Assembly (NCBI GenBank): GCA_038869515.1
Contig: JAWCQZ010000006.1
Coordinates: 78,122-122,286, forward strand
From: JAWCQZ01 sp038869515 [NCBI: Halobacteria archaeon]
Lineage (GTDB): Archaea > Halobacteriota > Syntropharchaeia > JACQPP01
Direction of reading: 5' to 3'
DNA length: 44,165 bases
Below are positions 1 to 44,165 of the stretch, in pieces. How positions within the stretch are numbered: the first letter of the stretch is position 1; every line of letters starts with the position of its first letter. The notes below the pieces were generated by a model. That model saw nothing but the letters and a program-made list of their open reading frames with translations, was not told the origin of the DNA and ran no database searches. The position numbers were made by a program, and so were the translations under genes.

Positions 1-14
1 CCCCCCGTCCTTGG

Positions 15-89
15 GCGCGCGTAGCACAGTCTGGTCAGTGCACCGGTCTTATAAGCCGGCCGTCGCTGGTTCGAATCCAGCCGCGCGCA
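15..89 (+). tRNA. tRNA-Ile with anticodon UAU
   Basis: A complete cloverleaf can be folded by hand. The acceptor stem is 15-21 with 82-88 (seven pairs) and the discriminator base is A89. The D stem is 24-27 with 38-41, with GG at 33-34 in the loop. The anticodon stem is 43-47 with 55-59, with one G-U pair. The seven-base anticodon loop is CTTATAA, so the anticodon is TAT (50-52). The T stem is 65-69 with 77-81 and the loop reads TTCGAAT. There is no intron and CCA is not encoded. UAU reads the isoleucine codon AUA, and A73 fits tRNA-Ile. Most archaea instead use a CAU tRNA modified to agmatidine by TiaS. Confidence 0.93.
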
Positions 90-201
90 ACTGTCGCCGG
101 GGAGTCGCGGCCGGCGACTCCCCGGGGCTCCGCCCCGCCCCTCCGCCCACAGGCGCGCCCCCGCCCCCCAACCTTTTTCTGATTGAGCCCCAAGTCCCCG
201 G

Positions 202-1806
202 ATGTCCCTCCAGGCGGTCCTGACCAGAGGCGAGCGCCGCGTCGCGGTCTCGGTCAACCCGGCGACCATGAAGAAGCTCGACGAGGTCGAACTGATGACC
301 CCCCGGGAGATCGATGCCGCGGTCCAGCGCGCCGCCCAGGCCTTCCCCGCATGGAGCTCCCGGAGCGTGGAGGAGCGCGCCTCCCTCCTCCGCAAGGTCC
401 AGGCCGCCCTGGTGGACCGGACCGACGAGGTCGCCGAGACCATCTCCACCGAGATGGGGAAGCCGAAGTTCGAGGCGGTGGTCCACGACGTGATGACCGT
501 CGTCAACCTGCTCGACTACTGCGCGAAGAGGGGCCCCAAGATTCTGCGCGAGGAGCCCATCCGGATGTCGCTCCTCTTCCGCGCCTTCAAGAAGTCCTCC
601 ATCGTCCGGAGGCCCTACGGCGTGGTGGCGGTCATCTCGCCGTGGAACTACCCCTTCGCCATCCCGATGAGCGGCATCCTCTTCGCGCTGCTCGCGGGGA
701 ACACGGTGGTCTTCAAGCCCGCCACCGAGGTGGTCCTGGTGGGGCGGAAAATCAAGGAGCTCTTCCAGGCCGCCGGGCTGCCGCCCGGGACCGTCGAACT
801 GGTGCTCGCCTCGGGCCGGGACGTCGGCGACACCCTCTTCAAGCCCCCGGTGCGGAAGGTCGTCTTCACCGGCTCCACGGCCGTGGGGCAGGAGGTCCTG
901 AAGCGCTGTTCGGCGAACATCATCCCCTCGGTCCTCGAACTGGGCGGGAAGGACCCCATGGTGGTCCTGGAGGACGCCGACGTGGAACTGGCGGCCAACG
1001 GCGCGGTCTGGGGCGCCTTCACCAACTGCGGCCAGGTGTGCGCCTCCATCGAGCGCGCCTACGTCCACGAGTCGCTCTACGACGACTTCGTGAAGCGGGT
1101 CGCGGAGAAGACGAAAGCGCTCAAACTCGGCCCCTGGACCGACCCCGCCGCCCAGGTGGGGCCGATGGTCTCCCCGGGCCAGTTGCAAATCGTCGAGGAG
1201 CAGGTGAACGACGCGGTGAAGCGGGGGGCGGAGGCGGTGGCCGGGGGGAAGAACCGGGAGGACCTGGGGGGATTCTACTACGAGCCGACGGTCCTCGTGA
1301 AGGTCAACCACCAGATGAAAGTGATGCGCGAGGAGACCTTCGGCCCGGTGCTGCCGATCATGAAGTTCAAAACCGAAGAGGAGGCGGTCGCCCTTGCGAA
1401 CGACACCGTCTACGGCCTCACCGCCTCGGTCTGGGGCCGCGACCTGAAGCGCGCCCGGAGGGTCGCGGAGCGCATCGAGGCGGGGACCGTCTGCGTGAAC
1501 GACCACGCCTACACCTACGGGGCGGTCGAGACCCCCTGGCAGGGGTTCAAGGAGTCGGGGCTCGGGGTCTCCCACTCCGCCTGGGGGCTCCGGGAGTTCA
1601 CCCTCCCCATCCACATCAACGAGCCCGGAGGGCTCATGGGAAAGGCGGCCGCCCGCATGGCCACCCGCCCCTGGTTCTACCCCTACACCCCGGAGCGGTT
1701 CGAGACCGCGCGGATGCTGACCAAGAAATTCTTCGACCCGAGGAGGTCGGGGGCGTCGAAACTGGCCCTCCTGCCCAAGGCCCTGAAGTTCGCCCGCGGC
1801 AAGTAG
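202..1806 (+). CDS. NAD(P)-dependent aldehyde dehydrogenase
   Basis: This 534-residue protein oxidises an aldehyde to its acid with NAD(P). It has the full aldehyde dehydrogenase core: SPWNYP with the oxyanion Asn at about 149, the cofactor loop FTGSTAVG at about 222-229, the general base Glu246 in LELGGKDP, and the catalytic Cys280 in NCGQVCAS. The C-terminus runs about 35 residues past the usual core and is rich in Lys and Arg. The start is the ATG at 202. An AT-rich stretch at 172-183 lies about 25 bases upstream and could be a weak TATA element. It stands alone, with purF 100 bases downstream, so its substrate cannot be read from context. The resemblance is to broad medium-chain or succinate-semialdehyde types. 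Confidence 0.93.
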   Translation: MSLQAVLTRGERRVAVSVNPATMKKLDEVELMTPREIDAAVQRAAQAFPAWSSRSVEERASLLRKVQAALVDRTDEVAETISTEMGKPKFEAVVHDVMTVVNLLDYCAKRGPKILREEPIRMSLLFRAFKKSSIVRRPYGVVAVISPWNYPFAIPMSGILFALLAGNTVVFKPATEVVLVGRKIKELFQAAGLPPGTVELVLASGRDVGDTLFKPPVRKVVFTGSTAVGQEVLKRCSANIIPSVLELGGKDPMVVLEDADVELAANGAVWGAFTNCGQVCASIERAYVHESLYDDFVKRVAEKTKALKLGPWTDPAAQVGPMVSPGQLQIVEEQVNDAVKRGAEAVAGGKNREDLGGFYYEPTVLVKVNHQMKVMREETFGPVLPIMKFKTEEEAVALANDTVYGLTASVWGRDLKRARRVAERIEAGTVCVNDHAYTYGAVETPWQGFKESGLGVSHSAWGLREFTLPIHINEPGGLMGKAAARMATRPWFYPYTPERFETARMLTKKFFDPRRSGASKLALLPKALKFARGK

Positions 1807-1906
1807 CCCGGGCGCGGAAACCGGGTCCCCGCGGCGCCCGGTGGGGGAGAACTCCCCGCTCCCCCCTCCTCACAGTGTTTTTCCTCCCGGGAGGCCCAGG
1901 GGGACG

Positions 1907-3328
1907 ATGTGCGGCATCGCCGGCATCGCACTTTCCAGCCCCCCGGAGCCCCACCGGGCCGCCCACGCCCTCTACTACGCCCTCTACGCCCTCCAGCACC
2001 GGGGGCAGGAGTCGGCCGGGATTGTGGTGGCCCACAACGGCGAGAGCCGGGTCCGGAAGGGGATGGGGATGGTCCCGACGGCTGTCTCCCCCGAGTCCCT
2101 CAAGGAACTGGACGGCGCGGTCGGCATCGGCCACGTCCGCTACTCCACCACCGGCTCCTCCCGTATCGAGAACTGCCAGCCCTTCGTCATCGCCTTCGCC
2201 CGGGGGACCCTCGCGGTCGCCCACAACGGCAACCTGGTGAACTACGCCGACCTCCGGACGGAACTGGAGAAGGGGGGAGCGGTTTTCACCTCCACCACCG
2301 ACACCGAGGTGATCGCCCACCTCCTGGCGCGGGAACTCGCCGCTCACGGCGACTTGGTGGAGGCGCTCCGGGAGGTCATGCGGCGCCTCCAGGGGGCCTA
2401 CTCCCTGGTCATCCTCTACAACGGCCAGCTGGTCGCCGTGCGCGACCCCCTCGGCATCCGCCCCCTCTGCCTCGGGGAGGTGGAGGGGGGGCACGTCATC
2501 GCCTCGGAGAGCGCGGCGGTGGACACCCTCGGCGGCCGGTTCCTCCGGGACGTGAAGCCCGGCGAAGTCCTCCACTTCCACGACGGCGCGATGGACTCCG
2601 TTCGCATCTACCGGGCGGGGAGCACCGCCCACTGCGTCTTCGAGTACATCTACCTCGCCCGGCCCGACTCCATCCTCGACGGGCGGCTGGTCTACGACGC
2701 CCGCCTGCGCATCGGGGAGCTGCTGGCCGAGGAGCACGGCGTCCGCGCCGACATCGTCTCCCCGGTCCCAGACTCGGGCATCACCCAGGCGCTCGGCTAC
2801 TCCCGGAAGTCGGGCCTCGCCTACCGGGAGACGCTGATCAAGAACCGCTACATCGGCCGCACATTCATCATGCCGGAGCCCTCCCTCCGGGACCTCTCGG
2901 TCCGGCTGAAGTTGAACGCGGTGGGCCCCAACCTCAAGGACCGCCGGGTGGTCCTGGTGGACGACTCCATCGTGCGGGGGACCACCTCGCGCCGCATCGT
3001 CGACACCCTCCGCTCCAAGGGGGCGAGGGAGGTCCACTTCCGGGTCGGCAGCCCGCCCCTGGTCGCGCCCTGCTACCTCGGGGTGGACATGAAGAGCCGG
3101 GAGGAGCTCATCGCAGCCAAGAAGGACGTCGAGGAGACCCGGAAGGCGCTGAACGCCGACACCCTCGGATACCTCAGCCTCCAGGCGCTCTCGGAGGCGG
3201 TCGGGCTCCGGTCGGACCAGTTGTGCACCGGGTGCCTGACGGGGGAGTACCCGGTCGAGGTGCCGGGGGAGAAGTGCATGCGGCGGCAGATGAAATTGAC
3301 GCAGTTTGACGACGGCAAGTCCGGTTAA
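1907..3328 (+). CDS. purF: Amidophosphoribosyltransferase (glutamine PRPP amidotransferase)
   Basis: PurF makes phosphoribosylamine from PRPP and glutamine, the first step of purine synthesis. The open frame extends upstream to 1841, but the ATG at 1907 is chosen because it gives MCGIAG, placing Cys2 as the N-terminal nucleophile after Met removal. There is no propeptide of the Bacillus kind. The protein has 473 residues. Residues 1 to about 230 are the class II glutaminase (QHRGQESAG, THNGN-like AHNGN). The PRPP loop VVLVDDSIVRGTT follows at about 350. Cysteines in CVFEY, APCYLG and LCTGCLTGEYP match the four iron-sulfur ligands of the oxygen-sensitive PurF class. No other purine genes are adjacent. 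Confidence 0.96.
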   Translation: MCGIAGIALSSPPEPHRAAHALYYALYALQHRGQESAGIVVAHNGESRVRKGMGMVPTAVSPESLKELDGAVGIGHVRYSTTGSSRIENCQPFVIAFARGTLAVAHNGNLVNYADLRTELEKGGAVFTSTTDTEVIAHLLARELAAHGDLVEALREVMRRLQGAYSLVILYNGQLVAVRDPLGIRPLCLGEVEGGHVIASESAAVDTLGGRFLRDVKPGEVLHFHDGAMDSVRIYRAGSTAHCVFEYIYLARPDSILDGRLVYDARLRIGELLAEEHGVRADIVSPVPDSGITQALGYSRKSGLAYRETLIKNRYIGRTFIMPEPSLRDLSVRLKLNAVGPNLKDRRVVLVDDSIVRGTTSRRIVDTLRSKGAREVHFRVGSPPLVAPCYLGVDMKSREELIAAKKDVEETRKALNADTLGYLSLQALSEAVGLRSDQLCTGCLTGEYPVEVPGEKCMRRQMKLTQFDDGKSG

Positions 3329-3352
3329 AAAGGGATGGCAATCAGGGACTTG

Positions 3353-3391
3353 TTGTGCAAGGAAATTATGGCGCGGAACCCTGCCCTCCGC
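3353..3391 (+). repeat. Repeat module A, copy 1
   Basis: Begins TTGTGCAAGG and ends with the left arm of a palindrome. It matches 44035-44073 at 38 of 39 positions, the only difference being G3370 versus A44052. About 20 bases of non-palindromic flank are conserved, so this is a copied sequence and not only a similar hairpin. Confidence 0.85.
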
Positions 3392-3425
3392 TCGCGCTTC
3401 GCGCTCGCTCCGGGCGGGTTCCGCG
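3372..3425 (+). repeat. Bulged palindrome, copy 1
   Basis: Outer arms CGCGGAACCC (3372-3381) and GGGTTCCGCG (3416-3425) pair fully. A single unpaired T (3382) precedes the inner arms GCCC (3383-3386) and GGGC (3412-3415). The 25-base loop contains CGCGCTTCGCG. Four other elements in the window share the same plan: outer arm, bulged T, GCCC, a loop starting TC and ending in C, GGGC, outer arm. Confidence 0.85.
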
Positions 3426-3480
3426 AGTGGAGGCCCCCGGGACCCCGTGTGCGGGAGGAGGCCCGGGGGTGGACCTGCCG

Positions 3481-3511
3481 TTTTCCGCGCGGGCTCCGCC
3501 CGCGCGGAAAA
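3481..3511 (+). repeat. Perfect hairpin, 14-bp arms
   Basis: TTTTCCGCGCGGGC (3481-3494) pairs fully with 3498-3511 across a three-base TCC loop. It lies between the convergent genes purF and trmJ. It could act as a transcript end or processing signal for either strand; this is inferred from position only. Confidence 0.8.
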
Positions 3512-3526
3512 GGGCCTATGTTCCTC

Positions 3527-3561
3527 GACTCTCTACGCCTCGGGAGTATGGATTCTCTCCT
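3527..3561 (+). repeat. Repeat module B, copy 1
   Basis: The 35-base block GACTCTCTACG...TCTCTCCT is present in inverted orientation at 43990-44024 with two mismatches. Read as codons it would give DSLRLG followed by S or N and MDSLL, but no surrounding gene is credible, so coding is not claimed. Confidence 0.85.
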
Positions 3562-3634
3562 GCGGGCTCTCTGAACACGGCAAAGGCCGGATGAACGACC
3601 CGCGCAATTCAAGAACGGCAGCAAGTGGCGGTGA

Positions 3635-4342
3635 TTACTTTCCCCGCCCGATCCGCAGCGCGTTCCCGATTTTCCGCAGCGCCCCCCGCAGGACCCGCAC
3701 CTCCGCCGGGGTCGGGTGGGCACGGCCGAGCATCTTCCGGGTGGACGCCACCGTCCGCTTTCGGCGGAAGGAGGGGAAGCGCGCGTCGCGGAGGGTCTCG
3801 TCGAGGTGGCGGAGGAGCCCCTCGACCTGCGCATGGGTCGCCCGGGGAACCGGGGCTGGAACCGGGCCCGCCAGTTCGTAGAGGAGGATGGCGGCGGCGT
3901 GGCTCACGTTCATGCTCGGGTAGCCAGGGTCTGTCGGAACCCGGACCACCACGTCGCACCGCTCCAACTCCTCCACCCGGAGACCGCGGTCCTCGGGCCC
4001 GAGGAGCAGGACCACGCGGCCCCCGGCGCCCCCGGTGAGCCGCCGCATCTCCCGGGGCTCCAGCAGGGGCCCGCGGGCGGGGGTCCCGGGCAGGTCGCGG
4101 GCGGTGGTCCCGACCACGAGGCGCGCCCCCTCGAGGGCCGCGCCGAGACTCCGGACCTTGCGGGCCCTCCCCAGGAGGTCGCCCGCGTGGACCGCCATCG
4201 CCTTGGCCTGCGGCCCGAGCCGGCAGGGCCTCACCAGCCAGAGGTCGGAGAGGCCGAAGTTTTTCATAACGCGGGCGACGGAGCCGACATTCCCCTCGTA
4301 CCGGGGTTCCACCAATACGACCCGGACCGGGCTACGGGCCAC
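3635..4342 (-). CDS. trmJ: tRNA (cytidine/uridine-2'-O-)-methyltransferase TrmJ
   Basis: A 235-residue SPOUT-family methyltransferase that places 2'-O-methyl groups at position 32 of tRNA. The first 160 residues carry the trefoil-knot core: VLVEPRYEGNVGSVARVMKN near the N-terminus, LLLGPEDRGL in the middle and the SAM-binding loop around YPSMNVSHAAAILLYE. The last 75 residues form the helical tail common to TrmJ. The start is a GTG at 4342, inside the end of the upstream leuA-like gene (an 11-base overlap), so the two are probably cotranscribed and translationally coupled. It converges on purF across a repeat-rich gap. Confidence 0.92.
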   Translation of the reverse strand: MARSPVRVVLVEPRYEGNVGSVARVMKNFGLSDLWLVRPCRLGPQAKAMAVHAGDLLGRARKVRSLGAALEGARLVVGTTARDLPGTPARGPLLEPREMRRLTGGAGGRVVLLLGPEDRGLRVEELERCDVVVRVPTDPGYPSMNVSHAAAILLYELAGPVPAPVPRATHAQVEGLLRHLDETLRDARFPSFRRKRTVASTRKMLGRAHPTPAEVRVLRGALRKIGNALRIGRGK

Positions 4343-5873
4343 GCTTTTTCGCCGGCGACCCGTTCCCGGCGCGCCGCGACAGAAGCCGGTTGATGGCGCT
4401 CACGAGCGCCTCGACCGAGGCCATGACGATGTCGTCGGCGACCCCGCGCGCCATGACGCTGTGGCCCCGCTTGTCGGCGACGCCGACCGTGACGTCGGCG
4501 AGGGCGTCGGAGCCCCCCGTGATGGCGTCGATGCGGAAGTCGGTGATGGCGATGTCGAGGTTCCCGGCCGCCTTCTTGATGGCGGCGAAGGCCGCGTCCA
4601 CGGGACCCACGCCGCCGGCGGTCGCCGCGACCATCCTCCCCTGCAGTTTCGCCCGGACGGCGGCGCGGGGGGTGACGCGGTTCCCGGTGGTCACGGAGAC
4701 CTCCTCCAGGACCAGGGCGCGCTTCTCGGGGGGGACCTTGCCCAGGACGGTCTCGGCGATGGTGTGGAGGTCGGCGTCGGTGACGTCCCGTCCCCGGTCG
4801 CCGAGCTCCTTCACCTTGGCGAGTATCTCCCGCTGCTGGGAGGGGCTCATGTCGAACCCCATGTCCTGGACCTTCTTGGCGACCCCGTGCTTCCCCGACA
4901 GCTTCCCGAGGGCGATGGTGCGGTGGTGGCCCACCATCTCGGGGGTCATGATGCCGGGCTCGAAGGTGCGCGGGTCGCCGAGGACCCCGTGCTGGTGGAT
5001 GCCCGACTTGTGGGAGAAGGCGTTCGCCCCGACGACCGGGGTGTTGGGGAGGACGCGGAAGCTGGTGAAGCGCTCCAGAAGTTTTGAGGTTTCGACCAGG
5101 TGCTGGGTCCGGACCCGGGTCTTGTGGCGGTAGATGGTGTGGAGGGCCATGACCACCTGGGCCAGGTCGGCGTTGCCGCCCCGCTCGCCGATGCCGTTCA
5201 CGGTGACCTGGACCTGGGAGGCCCCGGCCCGGACGGCGGCCAGGGTGTTCGCCCCGGCGAGGCCGTAGTCGTTGTGGCAGTGGACGTCCACCGGAATCTT
5301 CACCGCGCGGGAGACCCTCCGGGCGAGGGCCTCCATCGTCTCCGGGACCGCCACCCCTACGGTGTCGGGGATGTTCACGACGTCGGCCCCCGCCCTCTCG
5401 ACCGCGCGGAAAATCTTCACGACGTAGTCGGCCGGCGTCCGGGTGGCGTCCATCGCGGAGAAGAGGCAGAGGGCGCCGTGGTCCTTCACATACTCCACGC
5501 ACTCCGAGGCCTTCTCCAGGATGGCCTCCCGGGTGAGCTTGACCGTGTGCTTCACCTGGATGTCGCTGGTCGGGGTGAAGACGTGGACCATGTCCACCCC
5601 GCAGTCGAGAGCGGCGTCGATGTCGCCGGTGTCGATGCGCGCCAGGCCGGCGATTTTGGCGCCGCCCCGGACGCGCCCCTCGCGGCAGACAGCCCCGACC
5701 GCCTCCTTCTCCCCCTTGCTGGAGATGGGGGTCCCGGCCTCGACGAAGTCCACCCCCAGCTTCGAGAGTTGCCGGGCGACGGCGACCTTCTGCTCGACGG
5801 AGAAGGTGACGCCCGGGGCCTGCTCCCCGTCCCGGAGGGTCGTGTCGAAGACCGCGATTTTCCGCGCTGCCAT
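4332..5873 (-). CDS. 2-isopropylmalate synthase or (R)-citramalate synthase
   Basis: This 513-residue enzyme condenses acetyl-CoA with a 2-keto acid: 2-ketoisovalerate for leucine, or pyruvate for citramalate and isoleucine. The DRE-TIM barrel starts with FDTTLRDGEQAPGVTF; the metal ligands include HCHND at about 200 and the GIGERGGNADL loop follows. After a linker containing HKSGIHQHGV, residues 385-500 form the LeuA-type regulatory dimer domain, so the enzyme is probably feedback-inhibited. Homocitrate synthase AksA would lack this domain. LeuA and CimA of archaea cannot be told apart here by eye. The ATG is 23-25 bases from a TTTTTTAAC box on the minus strand. It overlaps trmJ by 11 bases. 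Confidence 0.92.
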   Translation of the reverse strand: MAARKIAVFDTTLRDGEQAPGVTFSVEQKVAVARQLSKLGVDFVEAGTPISSKGEKEAVGAVCREGRVRGGAKIAGLARIDTGDIDAALDCGVDMVHVFTPTSDIQVKHTVKLTREAILEKASECVEYVKDHGALCLFSAMDATRTPADYVVKIFRAVERAGADVVNIPDTVGVAVPETMEALARRVSRAVKIPVDVHCHNDYGLAGANTLAAVRAGASQVQVTVNGIGERGGNADLAQVVMALHTIYRHKTRVRTQHLVETSKLLERFTSFRVLPNTPVVGANAFSHKSGIHQHGVLGDPRTFEPGIMTPEMVGHHRTIALGKLSGKHGVAKKVQDMGFDMSPSQQREILAKVKELGDRGRDVTDADLHTIAETVLGKVPPEKRALVLEEVSVTTGNRVTPRAAVRAKLQGRMVAATAGGVGPVDAAFAAIKKAAGNLDIAITDFRIDAITGGSDALADVTVGVADKRGHSVMARGVADDIVMASVEALVSAINRLLSRRAGNGSPAKKRGP

Positions 5874-5891
5874 GGATACCCTCGGTCAGAC

Positions 5892-5902
5892 GTTAAAAAA
5901 CG
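5892..5902 (-). promoter_or_regulatory. TATA box for the leuA/cimA-trmJ operon
   Basis: The minus strand reads CGTTTTTTAAC, centred about 24 bases from the ATG at 5873. This spacing predicts a leaderless transcript. The sequence lies within a small ACGTT-AACGT inverted repeat. Confidence 0.55.
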
Positions 5903-5907
5903 TTGTG

Positions 5908-5947
5908 GCAAAATCGCTGCCCTCGCTTCGCTCGGGCGCGATTTTGC
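5908..5947 (+). repeat. Bulged palindrome, copy 2
   Basis: Outer arms GCAAAATCGC (5908-5917) and GCGATTTTGC (5938-5947) pair over ten positions. T5918 is bulged. Inner arms GCCC (5919-5922) and GGGC (5934-5937) enclose the 11-base loop TCGCTTCGCTC, which is identical to the loop of the copy at 44105-44146. The outer arm sequence differs from copy 1 but complementarity is kept. Confidence 0.85.
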
Positions 5948-5978
5948 AAGGTTGCCATTCATGGCGACCGCGCCCGCC

Positions 5979-6015
5979 GTCACAAGAATTTTCGCTGCGC
6001 GAAAATTCTTGTGAC
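5979..6015 (+). repeat. Perfect hairpin, 17-bp arms
   Basis: GTCACAAGAATTTTCGC (5979-5995) pairs without mismatch with 5999-6015 across a TGC loop. It lies 35 bases past the stop of the Mut7-C gene and 30 bases from palindrome copy 2. It lacks the bulged-T plan of the palindrome family. It may terminate or stabilise the Mut7-C transcript. Confidence 0.8.
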
Positions 6016-6050
6016 CTGCCCAGGCCGATCCTCGGCAGGGTCCGGGCCCT

Positions 6051-6527
6051 TCAGCGCCGATTTCCTGCCGCAATCTCTCTGGCCCCGTCGAGGACCCGCC
6101 GGATGCTCCTCCAGTGGCCCCCCTCCCAGTAGACCTGCCGACAGTCGGGACAGGCCCAGAAGGGCCCCGCCCCCCCTCGGGGAACGTACTCCTTCCCCGC
6201 GAGATCCCCCGGGGTCGCAACCCTCAGGGGAGCGCCATTGCAGAGGCTGCACCTCTCGAACTTCGGTTCGAGGGACAGCCCGAGGTTCCGGTGGAGGTCG
6301 GCGAGCCACTCCTCCACGTCCCCCGGTCCGAGGAGGCGGGCCTCCACCCCCCGGCTCCGGGCGCGCTCCGCCAGCTCCCGGTCGCGGGTGAGGAGGACCC
6401 GCCCTTCGGCGCGGGCCCTCTCCAGAAGCTCACCGTCGTCCGCATCGCGCCCGTAGGCGGTGTCCGCGTCGAGCATCCGGAGCCACGAGGCGAGACTCCC
6501 GAGCATCCGGTCCAGGAGAAATTTCAT
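6051..6527 (-). CDS. Mut7-C domain protein (PIN-like putative RNase with zinc ribbon)
   Basis: A 158-residue protein of the Mut7-C family, a PIN-like fold proposed to cut RNA. The N-terminal part has KFLLDRMLGSLASWLRMLD, then GRDADDGELLERA and the acidic LLTRDREL, which carry the conserved acidic residues. The C-terminal part has two cysteine pairs, CSLC at about 93-96 and CPDC at about 128-131, forming a zinc ribbon. The open frame reaches upstream to 6641, but the ATG at 6527 gives the family's normal N-terminus. Downstream lie two strong hairpins. Biochemical function is not established for most members. Confidence 0.88.
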   Translation of the reverse strand: MKFLLDRMLGSLASWLRMLDADTAYGRDADDGELLERARAEGRVLLTRDRELAERARSRGVEARLLGPGDVEEWLADLHRNLGLSLEPKFERCSLCNGAPLRVATPGDLAGKEYVPRGGAGPFWACPDCRQVYWEGGHWRSIRRVLDGAREIAAGNRR

Positions 6528-6596
6528 GGAGGAATCCGGGCTCCGGCCCCCATCCTCCCGAATCGGCCCGCGATTCTTCCGGATTTCATCTACCGA

Positions 6597-6606
6597 CGGA
6601 TTTTTA
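6597..6606 (+). promoter_or_regulatory. TATA-like box upstream of the roadblock-like gene
   Basis: GGATTTTTAC is centred about 27 bases before the GTG at 6629, the usual spacing for a leaderless archaeal transcript. Confidence 0.45.
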
Positions 6607-6628
6607 CCGCCGTCCCGAAAGAAGAGTT

Positions 6629-6979
6629 GTGGCGGGGTCACTGGCGGAACGAATCCTCTCCATCGACCCGAGAGTCCGCTCGGTCCTCATCACCGACCGG
6701 GCCGGCCGGTTCCTCGAGTTCAAGACCCGCTCCCCCAGGACCCGCGTCCTCATGTCGGACGGGGACATCCGGGCCCTCGGAGGGGTCTCCTCCGCCCTCC
6801 TCACCGACGCCGCCGAACTCCTCGCGAAATACTTCGGCCCCGCCTCCTGCGTCACCACCCGGATGGAGAAGGCCGACGTCCACACCATCAAACTGGGGGA
6901 GAGCATCGCGGTCGTCACGACCCGACCCAACGACCTCCCGGCCGACGTCGCCCAGAAAATCAAGGCGCTGAAGCCGTGA
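6629..6979 (+). CDS. Small roadblock/DUF6659-like protein
   Basis: A 116-residue protein beginning at a GTG. The pattern (RILSIDPRVRSVLITDRAGRF, a central charged helix region, then MEKADVHTIKLGESIAVVTTRP) resembles the DUF6659 proteins of Thaumarchaeota, which look like roadblock/LC7 folds: strand, helix, two strands, helix. This resemblance is from memory of the family pattern and is not proven. No catalytic motif is visible. Roadblock proteins usually bind GTPases or act as scaffolds, but no GTPase is adjacent. It is followed after 48 bases by a gene with its own TATA box, so it is probably transcribed alone. Confidence 0.72.
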   Translation: MAGSLAERILSIDPRVRSVLITDRAGRFLEFKTRSPRTRVLMSDGDIRALGGVSSALLTDAAELLAKYFGPASCVTTRMEKADVHTIKLGESIAVVTTRPNDLPADVAQKIKALKP

Positions 6980-6996
6980 CCGCCGGTCTCCGGTAA

Positions 6997-7005
6997 GGTA
7001 TATAC
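6997..7005 (+). promoter_or_regulatory. TATA box for the tRNA-binding OB-fold gene
   Basis: GGTATATAC, with TATATA at 6999-7004, is centred 26 bases before the ATG at 7028. This is a textbook archaeal TATA and predicts a leaderless mRNA. Confidence 0.7.
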
Positions 7006-7027
7006 CCCGCCGCGCCCTCGCCCCCCC

Positions 7028-7357
7028 ATGGCTGAGCCGGTATCCATCGACGAGTTCCAGAGGCTCGACCTGCGGGTGGGCAGGGTGGTGAGGGCCGAGC
7101 CCCTGGAGGGCTCCAAAAAACTGGTCAAGGTCACCGTCTCCCTCGGGGAGGGGGAGCGGACCCTGGTGGCGGGAATCCGGGAGCACTACCCCCCCGAGGG
7201 GCTCCCGGGCAAGAGCGTCATCGTGGTGGCCAACCTCAAGCCCGCGCGGATTTTCGGCGTCGAGTCCCGGGGGATGCTCCTCGCCGCGGAGGGGGGCGGA
7301 AAACTGGCCCTCCTCGCCCCGGACCGGGAGATGGAGCCCGGTTCCCGCATCCGGTAG
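7028..7357 (+). CDS. tRNA-binding (EMAP II/MetRS-beta-like) OB-fold protein
   Basis: A free-standing 109-residue tRNA-binding domain. It shows the family hallmarks: FQRLDLRVGRVV at the start, GSKKLVKVTVSLGE, the VAGIREHYPPEGLPGKSVIVVANLKPA stretch split over residues 48-75, and SRGMLLAA. In archaea such domains occur as separate beta subunits of methionyl-tRNA synthetase, or as CsaA-like chaperone proteins; the sequence does not decide between these. It ends 32 bases before the aRF1 start and may be cotranscribed with it, which would link two translation genes. Confidence 0.88.
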   Translation: MAEPVSIDEFQRLDLRVGRVVRAEPLEGSKKLVKVTVSLGEGERTLVAGIREHYPPEGLPGKSVIVVANLKPARIFGVESRGMLLAAEGGGKLALLAPDREMEPGSRIR

Positions 7358-7389
7358 CCCGGTTCGGACCCTTGAGTCATGAGGAAGCC

Positions 7390-8631
7390 ATGAGTGCCAG
7401 CACATCCGGAGGCGAATCGGCGGAGTTCCGGAAATACCGGTTCCGGCGGATGCTCGAGGAGTTGCGGGAAAAATCGGGGCGGGGGACCCAGCTCATCTCC
7501 CTCTACGTCCCGCCGGGGAAGGCGATGGCGGATGTGGTGAACAAGCTTCGGGAGGAGGCGGGCCAAGCGATGAACATCAAGTCGAAGTCCACCCAGGACA
7601 ACGTCCGCTCCGCCCTCGAGTCCCTGGTCGGGAGGCTCAAGGACCTGCGGAAGGCCCCCGAGATGGGCTTGGCGATGTTCTGCGGCGCCATCAACCTCGG
7701 GGCCGACAAGACCAAGATGGAACTCCACATCGTCGAGCCCCCGGAGCCGGTCCCCATCTACAAATACCACTGCGACTCCCGCTTCTTCCTCGAGCCCCTG
7801 GAGGCGATGCTCGAGGAGAAGCGGCAGTTCGGCCTCGTGGTCCTCGACCTGCGCGAGGCGACCGTGGGGATTCTGCGGGGGAAGCGCATCGAGTCCCTGC
7901 GGCACCTCACGAGCGCGGTCCCGGGAAAAATCCGCAAGGGGGGCCAGAGCGCGGCCCGCTTCGCCCGCCTCCGGGAGGTGGCGGTGGACGAGTTCTTCCA
8001 GCGCATCGGCAAGGCGGCGTCGGAGGCGTTCCTCCAGGAGAAACTGGACGGCGTCCTCGTCGGGGGCCCCATGCCGACCCGCGAGAACTGGGTCAAGGGC
8101 TCCCACCTCCACCACGAGGTCCAGAAGAAAATCATCGGCTCCTTCGACGTCTCCTACACCGACGAGGCGGGACTCCCCGAGCTCGTCGAGCGGGCCCAGG
8201 ACGTGCTGAAGGGGATGGACCTCATCCGGGAGAAGGAGCTGATGACCCGCTTCCTGGCCCTCCTGTCGAAGGACGGCCCCGCGGCCTACGGCGAGGAGCG
8301 CATCCGGAAGAACCTCGACATCGGGGCCGTCGAGGTCCTCCTCCTCTCGGACGGCCTCCGGTGGGAGCGGGTCACGATGAAGTGCTCCAACTGCGGGAAG
8401 GAGCGGCGGGTGACACGCCGAGGAGGCCCGGAGGAGAAGTTGCCGAGGTGCGAGTGCGGGGGGGCCTTCGAGGCCGCGGAAACCCGGGACGTCATCGCCG
8501 AGCTGGTCGAACTCGCGAGGCAGTCGGGGGCCCAGGTGCAGCTCATCTCCACCGAGTCGGAGGAGGGGGCGCAACTCAAGAACGCCTTCGGGGGGATGGC
8601 GGCCATCCTCCGGTACGAGACGCAGGTCTAG
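7390..8631 (+). CDS. prf1: Peptide chain release factor aRF1
   Basis: aRF1 reads all three stop codons and releases the finished protein. The product has 413 residues. NIKS at 62-65 recognises the stop codon and GGQ at 184-186, in KIRKGGQSAARF, triggers hydrolysis. The third domain carries a zinc ribbon with CSNC and CEC motifs at about 337-365, as in many archaeal factors. The open frame also offers a TTG at 7372, but the ATG at 7390 has GAGG at 7381-7384 at the right spacing and is preferred. The stop TAG shares the bases CTAG with the stop of the convergent thiolase gene. Confidence 0.96.
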   Translation: MSASTSGGESAEFRKYRFRRMLEELREKSGRGTQLISLYVPPGKAMADVVNKLREEAGQAMNIKSKSTQDNVRSALESLVGRLKDLRKAPEMGLAMFCGAINLGADKTKMELHIVEPPEPVPIYKYHCDSRFFLEPLEAMLEEKRQFGLVVLDLREATVGILRGKRIESLRHLTSAVPGKIRKGGQSAARFARLREVAVDEFFQRIGKAASEAFLQEKLDGVLVGGPMPTRENWVKGSHLHHEVQKKIIGSFDVSYTDEAGLPELVERAQDVLKGMDLIREKELMTRFLALLSKDGPAAYGEERIRKNLDIGAVEVLLLSDGLRWERVTMKCSNCGKERRVTRRGGPEEKLPRCECGGAFEAAETRDVIAELVELARQSGAQVQLISTESEEGAQLKNAFGGMAAILRYETQV

Positions 8632-9770
8632 CGCTTCAGCACCGACACGAACGACACCAGCCCCGTCTCCCCCGCCCCGAGGTTGTGGGTCAGCCCCACC
8701 TCGGCGTCGGGCACCTGGACCAAACCCGCCCTCCCCTGCAACTGCTCGGCGATTTCGACGATTTGGGCCACCCCGGTGGCCCCGATGGGGTGGCCCTTCG
8801 ACAGGAGGCCGCCGCTCGGGTTGATGGGGATGTCGCCGTCGAGGTTGGGCCGCCCCTCCTCGATGAACTTCCCCCCCTCCCCCTTCTTGCAGAAGCCGAG
8901 ATCCTCATAATGGAGCAGTTCCGCGATGGAGTAGCAGTCGTGGACCTCCGCGACGTCGAGGTCCCCCGGCTGGACCCCGGCCATCTTGTAGGCGCGCCGG
9001 GCCGCTTCCACGGTGGCCGGGAAGACCACCGGCGGCACGCCGGGGTGGGCCAGGGGGTTCACGCTGGTCGAGAACCCGAGGCCCGAGACGAGGACCGGCT
9101 CGTCGGTGTATCTTTTGGCGAGGTCGGCGCGCGTGAGGAGGAGCGCGGCGGCGCCGTCGGTGACCGGGCAGCAGTCGTAGAGGTTCAGGGGCCAGGTGAT
9201 GACCGGGGACTTCAGGACATCCTCGACGGTGACCTTCATCCGGAAGTGGGCCTGCGGGTAGAGCGCGCCGTTGGCGTGGTTCTTCACCGAAACCATCGCG
9301 AGGTGCTCCCGCTTCGTGCCGAACTCATGCATGTGGCGGGTGGCGAAGAGGCCGAAGAGCGCCGGGAGGGTCTTGCCCGCCCGGTGGATGTCGGCTGTGT
9401 CGGCCCCCTCGATGAGCCCCCCGGCCCGGTCGCGCAGCTTCTCCGCCCCGACCACGAGCGCGGCGTCGCACGCCCCGGCGGCGATGGCCATGCAGGCGTT
9501 CCGGAATGCGTCGGAGCCGGTGGCGCAGGCGTTCTCCACCCGGGTGACCGGGATGCCGTAGAGGCCGCAGGCGTCGGCGAGGGTGTAGCCCCCGCGCCCC
9601 CGCACCGTCCCGAACCAGGCGGCCTCGATGGCCTTGGGGTCCATTCCCTTCGGGACCGAGGCGAGCGCGTTCAGGTAGGCCTCCTCCACCAGGCCGTCGA
9701 ACGACTTGTGGAACAGTTCGCCGAAGCGCTCCACCATGCCGGCGCCGACGATGGCGACCCTGTCCTTCAT
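8628..9770 (-). CDS. Thiolase (acetyl-CoA C-acyltransferase, SCP2/archaeal type)
   Basis: A 380-residue thiolase with intact active site: Cys82 in VENACATGS, His277 in AEVHDCY, His327 in SKGHPIGATG and the HNLGAG ending (His362) of SCP2-type thiolases. It should make or cleave 3-ketoacyl-CoA. The ATG at 9770 is chosen because MKDRVAIVGAG starts the fold; upstream sequence in frame is a palindrome-derived artefact. It is the last gene of a minus-strand operon with acyl-CoA dehydrogenase, an HMG-CoA-synthase-like protein and DUF35. Archaeal thiolase, HMG-CoA synthase and DUF35 are known to form a channelled complex. A 91-base gap with palindrome copy 3 separates it from DUF35. Confidence 0.93.
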   Translation of the reverse strand: MKDRVAIVGAGMVERFGELFHKSFDGLVEEAYLNALASVPKGMDPKAIEAAWFGTVRGRGGYTLADACGLYGIPVTRVENACATGSDAFRNACMAIAAGACDAALVVGAEKLRDRAGGLIEGADTADIHRAGKTLPALFGLFATRHMHEFGTKREHLAMVSVKNHANGALYPQAHFRMKVTVEDVLKSPVITWPLNLYDCCPVTDGAAALLLTRADLAKRYTDEPVLVSGLGFSTSVNPLAHPGVPPVVFPATVEAARRAYKMAGVQPGDLDVAEVHDCYSIAELLHYEDLGFCKKGEGGKFIEEGRPNLDGDIPINPSGGLLSKGHPIGATGVAQIVEIAEQLQGRAGLVQVPDAEVGLTHNLGAGETGLVSFVSVLKR

Positions 9771-9803
9771 CTTTTCTCCGGCCCTCGCCGCGCTCGGGTC
9801 CGG

Positions 9804-9852
9804 CGCAGAACCCTGCCCTCCGCTCGCGCGCCCGCTCCGGGCGGGTTCTGCG
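9804..9852 (+). repeat. Bulged palindrome, copy 3
   Basis: Outer arms CGCAGAACCC (9804-9813) and GGGTTCTGCG (9843-9852) pair fully. T9814 is bulged. Inner arms are GCCC (9815-9818) and GGGC (9839-9842). Compared with copy 1, one arm position changes from G to A and its partner from C to T, a compensatory pair. It lies inside an operon, between DUF35 and thiolase. Confidence 0.85.
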
Positions 9853-9861
9853 GAGTCGCCA

Positions 9862-10260
9862 TCACGGAGACCCCCGCAACGGCCTGAACTTGAATCCGTA
9901 CAGCTCCTCCCCGTCGTCCTCCGCAATCCGCCGCCACACCGCCTCGACCGCCATCCCCACCTGCAGTTCCTCCGGCCTGCAGTCGGTCATCATGCCGTAG
10001 ATGCGCCCCCCGCCCTCCAGGTCCACCACGCCCATGGGCAGGGGGGCCTCGAAGCGCGACGGGAGGTAGTGCTGGACCACGTAGGAGACGAGCGTGCCCC
10101 GCGTGGAGAGGGGAACCTCCCGGAAGGAGGCGGGGGTCTTCCGGCACCCGGGGCAGATTTTGCGCCTCCTCGGGTAGGAGATGGTCCCGCAACCGTCGCA
10201 CCGGAAGCCGATGAGCCGGTGGTTGGGGCCGAGGTCGCGCCATGCGGGAGGCGTTGTCAT
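9862..10260 (-). CDS. DUF35 OB-fold protein with zinc ribbon (thiolase partner)
   Basis: A 132-residue DUF35 protein. The N-terminal rubredoxin-like zinc ribbon uses Cys21, Cys24, Cys36 and Cys39 (CDGC and CPGC). The OB-fold follows from about residue 45 (TLVSYVVQHY, LPMGVVDLEGGGRIYGMM). In archaea DUF35 bridges thiolase and HMG-CoA synthase and shares the CoA pantetheine tunnel. The ATG at 10260 overlaps the stop of the HMG-CoA-synthase-like gene in the form ATGA, which implies coupled translation. Frames reading further upstream are shadows of that gene. Confidence 0.92.
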   Translation of the reverse strand: MTTPPAWRDLGPNHRLIGFRCDGCGTISYPRRRKICPGCRKTPASFREVPLSTRGTLVSYVVQHYLPSRFEAPLPMGVVDLEGGGRIYGMMTDCRPEELQVGMAVEAVWRRIAEDDGEELYGFKFRPLRGSP

Positions 10261-11273
10261 CCCCCCGATTCGCCTCCCCCCTTCTTCAGAACCTTTCGAT
10301 GGCGCAGGGCGGTGACGTAGTCCACGTACTCCTTCTCCCGCAGGAGGGCCTCGACGGTCGGGGCCCGGGAGAGCGTCGCCCCCGGGTCCCTCTCCACGAG
10401 GAAGGAGAGCGCGTCCGCCCCTCCGCCGCCGGAGGAGACCGCGAGGACCCGCTCCCCGGCCTTCGCCGCCTCGAGCGCCGCCGCCAGCCCGAGAAGGAAG
10501 GAGCCGCACCCCGCGTCCCCGGTCTCCCGGGAGGGGTCCCGGAGCCTCTCTTTCGGGAAGCCGAGCCCCTTCGCCGCGTCGGCCGCCCAGCGGGGCTGGG
10601 GGGCCTGGAGGAAGAGGTGGGCGTAGTCCGCGGGCTTCCGGCCCAGCGTCTCCAGCAGCCCCTCGACGGCCGCCGCCACCGGCTCCATGTATCCGTGGGT
10701 CCGGGCGAACCGCTCGTCGGCCTGCTTCGGGTAGGTCTCGCCCGAAGGTCGCCACCTCTCCGCGAGGTCGGTCGAGTGGGACCTCGCGCCTTCCAGCCGG
10801 GCGAGGCCCGTCCCCGGCCCGACGACCGCCGCTCCCGCGCATGCGCCTGCCGCGGCTTCGAGCGGGGAGCCGGGGGCCCCGGCGAGGACGTCGGCGGCCG
10901 CGACCAGGTGGAGCCCCGCCCCGTCGCAGGAGAGGAGGGCGAGGGCCGCTCCGCGGGCCGAGAGCGCGTGGTCCAGAGGCAGGGCCGAAGGGAGCGCTCC
11001 GAGGGCGTGGGCGAGGGGGGCGGCCAGCGAGCGCTCGGCGTACGGAGAGGAGACCGTGCAAAGCCGGACCGAGGCGAGGCGCTCGGGGGGGAGCGAGGCC
11101 CGAGCGAGGGCTCTCTCGGCCGCCGTCCGGGCCATCGTCAGGACCGTCTCGTCGGGTGCGGGGACCGCCCGCTCCCCGTCGGCCCTGCCGGGGGAACCCC
11201 ACGCCCTGGCGAACTCCTGGGCCCGGATGCGGTATCGGGGCACGTAACCGGCGAATCCGAGAATGGCGGTCAT
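10257..11273 (-). CDS. HMG-CoA-synthase-like protein lacking the catalytic triad
   Basis: A 338-residue protein whose framework follows archaeal HMG-CoA synthase: GYVPRYRI, SSPYAE, the APGSPLEAAAGACAGAAVVG loop (normally APGDALEYTAAAG), SGETYPKQ and LLGLAAALEAAKAGERVL. The three catalytic positions are not conserved. By alignment in memory, the general-base Glu is Val74, the acyl-binding Cys is Leu104 (in HALSARGAAL) and the His of FHQPNG is Leu222 (in LFLQAP). It therefore probably does not condense acyl-CoAs; a scaffold or allosteric partner for DUF35 and thiolase is likelier. It starts at the ATG at 11273, 5 bases after the acyl-CoA dehydrogenase stop, and overlaps DUF35 by ATGA. Confidence 0.85.
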   Translation of the reverse strand: MTAILGFAGYVPRYRIRAQEFARAWGSPGRADGERAVPAPDETVLTMARTAAERALARASLPPERLASVRLCTVSSPYAERSLAAPLAHALGALPSALPLDHALSARGAALALLSCDGAGLHLVAAADVLAGAPGSPLEAAAGACAGAAVVGPGTGLARLEGARSHSTDLAERWRPSGETYPKQADERFARTHGYMEPVAAAVEGLLETLGRKPADYAHLFLQAPQPRWAADAAKGLGFPKERLRDPSRETGDAGCGSFLLGLAAALEAAKAGERVLAVSSGGGGADALSFLVERDPGATLSRAPTVEALLREKEYVDYVTALRHRKVLKKGGGESGG

Positions 11274-11278
11274 CGCTT

Positions 11279-12511
11279 CTACTTCAACTGCTCCCGGGTG
11301 TATCCCAGAATCCTCCGGGCCACAATCAAGGTGTTGATCTGCCCGGTCCCCTCGAAGATGTCGTTGATCTTCGAGTCCCGGACCACCTTCTCGAGCAGCA
11401 GTTTCCGGCTCACCCCCTCCGGTCCCGCGAGTTCGGCGCACTTCTGGGTGACCTCCGTGACGACTCTGCCCGACAGCGCCTTCGCCATCGCCGCCTCGAG
11501 CGCGTTGGGCCTCTTCTGGTCGGCGAGCCATGCGGAGCGCCAGGTGAGAAGCCGGGCCGCGTGGACCGCCGCCTCCATCCTCGCCAGGTCCTGCTCCAGC
11601 GCGGTCAATTTCGACACCGAGAGGCCCCACCGCGGTTCCGCGCCCCGCTGTCTGAGGAGGTCCCTCAGCAGGTCGAGGGCCGCCCGGGCGAGGCCGACCG
11701 AGGCGGAGGCGACCACAGGACGGGTCCCGTCGAAGGTCGCCATCGCCGCCTTGAACCCCTCCTTCGAGCGCCTCTCGATGTCGGGCCAGCCGAGCATCTG
11801 GTCAAGCGGAATCCGCGCCTCCTCGAAGACGATGGAGACTGTGTTGGAGGCGCGGATGCCCATCTTCTTCTCGACCTTGGCGACCCGGACCCCCGGCGTG
11901 CCGGCCGGGACGATGAAGGCGCGCATCGTCCCGCGCCCCTCCGCCCCCTCCCCGCCCGGCGACAGCAGGCGGGCCCACGCCACGACCCACCCCTTCGAGT
12001 GCTCCAGGGCGAGCCCGCCGGAGGTAACGAAAATCTTCTCGCCGTTGAGGACCCAGTGGTCCCCATCGCGGTAGGCGGTGGTCCGGATGGACGCCGTGTC
12101 GGACCCGGCGCCGGGCTCGGTCATGGCCATGGCGCCCCAGGCGGGCTCCTCCCCGGCGAAGGCCGCCATCCATTTCTCCTTCTGGGCCTCGGTCCCGGCC
12201 GCCATCAGCGCCGCGCCCCCGAGCTGGGGGCCGGGGAGGCAGAGCATGAGGGCGCCGTCCCCCCAGACCAGCTCCTCCGTGACGATGGCGCCCGTCAGGA
12301 GGCGGCTCTGGCCGGGCCGGTTGCGGAACTCGCCATCGCCCCGCCGTCCCATCGCCTTCTCCATCTTGAAAACCTCGTTCACCAGCTCCCAGGGCACCTC
12401 GTGCTCCCGCTCGTCGTATTCGCGGGAGAGGGGCCGCAGTTTCCCTTTTGCGAACATATGGGCCATCTTTCGGCGCGTCTCGACCTCCAGGGGGACCTCA
12501 AAATCCACCAT
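11279..12511 (-). CDS. Acyl-CoA dehydrogenase
   Basis: A 410-residue FAD enzyme that forms a 2,3-enoyl-CoA. It has MAMTEPGAGSD for flavin and substrate contact, NGEKIFVTSG, and the catalytic Glu387 in NDIFEGTGQIN. The first gene of a minus-strand operon that continues with HMG-CoA-synthase-like, DUF35 and thiolase genes. Minus-strand TTAAAC about 28 bases upstream of the ATG could be its TATA box. Its electron acceptor (ETF) is not in the window. The substrate chain is unknown. Confidence 0.93.
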   Translation of the reverse strand: MVDFEVPLEVETRRKMAHMFAKGKLRPLSREYDEREHEVPWELVNEVFKMEKAMGRRGDGEFRNRPGQSRLLTGAIVTEELVWGDGALMLCLPGPQLGGAALMAAGTEAQKEKWMAAFAGEEPAWGAMAMTEPGAGSDTASIRTTAYRDGDHWVLNGEKIFVTSGGLALEHSKGWVVAWARLLSPGGEGAEGRGTMRAFIVPAGTPGVRVAKVEKKMGIRASNTVSIVFEEARIPLDQMLGWPDIERRSKEGFKAAMATFDGTRPVVASASVGLARAALDLLRDLLRQRGAEPRWGLSVSKLTALEQDLARMEAAVHAARLLTWRSAWLADQKRPNALEAAMAKALSGRVVTEVTQKCAELAGPEGVSRKLLLEKVVRDSKINDIFEGTGQINTLIVARRILGYTREQLK

Positions 12512-12535
12512 CCGTCGCCCTCATGGGGGTCGCGG

Positions 12536-12545
12536 GGTTTAACGG
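12536..12545 (-). promoter_or_regulatory. TATA-like box for the minus-strand thiolase operon
   Basis: The minus strand reads CCGTTAAACC, centred about 29 bases upstream of the ATG at 12511. The placement fits a leaderless transcript. Confidence 0.5.
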
Positions 12546-12559
12546 TTGGGGTCCGCTTT

Positions 12560-12684
12560 CCCTTCGAAAAGGGCCGCGCTTGTATTGCGCTTGAGGGGTA
12601 AGTCCCTTACCCGCGCCATCCGGAGCCCTGGAGGCTCCGTTCGGCAGGCGGAGGCGTTGCGCCCTCCCTTTCCTTTTGGAAAGG
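12560..12684. repeat. Cluster of four short hairpins between divergent operons
   Basis: CCCTT/AAGGG (12560-12573), GGGTAAG/CTTACCC (12596-12612), CGGAGCC/GGCTCCG (12621-12639) and CCTTTCC/GGAAAGG (12667-12684) follow each other. All lie between the two TATA boxes, so they should be outside both leaderless transcripts unless other promoters are used. Confidence 0.6.
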
Positions 12685-12709
12685 AAACCGGCCGCCGGTG
12701 AAGCGGCGA

Positions 12710-12719
12710 ATATTTTTAT
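12710..12719 (+). promoter_or_regulatory. TATA box of the 12-gene CoA operon
   Basis: ATATTTTTAT is centred 27 bases before the ATG at 12742. An in-frame ATG at 12718 lies inside the box itself, which argues against it as the start and for the leaderless start at 12742. Confidence 0.65.
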
Positions 12720-12741
12720 GGCCGAGGTCATCGGCTCTTCC

Positions 12742-13974
12742 ATGCCGAAGGAGGGTCACGTTTCGTTCGAGGATTTGAAGGTCGAGTTCGGATACAGCGC
12801 GACTCCCGCCAGCCTCTTCATGTACACGAAGGAGGAGAACCGGTTCCGCGAAAAGGTCCGCTCTTTCATCCGCGACAAGGTCGCGCCCCTGGCGGACGAG
12901 GCCGAGGCGACGGGGAAGGTGGAGCCGATCCGGAAGGCCATCCGTCTCATGGCGGACATCAACAAGGCCTACTTCCCGAAGGAGGTGGGCGGCGAGGGGT
13001 ACGGCGTCGTCCACCGCACCATCCGGGGCGAGGAGCTGACCGCCGTCTCCTACGCGGTGGCCATGGTGGGCGGGACATCGGTGGACCTTTTCGGGATGCC
13101 GGTGGCCAGGCACGGAACCCCGGAGCAGAAGAAGAAGTACCTGCCCCCGATAATGAAGGGCGACAAGATCGGCGGCATCTGCATCACCGAGCCGGGAGCG
13201 GGAAGCGACGCCGTCGGGGGCATGAAGATGGTCGCCAGGAGGGAGGGGAAGGAGTACGTCCTCAACGGCCAGAAGCGGTTCATCACGAACGGCTCCATCG
13301 CCGACTACCTGGTCCTCTACGCCCTGACCGACCCGAAGGCCCCCCACGGCCGGGGCATCAGCGCCTTCGTCATCGAGACCGAGGATTTGAAGGGGTTCGA
13401 GGTCCTCAAGGACTTCGAACTCATGGGGCGCCGGGGCGTTGTGAACTCCTGGCTCGCGTTCGAGGACTGCCGCATCCCCGCCGCGAACCTCCTCGGGAAG
13501 GAGGACCGGGGCATCGAGGTGATGCTCGACGGCCTCGACGGGGAGCGCATCGGCGGCACCTCGGGCTACGTGGGGTGCGCCCGCTCCGCCTACGAAATCG
13601 CCCTGAAATACGCGGGCGAGAGGATGCAGTTCGGAAAACCCCTCCGCGCCTTCGAGGGCGTCTCGTTCAAACTGGCGGAGATGTACTCCCGCCTCGAGGC
13701 GATGCGCCTCCTCATGCTCCGGGCGGCCCGCATGGTGGACGCGGGGCTCCCGGCCACCAAGGAGGCGGCCGCGGCGAAGTTCTTCGCCGCCGACAACGGC
13801 TGGTGGATTGTGGACGAGGCTCTCCAGATTCTCGGGGGCGTCGGCTACACCCGGGAGTTCCCCCTGGAGCGCTACATGCGGGATTTCCGGGTCGGCCGCA
13901 TCGCGGCCGGGAGCAGCGAAATCCTGCGGTTCCTGGTCCAGCGCGAACTCTACAAGGAGATCGGGTACAAGTGA
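12742..13974 (+). CDS. Acyl-CoA dehydrogenase, isovaleryl-type catalytic base
   Basis: A 410-residue acyl-CoA dehydrogenase, first gene of a 12-gene operon. It has CITEPGAGSDA, LNGQKRFITNGS and GGVGYTREFPLERYMRD. The usual C-terminal catalytic Glu position is Ala389 (RIAAGSSEI). However Glu268 in LDGERIGG falls where isovaleryl-CoA and long-chain dehydrogenases hold their base on helix G, so it is probably active. That points to branched or bulky substrates. The start at 12742 is preferred to 12718 because of TATA spacing. The stop is followed after one base by the next gene. Confidence 0.92.
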   Translation: MPKEGHVSFEDLKVEFGYSATPASLFMYTKEENRFREKVRSFIRDKVAPLADEAEATGKVEPIRKAIRLMADINKAYFPKEVGGEGYGVVHRTIRGEELTAVSYAVAMVGGTSVDLFGMPVARHGTPEQKKKYLPPIMKGDKIGGICITEPGAGSDAVGGMKMVARREGKEYVLNGQKRFITNGSIADYLVLYALTDPKAPHGRGISAFVIETEDLKGFEVLKDFELMGRRGVVNSWLAFEDCRIPAANLLGKEDRGIEVMLDGLDGERIGGTSGYVGCARSAYEIALKYAGERMQFGKPLRAFEGVSFKLAEMYSRLEAMRLLMLRAARMVDAGLPATKEAAAAKFFAADNGWWIVDEALQILGGVGYTREFPLERYMRDFRVGRIAAGSSEILRFLVQRELYKEIGYK

Positions 13975-13975
13975 G

Positions 13976-14860
13976 ATGGCCAAGGGAGAGGGCTCCGGGG
14001 ACAAGGTCATCCTCACCGTCGCCGCCACCGGCTCCATCCCCTCGCGGAAGGACAACCCGAACATCCCCTACACTCCCGAGGAGGTCGCGGAGGAGGTCCG
14101 GAAATGCGTCGAGGCGGGCGCCTCGGTGGTCCACCTCCACGCCCGCGATCCCAGGACCGGGGGGCCGACCTCGGACACCGCGATCTTCCGGGAATACATG
14201 GCACTCATCCGCGAGCGCACCGACATCGCCATCAACATCACCACCGGCGGGGGCCGCGAGGGGACCGGGGACAAATCGGGGCGGAGCAACGAGCAGGTCC
14301 TGGTGGACCGGCTCCGGGAACTCAAGCCCGAGATGGCGAGCCTGAACATGGGCACCATCAACGCCTGGCACACCCCGGTGAGCGACCGAGTCTTCATGAA
14401 CACCACGAAGATGGTGGAGGCTCTCGGCAAGACGATGATTGAAATCGGCGTGAAGCCGGAACTCGAAATCTACCACTCGGGGATGCTCAACACCGTGGAG
14501 ACCATGCGCCAGCGCGGGGCGCTGAAGGACCCCCCCCACCTCCAGTTCGTCCTCACGGGCGGGACCGGCGCGTCGCCCACCGTGAAGGACCTGCTCCACC
14601 TGGTCGAGTCGCGCCCCCCGGGCTCCACCTGGTCGGCCTGCGGCCTCGGGCGGCACGAGTTCCCCGTGGCCACCGCCGCCATGCTTCTCGGGGGCCACGC
14701 CCGGGTCGGGTTCGAGGACAACCTTTTCGTCTCCAGGGGGGTCCTGGCCAGGTCCAACGCCGAACTGGTCGCGAAGGCGGCCCGCATCGCCCGGGAACTG
14801 GGCCGGGAGCCGGCCACCGCGGACGAGGCGCGGGAACTCCTGGGGCTGCGGAAGCGATGA
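13976..14860 (+). CDS. Beta-keto acid cleavage enzyme (BKACE, DUF849)
   Basis: A 294-residue zinc enzyme of the BKACE family. These proteins combine a beta-keto acid with acetyl-CoA to give acetoacetate and a new CoA ester. The zinc-binding HLHARDP (His53, His55), the GTGDKSG loop, the central LEIYHSGML and the C-terminal GLGRHEFPVATAAMLLGGHARVG region (read in pieces) are present. The original member cleaves 3-keto-5-aminohexanoate; the family has many other substrates and this one is unknown. ATG begins one base after the dehydrogenase stop. Its end overlaps the next gene in ATGA. Confidence 0.92.
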   Translation: MAKGEGSGDKVILTVAATGSIPSRKDNPNIPYTPEEVAEEVRKCVEAGASVVHLHARDPRTGGPTSDTAIFREYMALIRERTDIAINITTGGGREGTGDKSGRSNEQVLVDRLRELKPEMASLNMGTINAWHTPVSDRVFMNTTKMVEALGKTMIEIGVKPELEIYHSGMLNTVETMRQRGALKDPPHLQFVLTGGTGASPTVKDLLHLVESRPPGSTWSACGLGRHEFPVATAAMLLGGHARVGFEDNLFVSRGVLARSNAELVAKAARIARELGREPATADEARELLGLRKR

Positions 14861-15912
14861 GCGGGACCTGGCGTTTTCTCTTCCATCCCGATCTGGGGAC
14901 CCAGCGCGCCCTGGGCCTCCGCGCCCTGCGGGAGCAGGGGGGGCTCAGGGACGCCATCCTTCTCCTCGGCTACCGGGAGCGGATGGTGAGCCTCGGGGCG
15001 TTCCAGGACCTCGACTCGGGGGTCGACCTGGAGGAGGCCCGCCGGCAGAACATCGTCCTCTTCCGCCGCTCCTCGGGGGGCGGTTTCGCCTTCATCGACC
15101 CGCGGGCCTACATGACCCTCGGGTTCACGGGCCCCGCGGAGTGGTTCACCGGCCTGGAGGGGGCGATGGAGCGGACCGGCCGCATGGCGGTCGCCGCCTT
15201 CCGGAGGCTGGGGCTCCCGGTGGACTACAGGCACGTGGGGGACGTGGTCGCAGGCCCGCGGAAGGTGGGCGCGGTCGTGGCCAGCCGCCTCGCGGCGGGG
15301 TACGACATCGGCCTCCCCATCAACCTGGTCCCGGTCGACTTCGCCCCCTACGAGCGGGTCTGCAGGATTCCCCCGGAGAAGTTCTCGGACAAGGAGTTCA
15401 AGCAGACCCAGGGCTACCTGGCGAGCCTGTCGGAGTTGGCGGCACGGACGGTGCGCCCGGAGGACGTCCGGGACTCCTTCGGCCGGGAGTTCGCCGCCAC
15501 CTTTGGGGTGAAGGTGGCGTTCTCCCGGGCCACCTCCGAGGAGCTGGCCCGGGCGGATGAACTGGGGGCTCTCATGGCCTCCCCCGACAGGCTCCGGCAG
15601 GTCTCCAGCCGGGCGCGTTTCCCCCGGGTCCCGGAGGGCCACCGGCTGGTCCAGGGGAACCACAAGGGGCGGAAGCTGGTGACCGCCCACGTCCTCGCCG
15701 ACGCCTGCGGCAAGCCGGTGGAGGTCATGTTCTCGGGCGACTTCTTCCTGAGGCCCGCGGAGGGACTCCGGGAAATGGAGCGGGCGATTGTTTCCGCCTG
15801 GGGAAGGCCGACCATCCGGGAGCGGGCCGAGGACGCCCTGAAGGGGGTCGAGATCCCGGGCCTCACCGCCGACGACTTCCTGGCGGCGGTCCGGAAGGCG
15901 GTCCAGCCGTGA
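14857..15912 (+). CDS. Lipoate-protein ligase-like protein (BPL/LplA family)
   Basis: A 351-residue protein of the biotin/lipoate ligase fold. RRSSGGGFAFID (70-81) matches the lipoyl-AMP loop RRxSGGGxVxxD. HVGDVVAGPRKVGA (126-139) corresponds to the GNDIxxxGKKIxG loop, with Lys136 in place of the catalytic Lys but with Gly-Asp where Asn-Asp is expected. Residues 255-345 look like the LplA accessory domain (HKGRKLVTAHVLADACG, FSGDFFLRPAEG). No lipoyl-domain protein (E2 or GcvH) is in the window, so its role in a CoA operon is unclear. ATGA coupling ties it to both neighbours. Confidence 0.82.
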   Translation: MSGTWRFLFHPDLGTQRALGLRALREQGGLRDAILLLGYRERMVSLGAFQDLDSGVDLEEARRQNIVLFRRSSGGGFAFIDPRAYMTLGFTGPAEWFTGLEGAMERTGRMAVAAFRRLGLPVDYRHVGDVVAGPRKVGAVVASRLAAGYDIGLPINLVPVDFAPYERVCRIPPEKFSDKEFKQTQGYLASLSELAARTVRPEDVRDSFGREFAATFGVKVAFSRATSEELARADELGALMASPDRLRQVSSRARFPRVPEGHRLVQGNHKGRKLVTAHVLADACGKPVEVMFSGDFFLRPAEGLREMERAIVSAWGRPTIRERAEDALKGVEIPGLTADDFLAAVRKAVQP

Positions 15913-16988
15913 ACGAGAAGGTGGCGGTCCTCGGCGCCTCCATCATTTCCCCGCAGGCCTCGGTCCGCCTCCAGAGGGAGGAGATGGTGTTCCACGCGTG
16001 CCGCAGCGCCCTGCGCCAGGCCGGGCTCGGCCGGGACGACCTAGGCGCCGTGGTCCAGTGCTCCATGGACATGCTCGACGGCCGCATCATCTCCTCTTCC
16101 ACCTCGGTGGAGCCCGCCGGGGCCTACCTCAAGGAGGAGGCGAAGGTGGCGGGAGACGGGCTCCTCGCGCTCATTCTGGGGTGGATGCGGGTCCTCTCCG
16201 GCGCGTTCGACGCCGTCCTGGTGGTCGCCCAGTGCAAGCCCTCCGAGACGCGGCCCGAGGCGGCCTATCGCGCCCTCTTCGATCCCTGGTACACCCGGCC
16301 GCTGGGGCTCGACCGGGTCTCGGCGGCCGCCCTCCAGGCCCGGCGGAGGATGGAGGGCGGTGGCCCGGCCCCCGGGACCCTCGCGAAAATCGTGGAGCAG
16401 CACCGGGCCCGGGGCGCGAAAAACCCCCGGTCCCGCTCGCCCAGGGTCTCTGCGAGGGAAGTCTTGCGCTCCCCGGTCCGGGCCTCTCCGATTCGCGTCC
16501 TGGAGATATCCCCGTTCGTGGACTCCGCCGCGGCCCTCGTCCTGGCGTCGGAGGACCTGGCGCGCAGCCACCCGAGCCCCGTCTGGATTGTCGGCGCGTG
16601 TCATTGCGTCGAGGAGCACCTCCTCGGGGAGCGCGAACTCCACCGCAGCCGCGCCCTGGAGGATGCCGCCGCCCGCGCCTACCGGATGGCGGGCCTCCGG
16701 CCCCGGGATTTGGATGCGGCCGAGCTGCACGCGGAGTTCTCCTACCAGGTCCCCCTCTGGTCTGAGGCTCTCGGCCTGGACGTCGGGCGGACCTCCGTGG
16801 ACCCCTCGGGGGGCTCCCTCGCGGGCCACGCCCCCTTCGTCGGCGGCCTCTCCCGGGCCGCCGAGGCGGTGCTGCAACTGCGGGGCGAAGCGGGACCGGT
16901 CCAGGTCCGCGGGGCGAAGGCGGCGCTGGCCCACGGAGCGGCGGGTCCCTGCGGGCAATCCCAGGCGGTGGCGATATTCGCGCGATGA
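15909..16988 (+). CDS. Thiolase-fold protein without the nucleophilic Cys (subunit 1)
   Basis: A 359-residue thiolase-superfamily protein starting at a GTG that overlaps the previous stop (GTGA). The thiolase cysteine segment (xNxCAxGS) reads EAKVAGDG, so Cys is Val80. The AEVHDC motif is AELHAEF (His kept) and the GHPIGATG motif is GHAPFVGG (His kept). It cannot use the normal thiolase mechanism. It forms an obvious pair with the next gene, also thiolase-fold, and with DUF35. Similar sets in other organisms act as retro-aldolases or as heteromeric thiolases with a non-catalytic subunit. Which applies here is not known. Confidence 0.85.
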   Translation: MNEKVAVLGASIISPQASVRLQREEMVFHACRSALRQAGLGRDDLGAVVQCSMDMLDGRIISSSTSVEPAGAYLKEEAKVAGDGLLALILGWMRVLSGAFDAVLVVAQCKPSETRPEAAYRALFDPWYTRPLGLDRVSAAALQARRRMEGGGPAPGTLAKIVEQHRARGAKNPRSRSPRVSAREVLRSPVRASPIRVLEISPFVDSAAALVLASEDLARSHPSPVWIVGACHCVEEHLLGERELHRSRALEDAAARAYRMAGLRPRDLDAAELHAEFSYQVPLWSEALGLDVGRTSVDPSGGSLAGHAPFVGGLSRAAEAVLQLRGEAGPVQVRGAKAALAHGAAGPCGQSQAVAIFAR

Positions 16989-18130
16989 GGGACGTGGCCA
17001 TCGCGGGCATCGGGCAGACCCGCCACGGCAAGCGGGAGGACGTGAGCATCCCTGAACTGGTCTCGGAGGCGGTGCGGGAGTGTCTGCGGGACGCGAGGGC
17101 CACCCCCCGGGAGGTGGACGCCGTCGTCTCGGGGAACATGGAGTGGTTCGAGGGGCTGCTCATGCCCGACCTGGTGGCGGTGGACGCCCTCGCCTCCGTG
17201 ATGAAGCCCGCGATGAAGGTCCAGACCGGGGGGACGGTGGGCGCCTCGGTTTTCCTCTCCGCCTACTACCACGTCGCCTCGGGCCTCTTCGACCGTGTCC
17301 TCGCCGTCGGGTTCGAGAAAATCACCGACTGCATCCACGCCCAGGCGGGCCTCTCCCTCGGCGACCCGGTCTACGGGAGGTTCGCCTCCTCCGGCGTGCT
17401 CGGCAGCTCCGCCCTGCAGTTGCGGCGCTACATGTGGAAATACGGCCTGACCGAGAAGCAGGTGGCCCACGTCGCCGCGAAGAACCGGACCAACGCCCTC
17501 CGGAATCCGAAGGCCCACATGCGCCAAGCCACCACCGTCGAACAGGTCCTCGCATCGCCGGTCATGGCCCACCCCATCCGCCTCCTCCACTCCTGTCCGC
17601 AGACAGACGGGGCGTGCGCTCTCCTCCTCGCGTCGGAGGATGCGGCCAGAGAGATGCGCGACGACCCCGTGCGGGTCCTCGGGACCGCCAGCGCCAGCGA
17701 CACCCCCCGCCACAGTGACCGCGACATGGCCGAGGCCGCGAGCCTCGCCGAGGCGGGGAGGCGCGCCTTCAAGAAAGCCGGCGTGGAGAACCCCCGGAAG
17801 TTCTTCCAGGTGGCCGAGCTCTACGACGCCTTCGCCCACCAGGAGGTCATCTGGAGCGAGGTCCTCGGCCTCTTTCCCCGGGGGAAGGGGGGCGTGGCTG
17901 CCGAGGAGGGGATCACCTCCATGGAGGGCGACCTGCCGTTCAACCCGAGCGGCGGGGTCCTCAGCACCAACCCCATCGGGGCCACCGCCATGATTCGCAT
18001 CGCTGAGGCCGCCCTCCAGGTCCGCGGCGACGCGGGCGAGCACCAGGTCCCGGGCGTGGAACGCGCCCTCGCCCACGGCTGGGGCGGGGGGCTCCCGCAG
18101 TTTAATGTGGTGACCGTCCTCGGGAGGTAG
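16985..18130 (+). CDS. Thiolase-fold protein, aldolase-like (subunit 2)
   Basis: A 381-residue thiolase-superfamily protein linked by ATGA to the preceding gene. The nucleophile segment is VQTGGTVGAS, so Cys is Gly83. The HDC histidine is Tyr280 in AELYDAF. The GHPIGATG histidine is Asn329 in STNPIGATA, with one residue fewer. Loss of all these residues with Tyr in place of His recalls SCP2-thiolase-like aldolases of steroid side-chain degradation (Ltp2), which work with a DUF35 partner. That is an inference from substitutions. DUF35 follows after two bases, supporting a complex. Confidence 0.87.
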   Translation: MRDVAIAGIGQTRHGKREDVSIPELVSEAVRECLRDARATPREVDAVVSGNMEWFEGLLMPDLVAVDALASVMKPAMKVQTGGTVGASVFLSAYYHVASGLFDRVLAVGFEKITDCIHAQAGLSLGDPVYGRFASSGVLGSSALQLRRYMWKYGLTEKQVAHVAAKNRTNALRNPKAHMRQATTVEQVLASPVMAHPIRLLHSCPQTDGACALLLASEDAAREMRDDPVRVLGTASASDTPRHSDRDMAEAASLAEAGRRAFKKAGVENPRKFFQVAELYDAFAHQEVIWSEVLGLFPRGKGGVAAEEGITSMEGDLPFNPSGGVLSTNPIGATAMIRIAEAALQVRGDAGEHQVPGVERALAHGWGGGLPQFNVVTVLGR

Positions 18131-18132
18131 CG

Positions 18133-18678
18133 ATGAAGAAGGCCCGGAAAAAGGAGCAGGGGCGCATCACCCGCATCCCCGGCGTGGTCACCATCGAGTA
18201 TAACTGGACCCTCGGCCGCATGGCAACGAAGTTCTACGACGGCCTCAAAGCCCGGAAAATCCTCGGCGCGAAATGCCCGAAGTGCGGGCGCATCGCCACC
18301 CCGCCCCGGGAGTATTGCGCCCTCTGCCTCGAGGAGACGGCCCTGGTCGAGGTGGGGCCCGGGGGGACCCTGGAGACCTTCTCGGTGGTCCACTACTCCT
18401 TCCCCCACCAGCCCCTCAAGCCCCCCTACACCTACGGCATCATCAAGTTCGACGGTTCCGACACCGGGCTGACCCACTTGGTCAAGGGGGACGAGAGGAC
18501 CCTCCGCATCGGGATGAGGATGGAGCCGGTGTGGCGGCCGAAGCGCACGGGACATCTCCGGGACATCCTCCATTTCAGGCCGGTGGAGCCCGCGCCCGGT
18601 GCTCGCTTGACCCCTGGCGTAAGTTGCCAGGGATGGGCGGAGGGAGAGGAGGTGGGTCGCAAATGGATTTCTCCCTGA
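18133..18678 (+). CDS. DUF35 OB-fold protein with zinc ribbon
   Basis: A 181-residue DUF35 protein. Zinc ligands are Cys48, Cys51, Cys62 and Cys65 (CPKC and CALC). The OB-fold follows (TLETFSVVHYSF, YTYGIIKFDGSDTG). It probably docks onto the two thiolase-fold proteins just upstream, shaping the CoA site. The fold should end near residue 155 (FRPVEP). The remaining 26 residues are encoded by a stretch with an inverted repeat (18612-18632) and overlap the next gene by 16 bases, so the tail may be a late addition. Confidence 0.9.
   Translation: MKKARKKEQGRITRIPGVVTIEYNWTLGRMATKFYDGLKARKILGAKCPKCGRIATPPREYCALCLEETALVEVGPGGTLETFSVVHYSFPHQPLKPPYTYGIIKFDGSDTGLTHLVKGDERTLRIGMRMEPVWRPKRTGHLRDILHFRPVEPAPGARLTPGVSCQGWAEGEEVGRKWISP
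18612..18632 (+). repeat. Short inverted repeat in the tail of the DUF35 gene
   Basis: CCCTGGC (18612-18618) and GCCAGGG (18626-18632) are separated by GTAAGTT. The element lies in the codons of the DUF35 C-terminal extension, about 30 bases before the start of the next dehydrogenase. Confidence 0.65.
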
Positions 18679-19814
18679 CCCCGGCTCAGGAGGCGTTGAG
18701 GCGCTCGGCCCGCGCGTTCGCCCTGCGCGAAATCGCGCCCAAGGTCGAGGGGATGGCCGAAGAGGAGGCCCTCGACGCGGGTTTGGTCCAGAAACTCAAA
18801 AACCGCTATGCTGGGATGTGGTTCCCGGCCAAATACGGCGGGAAGGGGACCCCCCTCGCGGACCTCGCGGTCGTCATGGAGGAGATTGGCGCCGTGAACC
18901 GCTCCTCAGCGCTGGTCATCGAGGGGGCGGGGCTGGCGGGATGCACCCTTCTCTTCGGAGGGACTGAGGCCCAGAAGAGGGAGTGGATTCCTCGCATCTC
19001 CCGGGGCAAGGCGTGGTTCGCCTTCGGCATGACCGACCGGGGCCCCGGCTCCGACCCGGTCTCCATGGCGACCCGGGCCGTGAAGACGAAAGGGGGCTAC
19101 CGCATCCGGGGGCAGAAGCGGCTCATCTCCAACTGCGACATCGCGACCCACCTCCTGCTGCTGGCGAAGAGCGACCCCTTGAAGGGGGCCCGAGGGATTT
19201 CCGCCTTCCTCCTGGAGAAGGACACCCCCGGGCTCAAGTTCGAGCAGATGCGCGGCCACGGAGATGTGGAACACCACGTCTTCCGCGTCTCGGCCGATTG
19301 CGAGGTCGGCCCGGAGGCCCTCCTCGGCGGCGAAGGGGAGGGATTCATCGCCGCCCTCAAGTCCATGGACCGGGGCCGAGTGGGCCTCGCCGCCGCGAGC
19401 GTGGGGCTCGCCCGCGCCGCCTGGGAGATGGCGGTGGCCCATGCGAAACGGCGCGTGGTCTTCGGGAGGCCCCTGAAGGAGTATCAGGCGGTCTCCTTCC
19501 CCCTGGCCGAACTGGCGATTCAGATCGACGCCGCCCGCTTCCTCGTCCACCGGGCCGCCTGGCTCGACGACCGGGGACTCCGCCACTCCACCGAGACCGC
19601 GATGGCGAAATATGCCGCCGGCGAGGCCGCTGCGGCGGCCACCGAGACTCTGATGCGGGTCCTCGGGGGGCTCGGGTGGAGCAAGGAGAGCCCCGCGGGC
19701 CGGTGGCTCATGGACGCGAAGACCGCCAACTACGGCCAAGGCTCGCAGGACATCCAGAAACTCATCATTAGCCGCGCCATTTTTGAGGAGAAGGCGCAGA
19801 GCCGGAGACGATAA
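18663..19814 (+). CDS. Acyl-CoA dehydrogenase-like subunit lacking the catalytic base
   Basis: A 383-residue acyl-CoA dehydrogenase homologue beginning MDFSLTPAQE. The fold is complete (FGMTDRGPGSD, RGQKRLISN, GGLGWSKESPAGRWLMD). The catalytic Glu of the YEGT motif is Gln359 (NYGQGSQDI), and the alternative helix-G position is Gly238 (MDRGRVG), so no base is evident. In mycobacterial ChsE-type alpha2beta2 dehydrogenases one subunit likewise lacks the Glu. It may pair with the 12742-13974 enzyme; this is inference. The ATG at 18663 overlaps the DUF35 gene by 16 bases and the stop overlaps the next start as TAATG. Confidence 0.88.
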   Translation: MDFSLTPAQEALRRSARAFALREIAPKVEGMAEEEALDAGLVQKLKNRYAGMWFPAKYGGKGTPLADLAVVMEEIGAVNRSSALVIEGAGLAGCTLLFGGTEAQKREWIPRISRGKAWFAFGMTDRGPGSDPVSMATRAVKTKGGYRIRGQKRLISNCDIATHLLLLAKSDPLKGARGISAFLLEKDTPGLKFEQMRGHGDVEHHVFRVSADCEVGPEALLGGEGEGFIAALKSMDRGRVGLAAASVGLARAAWEMAVAHAKRRVVFGRPLKEYQAVSFPLAELAIQIDAARFLVHRAAWLDDRGLRHSTETAMAKYAAGEAAAAATETLMRVLGGLGWSKESPAGRWLMDAKTANYGQGSQDIQKLIISRAIFEEKAQSRRR

Positions 19815-20896
19815 TGGACTTCTGGGAGGTCCTCTACACCCGCCGCGCCCACCGGCGCTTCGCGCCCGTGCCGGTCCCCGACGGGAAGCTGGAGCGCATC
19901 ATGGAGGCGGCGCGCATCGCCCCGAGCGACGAGAACCTCCAGTTCTCGCGCTACATCGTCGTCCGCGACCCCGAAATGAAGAACTACATGGCGGACCACC
20001 TGGCCGAGATGAAAGTCGTCTCCCAGTTCACCAAGGACCACGACCGGATGCTCTCCCGGATGTGGTACCTGCCGGAGAAGGAGCGCCTCCGCGCCTCGAT
20101 GGAGTTGACCCACGGCTCTCTGATGGCGAACGCCCTGCGCCAGGCGCCGGCGGTTCTCGTCGCTTGCTACACCAGCGCCTTCTGGGATTTTCCCGGCCGC
20201 CACCCCGAGATGCTCTCCCTCGCCTCCACCGCCATCGGGGTGGAGAACATGTGGCTCGCCGCCACCGAGCAGGGGCTCGGCACCTGCCACATCGGGGCCC
20301 CCCTGATGATGGACGAGCGGCGGCGCGAGCTCATCGCGGACGGCCTCGGGGTCCCCCGCTCATGGACACCCTACACCTGCCTCCCCATCGGGGTCCCCGC
20401 CCAGGAGAGGGCCGCCGGGCCGCCCCGATTCCCAATCGAATCGCTCTTCTTCGACGAGCAGTGGGGGCGAAGGTACATCCGCAAGGCGTTCCGGACGAAC
20501 GGGAAGGCCCCAAAACCCACGCCCGTCGCCCGCGCGCCCTCGTCCCCCGCGCGACAGGCGGTGTTGAAGCCCGCCGCGGACGGGCCCCGGGAGGGACTCG
20601 ACCTTCGGGTCCTGAGGGCGACCCGGGAGTTCATCCGGGCGGCCGCCGCCGAGCACGGCCTCGCCCCGGAGGTCCTCGCCGCCCTCGTCCTCGACGAGTT
20701 CGCGCGGGGCGAGGGCTACGTCCGCTCCGGCGCGGGGAGGCCGGGCGAGAAGTTGGTGGCCCTCAACTGGCCCTACATCTGCCCCATTGTTGCCGCTCCA
20801 CTCGGAAATCCTCCCGCACCGGTCCTCTCGGAAAACCTCTCGTTCCGTCGGCAACCGGGGATGTCCGCAGGCGAGGGGAGGGGGCGGCGGCGATGA
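19814..20896 (+). CDS. Nitroreductase-family flavoprotein with C-terminal extension
   Basis: A 360-residue protein. Residues 1 to about 225 are an FMN nitroreductase fold: FWEVLYTRRAHRRFAP with the FMN-contacting Arg cluster, APSDENLQFSRYIVV, and GVENMWLAATEQGLGTCHIGAP split over the middle. Such enzymes reduce enones, nitro groups or CoA-bound double bonds. After a Pro/Ala-rich linker at about 230-255, residues 260-360 form an unrecognised domain (LRATREFIRAAAAEHGLAPEVLAALVLDEFARGEG). Typical nitroreductases have about 200 residues, so the extension is unusual. Start TAATG overlaps the dehydrogenase stop and the stop overlaps the next gene as ATGA. Confidence 0.87.
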   Translation: MDFWEVLYTRRAHRRFAPVPVPDGKLERIMEAARIAPSDENLQFSRYIVVRDPEMKNYMADHLAEMKVVSQFTKDHDRMLSRMWYLPEKERLRASMELTHGSLMANALRQAPAVLVACYTSAFWDFPGRHPEMLSLASTAIGVENMWLAATEQGLGTCHIGAPLMMDERRRELIADGLGVPRSWTPYTCLPIGVPAQERAAGPPRFPIESLFFDEQWGRRYIRKAFRTNGKAPKPTPVARAPSSPARQAVLKPAADGPREGLDLRVLRATREFIRAAAAEHGLAPEVLAALVLDEFARGEGYVRSGAGRPGEKLVALNWPYICPIVAAPLGNPPAPVLSENLSFRRQPGMSAGEGRGRRR

Positions 20897-21150
20897 GCAA
20901 GTTCCTGGGAAACCCGAGACTGAAGTCGCACCACGCAGCCGAGTCCACGCCCCTTTTCCGAAAAATGCCGCTCCTCACCACCTACTTCGAGGAGGACATG
21001 AAGGGGAGGCTTGTCCTCACCCTCGACCCGGAGCTGCAGGAGGAGTTCGAGAAGGCGGTGGCCCGCCGGTACGGAAAGTACACCGCCCTGAACGCCCGGA
21101 GGGCGGGGTCGGAGGCCCTCAAGGCGTGGGCGAAGGAGAAGCGGAAATGA
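20893..21150 (+). CDS. Small basic protein, possibly ribbon-helix-helix
   Basis: An 85-residue protein coupled by ATGA on both sides, so it is a real member of the operon. I do not recognise a family with certainty. The second half (RLVLTLDPELQEEFEKAVARR, then NARRAGSEALKAWAKE) has the strand-helix-helix layout of ribbon-helix-helix DNA-binding proteins, and the charge is basic. The first 35 residues (HHAAESTPLFRKMPLLTTYFEED) are unlike that fold. It could regulate the operon or be a small accessory subunit; neither is shown. Confidence 0.65.
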   Translation: MSKFLGNPRLKSHHAAESTPLFRKMPLLTTYFEEDMKGRLVLTLDPELQEEFEKAVARRYGKYTALNARRAGSEALKAWAKEKRK

Positions 21151-21566
21151 AAACCGCGAGCCTGATGGCCGCCGAAAAAGCTCTCCGGGAGAACCGGGAG
21201 GGGCGCCTCCGGTGGGTCGAGCCCGACCTGGGCTACCCGGGCCGCGTGGTGAACCTCCGCGTCGGATCGGAGGGCTACCACTTCGTCGCGACCGCGGATG
21301 GCGCGCGGCTGGAGCGTGGCGAATACCCCGCCCCCGACGGGAGCCTCCTCCTCCCCGACGCCCGCGTCTGGGAGCGGCTCGCGTCGGGAGGCCTCTCGAT
21401 CGGGGAGGCCGTCCGCTCGGGGAAGGCCCGGGTCTGGGGCAACCTCAACGACGTGCAGGCGCTGCTGCGCATCGTCGCCCCCCGGGAAACCCCGCAAAAC
21501 GCGCCCGAGAGCGCGAGCGGAGCGAGCGCGCGAGGGCAGCGTTTTGCGCCCGCGCGAACGAAGTGA
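21147..21566 (+). CDS. SCP2-like sterol/lipid-carrier domain protein
   Basis: A 139-residue protein. Residues 25-110 look like an SCP2 sterol-carrier domain (VVNLRVGSEGYHFVATADG, SLLLPDARVWERLASGGLS, GKARVWGNLNDVQALLRIV). SCP2 domains hold fatty acyl-CoA or sterols, fitting an operon of CoA enzymes. The last 25 residues (from about 115) are encoded by palindrome copy 4 and read as low-complexity Ala/Ser/Arg. The normal domain end precedes them, so the palindrome seems to have extended the gene. ATGA overlap with the preceding gene; MaoC starts six bases after the stop. Confidence 0.78.
   Translation: MKTASLMAAEKALRENREGRLRWVEPDLGYPGRVVNLRVGSEGYHFVATADGARLERGEYPAPDGSLLLPDARVWERLASGGLSIGEAVRSGKARVWGNLNDVQALLRIVAPRETPQNAPESASGASARGQRFAPARTK
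21494..21547 (-). repeat. Bulged palindrome, copy 4 (inverted, inside a gene)
   Basis: GCAAAACGC (21494-21502) pairs with GCGTTTTGC (21539-21547). Inner arms GCCC (21503-21506) and GGGC (21534-21537) follow. The unpaired base is A21538, which is T on the minus strand, so this copy matches the others in inverse orientation. It encodes the C-terminal tail of the SCP2-like protein. Confidence 0.82.
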
Positions 21567-21572
21567 GCGCGC

Positions 21573-22028
21573 ATGGGCCTCTATTTCGAGGAGGTCGAGG
21601 TCGGGACCAAGTTCGCCACCCCGGCCCGGACCGTGACCGACAGCGACGTCATGACCTTCGCCCGTCTCACCGGCGACAACCATCCCCTTCACACCGACGA
21701 GGCCTATGCGAAGCGGTTCTTCCCGGGCCGCATCGCGCACGGCCTCCTCAACCTCTCCCTCTCCTCCGGGCTGAAGGTGAATCAGGCGACCTTCCGGGAC
21801 TCCCTCATCGCCTTCCTGGGGATGGAGAGTGTGCGCTTCCTCAAGCCGGTCCTCATCGGCGACTCCCTCCATGTCGAGACCGAGGTGGTCGAGAAGCGGG
21901 AGACGAGCAAGCCCGACCGCGGGGTCATCACCACCAAGTCCCTGACCAGGAACCAGCGGGGGGAGGTCGTGCTCGAGGAGGTGTCGAAACTGCTCGTCGC
22001 CCGGAAACCGGCGGGGAAAAAGCCGTGA
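21573..22028 (+). CDS. MaoC-like (R)-specific enoyl-CoA hydratase
   Basis: A 151-residue hot-dog fold hydratase. The hydratase motif is FARLTGDNHPLHTDEAYAKR with catalytic Asp35 and His40, followed by PGRIAHGLL. It adds water to a 2-enoyl-CoA. In the operon it would act after the acyl-CoA dehydrogenases and before C-C cleavage by the thiolase-fold pair. No hydroxyacyl-CoA dehydrogenase lies in the same operon, which favours a retro-aldol route directly from the 3-hydroxyacyl-CoA. The stop overlaps the next start as GTGA. Confidence 0.92.
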   Translation: MGLYFEEVEVGTKFATPARTVTDSDVMTFARLTGDNHPLHTDEAYAKRFFPGRIAHGLLNLSLSSGLKVNQATFRDSLIAFLGMESVRFLKPVLIGDSLHVETEVVEKRETSKPDRGVITTKSLTRNQRGEVVLEEVSKLLVARKPAGKKP

Positions 22029-23425
22029 ACCGGCGCGCCTCCGACGCCCTCTTCGGGAGAATCTTCCATCCCGGCTCCATCGCCCTCGTCGGTGCCTCCT
22101 CCCGCCAGAACTGGCAGTGGCTCCGCTCCTACCTCCTGGGGAACTTCTCCGGGAGGCTCTACCCGGTGAACCCCAACGTGGAGTCGATGCTCGGCTTCAA
22201 GTTTTATCCGGCGCCGGAGGCCATCCCCGACCGGATTGATTACGCGGTCATCCTCACCCCGGCCGCCACGGTCCCCGGGATTGTGGAGGCGTGCGGGCGG
22301 AAGGGGGCGGCGGCGGTCCAGATTTTCTCCTCGGGGTTCCGGGAGGCGGGGACCCGGGAGGGCGCGGCCCTCGAGGAGGAGCTCCTCCGCACCGCCCGGC
22401 GCGCCGGGGTCCGTATCATCGGCCCCAACTGCATGGGGGTCTACTGCCCCGAGTCGGGCATCGCATTCCGCGCCTCCTTCACGGCCAGGCCGGGGCCGGT
22501 TGCGGTCGTCTCGCAATCCGGCGGCTTCGCCATCGGCCTCGTCCTCTGGGGTCAGGAGCGCGGGGTCGGCTTCAGCAAGGTCGTCAATTACGGCAACGGG
22601 GCCGACCTCGACGGCGCTGACTTTTTGGGCTTCCTCGCCCGGGACCCGAAGACGAAAGTGATCGCCGCCTACGCCGAGGGGCTCAAGGACGAAAAGCGCT
22701 ACCTTGCGGCCCTGAGGCGGGCGGCATCGAAGAAACCCGTCGTCGTCCTCAAGTCGGGCCGGACCCGGGCCGGGTCGCGGGCCATGGCGCGCCACACGGG
22801 CCGGGAGGCCTCCTCCCACTCCGCGTGGCTCCGGGCGGTCCGCAGCGCCGGGGCCTTCCCCGCCGACTCCTTCACCGACCTTGCCGAGACGATGACCGCA
22901 TTCTCGATGCTTCCCCGGGCCCGGGGGCCGAGGGTCTCCTTCGTGGGGATGAGCGGTGGGGACGGGGTGGCGGCGTCGGACGCCATGGAATCCGCGGGGC
23001 TCAAGGTCTCGTCCCTGGGCCGCGACCTGAAGCGCCGCTTCTCGAAGGCCGCAGGCAAGGAGATTGACAACCCCGTGGACCTCGCAGCGGCCTACCTCGA
23101 CCCGAAGGTCCTCCGCGCCACACTCACCGGCCTCGCGGCCGACCCCGGGACCGACATCCTCGTCCTCGAAGTCCCCACCCGGGTCCTCGCTCCTGAACTC
23201 TACTTGGAGGAGGAGAAGGGGCTCTTCAACGCCCTCCACCGGAGTCTCCTGGCTGCCAAGGGCCGCGGGAAGCCGGTGGTGGTGGTGACCCGTTCCATCG
23301 AGGCGGAGGGGCGGCGCTGGGAGTTCGTCCGGGGGCTCTTCGAGGCGGGGATTCCGGTCTTCAGCGAGCACGGGGCGGCGGCGAAGGTGATGAGAAGGTG
23401 GGTCGATTACTGCCTGCGCCGGTAG
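22025..23425 (+). CDS. NDP-forming acyl-CoA synthetase, alpha (CoA-binding) subunit
   Basis: A 466-residue alpha-type subunit of the ADP-forming acyl-CoA synthetases, starting at a GTG. The CoA-binding Rossmann domain begins IALVGASSRQNW; the succinyl-CoA-synthetase-like domains carry RIIGPNCMGVY, VSQSGGFAIG and the phosphohistidine His257 in ARHTG, at the same number as the archaeal enzymes. The ATP-grasp beta subunit is neither fused nor adjacent, so it must be encoded elsewhere. It could activate the substrate or recover ATP from the acyl-CoA product. It is the last gene of the 12-gene operon. Confidence 0.88.
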   Translation: MNRRASDALFGRIFHPGSIALVGASSRQNWQWLRSYLLGNFSGRLYPVNPNVESMLGFKFYPAPEAIPDRIDYAVILTPAATVPGIVEACGRKGAAAVQIFSSGFREAGTREGAALEEELLRTARRAGVRIIGPNCMGVYCPESGIAFRASFTARPGPVAVVSQSGGFAIGLVLWGQERGVGFSKVVNYGNGADLDGADFLGFLARDPKTKVIAAYAEGLKDEKRYLAALRRAASKKPVVVLKSGRTRAGSRAMARHTGREASSHSAWLRAVRSAGAFPADSFTDLAETMTAFSMLPRARGPRVSFVGMSGGDGVAASDAMESAGLKVSSLGRDLKRRFSKAAGKEIDNPVDLAAAYLDPKVLRATLTGLAADPGTDILVLEVPTRVLAPELYLEEEKGLFNALHRSLLAAKGRGKPVVVVTRSIEAEGRRWEFVRGLFEAGIPVFSEHGAAAKVMRRWVDYCLRR

Positions 23426-23462
23426 AGCAGCCCCGCCCCGGCGAGGGGTGCGGGGGCGAGGA

Positions 23463-23488
23463 CGCTACCCCGGCCCCGTGGGGTAGCG
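23463..23488. terminator. Hairpin between convergent genes
   Basis: CGCTACCCC (23463-23471) pairs perfectly with GGGGTAGCG (23480-23488). It lies between the acyl-CoA synthetase stop and the convergent PaaK-like gene, so it may end both transcripts. There is no clear T tract. Confidence 0.5.
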
Positions 23489-23497
23489 CAGCGGACT

Positions 23498-24682
23498 CTA
23501 CTCGCCCCTCACCGACGACAACTCCCTCTTGTCCACCAACCGCCCGCCTTCGACCTTTCCGGCCTCCACATTCACATCGAGCCCCAGGACTTTCTTGAGC
23601 CGCACCTCCGCCTCCCCCTTCGTCTCCTCCGCCCCCTCGATGCGGACCGTCATCACGTCGCTCGCCCCCGGCCTTTCGATGACAATCTGGAACTTCTCGG
23701 CGAGCCCCTCCAGCGCCTTCGCAACCTGCGACGGGTGGACGAAGACCCCCCTCACTTTCCGCGACTCGTCGGCCCGCCCCGCGATTCCGGAAAGCCGCGG
23801 CCCGGGGCGGCCGCAGGGGCACGGCCCCCTCATCACTTGCGACAGGTCGCCGGTCCTGTAGCGAATCAGCGGCATCGCCTCCGATGTGAGCGGCGTGACG
23901 ACGATTTCCCCGGTCTCCCCCGCCTTCACAGGCCGGTCCGTCCCCGGCTCCAGCAGTTCGAGGTGGACCCCCGGATTGACGTGGAGCCCCCGGTGGGCCC
24001 GGCACTCCGCCCCGATGTTGCCGATCTCCGCGACCCCGTAGCGGTCGAAGGGCTCGCAGGCGAAGAGGCCCACAATCTTGGCCCGCAGCGCGGGCGGCAG
24101 GGGCTCCGCTCCGTGGAGGGAGACCCGGAGGCCGAGGGCCGTGGGGTCGAGCCCCCTCTCCTTCGCGAACTCGCCCAGTTTCACGAAGTAGGAGGGGGTC
24201 CCGGCGAAGACCGTGCACCTCAATTTGCGGATGAACTCCAGTTGCCTCTCGCTCTCTCCGGGGCCCGAGGGGACTGCGGTGGCGCCCACCGCTTGGCACA
24301 GCTCCATGAGGCCGAGGCCGGCGGGCATGGGGCCAAGGGAGTAGGTGATGAGCACGACGTCCCCCATCCGGACTCCCTGCATCCGCAGGACCGGCACGTT
24401 GTGCTTCAGCGCCTCCTGCCTCTCGCCCCGGGTCCTCGGCTCGAAGATGGGGCCCGGCGAGACCGTCACCCGGGAGATGCGGACCTTCGGGACCGCGAGG
24501 AAGCCGCCGAAGGGGGGCTCCCGGGCCTGCGCCTCCATCAGCTCGGGCTTGGCGGTGGTGGGCAGGGCGCGGAACTCCTCCAGGGTCCGGACCCGGGCGT
24601 TCCCGAACTTGGCGCGGTAGGCGGGGGCGCGGAGGGCCCGCCGGAACTGCCTCTGCAGGAGCGGGAGGGGCGGCTGGGCCAT
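23498..24682 (-). CDS. Phenylacetate-CoA ligase-like (PaaK family) AMP-forming enzyme
   Basis: A 394-residue member of the PaaK branch of adenylate-forming enzymes, starting at the ATG at 24682. It has the PaaK N-terminus (PAYRAKF), HGAEPLPP, DRYGVAEIGN, LIRYRTGDLS and GRADESRKVRGVFVHPSQV. The phosphate loop, normally SSGTTGKP, reads VSPGPIFEP at 74-82, lacking the Thr pair. Activity is therefore uncertain; such proteins might transfer CoA or bind a ligand instead. It diverges from a hydroxyacyl-CoA dehydrogenase with which it shares one TATA element. Confidence 0.85.
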   Translation of the reverse strand: MAQPPLPLLQRQFRRALRAPAYRAKFGNARVRTLEEFRALPTTAKPELMEAQAREPPFGGFLAVPKVRISRVTVSPGPIFEPRTRGERQEALKHNVPVLRMQGVRMGDVVLITYSLGPMPAGLGLMELCQAVGATAVPSGPGESERQLEFIRKLRCTVFAGTPSYFVKLGEFAKERGLDPTALGLRVSLHGAEPLPPALRAKIVGLFACEPFDRYGVAEIGNIGAECRAHRGLHVNPGVHLELLEPGTDRPVKAGETGEIVVTPLTSEAMPLIRYRTGDLSQVMRGPCPCGRPGPRLSGIAGRADESRKVRGVFVHPSQVAKALEGLAEKFQIVIERPGASDVMTVRIEGAEETKGEAEVRLKKVLGLDVNVEAGKVEGGRLVDKRELSSVRGE

Positions 24683-24705
24683 GGCTCCACATCTCCGCCC
24701 CGCTG

Positions 24706-24716
24706 TCTTTAAATGA
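24706..24716. promoter_or_regulatory. Shared TATA element for two divergent genes
   Basis: The self-complementary TTTAAA at 24708-24713 is about 28 bases from the minus-strand ATG (24682) and about 26 bases from the plus-strand ATG (24736). Both distances fit leaderless transcripts from a single TBP site. Confidence 0.6.
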
Positions 24717-24735
24717 CCCCGGACCAACGTCGCCC

Positions 24736-25590
24736 ATGGCCATCGAGAGGGTCGCGGTCGTCGGCGCCGGGACCATGGGGAGCGGCATCGCCCAGTCCGC
24801 CGCCCAGAGCGGGTTCCAGACCCTCCTCGTGGGCCGAGACCCGGCCCGTATCGAGGGCAGGTTCGAGGAGATGAAGAAGGGGATGGCCCGCTCGGTGGAG
24901 AAGGGGCGGCTGCAGAAGGCGGATATGGAGATGGTCCTGAGGAATCTCCGGGCCTCCGCCTACCTCGCCGACGCGGCGGAGGCCGACCTCATCGTCGAGA
25001 GCGTCGTCGAGGACAAATCGGCGAAGAAGAAACTCTACGGCGAGCTCGACCGCATCTGCCCCGACAGGACGCTGTTCGCCAGCAACACCTCCTCCCTCTC
25101 CATCACCGAACTCGCCTCCTCCACCCGCCGCCCCGACCGGTTCGCCGGGATGCACTTCTTCAATCCGGTCCCGGTGATGAAACTGGTCGAGGTTGTCCGG
25201 GGCTCCTCCACCTCCGACGCGACCATCTCGGCGGTGGTCCAGGTGTGCGAGAGGATGGGCAAGAGCCCCATCATCGTCAAGGACGTGGCGGGGTTCGCGG
25301 TGAACCGCCTCCTCTTCCTCTTCATGAACGAGGCGATGGAGGCCCTCATGGAGGGGGTCTCGACGGCGGAGGAGATCGACAAGGCGATGCGGCTCGGCCT
25401 GAACCACCCGATGGGGCCCCTGGAACTGGCGGATCTGGTCGGCCTCGACGTCACCCTCAGCATCATGGAGTCGCTCCACGCCGAGCACGGGGAGCGGTTC
25501 CGCCCCTGCCCTCTCCTGAAGAACCTGGTCCGCGCCGGCTACCTGGGCCGGAAGACCGGCCGGGGCTTCTACGTCTACGCGAAGAAGTAG
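24736..25590 (+). CDS. 3-hydroxyacyl-CoA dehydrogenase
   Basis: A 284-residue NAD-dependent enzyme that oxidises 3-hydroxyacyl-CoA to 3-ketoacyl-CoA. The N-terminal Rossmann motif is [15 protein letters not shown]. The catalytic His is in [17 protein letters not shown] at about 138, with the partner Glu in [12 protein letters not shown] and the Asn of [12 protein letters not shown]. The C-terminal dimer domain ends [14 protein letters not shown]. The length is normal for the single-function bacterial and archaeal type. The next gene, enoyl-CoA hydratase, starts directly after its stop, giving a two-gene beta-oxidation unit. Confidence 0.96.
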
Positions 25591-26367
25591 ATGGGGGACG
25601 CCATCCTCGCCTCCCGCGCCGGGCCTCTCACCACCCTCACCCTGAACCGCCCCGAGAAACTCAACGCCCTCGACCGCTCCGCCCTCCGCTCCTTCCGGGA
25701 CGCCCTGGCCCGGGCGGCGGCGGACCCCGAGACCCGCGCCGTCGCGCTCGCGGGCGCGGGCGAGAAGGCGTTCTGCGTCGGGGCGGACCTCGCCGAGGTC
25801 CGGACCCTGACGCCCGCCGAGGCCCTCGACTTCGCCCGGCTGGGCCAGTCGGTCTGCGACGCGGTCGCGGGGCTGGACGTGCCCACGGTGGCGCTCCTCC
25901 GCGGCCACGCCCTGGGGGGCGGCCTCGAACTCGCCCTCGCGTGCGACGTCCGCATCGCGGCCCGCGGCTCCCGGCTCGGGCTGCCCGAGGTCAACGTGGG
26001 CCTGCTGCCGGGGTGGGGCGGGACCCAGCGGCTGCCGCGGCTCGTCGGGATGGCGCTGGCCCGCGAGATGGTCCTCACCGGCGAGGCGGTGGGGGCGGAC
26101 GAGGCGCTCCGCATCGGCCTGGTGAACCGGGTCGTGGAGCCGGAGGGGATGGCGGAGGCTGTGGAGGGCCTCGTCCAGAAAATTGCGGCTCGCAGCCCGG
26201 TCCCCCTGAGGCTCGCGAAAGAGGCCCTCCGCGGGGCGTGGCCGGGGCTGGAAGAGGGGCTGGCCCGGGAGCGGGCCCTCTTCTCCCACCTCTTCTCGAC
26301 CGGGGACACCCGGGAGGGGCTGGCGGCCTTCGCGGAGAAGCGGAAAGCGGTCTATCGCGGAAAGTGA
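25591..26367 (+). CDS. Enoyl-CoA hydratase/isomerase (crotonase family)
   Basis: A 258-residue crotonase. The oxyanion-hole strands are [10 protein letters not shown] and [15 protein letters not shown]; Glu in GGGLELA and the Glu of [20 protein letters not shown] are the two catalytic acids. It hydrates 2-enoyl-CoA for the adjacent hydroxyacyl-CoA dehydrogenase. The ATG follows the upstream TAG with no gap, so the two are cotranscribed. A terminator-like hairpin follows at 26431-26447. Confidence 0.95.
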
Positions 26368-26430
26368 TTTTTCGCCAGATCTGGCCTCTGCGTTCCGGTT
26401 TTACCCGCCGGGTTCGTTTCCGGGGCGTGG

Positions 26431-26465
26431 ACCCGGGCCCCCCGGGTGTTTAACGTTTCCTTTTT
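26431..26465 (+). terminator. Hairpin plus T-rich tail
   Basis: ACCCGGG (26431-26437) pairs with CCCGGGT (26441-26447), followed by T-rich sequence ending in TTTTT at 26461-26465. It follows the enoyl-CoA hydratase gene. Confidence 0.55.
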
Positions 26466-26480
26466 CCGAACTCCGGCAAA

Positions 26481-26490
26481 GTTTTTATAG
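26481..26490 (+). promoter_or_regulatory. TATA box of the DUF5679 gene
   Basis: GTTTTTATAG is centred 26 bases before the ATG at 26512, predicting a leaderless mRNA. Confidence 0.65.
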
Positions 26491-26511
26491 CAACCCCCCG
26501 ATGGGCGCCTC

Positions 26512-26655
26512 ATGGTGCAGGCCTACTGCGTCAAGTGCGGCAAGAAGGTGGACATCTCGAACCCGAAGGTGGTCACCCTGAAGAACGGGAAGAAGGCCAC
26601 CCAGGGCACCTGCCCCTCTTGCTCCACCAAGGTGTTCCGGATGGGGACCGGCTGA
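26512..26655 (+). CDS. DUF5679 small zinc-binding protein
   Basis: A 47-residue protein with two cysteine pairs, YCVKCGKK near the start and CPSCSTKVFR near the end, forming a single zinc ribbon. The pattern (AYCVKC, then a TLKNGKKATQGTC stretch, then KVFRMG) matches DUF5679, a family common in archaea and sometimes found as the tail of topoisomerases. The function is unknown; nucleic acid binding is likely. It has its own TATA box and a terminator-like hairpin directly after the stop. Confidence 0.88.
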   Translation: MVQAYCVKCGKKVDISNPKVVTLKNGKKATQGTCPSCSTKVFRMGTG

Positions 26656-26677
26656 AAAGAAAGCGGTTCTTTTTCAG
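26652..26677 (+). terminator. Hairpin with T5 after the DUF5679 gene
   Basis: CTGAAAAGAA (26652-26661) pairs with TTCTTTTTCAG (26667-26677) with one extra T. The stem begins at the stop codon. Confidence 0.5.
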
Positions 26678-26731
26678 TCCGTTTCCGTGAGCCCGCGTTG
26701 GCTTCCAGTCCTCCCCCGCCCCGCCTCTCCG

Positions 26732-27172
26732 ATGCCCAAGCGTCTTTTCCTGGAACGGACGGGTTCCCGGGGCGGCCCCGACTACGAGTTCGTCCTCTAC
26801 ACCGACTATTCCGACCTCTTCGGCGAGCCCGTGCTCTTCGAGGAGGCCGCGCTGCGGATGGGGACCCGGGAGCAACTCGAGGAGGCCCTCCACTGGCGCC
26901 TCCTGCCCGACGACCTCCTCGACCGCTTGGCCCGCATGGGGCCCGGGGAGCGGCACCTCCTCTTCCTCGCCCGAAAGGGGGGCGGCCCCGGGAGGAGAGG
27001 CTCGGCGGGCATCGCGTCGTGGCCCGCCGCCGAGGCGGAGAGGAGAGGCCTCCTGGAGCGCCTGAAGCGGGAGTTGAGGGAGGCGGCCCGGGACGCGGAG
27101 CCCGCCGACCCGGAAGAGATGCCCTGCGCCTTCATCGTCCAGGCGTTCGAGTATGAGCCCGGGGTGGGATAG
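26732..27172 (+). CDS. Uncharacterised protein
   Basis: A 146-residue protein that I do not recognise. It starts KRLFLERTGSRGGPDYEFVLYTDYSDLFGEPVLFEEAALRMGT (seen in parts), with a mixed acidic and aromatic N-terminal half, then helical Leu- and Arg-rich sequence (LLERLKRELREAARDAEPADPEEMPCAF). No signal peptide, membrane segment or cysteine cluster is visible. A GTG at 26687 could extend it by 15 residues, but the ATG at 26732 is preferred because the extra residues are Pro-rich. Codon use resembles real genes. It converges on a vWA gene across a small hairpin. Confidence 0.7.
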   Translation: MPKRLFLERTGSRGGPDYEFVLYTDYSDLFGEPVLFEEAALRMGTREQLEEALHWRLLPDDLLDRLARMGPGERHLLFLARKGGGPGRRGSAGIASWPAAEAERRGLLERLKRELREAARDAEPADPEEMPCAFIVQAFEYEPGVG

Positions 27173-27175
27173 CGT

Positions 27176-27192
27176 CCGTCCCGGCGGGACGG
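27176..27192. terminator. Hairpin between convergent genes
   Basis: CCGTCCC (27176-27182) and GGGACGG (27186-27192) flank a GGC loop, just after the uncharacterised gene and before the end of the vWA gene. Confidence 0.45.
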
Positions 27193-27217
27193 GAGGGTTC
27201 CCGAGGGCATCCGACTT

Positions 27218-28489
27218 CTATCCCCGCTTCTCCCGGACGTAGTTGCGGATGACGAACTCCTTGAGGGTGAGAGGGTCGTCCACGTAGGCCACCGTGGCGT
27301 TCCCGTTGAGTGCGGCCATCTCGGAGCAGAGGCGCCGGAGCCCGGGGTGGGTGTTCAGCATCATCACCACGAGCCGGATGTCGGCCTTCCCCAACTCCTG
27401 CGCGGCCCGGAGGGCCGACTCGGCCGGCGTCTGCCGGGGATGGCTCGACGCGGTGGGCCATCCGTCGGTGATGAGGATGGCGCTCTTGTTCCCATCGGCG
27501 CCCTGGAGGAGGTCGCGGGCCGCGTCCATGGCGAGGCCGATGTCGGTCCAGCCCCCGGTCCGGCCGGTGAGCGCGGCGATCTGCCCCGGCCGGAGGGGGT
27601 GGGGCTCGTGGTCGTAGGCGACGACGTGGAGTTCGTCTTCCCTGTATTCGGTCTCCAGGAGGTGGCGGAGCCCCAGGGCGGCCTTCACGGCCCCCTTGAT
27701 CTTGTCGGGGCTCCACGACATGCTGGTGGACTTGTCGATGGCGATGACCGTGGCGGCCCGGGCCCGGTGGAGGGGGATGCGGGCGGTGAGGTCGTCGTTC
27801 CCGATGGAAAGTTCCCCGGGGTCCCGCCGGGCGGTGCGCAGCAGGGTCTCCTGGATGTCGAGGGTGTCGAAGGTGTGGAGCCACTCGTCGAACGGCGTGA
27901 GGAGGTGGGAGGGGTAGGTCCCGGCGCCCCCCTCCTGGGTCTCGTGGGAGCCGACGTCGGACTTGTCGAGGCGGGCGAAGACCTCGTCGAGGACCTTCTC
28001 CGCCATGAGGCGCTCCCCCTCGGCCGTGAAGACCGCGCCGGGGGCGTCCTCCTGGAGGAGCCCCTCGCGCTGGAGCTCCTGGATCAGCTCCTCCTCGAAG
28101 TGCTCCACCAGCTGCTTTCCGGAGAGGTCCTTGCCCGCGACCTGCCGGCTCTTGAGCTTCCGGACCAGCTCCCGCCACGCCCGCTCCCGCGCCTCCTCCG
28201 CGGCCTCCGAAGGGTCGGGGCCGGGCTGCCGGTCGGCGTTGTGGTATGGGTAGAAGTAGTTCATCATCTCCTCCATCCGCGAGTTCTCGCGCCGCGAGGC
28301 GGAGTATTTCTTCCACAGGTCCTCCCCCATCATCGAACGGAGGGCCTCCTCCAGGTCGAAAGGCGCCCCGCCCTCCTCCATGGACTCCTTGTCGAAGAGT
28401 CCGTAGAGGACGTCCTTCAGGGTCTCGGGCCCCAGGAGCTGGCTTAGGGAGGGGGCCTCCTCGCACAGGAGGCAGCGCGCTTTCGCCAC
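27218..28489 (-). CDS. von Willebrand factor A (vWA) domain protein
   Basis: A 423-residue soluble protein. Residues 1-240 are helical and charged, with a CLLC pair at 6-9. Residues 245-420 form a vWA domain with a complete metal site: DKSTSMS (Asp252, Ser254, Ser256), Thr315 in GGWTD and Asp342 in TDGWPT. Such proteins usually partner MoxR/RavA AAA ATPases in complex assembly, but none lies in the window. The start is a GTG at 28489, with AT-rich TATA-like sequence about 30 bases upstream on the minus strand. Confidence 0.88.
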   Translation of the reverse strand: MAKARCLLCEEAPSLSQLLGPETLKDVLYGLFDKESMEEGGAPFDLEEALRSMMGEDLWKKYSASRRENSRMEEMMNYFYPYHNADRQPGPDPSEAAEEARERAWRELVRKLKSRQVAGKDLSGKQLVEHFEEELIQELQREGLLQEDAPGAVFTAEGERLMAEKVLDEVFARLDKSDVGSHETQEGGAGTYPSHLLTPFDEWLHTFDTLDIQETLLRTARRDPGELSIGNDDLTARIPLHRARAATVIAIDKSTSMSWSPDKIKGAVKAALGLRHLLETEYREDELHVVAYDHEPHPLRPGQIAALTGRTGGWTDIGLAMDAARDLLQGADGNKSAILITDGWPTASSHPRQTPAESALRAAQELGKADIRLVVMMLNTHPGLRRLCSEMAALNGNATVAYVDDPLTLKEFVIRNYVREKRG

Positions 28490-28514
28490 AGCCTTTCATT
28501 TATCGGTTCCGGAG

Positions 28515-28528
28515 TCAAATAGATTTAG
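28515..28528 (-). promoter_or_regulatory. TATA-like region for the vWA gene
   Basis: The minus strand reads GCTAAATCTATTTG, an AT-rich island in GC-rich sequence, about 30 bases upstream of the GTG at 28489. Confidence 0.4.
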
Positions 28529-28623
28529 CGCGATGCGCCTTTTCTGGCCCGGCGCACGCGGCATGGGAGTAACCAAGTTTCTTCGCAGAAACCAGGGTCC
28601 GACGACCCGCTCCCCGTCGTTGG

Positions 28624-28690
28624 ACAGGGGGAGAGGGGGGCGGGCCTGTGGACGGGGGGAGAGGGGGTCAAAGCCCCCCCCTCTCCCCCC
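28624..28690. repeat. G-tract region with perfect 14-bp hairpin and CCACAGGC repeat
   Basis: GGGGGGAGAGGGGG (28654-28667) pairs perfectly with 28677-28690. The plus strand upstream also has several G5-G6 runs, so a G-quadruplex is possible. On the minus strand it contains GTCCACAGGCCCGCCCCC, which recurs at 30963-30980 and in a similar form near 147-163. It precedes the promoter of the LLM oxidoreductase. Confidence 0.6.
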
Positions 28691-28710
28691 GGCGACAGCG
28701 GGCGACAGAT

Positions 28711-28721
28711 AGGTTTAAACC
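28711..28721 (+). promoter_or_regulatory. TATA box of the LLM oxidoreductase gene
   Basis: AGGTTTAAACC is centred about 35 bases before the ATG at 28752, so a leader of about ten bases is expected. Confidence 0.55.
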
Positions 28722-28751
28722 CGGTCCACAGGAACGGCCCTGCGAGAGACG

Positions 28752-29834
28752 ATGAAGTTCGGCCTCTTCTACGAACTCGAAGTCTACAAGGAGTCGGGCA
28801 AGACCGAGGCCCAGGTCTACCACGAGGCGCTGGAGCAGTCCGCCCTGGCGGACCGGGTCGGGTTCTCCCGCATCTGGGCCGTCGAGCACCACTTCATGTC
28901 TGAGTACTCCCACTGTTCCGCCCCGGAGGTCTTCCTGAGCGCGGTCTCCCAGCACACGAAGAGGTGCCGCATCGGGACCGGAGTCATCCTCGCCCCATTC
29001 CACAACCCCATCGCCGTCGCGGAGCGCACCGCGGTCCTCGACATCCTGAGCAAGGGGCGTCTGGACGTGGGCATCGGCCGCGGTTTCCAGTTGAAGGAGT
29101 ACGAGGCGTTCGGCGTGAACATTGAGGAGTCGAAGGCTCGCCAGCTGGAGGCCATCGACTTCCTCAAGAAGGCGTGGACCGAGACCGAGACAAGTTTCAA
29201 CGGGAAGTTCTGGAAGGTCCCGAAGAAGATTCCCATCCTGCCCAAGCCGGTCCAGAAGCCCCACCCGCCCTTCTGGTTCGCGGCCGTCACCCCCTCGACC
29301 TTCGAGACCGCCGCCCAGCAGGACATCGGGTGCCTCGCCGGCCCCTTCAAGCCCATGCAACTGGTGGTCGAGGACCTCAAGCTCTACCGGAAGACCCGGA
29401 AGGGGCTCGGCAAGACCGACCCGAAGACCGAGCGGTTCTCGATGCTCATCGGCCTCCACGTCGAGAAGAGCAACGAGGCGGCCCAGCAGACCGCGAAGAA
29501 GGGGATGCTCCGCTACTTCCAGTTGCTCCTGAAGTTCACCGCCCCCATCCTCGCCAAGACTCCCGACGCCTACAAGTATTTCGGCCAACTGCCGAAGGAG
29601 ATCATGGGCAAGTTCACCGCCGACGAACTGGAGTCGGCGGGCATGCTCATCGGCGGCGACCCGAAGCACGTCATCGAGAAGTTGGAGGCTCTCCGGCAAC
29701 TCGGGTTCCCGGAAATCATGTATTTCGTCCCCGTGGGGGTCCTGCCCCAGCAGAAAGTGATGGAGTCCATCCAGCTCATCGGGGACGAGGTCATCCCCCA
29801 CTTCGCCGACAAGCCGGCCGTCGCGACCTACTGA
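28752..29834 (+). CDS. Luciferase-like (LLM) flavin-dependent oxidoreductase
   Basis: A 360-residue TIM-barrel protein of the bacterial-luciferase family. It has MKFGLFYELE at the start, IWAVEHHFMSEYS, TGVILAPFHNPIAVAERTAVLD, and GRLDVGIGRGFQLKEYEAFG, then a C-terminal helix region with GDPKHVIEKLE. Members use reduced FMN or F420 to oxidise or reduce organic substrates. The sequence alone does not tell which cofactor. It stands alone, with its own TATA box, and is followed by a 118-base gap in which I see nothing. Confidence 0.92.
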   Translation: MKFGLFYELEVYKESGKTEAQVYHEALEQSALADRVGFSRIWAVEHHFMSEYSHCSAPEVFLSAVSQHTKRCRIGTGVILAPFHNPIAVAERTAVLDILSKGRLDVGIGRGFQLKEYEAFGVNIEESKARQLEAIDFLKKAWTETETSFNGKFWKVPKKIPILPKPVQKPHPPFWFAAVTPSTFETAAQQDIGCLAGPFKPMQLVVEDLKLYRKTRKGLGKTDPKTERFSMLIGLHVEKSNEAAQQTAKKGMLRYFQLLLKFTAPILAKTPDAYKYFGQLPKEIMGKFTADELESAGMLIGGDPKHVIEKLEALRQLGFPEIMYFVPVGVLPQQKVMESIQLIGDEVIPHFADKPAVATY

Positions 29835-29952
29835 GGGCCGCTCCCGGCGCCCCCGCAGGTCGGGTCCGCTGGGGTCTCGGCCCCCGCGCTCCGCCCGAAT
29901 CCGCGCCTTTTCCGCCTCCTCCGCTTTTTCCTCTCCGCCATCTCCTCGGGGG

Positions 29953-30987
29953 ATGGCCCTCGTCGCTATTGAATTCTCCGGGGAGCACCCCGACCTGCCG
30001 CGGAGGGAGGCCGAAGGTCTGTTCCGATCCCTGGGCCTCTCGTTCGCTGCGGCGGGGGCCGGGACCCACGGCCTTTACGACATCCCGGGCGAAGTTCCGT
30101 GGGACTCCCTCTCCAGCCGACTCGCCTACGCCCGGCGGATCTTGGAGGTGGTCGCCTCCGGCGGGATCCCCGACCTCGTGGCCGCGGCGGCCGGCCTGCG
30201 GGTGGAGGGGCGCACCTTCGCCCTCCGGGGCCCCCGCGAGGCGGTGGCGGTCCTGGGCCGCCTCCTCCGGGGGCGGGGGTTGGAGGTCTCCCTCGACGCC
30301 CCCGACGCCACCCTCCGCGTCTTCGAGCAATCGGGAGCGCTCCGCCTCGCGGTCGAGCGGGGGGTGGTGGAGCGTTCCGCCTACGAGTCCCGCCGCCCCC
30401 CGAAGCGCCCCTTCTTCCACCCCGGGGTCCTCCTCCCCAGACTCGCCCGCGTCCTCGTCAACCTCGCGGAGGCTCCCCCCGGCTCCCCCCTCCTCGACCC
30501 TTTCTGCGGGACCGGCTCCCTGCTGGTGGAGGGGGCCCTCTGCGGCCACCGGGTTCTCGGCCTCGACGCCCAGTTGACCATGGTGGTGGGCGCGCGCAGA
30601 AACCTGCGCCACCTGGGACTGGAGGGGGAGGTGGTGTGGGGCGATGCTCGCCGCCTTCCTCTCCGCGACGGTTCCATCGCAGGAGTCGTGGCCGACCCCC
30701 CCTACGGACGCTCGGCGAAGGTCGTGGGGGAGGGTCGCGAAGGCCTCTACCGCGAGGCGCTCGCGGAGACGGCCCGCGTCCTCCGGCCCGGAGGCCGTGC
30801 GGTTTTCCTCTCCGCTGAGCCGCGCCTCCCGGAGGTCCCGGGACTGGTCGAGGAGGAGCGCCACCGGGTTCCGGTCCACCGGAGCCTCGTGCGGCACGTG
30901 GCCGTGCTGCGGAAACCGTCGCCGGGGGGGGGGGGGGGGGGGGGGGGCCCCCCCCTCCCCCCGTCCACAGGCCCGCCCCCTTCCCCC
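29953..30987 (+). CDS. tRNA (guanine(10)-N2)-methyltransferase, Trm-G10/Trm11 type
   Basis: About 330 residues with a THUMP-containing RNA-binding half (1-170) and a SAM methyltransferase half. PFFHPGVLLPRLARVLVNLA, LLDPFCGTGSLLVEGAL and VVADPPYGRSAKV are the signature, with DPPYG as the N2-guanine motif. It methylates G10 of tRNA. The frame runs without a stop through a 24-G tract (30924-30947) into the MmgE/PrpD gene. The real end is unclear: one G fewer, or two more, in the tract would end this gene at the TGA 30989-30991, overlapping the next ATG as ATGA. The end given is the last base before that ATG. Confidence 0.88.
30924..30955 (+). repeat. 24-G homopolymer followed by C8
   Basis: Twenty-four G residues (30924-30947) run directly into eight C residues. 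It lies at the junction of two unrelated genes. Its length is likely to be a sequencing or assembly error, or to vary in the population. Confidence 0.9.
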
Positions 30988-32364
30988 ATGACTCCCTCTC
31001 TCGCCCGAAGGCTCGCACAACTGGCCACTTCCATCCGCTACCGCACCCTTCCCCCGCCGGTCCGGGACAAGGCCCGCCTCTGCCTCCTCGACTGGACCGG
31101 CTGCGCCATCGCCGGCGCCCGCTCTCTCGGCCCGCGACCCTCGCGTTCTGCAGGTGGAGCGGGGTTGGGTCGCGGGCCTCGCCCGGACCTCTCCTTCCTC
31201 CTCGACCGCGGGCCCATGGAGGCGACCGTCGCGGGACGGGGCCGCCGGGCATCCGCCCTCTCCGCCGCGCTCCACAACGGGACCGCCGCCCACCTCCTCG
31301 AACTGGACGACGTCCACGAGCCCTCCATTTACCACCCCGGGGCGCCGGTTATCGCGGCCGCCCTCGCCGCGGCGCAGAGGGAGCACGCTTCCGGCCGCGC
31401 CCTCATCGAGTCCATCGTTGCGGGCTACGAAGTCTCCATCGCCCTCGGTTCGGCGATTCAGCCCGCCCACTACGCCCACTGGCACACCACCGGGACGATG
31501 GGCGCCCTCGGCGCTGCCGCCGCGGCCTCCCGGATTTTTAGCCTCGGCGAAGCCGAGGCCGAGCGCGCCCTCCACGTCGCCGCCACCCAGGCCTCGGGCC
31601 TCTGGGCCACCATCGGCGGCGGTACGCCCGCGAAGGCGCTCCACGCCGGCCGCGCGGCCCACGCGGGACTACTCTCGGCGCTCTGGGTCGCGGAGGGACT
31701 CGGCTCCTCCCCGACCCTCGACGTCCCCCGGGGGTTCCTCGACGCGACAGCGGGCCGCGTGGGCCGGCTCGACCTCCGCCGCTTCTACATCCTCGACGTC
31801 GGGTTCAAATTGCACGCTTCCTGCCGCTTCACCCACGCGGCCATTGACGCCGCCCTCGCCCTGCGCGAGGATGCCCTGCGACTGCGTCGCAAGAGGTCGC
31901 GCCCTTCGGGCGCAGCATTCCCGGAGCCGCGTGCCGTCCGGGTGCGGGTCGCGGGGAGCGCTCTGCAGCTGGTGGGGCGCGCCCCGGCGACCCCGGAAGC
32001 GGCCCGGTTCAGCCTCCGCTGGTGCGTGGCCGCCGCCTTCGCGCGGGGGCGGGTCTCGCCGGAGGAGTTCACGCCCCGGGCGCTGCGGGACCCGGCGGTC
32101 CGCCGGCTCTTGCGGAGGGTGAGGACGGTGCCCGACGCGTCGCTGGAGCGCTTCTATCCCCAGCGGTGGCCCGCCGTCGTCGAGGCGGCAGGGACCGGGG
32201 GCATCCGGCGGGTCCGGGTCGACTTCGCCCGGGGGGACCCGCGCAACCCGCTGGCCCCCGGGGAGCTCGTCGCCAAGTTCTCGGACCTCAGCCGCGAGCC
32301 CCGGCTCGCCCGGCGAGTGCTGGAATCGGGTTCCCTGGAGGACGTGGCCCGGCTCCCCATCTGA
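30988..32364 (+). CDS. MmgE/PrpD family protein
   Basis: A 458-residue protein starting at the ATG at 30988, in frame with the upstream methyltransferase through the G tract. Family marks are DWTGCAIAGARSLG, NGTAAHLLELDDVHEPSIYHPG, HWHTTGTMGALGAAAA, and KLHASCRFTHAAIDAAL. The family includes 2-methylcitrate dehydratase and cis-aconitate decarboxylase. No methylcitrate genes are nearby, so the substrate is open. Two spots encode low-complexity inserts: 31137-31185 and 31880-31920, the latter containing GCGCCC-TTC-GGGCGC. These may be small repeat insertions. Confidence 0.88.
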   Translation: MTPSLARRLAQLATSIRYRTLPPPVRDKARLCLLDWTGCAIAGARSLGPRPSRSAGGAGLGRGPRPDLSFLLDRGPMEATVAGRGRRASALSAALHNGTAAHLLELDDVHEPSIYHPGAPVIAAALAAAQREHASGRALIESIVAGYEVSIALGSAIQPAHYAHWHTTGTMGALGAAAAASRIFSLGEAEAERALHVAATQASGLWATIGGGTPAKALHAGRAAHAGLLSALWVAEGLGSSPTLDVPRGFLDATAGRVGRLDLRRFYILDVGFKLHASCRFTHAAIDAALALREDALRLRRKRSRPSGAAFPEPRAVRVRVAGSALQLVGRAPATPEAARFSLRWCVAAAFARGRVSPEEFTPRALRDPAVRRLLRRVRTVPDASLERFYPQRWPAVVEAAGTGGIRRVRVDFARGDPRNPLAPGELVAKFSDLSREPRLARRVLESGSLEDVARLPI

Positions 32365-32411
32365 GGACTCCTTTCCCCGCTCGTCCATCGTCGGGAGAAG
32401 GGGGCCGAAAA

Positions 32412-32773
32412 AAGTGCGGCCACTTCGCCGCGAACGAAGCTGGCCTCCTGGCCGAGGAGTTCGACTCCTGCCACGACCGCCTCCCGGGGAACATGCCCCA
32501 GGCCCTCGACCACCCGGAGTTCGTCCGGGCGGTCCTGCTGTTCTGCGGGCGGGGCCCCGGCGAAAGGCTCAAACCCGATGGGGGGCGCTGTTCTCGATGG
32601 CCCAACTGCTCCCCCCTCCGTCCAGCACCACCTACCGGAGCCCGAGATGGCGGCCCGGGTGAACGTGAGCGTGGCCTACGGCTCCGACTCGGCCCTCACG
32701 GTCAGAGGGAATCGAGATTCCGCTCCCCCAGCGGGTGGTCCACCTGAAGGGGAAGGAGCCCGCAGGCGGATGA
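32412..32773 (+). pseudogene. Frameshifted remnant of an unidentified gene
   Basis: Three overlapping frames each give protein-like sequence. First comes CGHFAANEAGLLAEEFD and a following DHPEFVRAVLLFCGRGPGERL. After a frame change at the G6 run 32580-32585 comes VLDGPTAPPSVQHHLPEPE and VNVSVAYGSDSALT. After a second change near 32708 comes IEIPLPQRVVHLKGKEPAGG, ending in a TGA that overlaps the next ATG (32770) as ATGA. Such joins suggest one gene broken by two single-base changes, real or from sequencing. No start is obvious and I do not recognise the family. Confidence 0.45.
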
Positions 32774-33582
32774 GCCCAGAGCCTCGGCCCCGGACACGCG
32801 TGACCCCCCCGGAAGCGATGCCCCCCTCCCGCGCGGTGGACTGGGCCATGGTGCTCCTCGCGGTCTTCTCCGTCTCCCTCCTCGTTGTCGAGTTCTTCAC
32901 ACCGGTGACGCCCGCCCAGGCCGAGTTCATCGGGAACATCGACCTCGCCATCGTCGCGGTCTTCTGGGTCGAGTTCGCGGTGCGCTTGGGGAAGGCCGAG
33001 CGCAAGGGGCGCTACGTCCTGGCCCACTGGTATGACGTGCTGGGCATGCTTCCCGTGAGCCATCCCGCCCTCCGGTCCCTCCGGCTGCTCCGCCTCCTTC
33101 GGCTCCTCTTCGTCTTCGCCCGCCTGGTCCGGGCCTTCAACCGAGCCTTCGGCGAGGAGTTCTATCGGGTCACCTTCGGCAAATACAAGGCCGCGCTCGT
33201 CGAGGAGATTTCCGACCGCCTGACCCTCCGCATCCTCACCCTGGCCCAACGCTGGTTCACCAAGGTGAAGCTCAGCGAGGCGCTCCGGAAGGCCTTGGAG
33301 GAGAACCGGCAGGACCTCGTCTGGATGGAGCACGAGATTCTGCAGACCTCGCCCAAGTTCCGCCGGTTCTCCGGGATTCCCGGCTACGTCCGGGCCTCGG
33401 CCTTCGCCTCCGAAGCGGTCACCGACGTCCTCATCCGGACCCTCTCCGACGAGCGGATGAACGCCATCCTGGCCCGCGTGATGAGCGACCTCTTCGAGGA
33501 GATGAAGAAGGAGGTGTCGGAGAAAGAGTGGAAGAAAGTCGGCGCTTCCTCGGCGGACGCGCCAGCCGGGGGCGGGGGGTGA
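32770..33582 (+). CDS. Voltage-sensor-domain membrane protein without a pore
   Basis: A 270-residue protein with four membrane segments at about 23-43, 54-72, 82-97 and 101-121. The fourth is a classic S4: Arg102, Arg105, Arg108 and Arg111 at every third residue, then Arg118 and Arg121. Acidic partners are Asp58 and Glu68 in S2 and Asp89 in S3. No S5, pore helix, selectivity filter or S6 follows; residues 130-270 are hydrophilic and helical. It may be a proton channel, a voltage-sensing regulator or a subunit of a channel. ATG at 32770 overlaps the stop of the upstream remnant; 32818 is an alternative start. Confidence 0.82.
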   Translation: MSPEPRPRTRVTPPEAMPPSRAVDWAMVLLAVFSVSLLVVEFFTPVTPAQAEFIGNIDLAIVAVFWVEFAVRLGKAERKGRYVLAHWYDVLGMLPVSHPALRSLRLLRLLRLLFVFARLVRAFNRAFGEEFYRVTFGKYKAALVEEISDRLTLRILTLAQRWFTKVKLSEALRKALEENRQDLVWMEHEILQTSPKFRRFSGIPGYVRASAFASEAVTDVLIRTLSDERMNAILARVMSDLFEEMKKEVSEKEWKKVGASSADAPAGGGG

Positions 33583-33835
33583 GGCGGCGGGGCGGAAGTC
33601 CGTCCTGCCCCTGAAATGCCCCCGCTGCCGGGGGGCCGGGCGACCCCGGGGGCGAAATCCTCTCTTCGGCCTCTTCTCTCGATTCCGGCCGGGCCTTAGC
33701 CCTGCCACTTCGCAACATCCCGGACAATTTTCCCTCCCGATTGCGGGTCGCGCGGGACAGAAGCCCGCGCCAGCGGGCCGTCGTCGGAGATGTGTCCGAT
33801 TTAAACCCGCCACCGAGCGCGGGCCCTTTCGGAAC
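33583..33835. other. Intergenic region between convergent genes
   Basis: About 250 bases with no gene I can support. The one notable signal is GATTTAAACC at 33799-33808, a TATA-like island. On the plus strand it points into the end of the TrkA gene, and on the minus strand into the gap. No tRNA or other RNA fold was recognised. Confidence 0.5.
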
Positions 33836-34513
33836 CTACTGCCCGCGATCGGAGACCTTCCGTGCTTCGAGGTGCTTCAGGACCCTCTCCGTGTCCCCCG
33901 CCTCCGCGAAGATCGTCACCCGGTCCCCCGCCTTGAGGTCCGTCCCGGGCAGCGGCAGGAGCCAGTCATCCCCCCGCCGGACGCAGGCGGCGCGCCCCCC
34001 CGTCTTCTCCTGGAGGTTCGCCACGGTCTTGTCTGCGGCCGCCGACCCCTCCCCGACGGGGACCTCGAAGACCTTCAGCCGCCCTCCGGCGAGCCGGAAG
34101 AGGTCGCGGACCGGGGAATCCCCCAGCCACCAGAAGAGTTTCTCCGCCGCCAGGTCTTCCGGGCTCTCCACCGCGACGACCCCCGCCTCCTCCAGGACCT
34201 CCCGGTGCTCCTCTCCGTGGGCGACGGCCAGGACCCGGCGGATTTTCATCCGGCGCGCCAGGGCCGCCACCGCCAGCGCGACCCCGTGGCCCCGGCATGT
34301 GACGACGACGGCGCCCGCGTCTCCGGCGCGGGCCTTCTCCAGCGCCGCGCGGGTTGCGCCGTCGCCCGGTATCGCCATGGCGTCGTGGGCCTCCGCCACC
34401 GCCCTGCACCTCTCGGGGTCCTGCTCGATGACCACCACGTTGTGCTTCGCCTTCCGGGCCAGGCCGACGAGGCGGCTCCCGAGGCGGCCAGCCCCCACGA
34501 TGACGACGTCCAT
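33836..34513 (-). CDS. TrkA-type K+ channel/transporter regulatory protein
   Basis: A 225-residue RCK protein. The TrkA-N Rossmann domain starts DVVIVGAGRLGSRLVGLA, with the acidic end of strand 2 in VVIEQDPERC. A TrkA-C domain occupies about 145-215 (KVFEVPVGEGSAAADKTVANLQ, PGTDLKAGDRVTIFAEAGD). It senses nucleotides and gates a potassium transporter. The ATG at 34513 is preceded by GGAGG. It diverges from a KefB-type antiporter across 174 bases, and the two may work together, although the antiporter already carries its own TrkA-C domain. Confidence 0.9.
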   Translation of the reverse strand: MDVVIVGAGRLGSRLVGLARKAKHNVVVIEQDPERCRAVAEAHDAMAIPGDGATRAALEKARAGDAGAVVVTCRGHGVALAVAALARRMKIRRVLAVAHGEEHREVLEEAGVVAVESPEDLAAEKLFWWLGDSPVRDLFRLAGGRLKVFEVPVGEGSAAADKTVANLQEKTGGRAACVRRGDDWLLPLPGTDLKAGDRVTIFAEAGDTERVLKHLEARKVSDRGQ

Positions 34514-34687
34514 CCCTCCAGGTGGCTCCGTCACTGATAGGTTTTTCGGACAGGCCCCGGTCTCCGGCGCCTCTCGCATCCGGCGGGCGAGCCCCGTCCG
34601 GAGGAGGATGGTGGCCACAATGGCGATGACCCGGAAGTAGGCGCCGAATGCGAGAAGGTTTTCAACCGTCGCCTCCAAAACGTTCCC

Positions 34688-36739
34688 GTGGTCCTGCTGA
34701 GCCCCGACGTCCTGCGCGACCTCGCTCTCGTCCTCCTCCTCGCACTCGGGGCCGCCCTCGTCACCTCGCGGTTCCGCCAGCCCCCGGTGGTGGGCTACCT
34801 CCTGGCCGGGGCCCTCGCGGGCCCCTTCCTCCTGGGCCGCGTGGCGAACTCCGAGGCGGTCAACTTCCTCGCGGACCTCGGCGTCACGCTCCTCATGTTC
34901 ACCATCGGCATCGAGTTCAACTTCCGGAAGTTGCGGCAGGTCGGTTTCGTGGCGCTCTTCGCTGGAGCCGGAAAAATCCTCCTCCTGCTCCTCAGCGTGA
35001 ACGCCCTCGGGCTCCTCCTCGGCTGGCCCGCCCTCGAATCGCTCTACCTGGGGGCGGCACTCTCGGTCAGCAGCACGGTGGTCGTCGTGCGCCTCCTGGA
35101 GTCTATTGGGTCGGTGAGCCAGCGCGAGCGGTCCCTGGTGATGGGCATCCTCATCGTGGAGGACCTTGCGGCCATCCTCCTCCTCACCTTCCTCGGCAGC
35201 GCCTCGGCCCTCGGGAGGCTGGAGGTGGTCGGACTCCTGGGGGCCCTCTGGAACATGCTCCTCTTCTTCGCGGCCATCATGGTCCTCGGCCTCTACATCT
35301 ACCCGCGCTTCATGGACTGGCTCTGGGAGCGCTTCCCCTCCGACGAACTGCTCCTCCTCGCCTCCGTGGGGCTCTGCTTCGCCCTGGCCGTCCTCGCAGG
35401 GCAGGCGGGCTTCTCGGTGGCTCTCGGCGCCTTTCTCGCGGGGGCGGTCGTCTCCGAGGCGCGGGCCGGCCCCGAGGCCGACCGCCTGGTGAGGCCGATG
35501 AGGAACCTCTTCTCGGTCCTCTTCTTCGTCAGCATCGGCCTCCTCCTCCAGGCCGAATCCGCCCTCGCCAATCTCGGAGTCATCATCCTGTTCGTGGCCC
35601 TCCTCCTGCCCCTGCGGCTCCTGCTCACCGGGGCCGCGACCTATCTCACCGGCCAGGGCGGCAAGTCCTCCCTGGTTGTGGCGGCGAGCCTCCTCCCCGT
35701 CGGGGAGTTCTCCTTCATCCTGATGAAGCAGGGCGCGGACCTCGGAGTCGTGCGCCCCTTCCTCTTCACCACGGTCGTCGCCATCTCCATCATCGACGCC
35801 GTCCTCATGCCGCCCCTGGTCCACTCCGCCCCCGGGATGGCGGAGCGCGGGGGGAGGCGTCTGCCGGCGGGATTGCGGACCCTCCTCTCCTCCCTCACCT
35901 CCGGGATCACCCTGCTCGGCCGGGCCACCTTCCTGCGAAAGGAGGCCCTGCGGGTCTTCCTGCGCAAGATGTTCGATGTCGGAGCCAACCTGATGCTCAT
36001 CGGGGTCCTCTGGTGGGTGGTCACCGCCCTCGGCACCTACATCGACCGCCTCACGCCCGCGTGGGCCGATTTCCGCGTCCTCTCCTTCATCGCGGCCGCC
36101 GTCCTCGTCCTGCCGTCGGTTCTCATCATCTTGAAACGCATCCGCGAGATGCTCGCCCTCTCCCTCGACGTCCTGGCCCGCTCGGCGCCCGCCTTCCAGA
36201 GCCAGCCCCTGCGCCGGGGGATGGCCAACGGCCTCTTCCTGGTGGCCGTCCTCCTCCTCGCGCTGGTCGCCCTCCCGGTCCTTTCGCGGCAGCTCTCCGG
36301 CTACGGCCTCCTCCTGACCGCCGGCTTCCTCGGCCTGGTGGGGGTCGCGGCCGTCCTCCTCTGGCGGAGCGTGAGCGGCCTCCAGAGTCGCATGGAGCGG
36401 ACCGTCCGCGAAGCCCTCCTCATCGCTCCTCCCCGGGAGGCCCCGAAGGCCCGGAGCATGGAGCGGGTCCTGGAGGGGTTCCGCCAGAGCCAGACCATCG
36501 ACATCCTGGAGGTGGGTCCGGGCAGCCCCTCGGCGGGCAAGACCATCAGCGACCTGAAACTGCGCACCCGGGCCGGGGTGACCGTTGTCTCTGTCGAGCG
36601 AGGCCCCGACGTCGTGCTGAATCCCCCCCTATCCCACAAGCTCGAGGCCGGGGACCTCCTCGTGGTCCTCGGGACCGCGGAGGAGCGGGCGCGCGCCCAG
36701 GACATCCTCAACGGGAAGGCGCCGGAAGAACCGGCGTAG
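34688..36739 (+). CDS. KefB-type cation:proton antiporter (CPA2) with TrkA-C domain
   Basis: A 683-residue membrane antiporter starting at a GTG. The CPA2 exchanger core covers residues 1-390, with many membrane segments (PPVVGYLLAGALAGP, LLMFTIGIEF, SSTVVVVRLLE, GILIVEDLAAILLL, FLAGAVVSEA). Residues 420-560 hold four more hydrophobic segments not usual for KefB, then a TrkA-C domain at about 600-675 (IDILEVGPGSPSAGKTISDL, HKLEAGDLLVVLGT). It exchanges K+ or Na+ for protons. It is divergent from trkA and 29 bases upstream of the Lhr helicase gene. Confidence 0.9.
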   Translation: MVLLSPDVLRDLALVLLLALGAALVTSRFRQPPVVGYLLAGALAGPFLLGRVANSEAVNFLADLGVTLLMFTIGIEFNFRKLRQVGFVALFAGAGKILLLLLSVNALGLLLGWPALESLYLGAALSVSSTVVVVRLLESIGSVSQRERSLVMGILIVEDLAAILLLTFLGSASALGRLEVVGLLGALWNMLLFFAAIMVLGLYIYPRFMDWLWERFPSDELLLLASVGLCFALAVLAGQAGFSVALGAFLAGAVVSEARAGPEADRLVRPMRNLFSVLFFVSIGLLLQAESALANLGVIILFVALLLPLRLLLTGAATYLTGQGGKSSLVVAASLLPVGEFSFILMKQGADLGVVRPFLFTTVVAISIIDAVLMPPLVHSAPGMAERGGRRLPAGLRTLLSSLTSGITLLGRATFLRKEALRVFLRKMFDVGANLMLIGVLWWVVTALGTYIDRLTPAWADFRVLSFIAAAVLVLPSVLIILKRIREMLALSLDVLARSAPAFQSQPLRRGMANGLFLVAVLLLALVALPVLSRQLSGYGLLLTAGFLGLVGVAAVLLWRSVSGLQSRMERTVREALLIAPPREAPKARSMERVLEGFRQSQTIDILEVGPGSPSAGKTISDLKLRTRAGVTVVSVERGPDVVLNPPLSHKLEAGDLLVVLGTAEERARAQDILNGKAPEEPA

Positions 36740-36768
36740 ATTGATTTCCGCCGCGCCATCTCATCCGG

Positions 36769-39540
36769 ATGGCTTCCACATTTGCCGCCCTCGCGCCCCC
36801 GTTGCGACGCCTGTTGCAGGAGCGCGGTTTTCAAGTTCCCACCGGACCGCAAGAGTCCGCGATTCCCGCCATCCTGGCGGGCCGGGACCTCCTTCTGATC
36901 GCCCCGACCGGCACCGGCAAGACCGAGGCCGCCCTCCTGCCCGCCCTCCACCGCATCCTCGTGGAGAGGCCGCCCCCGCTCTTCCTCCTCTGCATCACCC
37001 CCCTCCGTGCCCTCAACCGCGACATGGAGGAGCGGGTCTCCTGGTGGGCCTCCCGCCTCGACGTCTCGGTCGCGGTCCGCCACGGCGACACCCCCGCCCG
37101 GGAGCGCAGCAAGCAGGCGGCGCGCCCGCCCCATGTCCTCTTCACGACACCGGAGACCTTCCAGATTCTCCTCAACGCCCGCGTCCTCGGCAAGGCGCTC
37201 CTCAAGGTCCGCATGGTGGTGGTGGACGAGGTCCACGAGATGGCGGAGTCGAAGCGGGGGACGCAGCTCTTCCTCGGGCTGAGCCGTCTGCGGAGGATGG
37301 GGGCGGAGTTCCAGGTGGTCGGGCTCAGCGCGACGGTGGGGGACCCCGGGCGCGTCGCGGCCCTCCTGGGGGAGCCCGGGAGGCCGGTCGAGGTGGTCGA
37401 GGCGCAGGTCCCCAAGGCGATGGAGTTGGAGCTCCTCTTCCCGGAGGCCGGCCCGGGCGATGCGGAGGCGGCGGGCCGCATCTACGCCGTTCCCGAGGTG
37501 GCGGCGCGCCTCCGGGAGGTCTCAAAACGCATCCGGGGGAAGACCGCCCTGGTCTTCACCAACACCCGCCCCACCGCCGAGTCCCTCGGCTCCCGCTTCC
37601 GGCTCCTGGAGCCGGAGACCCCCATCATGGTCCACCACGGCTCCCTCTCCTACGCGTCGCGCTTCGCCGCGGAGCGGAAATTGAAGTCGGGCGAGTTGAG
37701 AGCGGTCATCTGCACGTCCAGCCTGGAGCTGGGGATTGACGTCGGGCAGGTGGAGCAGGTCATCCAGTACGGCTCGCCGCGGCAGGCGACCCGCCTGGTC
37801 CAGCGGGTCGGGAGGAGCGGCCACACCGCCGGCGGGACCCCGCGCGGGGTGGTCATCGCCCAGAACGGCGAGGACGGGCTGGAGAGCCTGGTCATCGCGC
37901 GGCGGGCCCGGCGGGAGGGGCCCGAGCCGCCCGAGATTCCCCGGAGCCCCTCCGACGTCCTGATGCACTCCCTGGCCGGGATGCTCGTCCACAGGCCCCG
38001 GTGGCGGACGGAGGATGCCCTCGCGGTCGCCCGGGGAGCGGAGCCCTACCGGGACCTCTCCCGGGAGGAGCTGCTCCGGGTGCTGAGGCACATGGAGACC
38101 CTCGACCTGGCGCGGGTCCAGTCGGATGGCGAGGCATTCTCGCGCCACGGCCGCCGGGAGCGGCTCTTCTCCTACTTCTACGAGAACCTCTCCATGATTC
38201 CCGAGACGAAGCAGTGCCTTGTGGTCAACCAGGAGGACGGGCTGCCCGTGGGCATCCTCGACGAAGAGTTCATGACCGAGAACGGGACGCCCGGGACCAA
38301 GTTCGTCATGGCGGGCTCCTGCTGGCGGATTCTCGCGGTCACGGAGCCGCGGGTCGAGGTGGTCCCCGACGACGACCCGACCGGGGCAATCCCGTCGTGG
38401 GTCGGGGAGGAGATTCCGGTCCCCTACGAGGTGGCCCAGGAGGTCGGGGCGGTGCGCAGGCGCTTCTCGGAAGGGGCCGGCGCCGAGGAGTTCGCGAGGG
38501 AGTACCCCGCCGGGCCCGACGCCATCCGAAAGTGCCTCGCGGAGAGCCGGGCCCACCTTGAGGTCGCGGCCCTCCCCACCGACCGGGCCCTCCTGCTGGA
38601 GCGGTGGCAGGACTTCACCGTCCTCCACTCCCCGTGCGGGACCCGGGTGAATCGCACGCTGGCGAGGTTCCTGGCGGAGGAGCTCGCGGACCGGGGCTCG
38701 CCCGCGGCCGCCTCGGAGGACGCCTACCGGGTGGTGCTGAAGACTCCGGGAGGCCCGGAGACCCTCCTCGAAGTCCTCCGCTCGTCCTCCCGGAACCGGG
38801 CCGATGTGAGGAGGCAATTGGAAGAGACCGTGCGAACCTCCATCGTCAAGTCGAAATACTTCCGCCGCAGGTTCGCCCAGGTCGCGAAGCGGATGGGGGC
38901 CGTGGCCCCGGGAGCGGACCTCTCGACCGCGGAGATCGAGCGGCTCATTCCCCTGCTGAGCGACACCCCTGTCTTCGACGAGGCGTTCCGGGAGACCGTG
39001 GGGCGCGACCTCGACCTCGACCGGACGGTCGATGTCCTGACCCGTCTCGCGTCGGGCGACCTGGGGCTGAAGACGGTCGAGTCCGCCGAGCCGACTCCCC
39101 TTGCCCGCATCGCGCTGGAGAGCCCGAAGTTGGAGGCGGTGGGGCGGCGCAAGGGGTTCCTCATCACCGCCCTCCGGGGCCGGTTGCTCTCCGAGCCGCG
39201 GGTCTTCGTCTGCCCCGGGTGCGGCCACGGGGAGGAAGGGACGCTGCGGGAGAAGCGGGAGTTCGACTGCCCCAAGTGCAAGGGTCCCCTGGCGCCAACG
39301 GCGGGGGGCCTGGAAGAGGCGCTGGAGGCGGCGCGGAAGAAGGAGCGAGAGATCTTGGAGGCCGCGCGGCTCGCCGAGAAGCACGGCCTGGCCGGCGCGA
39401 TGGTGGTCGCGAGCCGGGTGGACCGCGCGGACCGGGCGGCGGTCCTGGAGAGGGGAGCGAGGTCCATGGACGACCTGCTCGAGGCGATTCTGGAAGCGGA
39501 GAGGAAGAGCCTTTTAAGGAGGTTCGAGTCGAGGAGGTAG
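36769..39540 (+). CDS. Lhr-type DEAD/DEAH helicase (archaeal aLhr2-like)
   Basis: A 923-residue superfamily 2 helicase. Walker A is APTGTGKT (45-52), the DEAH-like box is DEVH (153-156), GLSATVGD is motif III, and [10 protein letters not shown] plus [11 protein letters not shown] are motifs V and VI. Residues 430-780 hold the winged-helix and Lhr core regions. A zinc ribbon follows at about 805-835 (CPGCG and CPKCKG), then a helical, charged tail. Archaeal Lhr proteins unwind DNA-RNA hybrids and act in DNA repair. It is transcribed in the same direction as kefB and msrB. Confidence 0.93.
39511..39519 (+). promoter_or_regulatory. Possible msrB promoter inside the helicase 3' end
   Basis: CTTTTAAGG is centred about 27 bases before the msrB ATG at 39542. 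GAGGAGG at 39531-39537 can also serve as a Shine-Dalgarno site if msrB is read from the helicase transcript. Confidence 0.4.
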
Positions 39541-39541
39541 C

Positions 39542-39916
39542 ATGCCCCCCGAGAAAAAACTCACCCCCGAGCAGCACGCCGTCCTCCGCGAGAAGGCTAC
39601 CGAGCGACCGTTCACCGGCAAGTGGCTGAAGAACAAGGAGGCCGGGACCTACACCTGCGCAGGATGCGGCGCCCCGCTCTTCGACTCCGACACGAAGTTC
39701 GACTCGGGGACCGGCTGGCCCTCCTTCTTCGCCCCGGCTTCCGAGGGGAGCATCGCGACGGAGCAGGACTTCTCCCACGGCATGGTCCGGACGGAGGTTC
39801 TCTGCAAGGCGTGCGGGGGACACCTCGGGCACCTCTTCCCGGACGGGCCCGCGCCGACCGGGATGAGGTACTGCATCAACTCGCTGGCGCTGGATTTCAA
39901 GAAGCGAAAGCCCTGA
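39542..39916 (+). CDS. msrB: Peptide-methionine (R)-S-oxide reductase
   Basis: A 124-residue MsrB that repairs the R form of methionine sulfoxide in oxidised proteins. Zinc ligands are Cys39, Cys42, Cys88 and Cys91 (CAGCG and [12 protein letters not shown]). GTGWPSF binds substrate and Cys111 in RYCINSLAL is the catalytic residue. The first bases follow the helicase stop by one base. Its presence suggests exposure to oxygen. No MsrA is in the window. Confidence 0.96.
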
Positions 39917-39996
39917 AAATCCTCCAGTTGATGGCGCAAGTTGTTATACCTCAGAGCGCGTTTTCCGGCTTGACCGGGTCCGGGCCCTCGGACCCC

Positions 39997-41526
39997 TCAA
40001 TGCACTCGCCGCTCCCGCCCCTTCCAGTAGGGCTCCCGCAGCACCCGCTTGAGGACCTTCCCGCTCGGATTCCTGGGCAGCTCCTTCACGAATTCCACCC
40101 GCTTCGGCACCTTGAATCCGGCCAGCCGCTTGCGGCAGTGGGCGATGATCTCCTCCTCGCCCGGCACCGTCCCGGGCCGGGCGACGACGACCGCCAGGGG
40201 CACCTCGCCCCACTTCCCGTCGGGGATTCCGATGACAGCCGCGTCGGCCACCGCGGGGTGGGCGTGGAGGACCTCTTCGATCTCGCGCGGGTAGATGTTC
40301 TCGCCGCCGCTGATGATCATGTCCTTCGCCCGGTCCACGATGGTGATGTACCCCTCCGTGTCCACCGTGGCCAGGTCCCCGGTGTGGAGCCAGCCGTTTT
40401 GGAGGGCTTTCGCGGTCTCCTCGGGCATCTTGTAGTATCCCGCCATGATGGAGTCGCCCTTCGCGACAATCTCCCCCACCTCGCCCGGGGCGACCCCTCT
40501 CCCCTCTCCGTCCACCACCCGCAGGGTCACCCCGAAAATCTCGCGGCCGCACGACGAGAGGCGCCGCATCTTCTCGGGGGGCCCGTCAAGCACGTGGTCC
40601 TCGGGCCGCAGGATGCTCAGGACCGCGAGAGCCTCCGTCTGCCCGTAGCCCTGGACGAACCTGCACGGGAACGCCTTCACGGCCCTCCGGAGGACCTCCG
40701 CGGGCATGGGGGCCGCACCGTAGGAGAGGACCTTGAGGCTGGAGAGGTCGGTCCGGGCGAGCTCGGGCGCGTCGAGCAGCGCCTGGATCATGGTGGGGAC
40801 GAAGCTGGTGAAATTGACCTTGTGCTCCTGGATGTCGCGGAGGACCCTCGCGGGTGCGAAGTCGGCGTGGAGCACCGCCGTCCCCGCCTGGGCGATGCAT
40901 CTCAGGTAGAAGATGACCGCGGCCACGTGGTAGAGCGGAGTCACGACGAGGAACCGGTCTCCCCGCTCGGCGGGAATCTCGAAGAGGTAGGAGAGGAGGT
41001 TGGCCACCGCGTTCCGGTGCGTGAGCATCGCCCCCTTGGGGCGCCCGGTGGTCCCGCTGGTGTACATCTGCCAGAGGACCTCGGTGTCCGCTACGGGGAC
41101 CGCGGGCTCGGAGTCGGCCTCCTGCGCGATGAGCGTTTCGTAGAGGTCGAGCTCGACCACCTGGAGCCCCGGCGCCGCCGAAGCCGCCGCCTCCGCCACC
41201 GCGCGGAACTCGGGGGCGACGAAGAGCAGGCGGGCGTCGGAGTGGGAGATGACATACTCCGCCTCGGCCGGGGTGAGGCGGCAGTTCACCGGAACCGTCA
41301 CGGTCCCCGCCTTGGCGTTGGCGAAATACAACTCGATGAGTTCGGGGCGGTTCTTCGAGAGGAACGCAACGCGGTCGCCGCGCCTCACTTTCCGGGAGAT
41401 GGCGTGGGCGAGCCGGTTCACCCGCGCGTTCAGGTCGCCGTAGCTGACGGTTCTTCCTTCGAACCGGAGGGCGGGGGTCTCCGGGCAGAGTCTGGAGTTC
41501 CGGACCAGGAGGTCCCCGAGGAGCAT
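39997..41526 (-). CDS. AMP-forming acyl-CoA synthetase
   Basis: A 509-residue adenylate-forming ligase. It has the phosphate loop YTSGTTGRPKGAML, the Tyr-Gly motif GYGQTEA, GWLHTGDLA, RAKDMIISGGENIYPREIEE and the C-terminal catalytic Lys in NPSGKVLKR. It should activate fatty or aromatic acids with CoA. Two upstream in-frame ATGs exist; 41526 is chosen because GGAGGGGG directly precedes it and the fold begins there (LLGDLLVRNSRLCPETPALRFEG in parts). It diverges from the duplicated nuclease gene, and TATA sequence between them may serve both. Confidence 0.92.
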   Translation of the reverse strand: MLLGDLLVRNSRLCPETPALRFEGRTVSYGDLNARVNRLAHAISRKVRRGDRVAFLSKNRPELIELYFANAKAGTVTVPVNCRLTPAEAEYVISHSDARLLFVAPEFRAVAEAAASAAPGLQVVELDLYETLIAQEADSEPAVPVADTEVLWQMYTSGTTGRPKGAMLTHRNAVANLLSYLFEIPAERGDRFLVVTPLYHVAAVIFYLRCIAQAGTAVLHADFAPARVLRDIQEHKVNFTSFVPTMIQALLDAPELARTDLSSLKVLSYGAAPMPAEVLRRAVKAFPCRFVQGYGQTEALAVLSILRPEDHVLDGPPEKMRRLSSCGREIFGVTLRVVDGEGRGVAPGEVGEIVAKGDSIMAGYYKMPEETAKALQNGWLHTGDLATVDTEGYITIVDRAKDMIISGGENIYPREIEEVLHAHPAVADAAVIGIPDGKWGEVPLAVVVARPGTVPGEEEIIAHCRKRLAGFKVPKRVEFVKELPRNPSGKVLKRVLREPYWKGRERRVH

Positions 41527-41572
41527 CCCCCTCCCGGCGACCGGCGGAAGAAAAACCATGCCCCACCGGAGA

Positions 41573-41583
41573 TGTTTTATAGA
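41573..41583. promoter_or_regulatory. TATA element between the ligase and nuclease genes
   Basis: The plus strand reads TGTTTTATAGA, centred about 25 bases before the ATG at 41603. The minus strand reads TCTATAAAACA, about 50 bases before the ligase ATG at 41526, which would leave a short leader carrying the GGAGG site. Confidence 0.55.
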
Positions 41584-41602
41584 CGGTTCCCTCGGACCCT
41601 GG

Positions 41603-43009
41603 ATGGTGCCATCGGCCAACTCGGCCACGGGGGGAGGCGGGGACTCCCGCAGGTGGTCCATTGCCCTCCACGTCGGCTCCATCGAGGCCCACCGCTCCCT
41701 CCGTGACGACCTCTTGGCGAAGGTGAAGTCCCCCTCCCGGCGGCGGCGCATCTCGGTCACCGACCTCACCAACCCGCGCCAGTCCTACTTCAAGCGCGTC
41801 CACCCGGAGATCGTCCCCACCCTCCGCCAGCAGCAGTTCATGTGGTCGGGCACCGGATTCCACGAGGACTTCCAGCGGGCGGTGAGCAAGGAGGAGTATG
41901 TGGAGCAGTTCATCGAGTGGGAGGGTGTCGTGGGGAAAATCGACATCTATGAGAAATATCCGCTGGAACTCAAGACCACGGGGCGCTCCTTCGATCCGGT
42001 GGACCTGCCGGGGTTCCGCCCCTACTACATCGAGCAGGTCGGGATGTATTGCGCCATGACCGGCAACGACCGGGGGCACCTGGTCATTTACTCCCGGAAC
42101 GCCAGGGGCGGGAACGGCGGGGCCCTCCGCGCCTACGAGGTCTTCTTCACCGACATCGAGGTCATCCGCGCCGAAATCCGCAAGCGGAGGGACCTCCTGG
42201 TGACCGCCCTCGAGAAGAACGACCCGTCGGCCCTGCCCCAGTGCTCCCGCTACGGCCACGGCTGCGAGTACGAGGAGTTCTGCGGCTGCGGCCAGGCGAA
42301 GCCGTTCTCCCCCAACATCGTGGACGCCCTGGCGGGCATCCGCGAACTGCCCGACATGGCGGCTGCCATCGGGGAGAAACTGCGCACCCAGCCCCCCCAC
42401 CCCCTCGGCCTGTCGGATCTGGTCTTCCCCCGGAAGGCCTACTTCAAGCAACGGGTCCGGGAGCGGGAGGTCGAGGAGGAGATGGAGTCCATGGAGCAGC
42501 AGGGGATGCTCCAGGCCCTGAAGTCGGTCCTCTTCCGGGGCTCGGAGGGGGGCGTGGCCAAGGTCCCGGTTTCCGTGGGGGAGGTCCGGGGGCGGGTCAC
42601 CATCTACCGGAAGTTGCCGGTGCTCCTCCGGACCCCCGGCTTCAAGGAGCCCGTGGACCGGAGCCGCCTCGCCTCGGTCTGGCCCCACTACTTCGAGCGG
42701 CTCGCCCTCGAGTGCGCCCTGAGCGGCCACGAGCGGGGGCGGCTCGTCCTCTACTACAAGAACGTGGAGGCGGAACTCGGGAAGTTCCTGGTCTACGAAG
42801 TCGGCTTCCGGGACCTGCCGGGAGTCCGCGCGGAGTTCGAGGGGCGCGCCGCGGCCCTGAAAAAAGCCCTGGAGACCGGGGATTTTCAGGGACTCCCGGC
42901 CTGCCCCGCCTGGATGGCCAAGTCGTGCCAGTTCGCCCCGGGGTGCGGTTGCTCCGGTCAGACGACCCTCGCTTCGGCGGGCCGGCAAACACCCTCGGCG
43001 CACAGATAG
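41603..43009 (+). CDS. Tandem Cas4-like PD-(D/E)XK nuclease, second half decayed
   Basis: A 468-residue protein made of two related halves. The first (51-230) has a Cas4/RecB-type nuclease site: His87, Asp114 in GKIDI, Glu122 and Lys124 in LELKTT, Gln145 and Tyr149 in EQVGMY, then Cys214-x6-Cys221-x5-Cys227-x-Cys229. The second (270-452) aligns without gaps around the site (GRVTIYRKLPVLLRTPG), but Asp, Glu, Lys and Gln are Thr333, Leu341, Arg343 and Arg366. It keeps Cys434-x7-Cys442-x5-Cys448-x-Cys450. Both cysteine sets could hold iron-sulfur clusters. No cas genes or arrays are nearby, so a repair or DNA-end role is likelier. Confidence 0.85.
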   Translation: MVPSANSATGGGGDSRRWSIALHVGSIEAHRSLRDDLLAKVKSPSRRRRISVTDLTNPRQSYFKRVHPEIVPTLRQQQFMWSGTGFHEDFQRAVSKEEYVEQFIEWEGVVGKIDIYEKYPLELKTTGRSFDPVDLPGFRPYYIEQVGMYCAMTGNDRGHLVIYSRNARGGNGGALRAYEVFFTDIEVIRAEIRKRRDLLVTALEKNDPSALPQCSRYGHGCEYEEFCGCGQAKPFSPNIVDALAGIRELPDMAAAIGEKLRTQPPHPLGLSDLVFPRKAYFKQRVREREVEEEMESMEQQGMLQALKSVLFRGSEGGVAKVPVSVGEVRGRVTIYRKLPVLLRTPGFKEPVDRSRLASVWPHYFERLALECALSGHERGRLVLYYKNVEAELGKFLVYEVGFRDLPGVRAEFEGRAAALKKALETGDFQGLPACPAWMAKSCQFAPGCGCSGQTTLASAGRQTPSAHR

Positions 43010-43038
43010 ATTGAAAACGGCCGGGCCCCTCTTCGGAG

Positions 43039-43446
43039 ATGGCCAAACTCACCCCCGCCCAGGCGAGGTTCGTCGAGTCCCAGGATGTGATGCGGGTCGC
43101 CACCTCCGCCGATGGCGTGCCCCACGTGGTCCCCGTGAACCCCCTCTACGACCCCAAGACCGGGGCGGTCTGCTTCGTCACCGACTACAAGACCAAGAAA
43201 CTGAAGAACGTCGAGGCGAACCCCCGCATCGCCCTGGTGCTCGACACCTGGAAGAAGACGGGGAACAAGGGCCTCATGGTGGTGGGGAAGGCCGCCGTCC
43301 TGCACAAGGGGGAGGAGTACATGCGGCTCCGCGCCATGCTCTACAAGCGGTTCCCCGCCTACCACGGCCCCCGCCTCACCTTCGGCGAGGGGGAGGCGCC
43401 ATTCATCTGTGTGACGCCGGAGAAGGTCGTCAGCTGGGGAGTCTAG
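43039..43446 (+). CDS. Pyridoxamine-5'-phosphate-oxidase-like split-barrel flavoprotein
   Basis: A 135-residue PPOX-fold protein (FVESQDVMRVATSADGVPHVVPVNPLYDPKTG in parts, YKTKKLKNVEANPRIALVLD, VVGKAAVLHKGEEY). The family binds FMN or F420 and acts in oxidation-reduction or cofactor sensing; the exact role is unknown. The gene starts 29 bases after the nuclease stop and has an AT-rich AGATTGAAAA at 43006-43015, a possible weak TATA about 27 bases upstream. The arsenate reductase-like gene follows after seven bases, so the two are probably cotranscribed. Confidence 0.85.
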   Translation: MAKLTPAQARFVESQDVMRVATSADGVPHVVPVNPLYDPKTGAVCFVTDYKTKKLKNVEANPRIALVLDTWKKTGNKGLMVVGKAAVLHKGEEYMRLRAMLYKRFPAYHGPRLTFGEGEAPFICVTPEKVVSWGV

Positions 43447-43453
43447 GCCCGAA

Positions 43454-43864
43454 GTGAACTCCGTCCTCTTCCTCTGCATACGGAATACCGCCCGGTCTCA
43501 GATGGCTGAAGGCTTTTTCAACCACCTCTACGCGGGCCGCGCCCGGGCTTCCAGCGGCGGCGTCAAGGCGGGGGACGGCCCCGACCCGCTGGCGATACGG
43601 GCCATGGCCGAAATCGGCGTGGACATCTCGAAGCAGAGGTCGAAGGCCTTCACCGAGGAGATGCTCCGCTCGGCCCACGCGGTCGTGAAGGTCTGCTCCG
43701 AGTTCGACCGGGCGTGCCCGGTGCTGCCGGTGCCCGCGGTCCACTGGAATGTGGAGAACCCCCACGGAAAATCCATCGAGGTGTTCCGGAAAGTGAGGGA
43801 CGATGTCCGGAGGAGGGTGGAGGCGATGGAGAGGGAGTTTCCGGAGTTGTTCAAAGTGGTTTAA
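43454..43864 (+). CDS. arsC: Arsenate reductase, thioredoxin-coupled low-molecular-weight phosphatase type
   Basis: A 136-residue protein with the phosphatase loop CIRNTARS (Cys8 to Ser15) and the two further cysteines Cys81 and Cys88, spaced as in Bacillus ArsC (Cys82 and Cys89). HWNVENPHGKSIEVFRKVRDDV contains the usual Asp/Asn acid region; here it reads Asn-Pro where Asp-Pro is normal, so activity may be altered. It reduces arsenate to arsenite using thioredoxin. The start is a GTG at 43454. No efflux pump or arsR is visible before the window ends. Confidence 0.87.
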   Translation: MNSVLFLCIRNTARSQMAEGFFNHLYAGRARASSGGVKAGDGPDPLAIRAMAEIGVDISKQRSKAFTEEMLRSAHAVVKVCSEFDRACPVLPVPAVHWNVENPHGKSIEVFRKVRDDVRRRVEAMEREFPELFKVV

Positions 43865-43989
43865 GCCGGAGAAATGGGCTGGCCATATTTGTCAGCGATG
43901 CGATCCACAATGTGGCTGTTGGAATATCCCCCTTCGGGTCGTGGGGCGGCCGACCGGCCTTCCGGGGGCGCCAGCGGTAGCGGGAGCGG

Positions 43990-44024
43990 AGGAGAGAATC
44001 CATATTTCCGAGGCGTAGAGAGTC
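43990..44024 (-). repeat. Repeat module B, copy 2 (inverted)
   Basis: The reverse complement matches 3527-3561 at 33 of 35 positions. It ends ten bases before module A copy 2. In the first locus A and B are 135 bases apart and in the same direction, so the modules have been rearranged relative to each other. Confidence 0.85.
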
Positions 44025-44034
44025 CAGTATGTCC

Positions 44035-44073
44035 TTGTGCAAGGAAATTATAGCGCGGAACCCTGCCCTCCGC
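44035..44073 (+). repeat. Repeat module A, copy 2
   Basis: Matches 3353-3391 at 38 of 39 positions, including the left arm of the bulged palindrome. The matching right arm (GGGTTCCGC) is absent here, so this palindrome is half lost. Confidence 0.85.
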
Positions 44074-44104
44074 GCCCGCTCGCGATATGACGACGGGCGC
44101 GGGG

Positions 44105-44146
44105 CGCAGAACCCTGCCCCTCGCTTCGCTCGGGGCGGGTTCTGCG
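44105..44146 (+). repeat. Bulged palindrome, copy 5
   Basis: Outer arms CGCAGAACCC (44105-44114) and GGGTTCTGCG (44137-44146) pair fully. T44115 is bulged. Inner arms GCCCC (44116-44120) and GGGGC (44132-44136) enclose the loop TCGCTTCGCTC, identical to copy 2. Confidence 0.87.
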
Positions 44147-44165
44147 AGTATAGACCCCCAGGAAC

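Follow-up and report, generated by a model that had tools for sequence, protein, structure and literature searches.

What does an archaeal operon do in which two thiolase-fold proteins, both lacking the cysteines of a thiolase, are encoded side by side among the genes of acyl-CoA metabolism? The operon occupies positions 12742-23425 of a 44,165-nucleotide stretch of DNA (the 'window', meaning everything that was analysed), on a contig identified as archaeal by the aRF-1 encoded in the window. We find that one of the proteins is of the Ltp4 type and the other, less firmly placed, of the Ltp3 type, and that they adjoin a DUF35 gene. On balance we lean towards a tentative reading, which we place a little short of an even chance: that the island at 8628-23425 encodes a CoA-thioester route for β-branched acids, with retro-aldol cleavage and a β-keto acid cleavage enzyme (BKACE) taking the keto acid. 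Activity and substrate are both ones that we infer.

The operon and its surroundings

Twelve open frames (g1 to g12; Table 1) follow one another on the + strand with spacings, in order, of +1, -4, -4, -4, +2, -16, -1, -4, -4, +6 and -4 bases. These range from -16 to +6, and bear out the preliminary description of a one-strand operon with overlaps, or gaps of at most six bases. The gene set is not a chance assembly, because g4-g5-DUF35 recurs in distant bacteria. Pfam and profile matches agree with the BKACE, DUF35, nitroreductase-like, MaoC and NDP-forming synthetase proteins named in that description. The BKACE, g2, is a full-length member of its family (the 3-keto-5-aminohexanoate cleavage enzyme and relatives), matching profile positions 1-274 of 274 against a cut-off of 24.8 bits, and falls below the cut-offs of all four NCBIfam models listed. 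The SCP2 also reported there is a weak match: g10 misses the Pfam cut-off for SCP_3. Two members of the operon had gone unnamed, g3 (LplA/B-like) and g9, for which the Pfam scan matched no family.

Table 1. Genes of the operon, its divergent arm and its downstream flank
Feature	Position	Strand	Basis or remark
g1 acyl-CoA dehydrogenase	12742..13974	+	Pfam; isovaleryl-CoA-dehydrogenase-type catalytic Glu (GLDGERI); top PDB match 4o5m
g2 BKACE	13976..14860	+	PF05853, 335 bits
g3 lipoate-protein-ligase A/B-like	14857..15912	+	PF21948, 60 bits; weak LplAB
g4 thiolase-fold subunit A (Ltp4 type)	15909..16988	+	Cys to Gly; PRK07937 best; tree
g5 thiolase-fold subunit B (Ltp3 type)	16985..18130	+	Tyr280 of YDAF; PRK08313 best; tree
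g6 DUF35, ChsH2-type zinc ribbon and OB fold	18133..18678	+	PF01796, PF12172
g7 acyl-CoA dehydrogenase without catalytic Glu	18663..19814	+	Pfam; PDB alignment
g8 nitroreductase-family flavoprotein, C-terminal extension	19814..20896	+	PF00881, 91.5 bits, residues 9-193 of 360
g9 85-aa protein	20893..21150	+	no Pfam match
g10 small protein, weakly SCP-like	21147..21566	+	SCP_3, 23.3 bits (cut-off 38)
g11 MaoC hydratase	21573..22028	+	PF01575, 96 bits
g12 NDP-forming acyl-CoA synthetase, alpha subunit only	22025..23425	+	profile matches
Acyl-CoA dehydrogenase, divergent arm	11279..12511	-	Glu in C-terminal (MCAD) position
HMG-CoA-synthase-like protein, divergent arm	10257..11273	-	without expected catalytic Cys; PRK04262, 231.6 bits (cut-off 244)
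Second DUF35, divergent arm	9862..10260	-	profile match
Thiolase, divergent arm	8628..9770	-	Cys82, HDCY and GHP intact
Hydroxyacyl-CoA dehydrogenase	24736-25590	+	1.3 kb downstream of operon
Enoyl-CoA hydratase	25591-26367	+	directly after hydroxyacyl-CoA dehydrogenase

The operon itself contains no hydroxyacyl-CoA dehydrogenase, as had been noted, but one lies downstream on the same strand. With this enzyme on one side of the operon and a true thiolase on the other, ordinary β-oxidation is encoded here too. Among the window proteins scanned we found no carboxylase and no CrtC-like or CrtI-family protein; unlike in actinobacterial sterol clusters, P450s and KshA-type oxygenases were also missing from these proteins. 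The window does encode SelR, a methionine sulfoxide reductase, and a neighbouring ligase resembles phenylacetate-CoA ligase, with a score below the cut-off.

The thiolase-fold pair

At the positions of the nucleophilic Cys, the HDC Cys and the GHP His of thiolases, g5 has Gly, Ala and Asn, and g4 has Gly, Glu and His; neither carries the catalytic residue set of a thiolase of the SCP2/ACAT type. The pair had been described as lacking thiolase residues, which is true of the cysteines in both proteins but not of the GHP His, which g4 keeps. In the alignment, Tyr280 of g5 falls on the Tyr that serves as catalytic base in Ltp2 (in YDHF) and in Sal (PMC12329534). This Tyr, a Gly at the nucleophile position, a Pro, and an Asn in place of the GHP His occur in 64 of 64 bacterial B-type (g5-like) relatives, an invariance that argues for a retained active site; g5 itself has Ala (YDAF) where all 64 have Pro. 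The A-type (g4-like) proteins have Gly at the nucleophile position in 49 cases out of 58, and Cys in none. Two B-like proteins from haloarchaeal plasmids have Phe at the position of the Tyr. For the second catalytic Tyr of Ltp2, its general acid, neither g5 nor any of the 19 B-type sequences compared at that position offers a counterpart, and no replacement acid was identified.

In the tree, g4 clusters with the A-type proteins and Ltp4 (support 99/92), and g5 lies beside Ltp3 with the B-type proteins on a branch, at 93/56, that is not strongly supported. Both belong to an A+B set separate from Ltp2 and from thiolases (99/93); the haloarchaeal plasmid pair falls within this wider A+B set, and Ltp2 in a different one (11 rows, 100/99). 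The parallel drawn earlier with Ltp2-ChsH2 thus gives way to one with Ltp3-Ltp4. The best NCBIfam matches, PRK07937 for g4 (191.4 bits, cut-off 419) and PRK08313 for g5 (373.6 bits, cut-off 514), fall short of their cut-offs, and the two proteins are therefore relatives, not members, of these families; pairs from Streptomyces and Seongchinamella do exceed both.

Predicted models of g4 (pLDDT 91.8) and g5 (pLDDT 90.9) have the overall thiolase fold. The structures that match them best are 6esq/6et9, an archaeal ACAT/HMGS complex (g5, Z 56.0; g4, Z 50.8), whose acetoacetyl-CoA thiolase outscores the aldolase 6ok1; PhlC appears at Z 46-51. Of the checks suggested in the preliminary description, then, phylogeny places the pair outside thiolases, but structure ranks a thiolase above the aldolase. 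The structure search is uninformative on function because, for g5, SCP2-type thiolases, DUF35-partner thiolases and both aldolases score alike (Z 45-56; classical thiolases ~38). The g6 chain matches 3irb, 6esq, 6ok1 and 9myr in the PDB, and g6 is the predicted partner of g4 and g5.

Comparison with known systems

The closest parallel is Ltp3-Ltp4 (Rv3523/Rv3522 type) of actinobacterial sterol clusters, likewise an adjacent thiolase-fold pair with a DUF35 protein (Rv3521), in which the nucleophilic Cys is missing and the Tyr and Asn of B are conserved. In contrast, g4 and g5 are archaeal, their operon includes a BKACE, g5 has Ala for Pro, and g6 is a single DUF35 domain, where each of four actinobacterial regions examined has two joined in one protein. 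PMC6678751 presents Ltp3-Ltp4 as a heteromeric aldol-lyase that acts on C24-branched sterol side chains; the product proposed there has a carboxylate, with the thioester still to be made. Both proteins are reported to be essential for degradation of these side chains (Wilbrink 2012). In these accounts, actinobacterial sterol degraders are the source of the functional assignment, which was made from gene knock-outs and proposed pathways rather than from activity assays. A survey of 8,277 genomes (PMC4810484) names only Actinobacteria and Proteobacteria, and no Archaea, as aerobic steroid degraders. A search of open-licence papers by title or abstract returned nothing on the archaeal operon or on a link between Ltp3/Ltp4 and BKACE.

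Ltp2-ChsH2 (6OK1) has the thiolase fold, the DUF35 partner, the position of the Tyr base and the absent nucleophilic Cys in common with g4-g6, but differs in its tree set, its second Tyr and its motif (YDHF, not YDAF); the archaeal system, for its part, has two thiolase-fold subunits. Sal-Shy (9MYR) also combines a thiolase fold with DUF35, a Tyr base and Gly at the nucleophile. Sal, however, requires Cys304 (YDCY), for which g5 has Ala and its 64 B-type relatives Pro, and Shy is a MaoC-DUF35 protein. The archaeal ACAT/HMGS complex is the most similar in structure, and the divergent arm has its thiolase, HMGS-like and DUF35 components; it differs in that g4 and g5 lack the thiolase Cys and the HMGS-like protein of the arm lacks its expected one.

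The acyl-CoA dehydrogenases

One of the two dehydrogenases had been described as without a base, and this is the case: the two positions that could hold the catalytic Glu, the base of these enzymes, are occupied in g7 by Gln and Gly, and g1 retains the isovaleryl-CoA-dehydrogenase-type Glu. In the PDB, g1 is itself matched best by an isovaleryl-CoA dehydrogenase, which acts on a β-branched acid. A heterotetramer of the FadE28/FadE29 (ChsE) type, the actinobacterial pairing invoked at the outset, was considered and is not supported: g1 and g7 both fall, on long branches, outside the FadE28/29-like groups of a tree from which four rows over 480 aa were dropped, and in which those names were assigned by operon position.

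Relatives and co-localisation

A contig scan yielded 77 loci, with a best full-length identity of 45% and two fragments at 53 and 55%. None is archaeal, judged by titles; conservation within archaea was judged through haloarchaeal plasmids only. The preliminary description had proposed gene order in related genomes as a test. None of the 77 loci has the complete set of twelve, but the content of the module is conserved: of 58 bacterial loci, 52 carry the two pair genes, and in 48 A is followed directly by B (tblastn). DUF35 (in 37 of the 58 by clustering, 54 by tblastn) and acyl-CoA dehydrogenases often accompany them, and many neighbouring genes belong to catabolic families. MaoC (g11) is matched in 10/58 loci, g12 in 5/58, g8 once and weakly, and g3, g9 and g10 in none (tblastn). 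BKACE is present in 13 and absent from 45, on contigs that are often short. Gene calls in the relatives were mechanical (longest open frames), and misses are therefore likely. No carboxylase was seen, by sequence appearance, in neighbour clusters common to at least five loci. In two Chloroflexota loci much of this content recurs with its genes in a single orientation, and Chloroflexota also have the divergent-arm set of Cys-less HMGS-like protein, DUF35 and thiolase.

Of 80 BKACE genes (83 less three fragment rows), 23 have an A-type gene within 6 kb among the A-type matches listed, to about E 3e-84 (95 rows used), against about 1.1 expected if placement is uniform. The sample comprises 35 genomes and takes in 36 of the 58 loci, among them every one of the 13 known to have BKACE; by coordinates, eight of the 23 are loci already known, and 15 remain. 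Among the same matches, CrtC-like genes occur within 6 kb in 6 of 31 cases (0.42 expected), with Pfam scores mostly close to the cut-off, and CrtI-family genes within 10 kb in 10 of 97 (2.25 expected), tandem copies counted. BKACE and the A/B pair may also be linked through a different substrate.

A proposed route and its alternatives

The 3-hydroxy intermediate of a β-branched acid is a tertiary alcohol, and therefore cannot be oxidised to a 3-ketoacyl-CoA. In the route we propose, g1 would form the enoyl-CoA, possibly in association with a catalytically inert g7, and the MaoC protein would hydrate it. The g4-g5-g6 complex would then cut the C-C bond in a retro-aldol reaction for which Tyr280 of g5 would be the base. 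The products would be acetyl- or propionyl-CoA together with a ketone; were the branch carboxylated first, as proposed for C24-branched sterols, a 3-keto acid would take the place of the ketone. From this acid and acetyl-CoA, BKACE could make a shortened acyl-CoA and acetoacetate. The unbranched part would be finished by the divergent-arm thiolase and the downstream hydratase and dehydrogenase.

The main competitor, improbable though worth serious attention, is that the island performs ordinary β-oxidation: g4 and g5 would be non-catalytic acyl-CoA-binding or scaffold subunits, and cleavage would fall to the divergent-arm thiolase, following the downstream hydroxyacyl-CoA dehydrogenase. Both enzymes are encoded, the thiolase retains its residues, and the HMGS-like proteins of this island, in which the expected Cys is missing, hint at the existence of inert partners within the thiolase superfamily. 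Inert subunits, however, sit poorly with four residues invariant in 64 B-type sequences, and with the essentiality reported for Ltp3 and Ltp4 (Wilbrink 2012).

We give little credence to a side-chain aldolase like Ltp2-ChsH acting, with a heterotetrameric dehydrogenase like FadE28/29, on bulky cyclic acids. The Tyr, the DUF35 protein and a dehydrogenase without a base are common ground, yet the tree separates Ltp2 from the pair and g1 and g7 from FadE28/29, the second Tyr is missing, and MaoC and DUF35 are separate, unfused genes here. Equally slight is the prospect that the substrates are aromatic or alicyclic acids, handled in the manner of benzoylsuccinyl-CoA thiolase. BbsA is matched by the DUF35 proteins, BbsB by the thiolases, and phenylacetate-CoA ligase by the neighbouring ligase, all below cut-off; the first two scores are far below, and BbsB works through a thiolase Cys, which g4 and g5 lack.

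Under the retro-aldol route, the class of substrate we favour as most likely is isoprenoid: sterol or hopanoid side chains, or phytanyl chains. A broader proposition, which we regard as doubtful at present, is that of a cross-domain module—in this archaeon, in Chloroflexota, and in deltaproteobacterial and actinobacterial lineages—whose Cys-less Ltp3/Ltp4-type aldol-lyase, with a distinctive active site (Tyr, Gly, Asn), would shorten β-branched isoprenoid chains and feed 3-keto acids to BKACE, the thioester being regained without a ligase.

Significance

The Ltp3/Ltp4 pair now has a relative in an archaeon and in numerous uncultured bacteria; the non-thiolase active site of this relative is conserved, and the co-localisation counts link it to BKACE. 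The proposed transfer of an aldol-lyase product to BKACE is a chemistry that can be tested, and the pair is a possible marker for the turnover of branched or isoprenoid carbon. If the broader proposition holds, archaea would have in this module their own equivalent of the cleavage of phytosterol side chains, and the breakdown of isoprenoid lipids in sediment might find an explanation in it.

The operon and its surroundings

The twelve-gene, one-strand operon of the preliminary description was borne out; successive genes are spaced by -16 to +6 bases. The contig has a G+C content of 70% and is archaeal, since its aRF-1 gene scores 536 bits over a cut-off of 234.7.

Features of the window and families assigned by search
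Feature	Coordinates	Strand	Assignment or place
Aldehyde dehydrogenase	202-1806		PF00171, 505 bits
aRF-1 gene	7384-8628
Divergent arm	8628-12511	minus	acyl-CoA dehydrogenase, HMG-CoA-synthase-like (HMGS-like) protein, second DUF35, thiolase
HMGS-like and DUF35 genes	9862-11273	minus	split
Operon (g1-g12)	12742-23425	plus
g1			acyl-CoA dehydrogenase
g2			BKACE
g3	14857-15912		LplA/B-like: LplA-like catalytic domain, weak LplB-like C-terminus
g4			thiolase fold
g5			thiolase fold
g6			DUF35
g7			acyl-CoA dehydrogenase
g8			nitroreductase
g9			no family assigned
g10			SCP-like, weakly
g11			MaoC
g12			NDP-forming acyl-CoA synthetase alpha
CoA ligase		minus	downstream of operon
3-Hydroxyacyl-CoA dehydrogenase			downstream of operon
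Enoyl-CoA hydratase			downstream of operon
Luciferase-like oxidoreductase	28752-29834		downstream of island
SelR protein	39542-39916

The supposed lack of a hydroxyacyl-CoA dehydrogenase holds for the operon but not for the island, one being encoded downstream of the operon. Carboxylase, P450, Rieske, CrtI and CrtC families were absent from the window proteins scanned. The aldehyde dehydrogenase gene lies ~7 kb away from the divergent arm, and its product might take an aldehyde released by the pathway as substrate; the SelR protein hints at oxygen exposure.

The divergent-arm thiolase retains Cys82, HDCY and GHP. The HMGS-like protein of the arm has Ala at the expected position of the catalytic Cys; relatives have Leu (L008, a Chloroflexi MAG, and L011, a Dehalococcoidia MAG) or Val (L029, an actinobacterial MAG), and the four share no Cys column. 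HMGS-like and DUF35 parts form one protein in L008:3466-4908, L011:195-1676 and L029:1234-2661, and are split in the archaeon; in all four a thiolase gene lies alongside.

Acyl-CoA dehydrogenases

As proposed, one of the two operon dehydrogenases has no base: g7 lacks the catalytic Glu, and g1 (top match 4o5m) carries Glu at the isovaleryl-CoA-dehydrogenase position. Five Dehalococcoidia loci (L030, L041, L042, L044, L047) each have a run of three, two with Glu at the isovaleryl-type position and one without. The Glu-less members group (11 rows, 100/100) with those of two actinobacterial Ltp2 regions, which we take from their gene place to be FadE28. A FadE28/29-like pair is not supported for the operon, g7 and g1 staying outside these groups. 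The loss of Glu in g7 thus looks independent; its pairing with g1 is unproven.

Identity of the thiolase-fold pair

Two actinobacterial loci, L097 and L098, encode an acyl-CoA ligase, an enoyl-CoA hydratase, a protein with two DUF35 stretches, a g4-like (A-type) and a g5-like (B-type) protein, KshA-like proteins, and a luciferase-like oxidoreductase resembling that of the window; genes not scanned are named presumptively, from their sequence starts. This order resembles Rv3515c-Rv3526, in which ltp4 is Rv3522 and ltp3 is Rv3523 (PMC6429209), and A is thus of the Ltp4 type and B of the Ltp3 type. Streptomyces and Seongchinamella pairs score over cut-off with the NCBIfam models PRK07937 (A) and PRK08313 (B); these are also the best models for g4/g5, both scoring below cut-off. 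PRK07937 exceeds its cut-off in 21 of 61 genomes of the order of Nocardia.

In a 72-row thiolase-fold tree, g4 groups with A-type proteins and Ltp4 (99/92), and g5, weakly, with B-type proteins and Ltp3 (93/56). The A+B set comprises 48 rows (99/93), and Ltp2 falls in a separate set of 11 (100/99), its references being PRK07855 members over cut-off (L085 matches 6OK1 at 613 bits). Haloarchaeal plasmids carry thiolase-fold pairs at L082:5422-7730 and L083:11926-14324; the former falls in the A+B set and adjoins a zinc-ribbon gene. In both pairs the B-like member has Phe in place of the B-type Tyr and lacks a nucleophile Cys.

Active site and structure

According to PMC12329534, the base in Ltp2 is the YDHF Tyr and the acid a second Tyr; Sal uses the Tyr and Cys of YDCY, with Gly replacing the nucleophilic Cys. 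All 64 B-type proteins have Tyr at the base position, Pro two residues beyond, Gly at the nucleophile, and Asn replacing the GHP His; in g5 these four positions hold Tyr280, Ala, Gly and Asn329, respectively. The Ltp2 parallel was rejected on the tree and because the second Tyr is absent (Gly in 18, Val in one, of 19 B-type proteins aligned with Ltp2). Among the 58 A-type proteins, the residue aligned with this Tyr varies (31 Ser, 10 Tyr, 5 His, 12 others) and the nucleophile is never Cys (49 Gly, 5 Ser, 4 Ala), which would fit a heteromer with B as the catalytic subunit.

Predicted models (mean pLDDT 90.9 for g5, 91.8 for g4) best match the archaeal acetoacetyl-CoA thiolase 6esq/6et9: Z 56.0, 1.8 A, 374 aligned for g5; Z 50.8, 1.7 A, 357 aligned for g4. 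Scores are lower with 6ok1 (46.4 and 41.6, respectively), so the comparison with Ltp2 that had been proposed does not single out aldolases; those with Sal, 9myr, are 46.8 and 42.1. The models share the fold of SCP2-type and DUF35-partner thiolases, which alone is no proof of aldolase function.

Gene neighbourhoods

A genome scan with g5 yielded 77 loci, of which L001-L058 supplied the A- and B-type sequences, each of at least 330 aa. A-type occurs in 53 of the 58, B-type in 57 and both in 52, with B directly following A in 48; L035, L040, L051, L054, L056 and L057 have one only at that length. By tblastn, DUF35 matches occur in 54 loci, g1 and g7 in 32 each, BKACE in 13, MaoC in 10, g12 in 5 and g8 in one (L039); g3, which sits within a CoA catabolic operon, g9 and g10 match in none of the 58. 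Clustering of neighbours found DUF35 in 37 loci, acyl-CoA dehydrogenase in 28, enoyl-CoA hydratase in 15, AMP ligase in 14, BKACE in 13, CrtI-like FAD proteins in 8, CrtC-like in 7, CoA-transferase subunits in 6 and 5, and g12-like alpha subunits in 5.

L008 and L011 encode, in one direction, HMGS-like-DUF35, thiolase, two dehydrogenases, A, B and two DUF35 proteins, with BKACE additionally in L008. In L029, as in the window, the A, B and DUF35 genes are divergent from those for thiolase and HMGS-like-DUF35; the L029 A protein and g4 are sisters in the tree (99/94), each on a long branch.

The Dehalococcoidia loci L009 and L024 combine an A/B pair, two thiolase-fold proteins grouping with Ltp2 (100/99), and CrtI-like oxidoreductases, and are candidate loci in Chloroflexota for cleaving the side chains of steroids or hopanoids. 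A PHP-domain-like gene (one of five proteins scanned) precedes A/B in five deltaproteobacterial loci (L002:614-1192, L050, L052, L053, L058). CoA-transferase subunit pairs (PF01144) soon follow BKACE at L041:13260-15098, L042:12708-14546, L046 and L057; the two subunits scanned received no NCBIfam name.

BKACE, reaction and substrate

In 35 genomes, 27 of them with BKACE, at least 23 of the 80 BKACE genes have an A-type gene, among the matches listed, no more than 6 kb away, in at least 16 of the 27 genomes; uniform placement would give 1.1 such BKACE genes. Eight of the 23 belong to loci already known when the genome set was selected. The 4.0 Mb genome of HGW-Deltaproteobacteria-19 (G003, source of L004) has at least nine A-type and eleven BKACE genes, at least five of the latter within 6 kb of A-type, a large paralogous expansion.

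BKACE converts a 3-keto acid and acetyl-CoA to acyl-CoA and acetoacetate. According to the review PMC6678751, C28 is carboxylated, hydration follows, and a ‘heteromeric aldol-lyase (Ltp3-Ltp4)’ then carries out the aldol cleavage, leaving a carboxylate that needs thioesterification. The mechanism we favour, tentatively and at slightly less than an even chance, is aldol cleavage of the Ltp3/Ltp4 type, whose 3-keto acid product would be handed to BKACE.

CrtC-like genes occur near listed A-type genes above expectation (at least 6 of 31 within 6 kb, 0.42 expected), and CrtI-family genes somewhat above it (at least 10 of 97 within 10 kb, tandem copies included, 2.25 expected); three of six CrtI-like proteins scanned passed the phytoene-desaturase-family cut-off. 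Isoprenoid chains are thus a lead to the substrate class, not a result.

The g4/g5 module is real, conserved and non-thiolase. What is new is a form of the Ltp3/Ltp4 kind that is archaeal and linked to BKACE, its reaction and substrate being putative.
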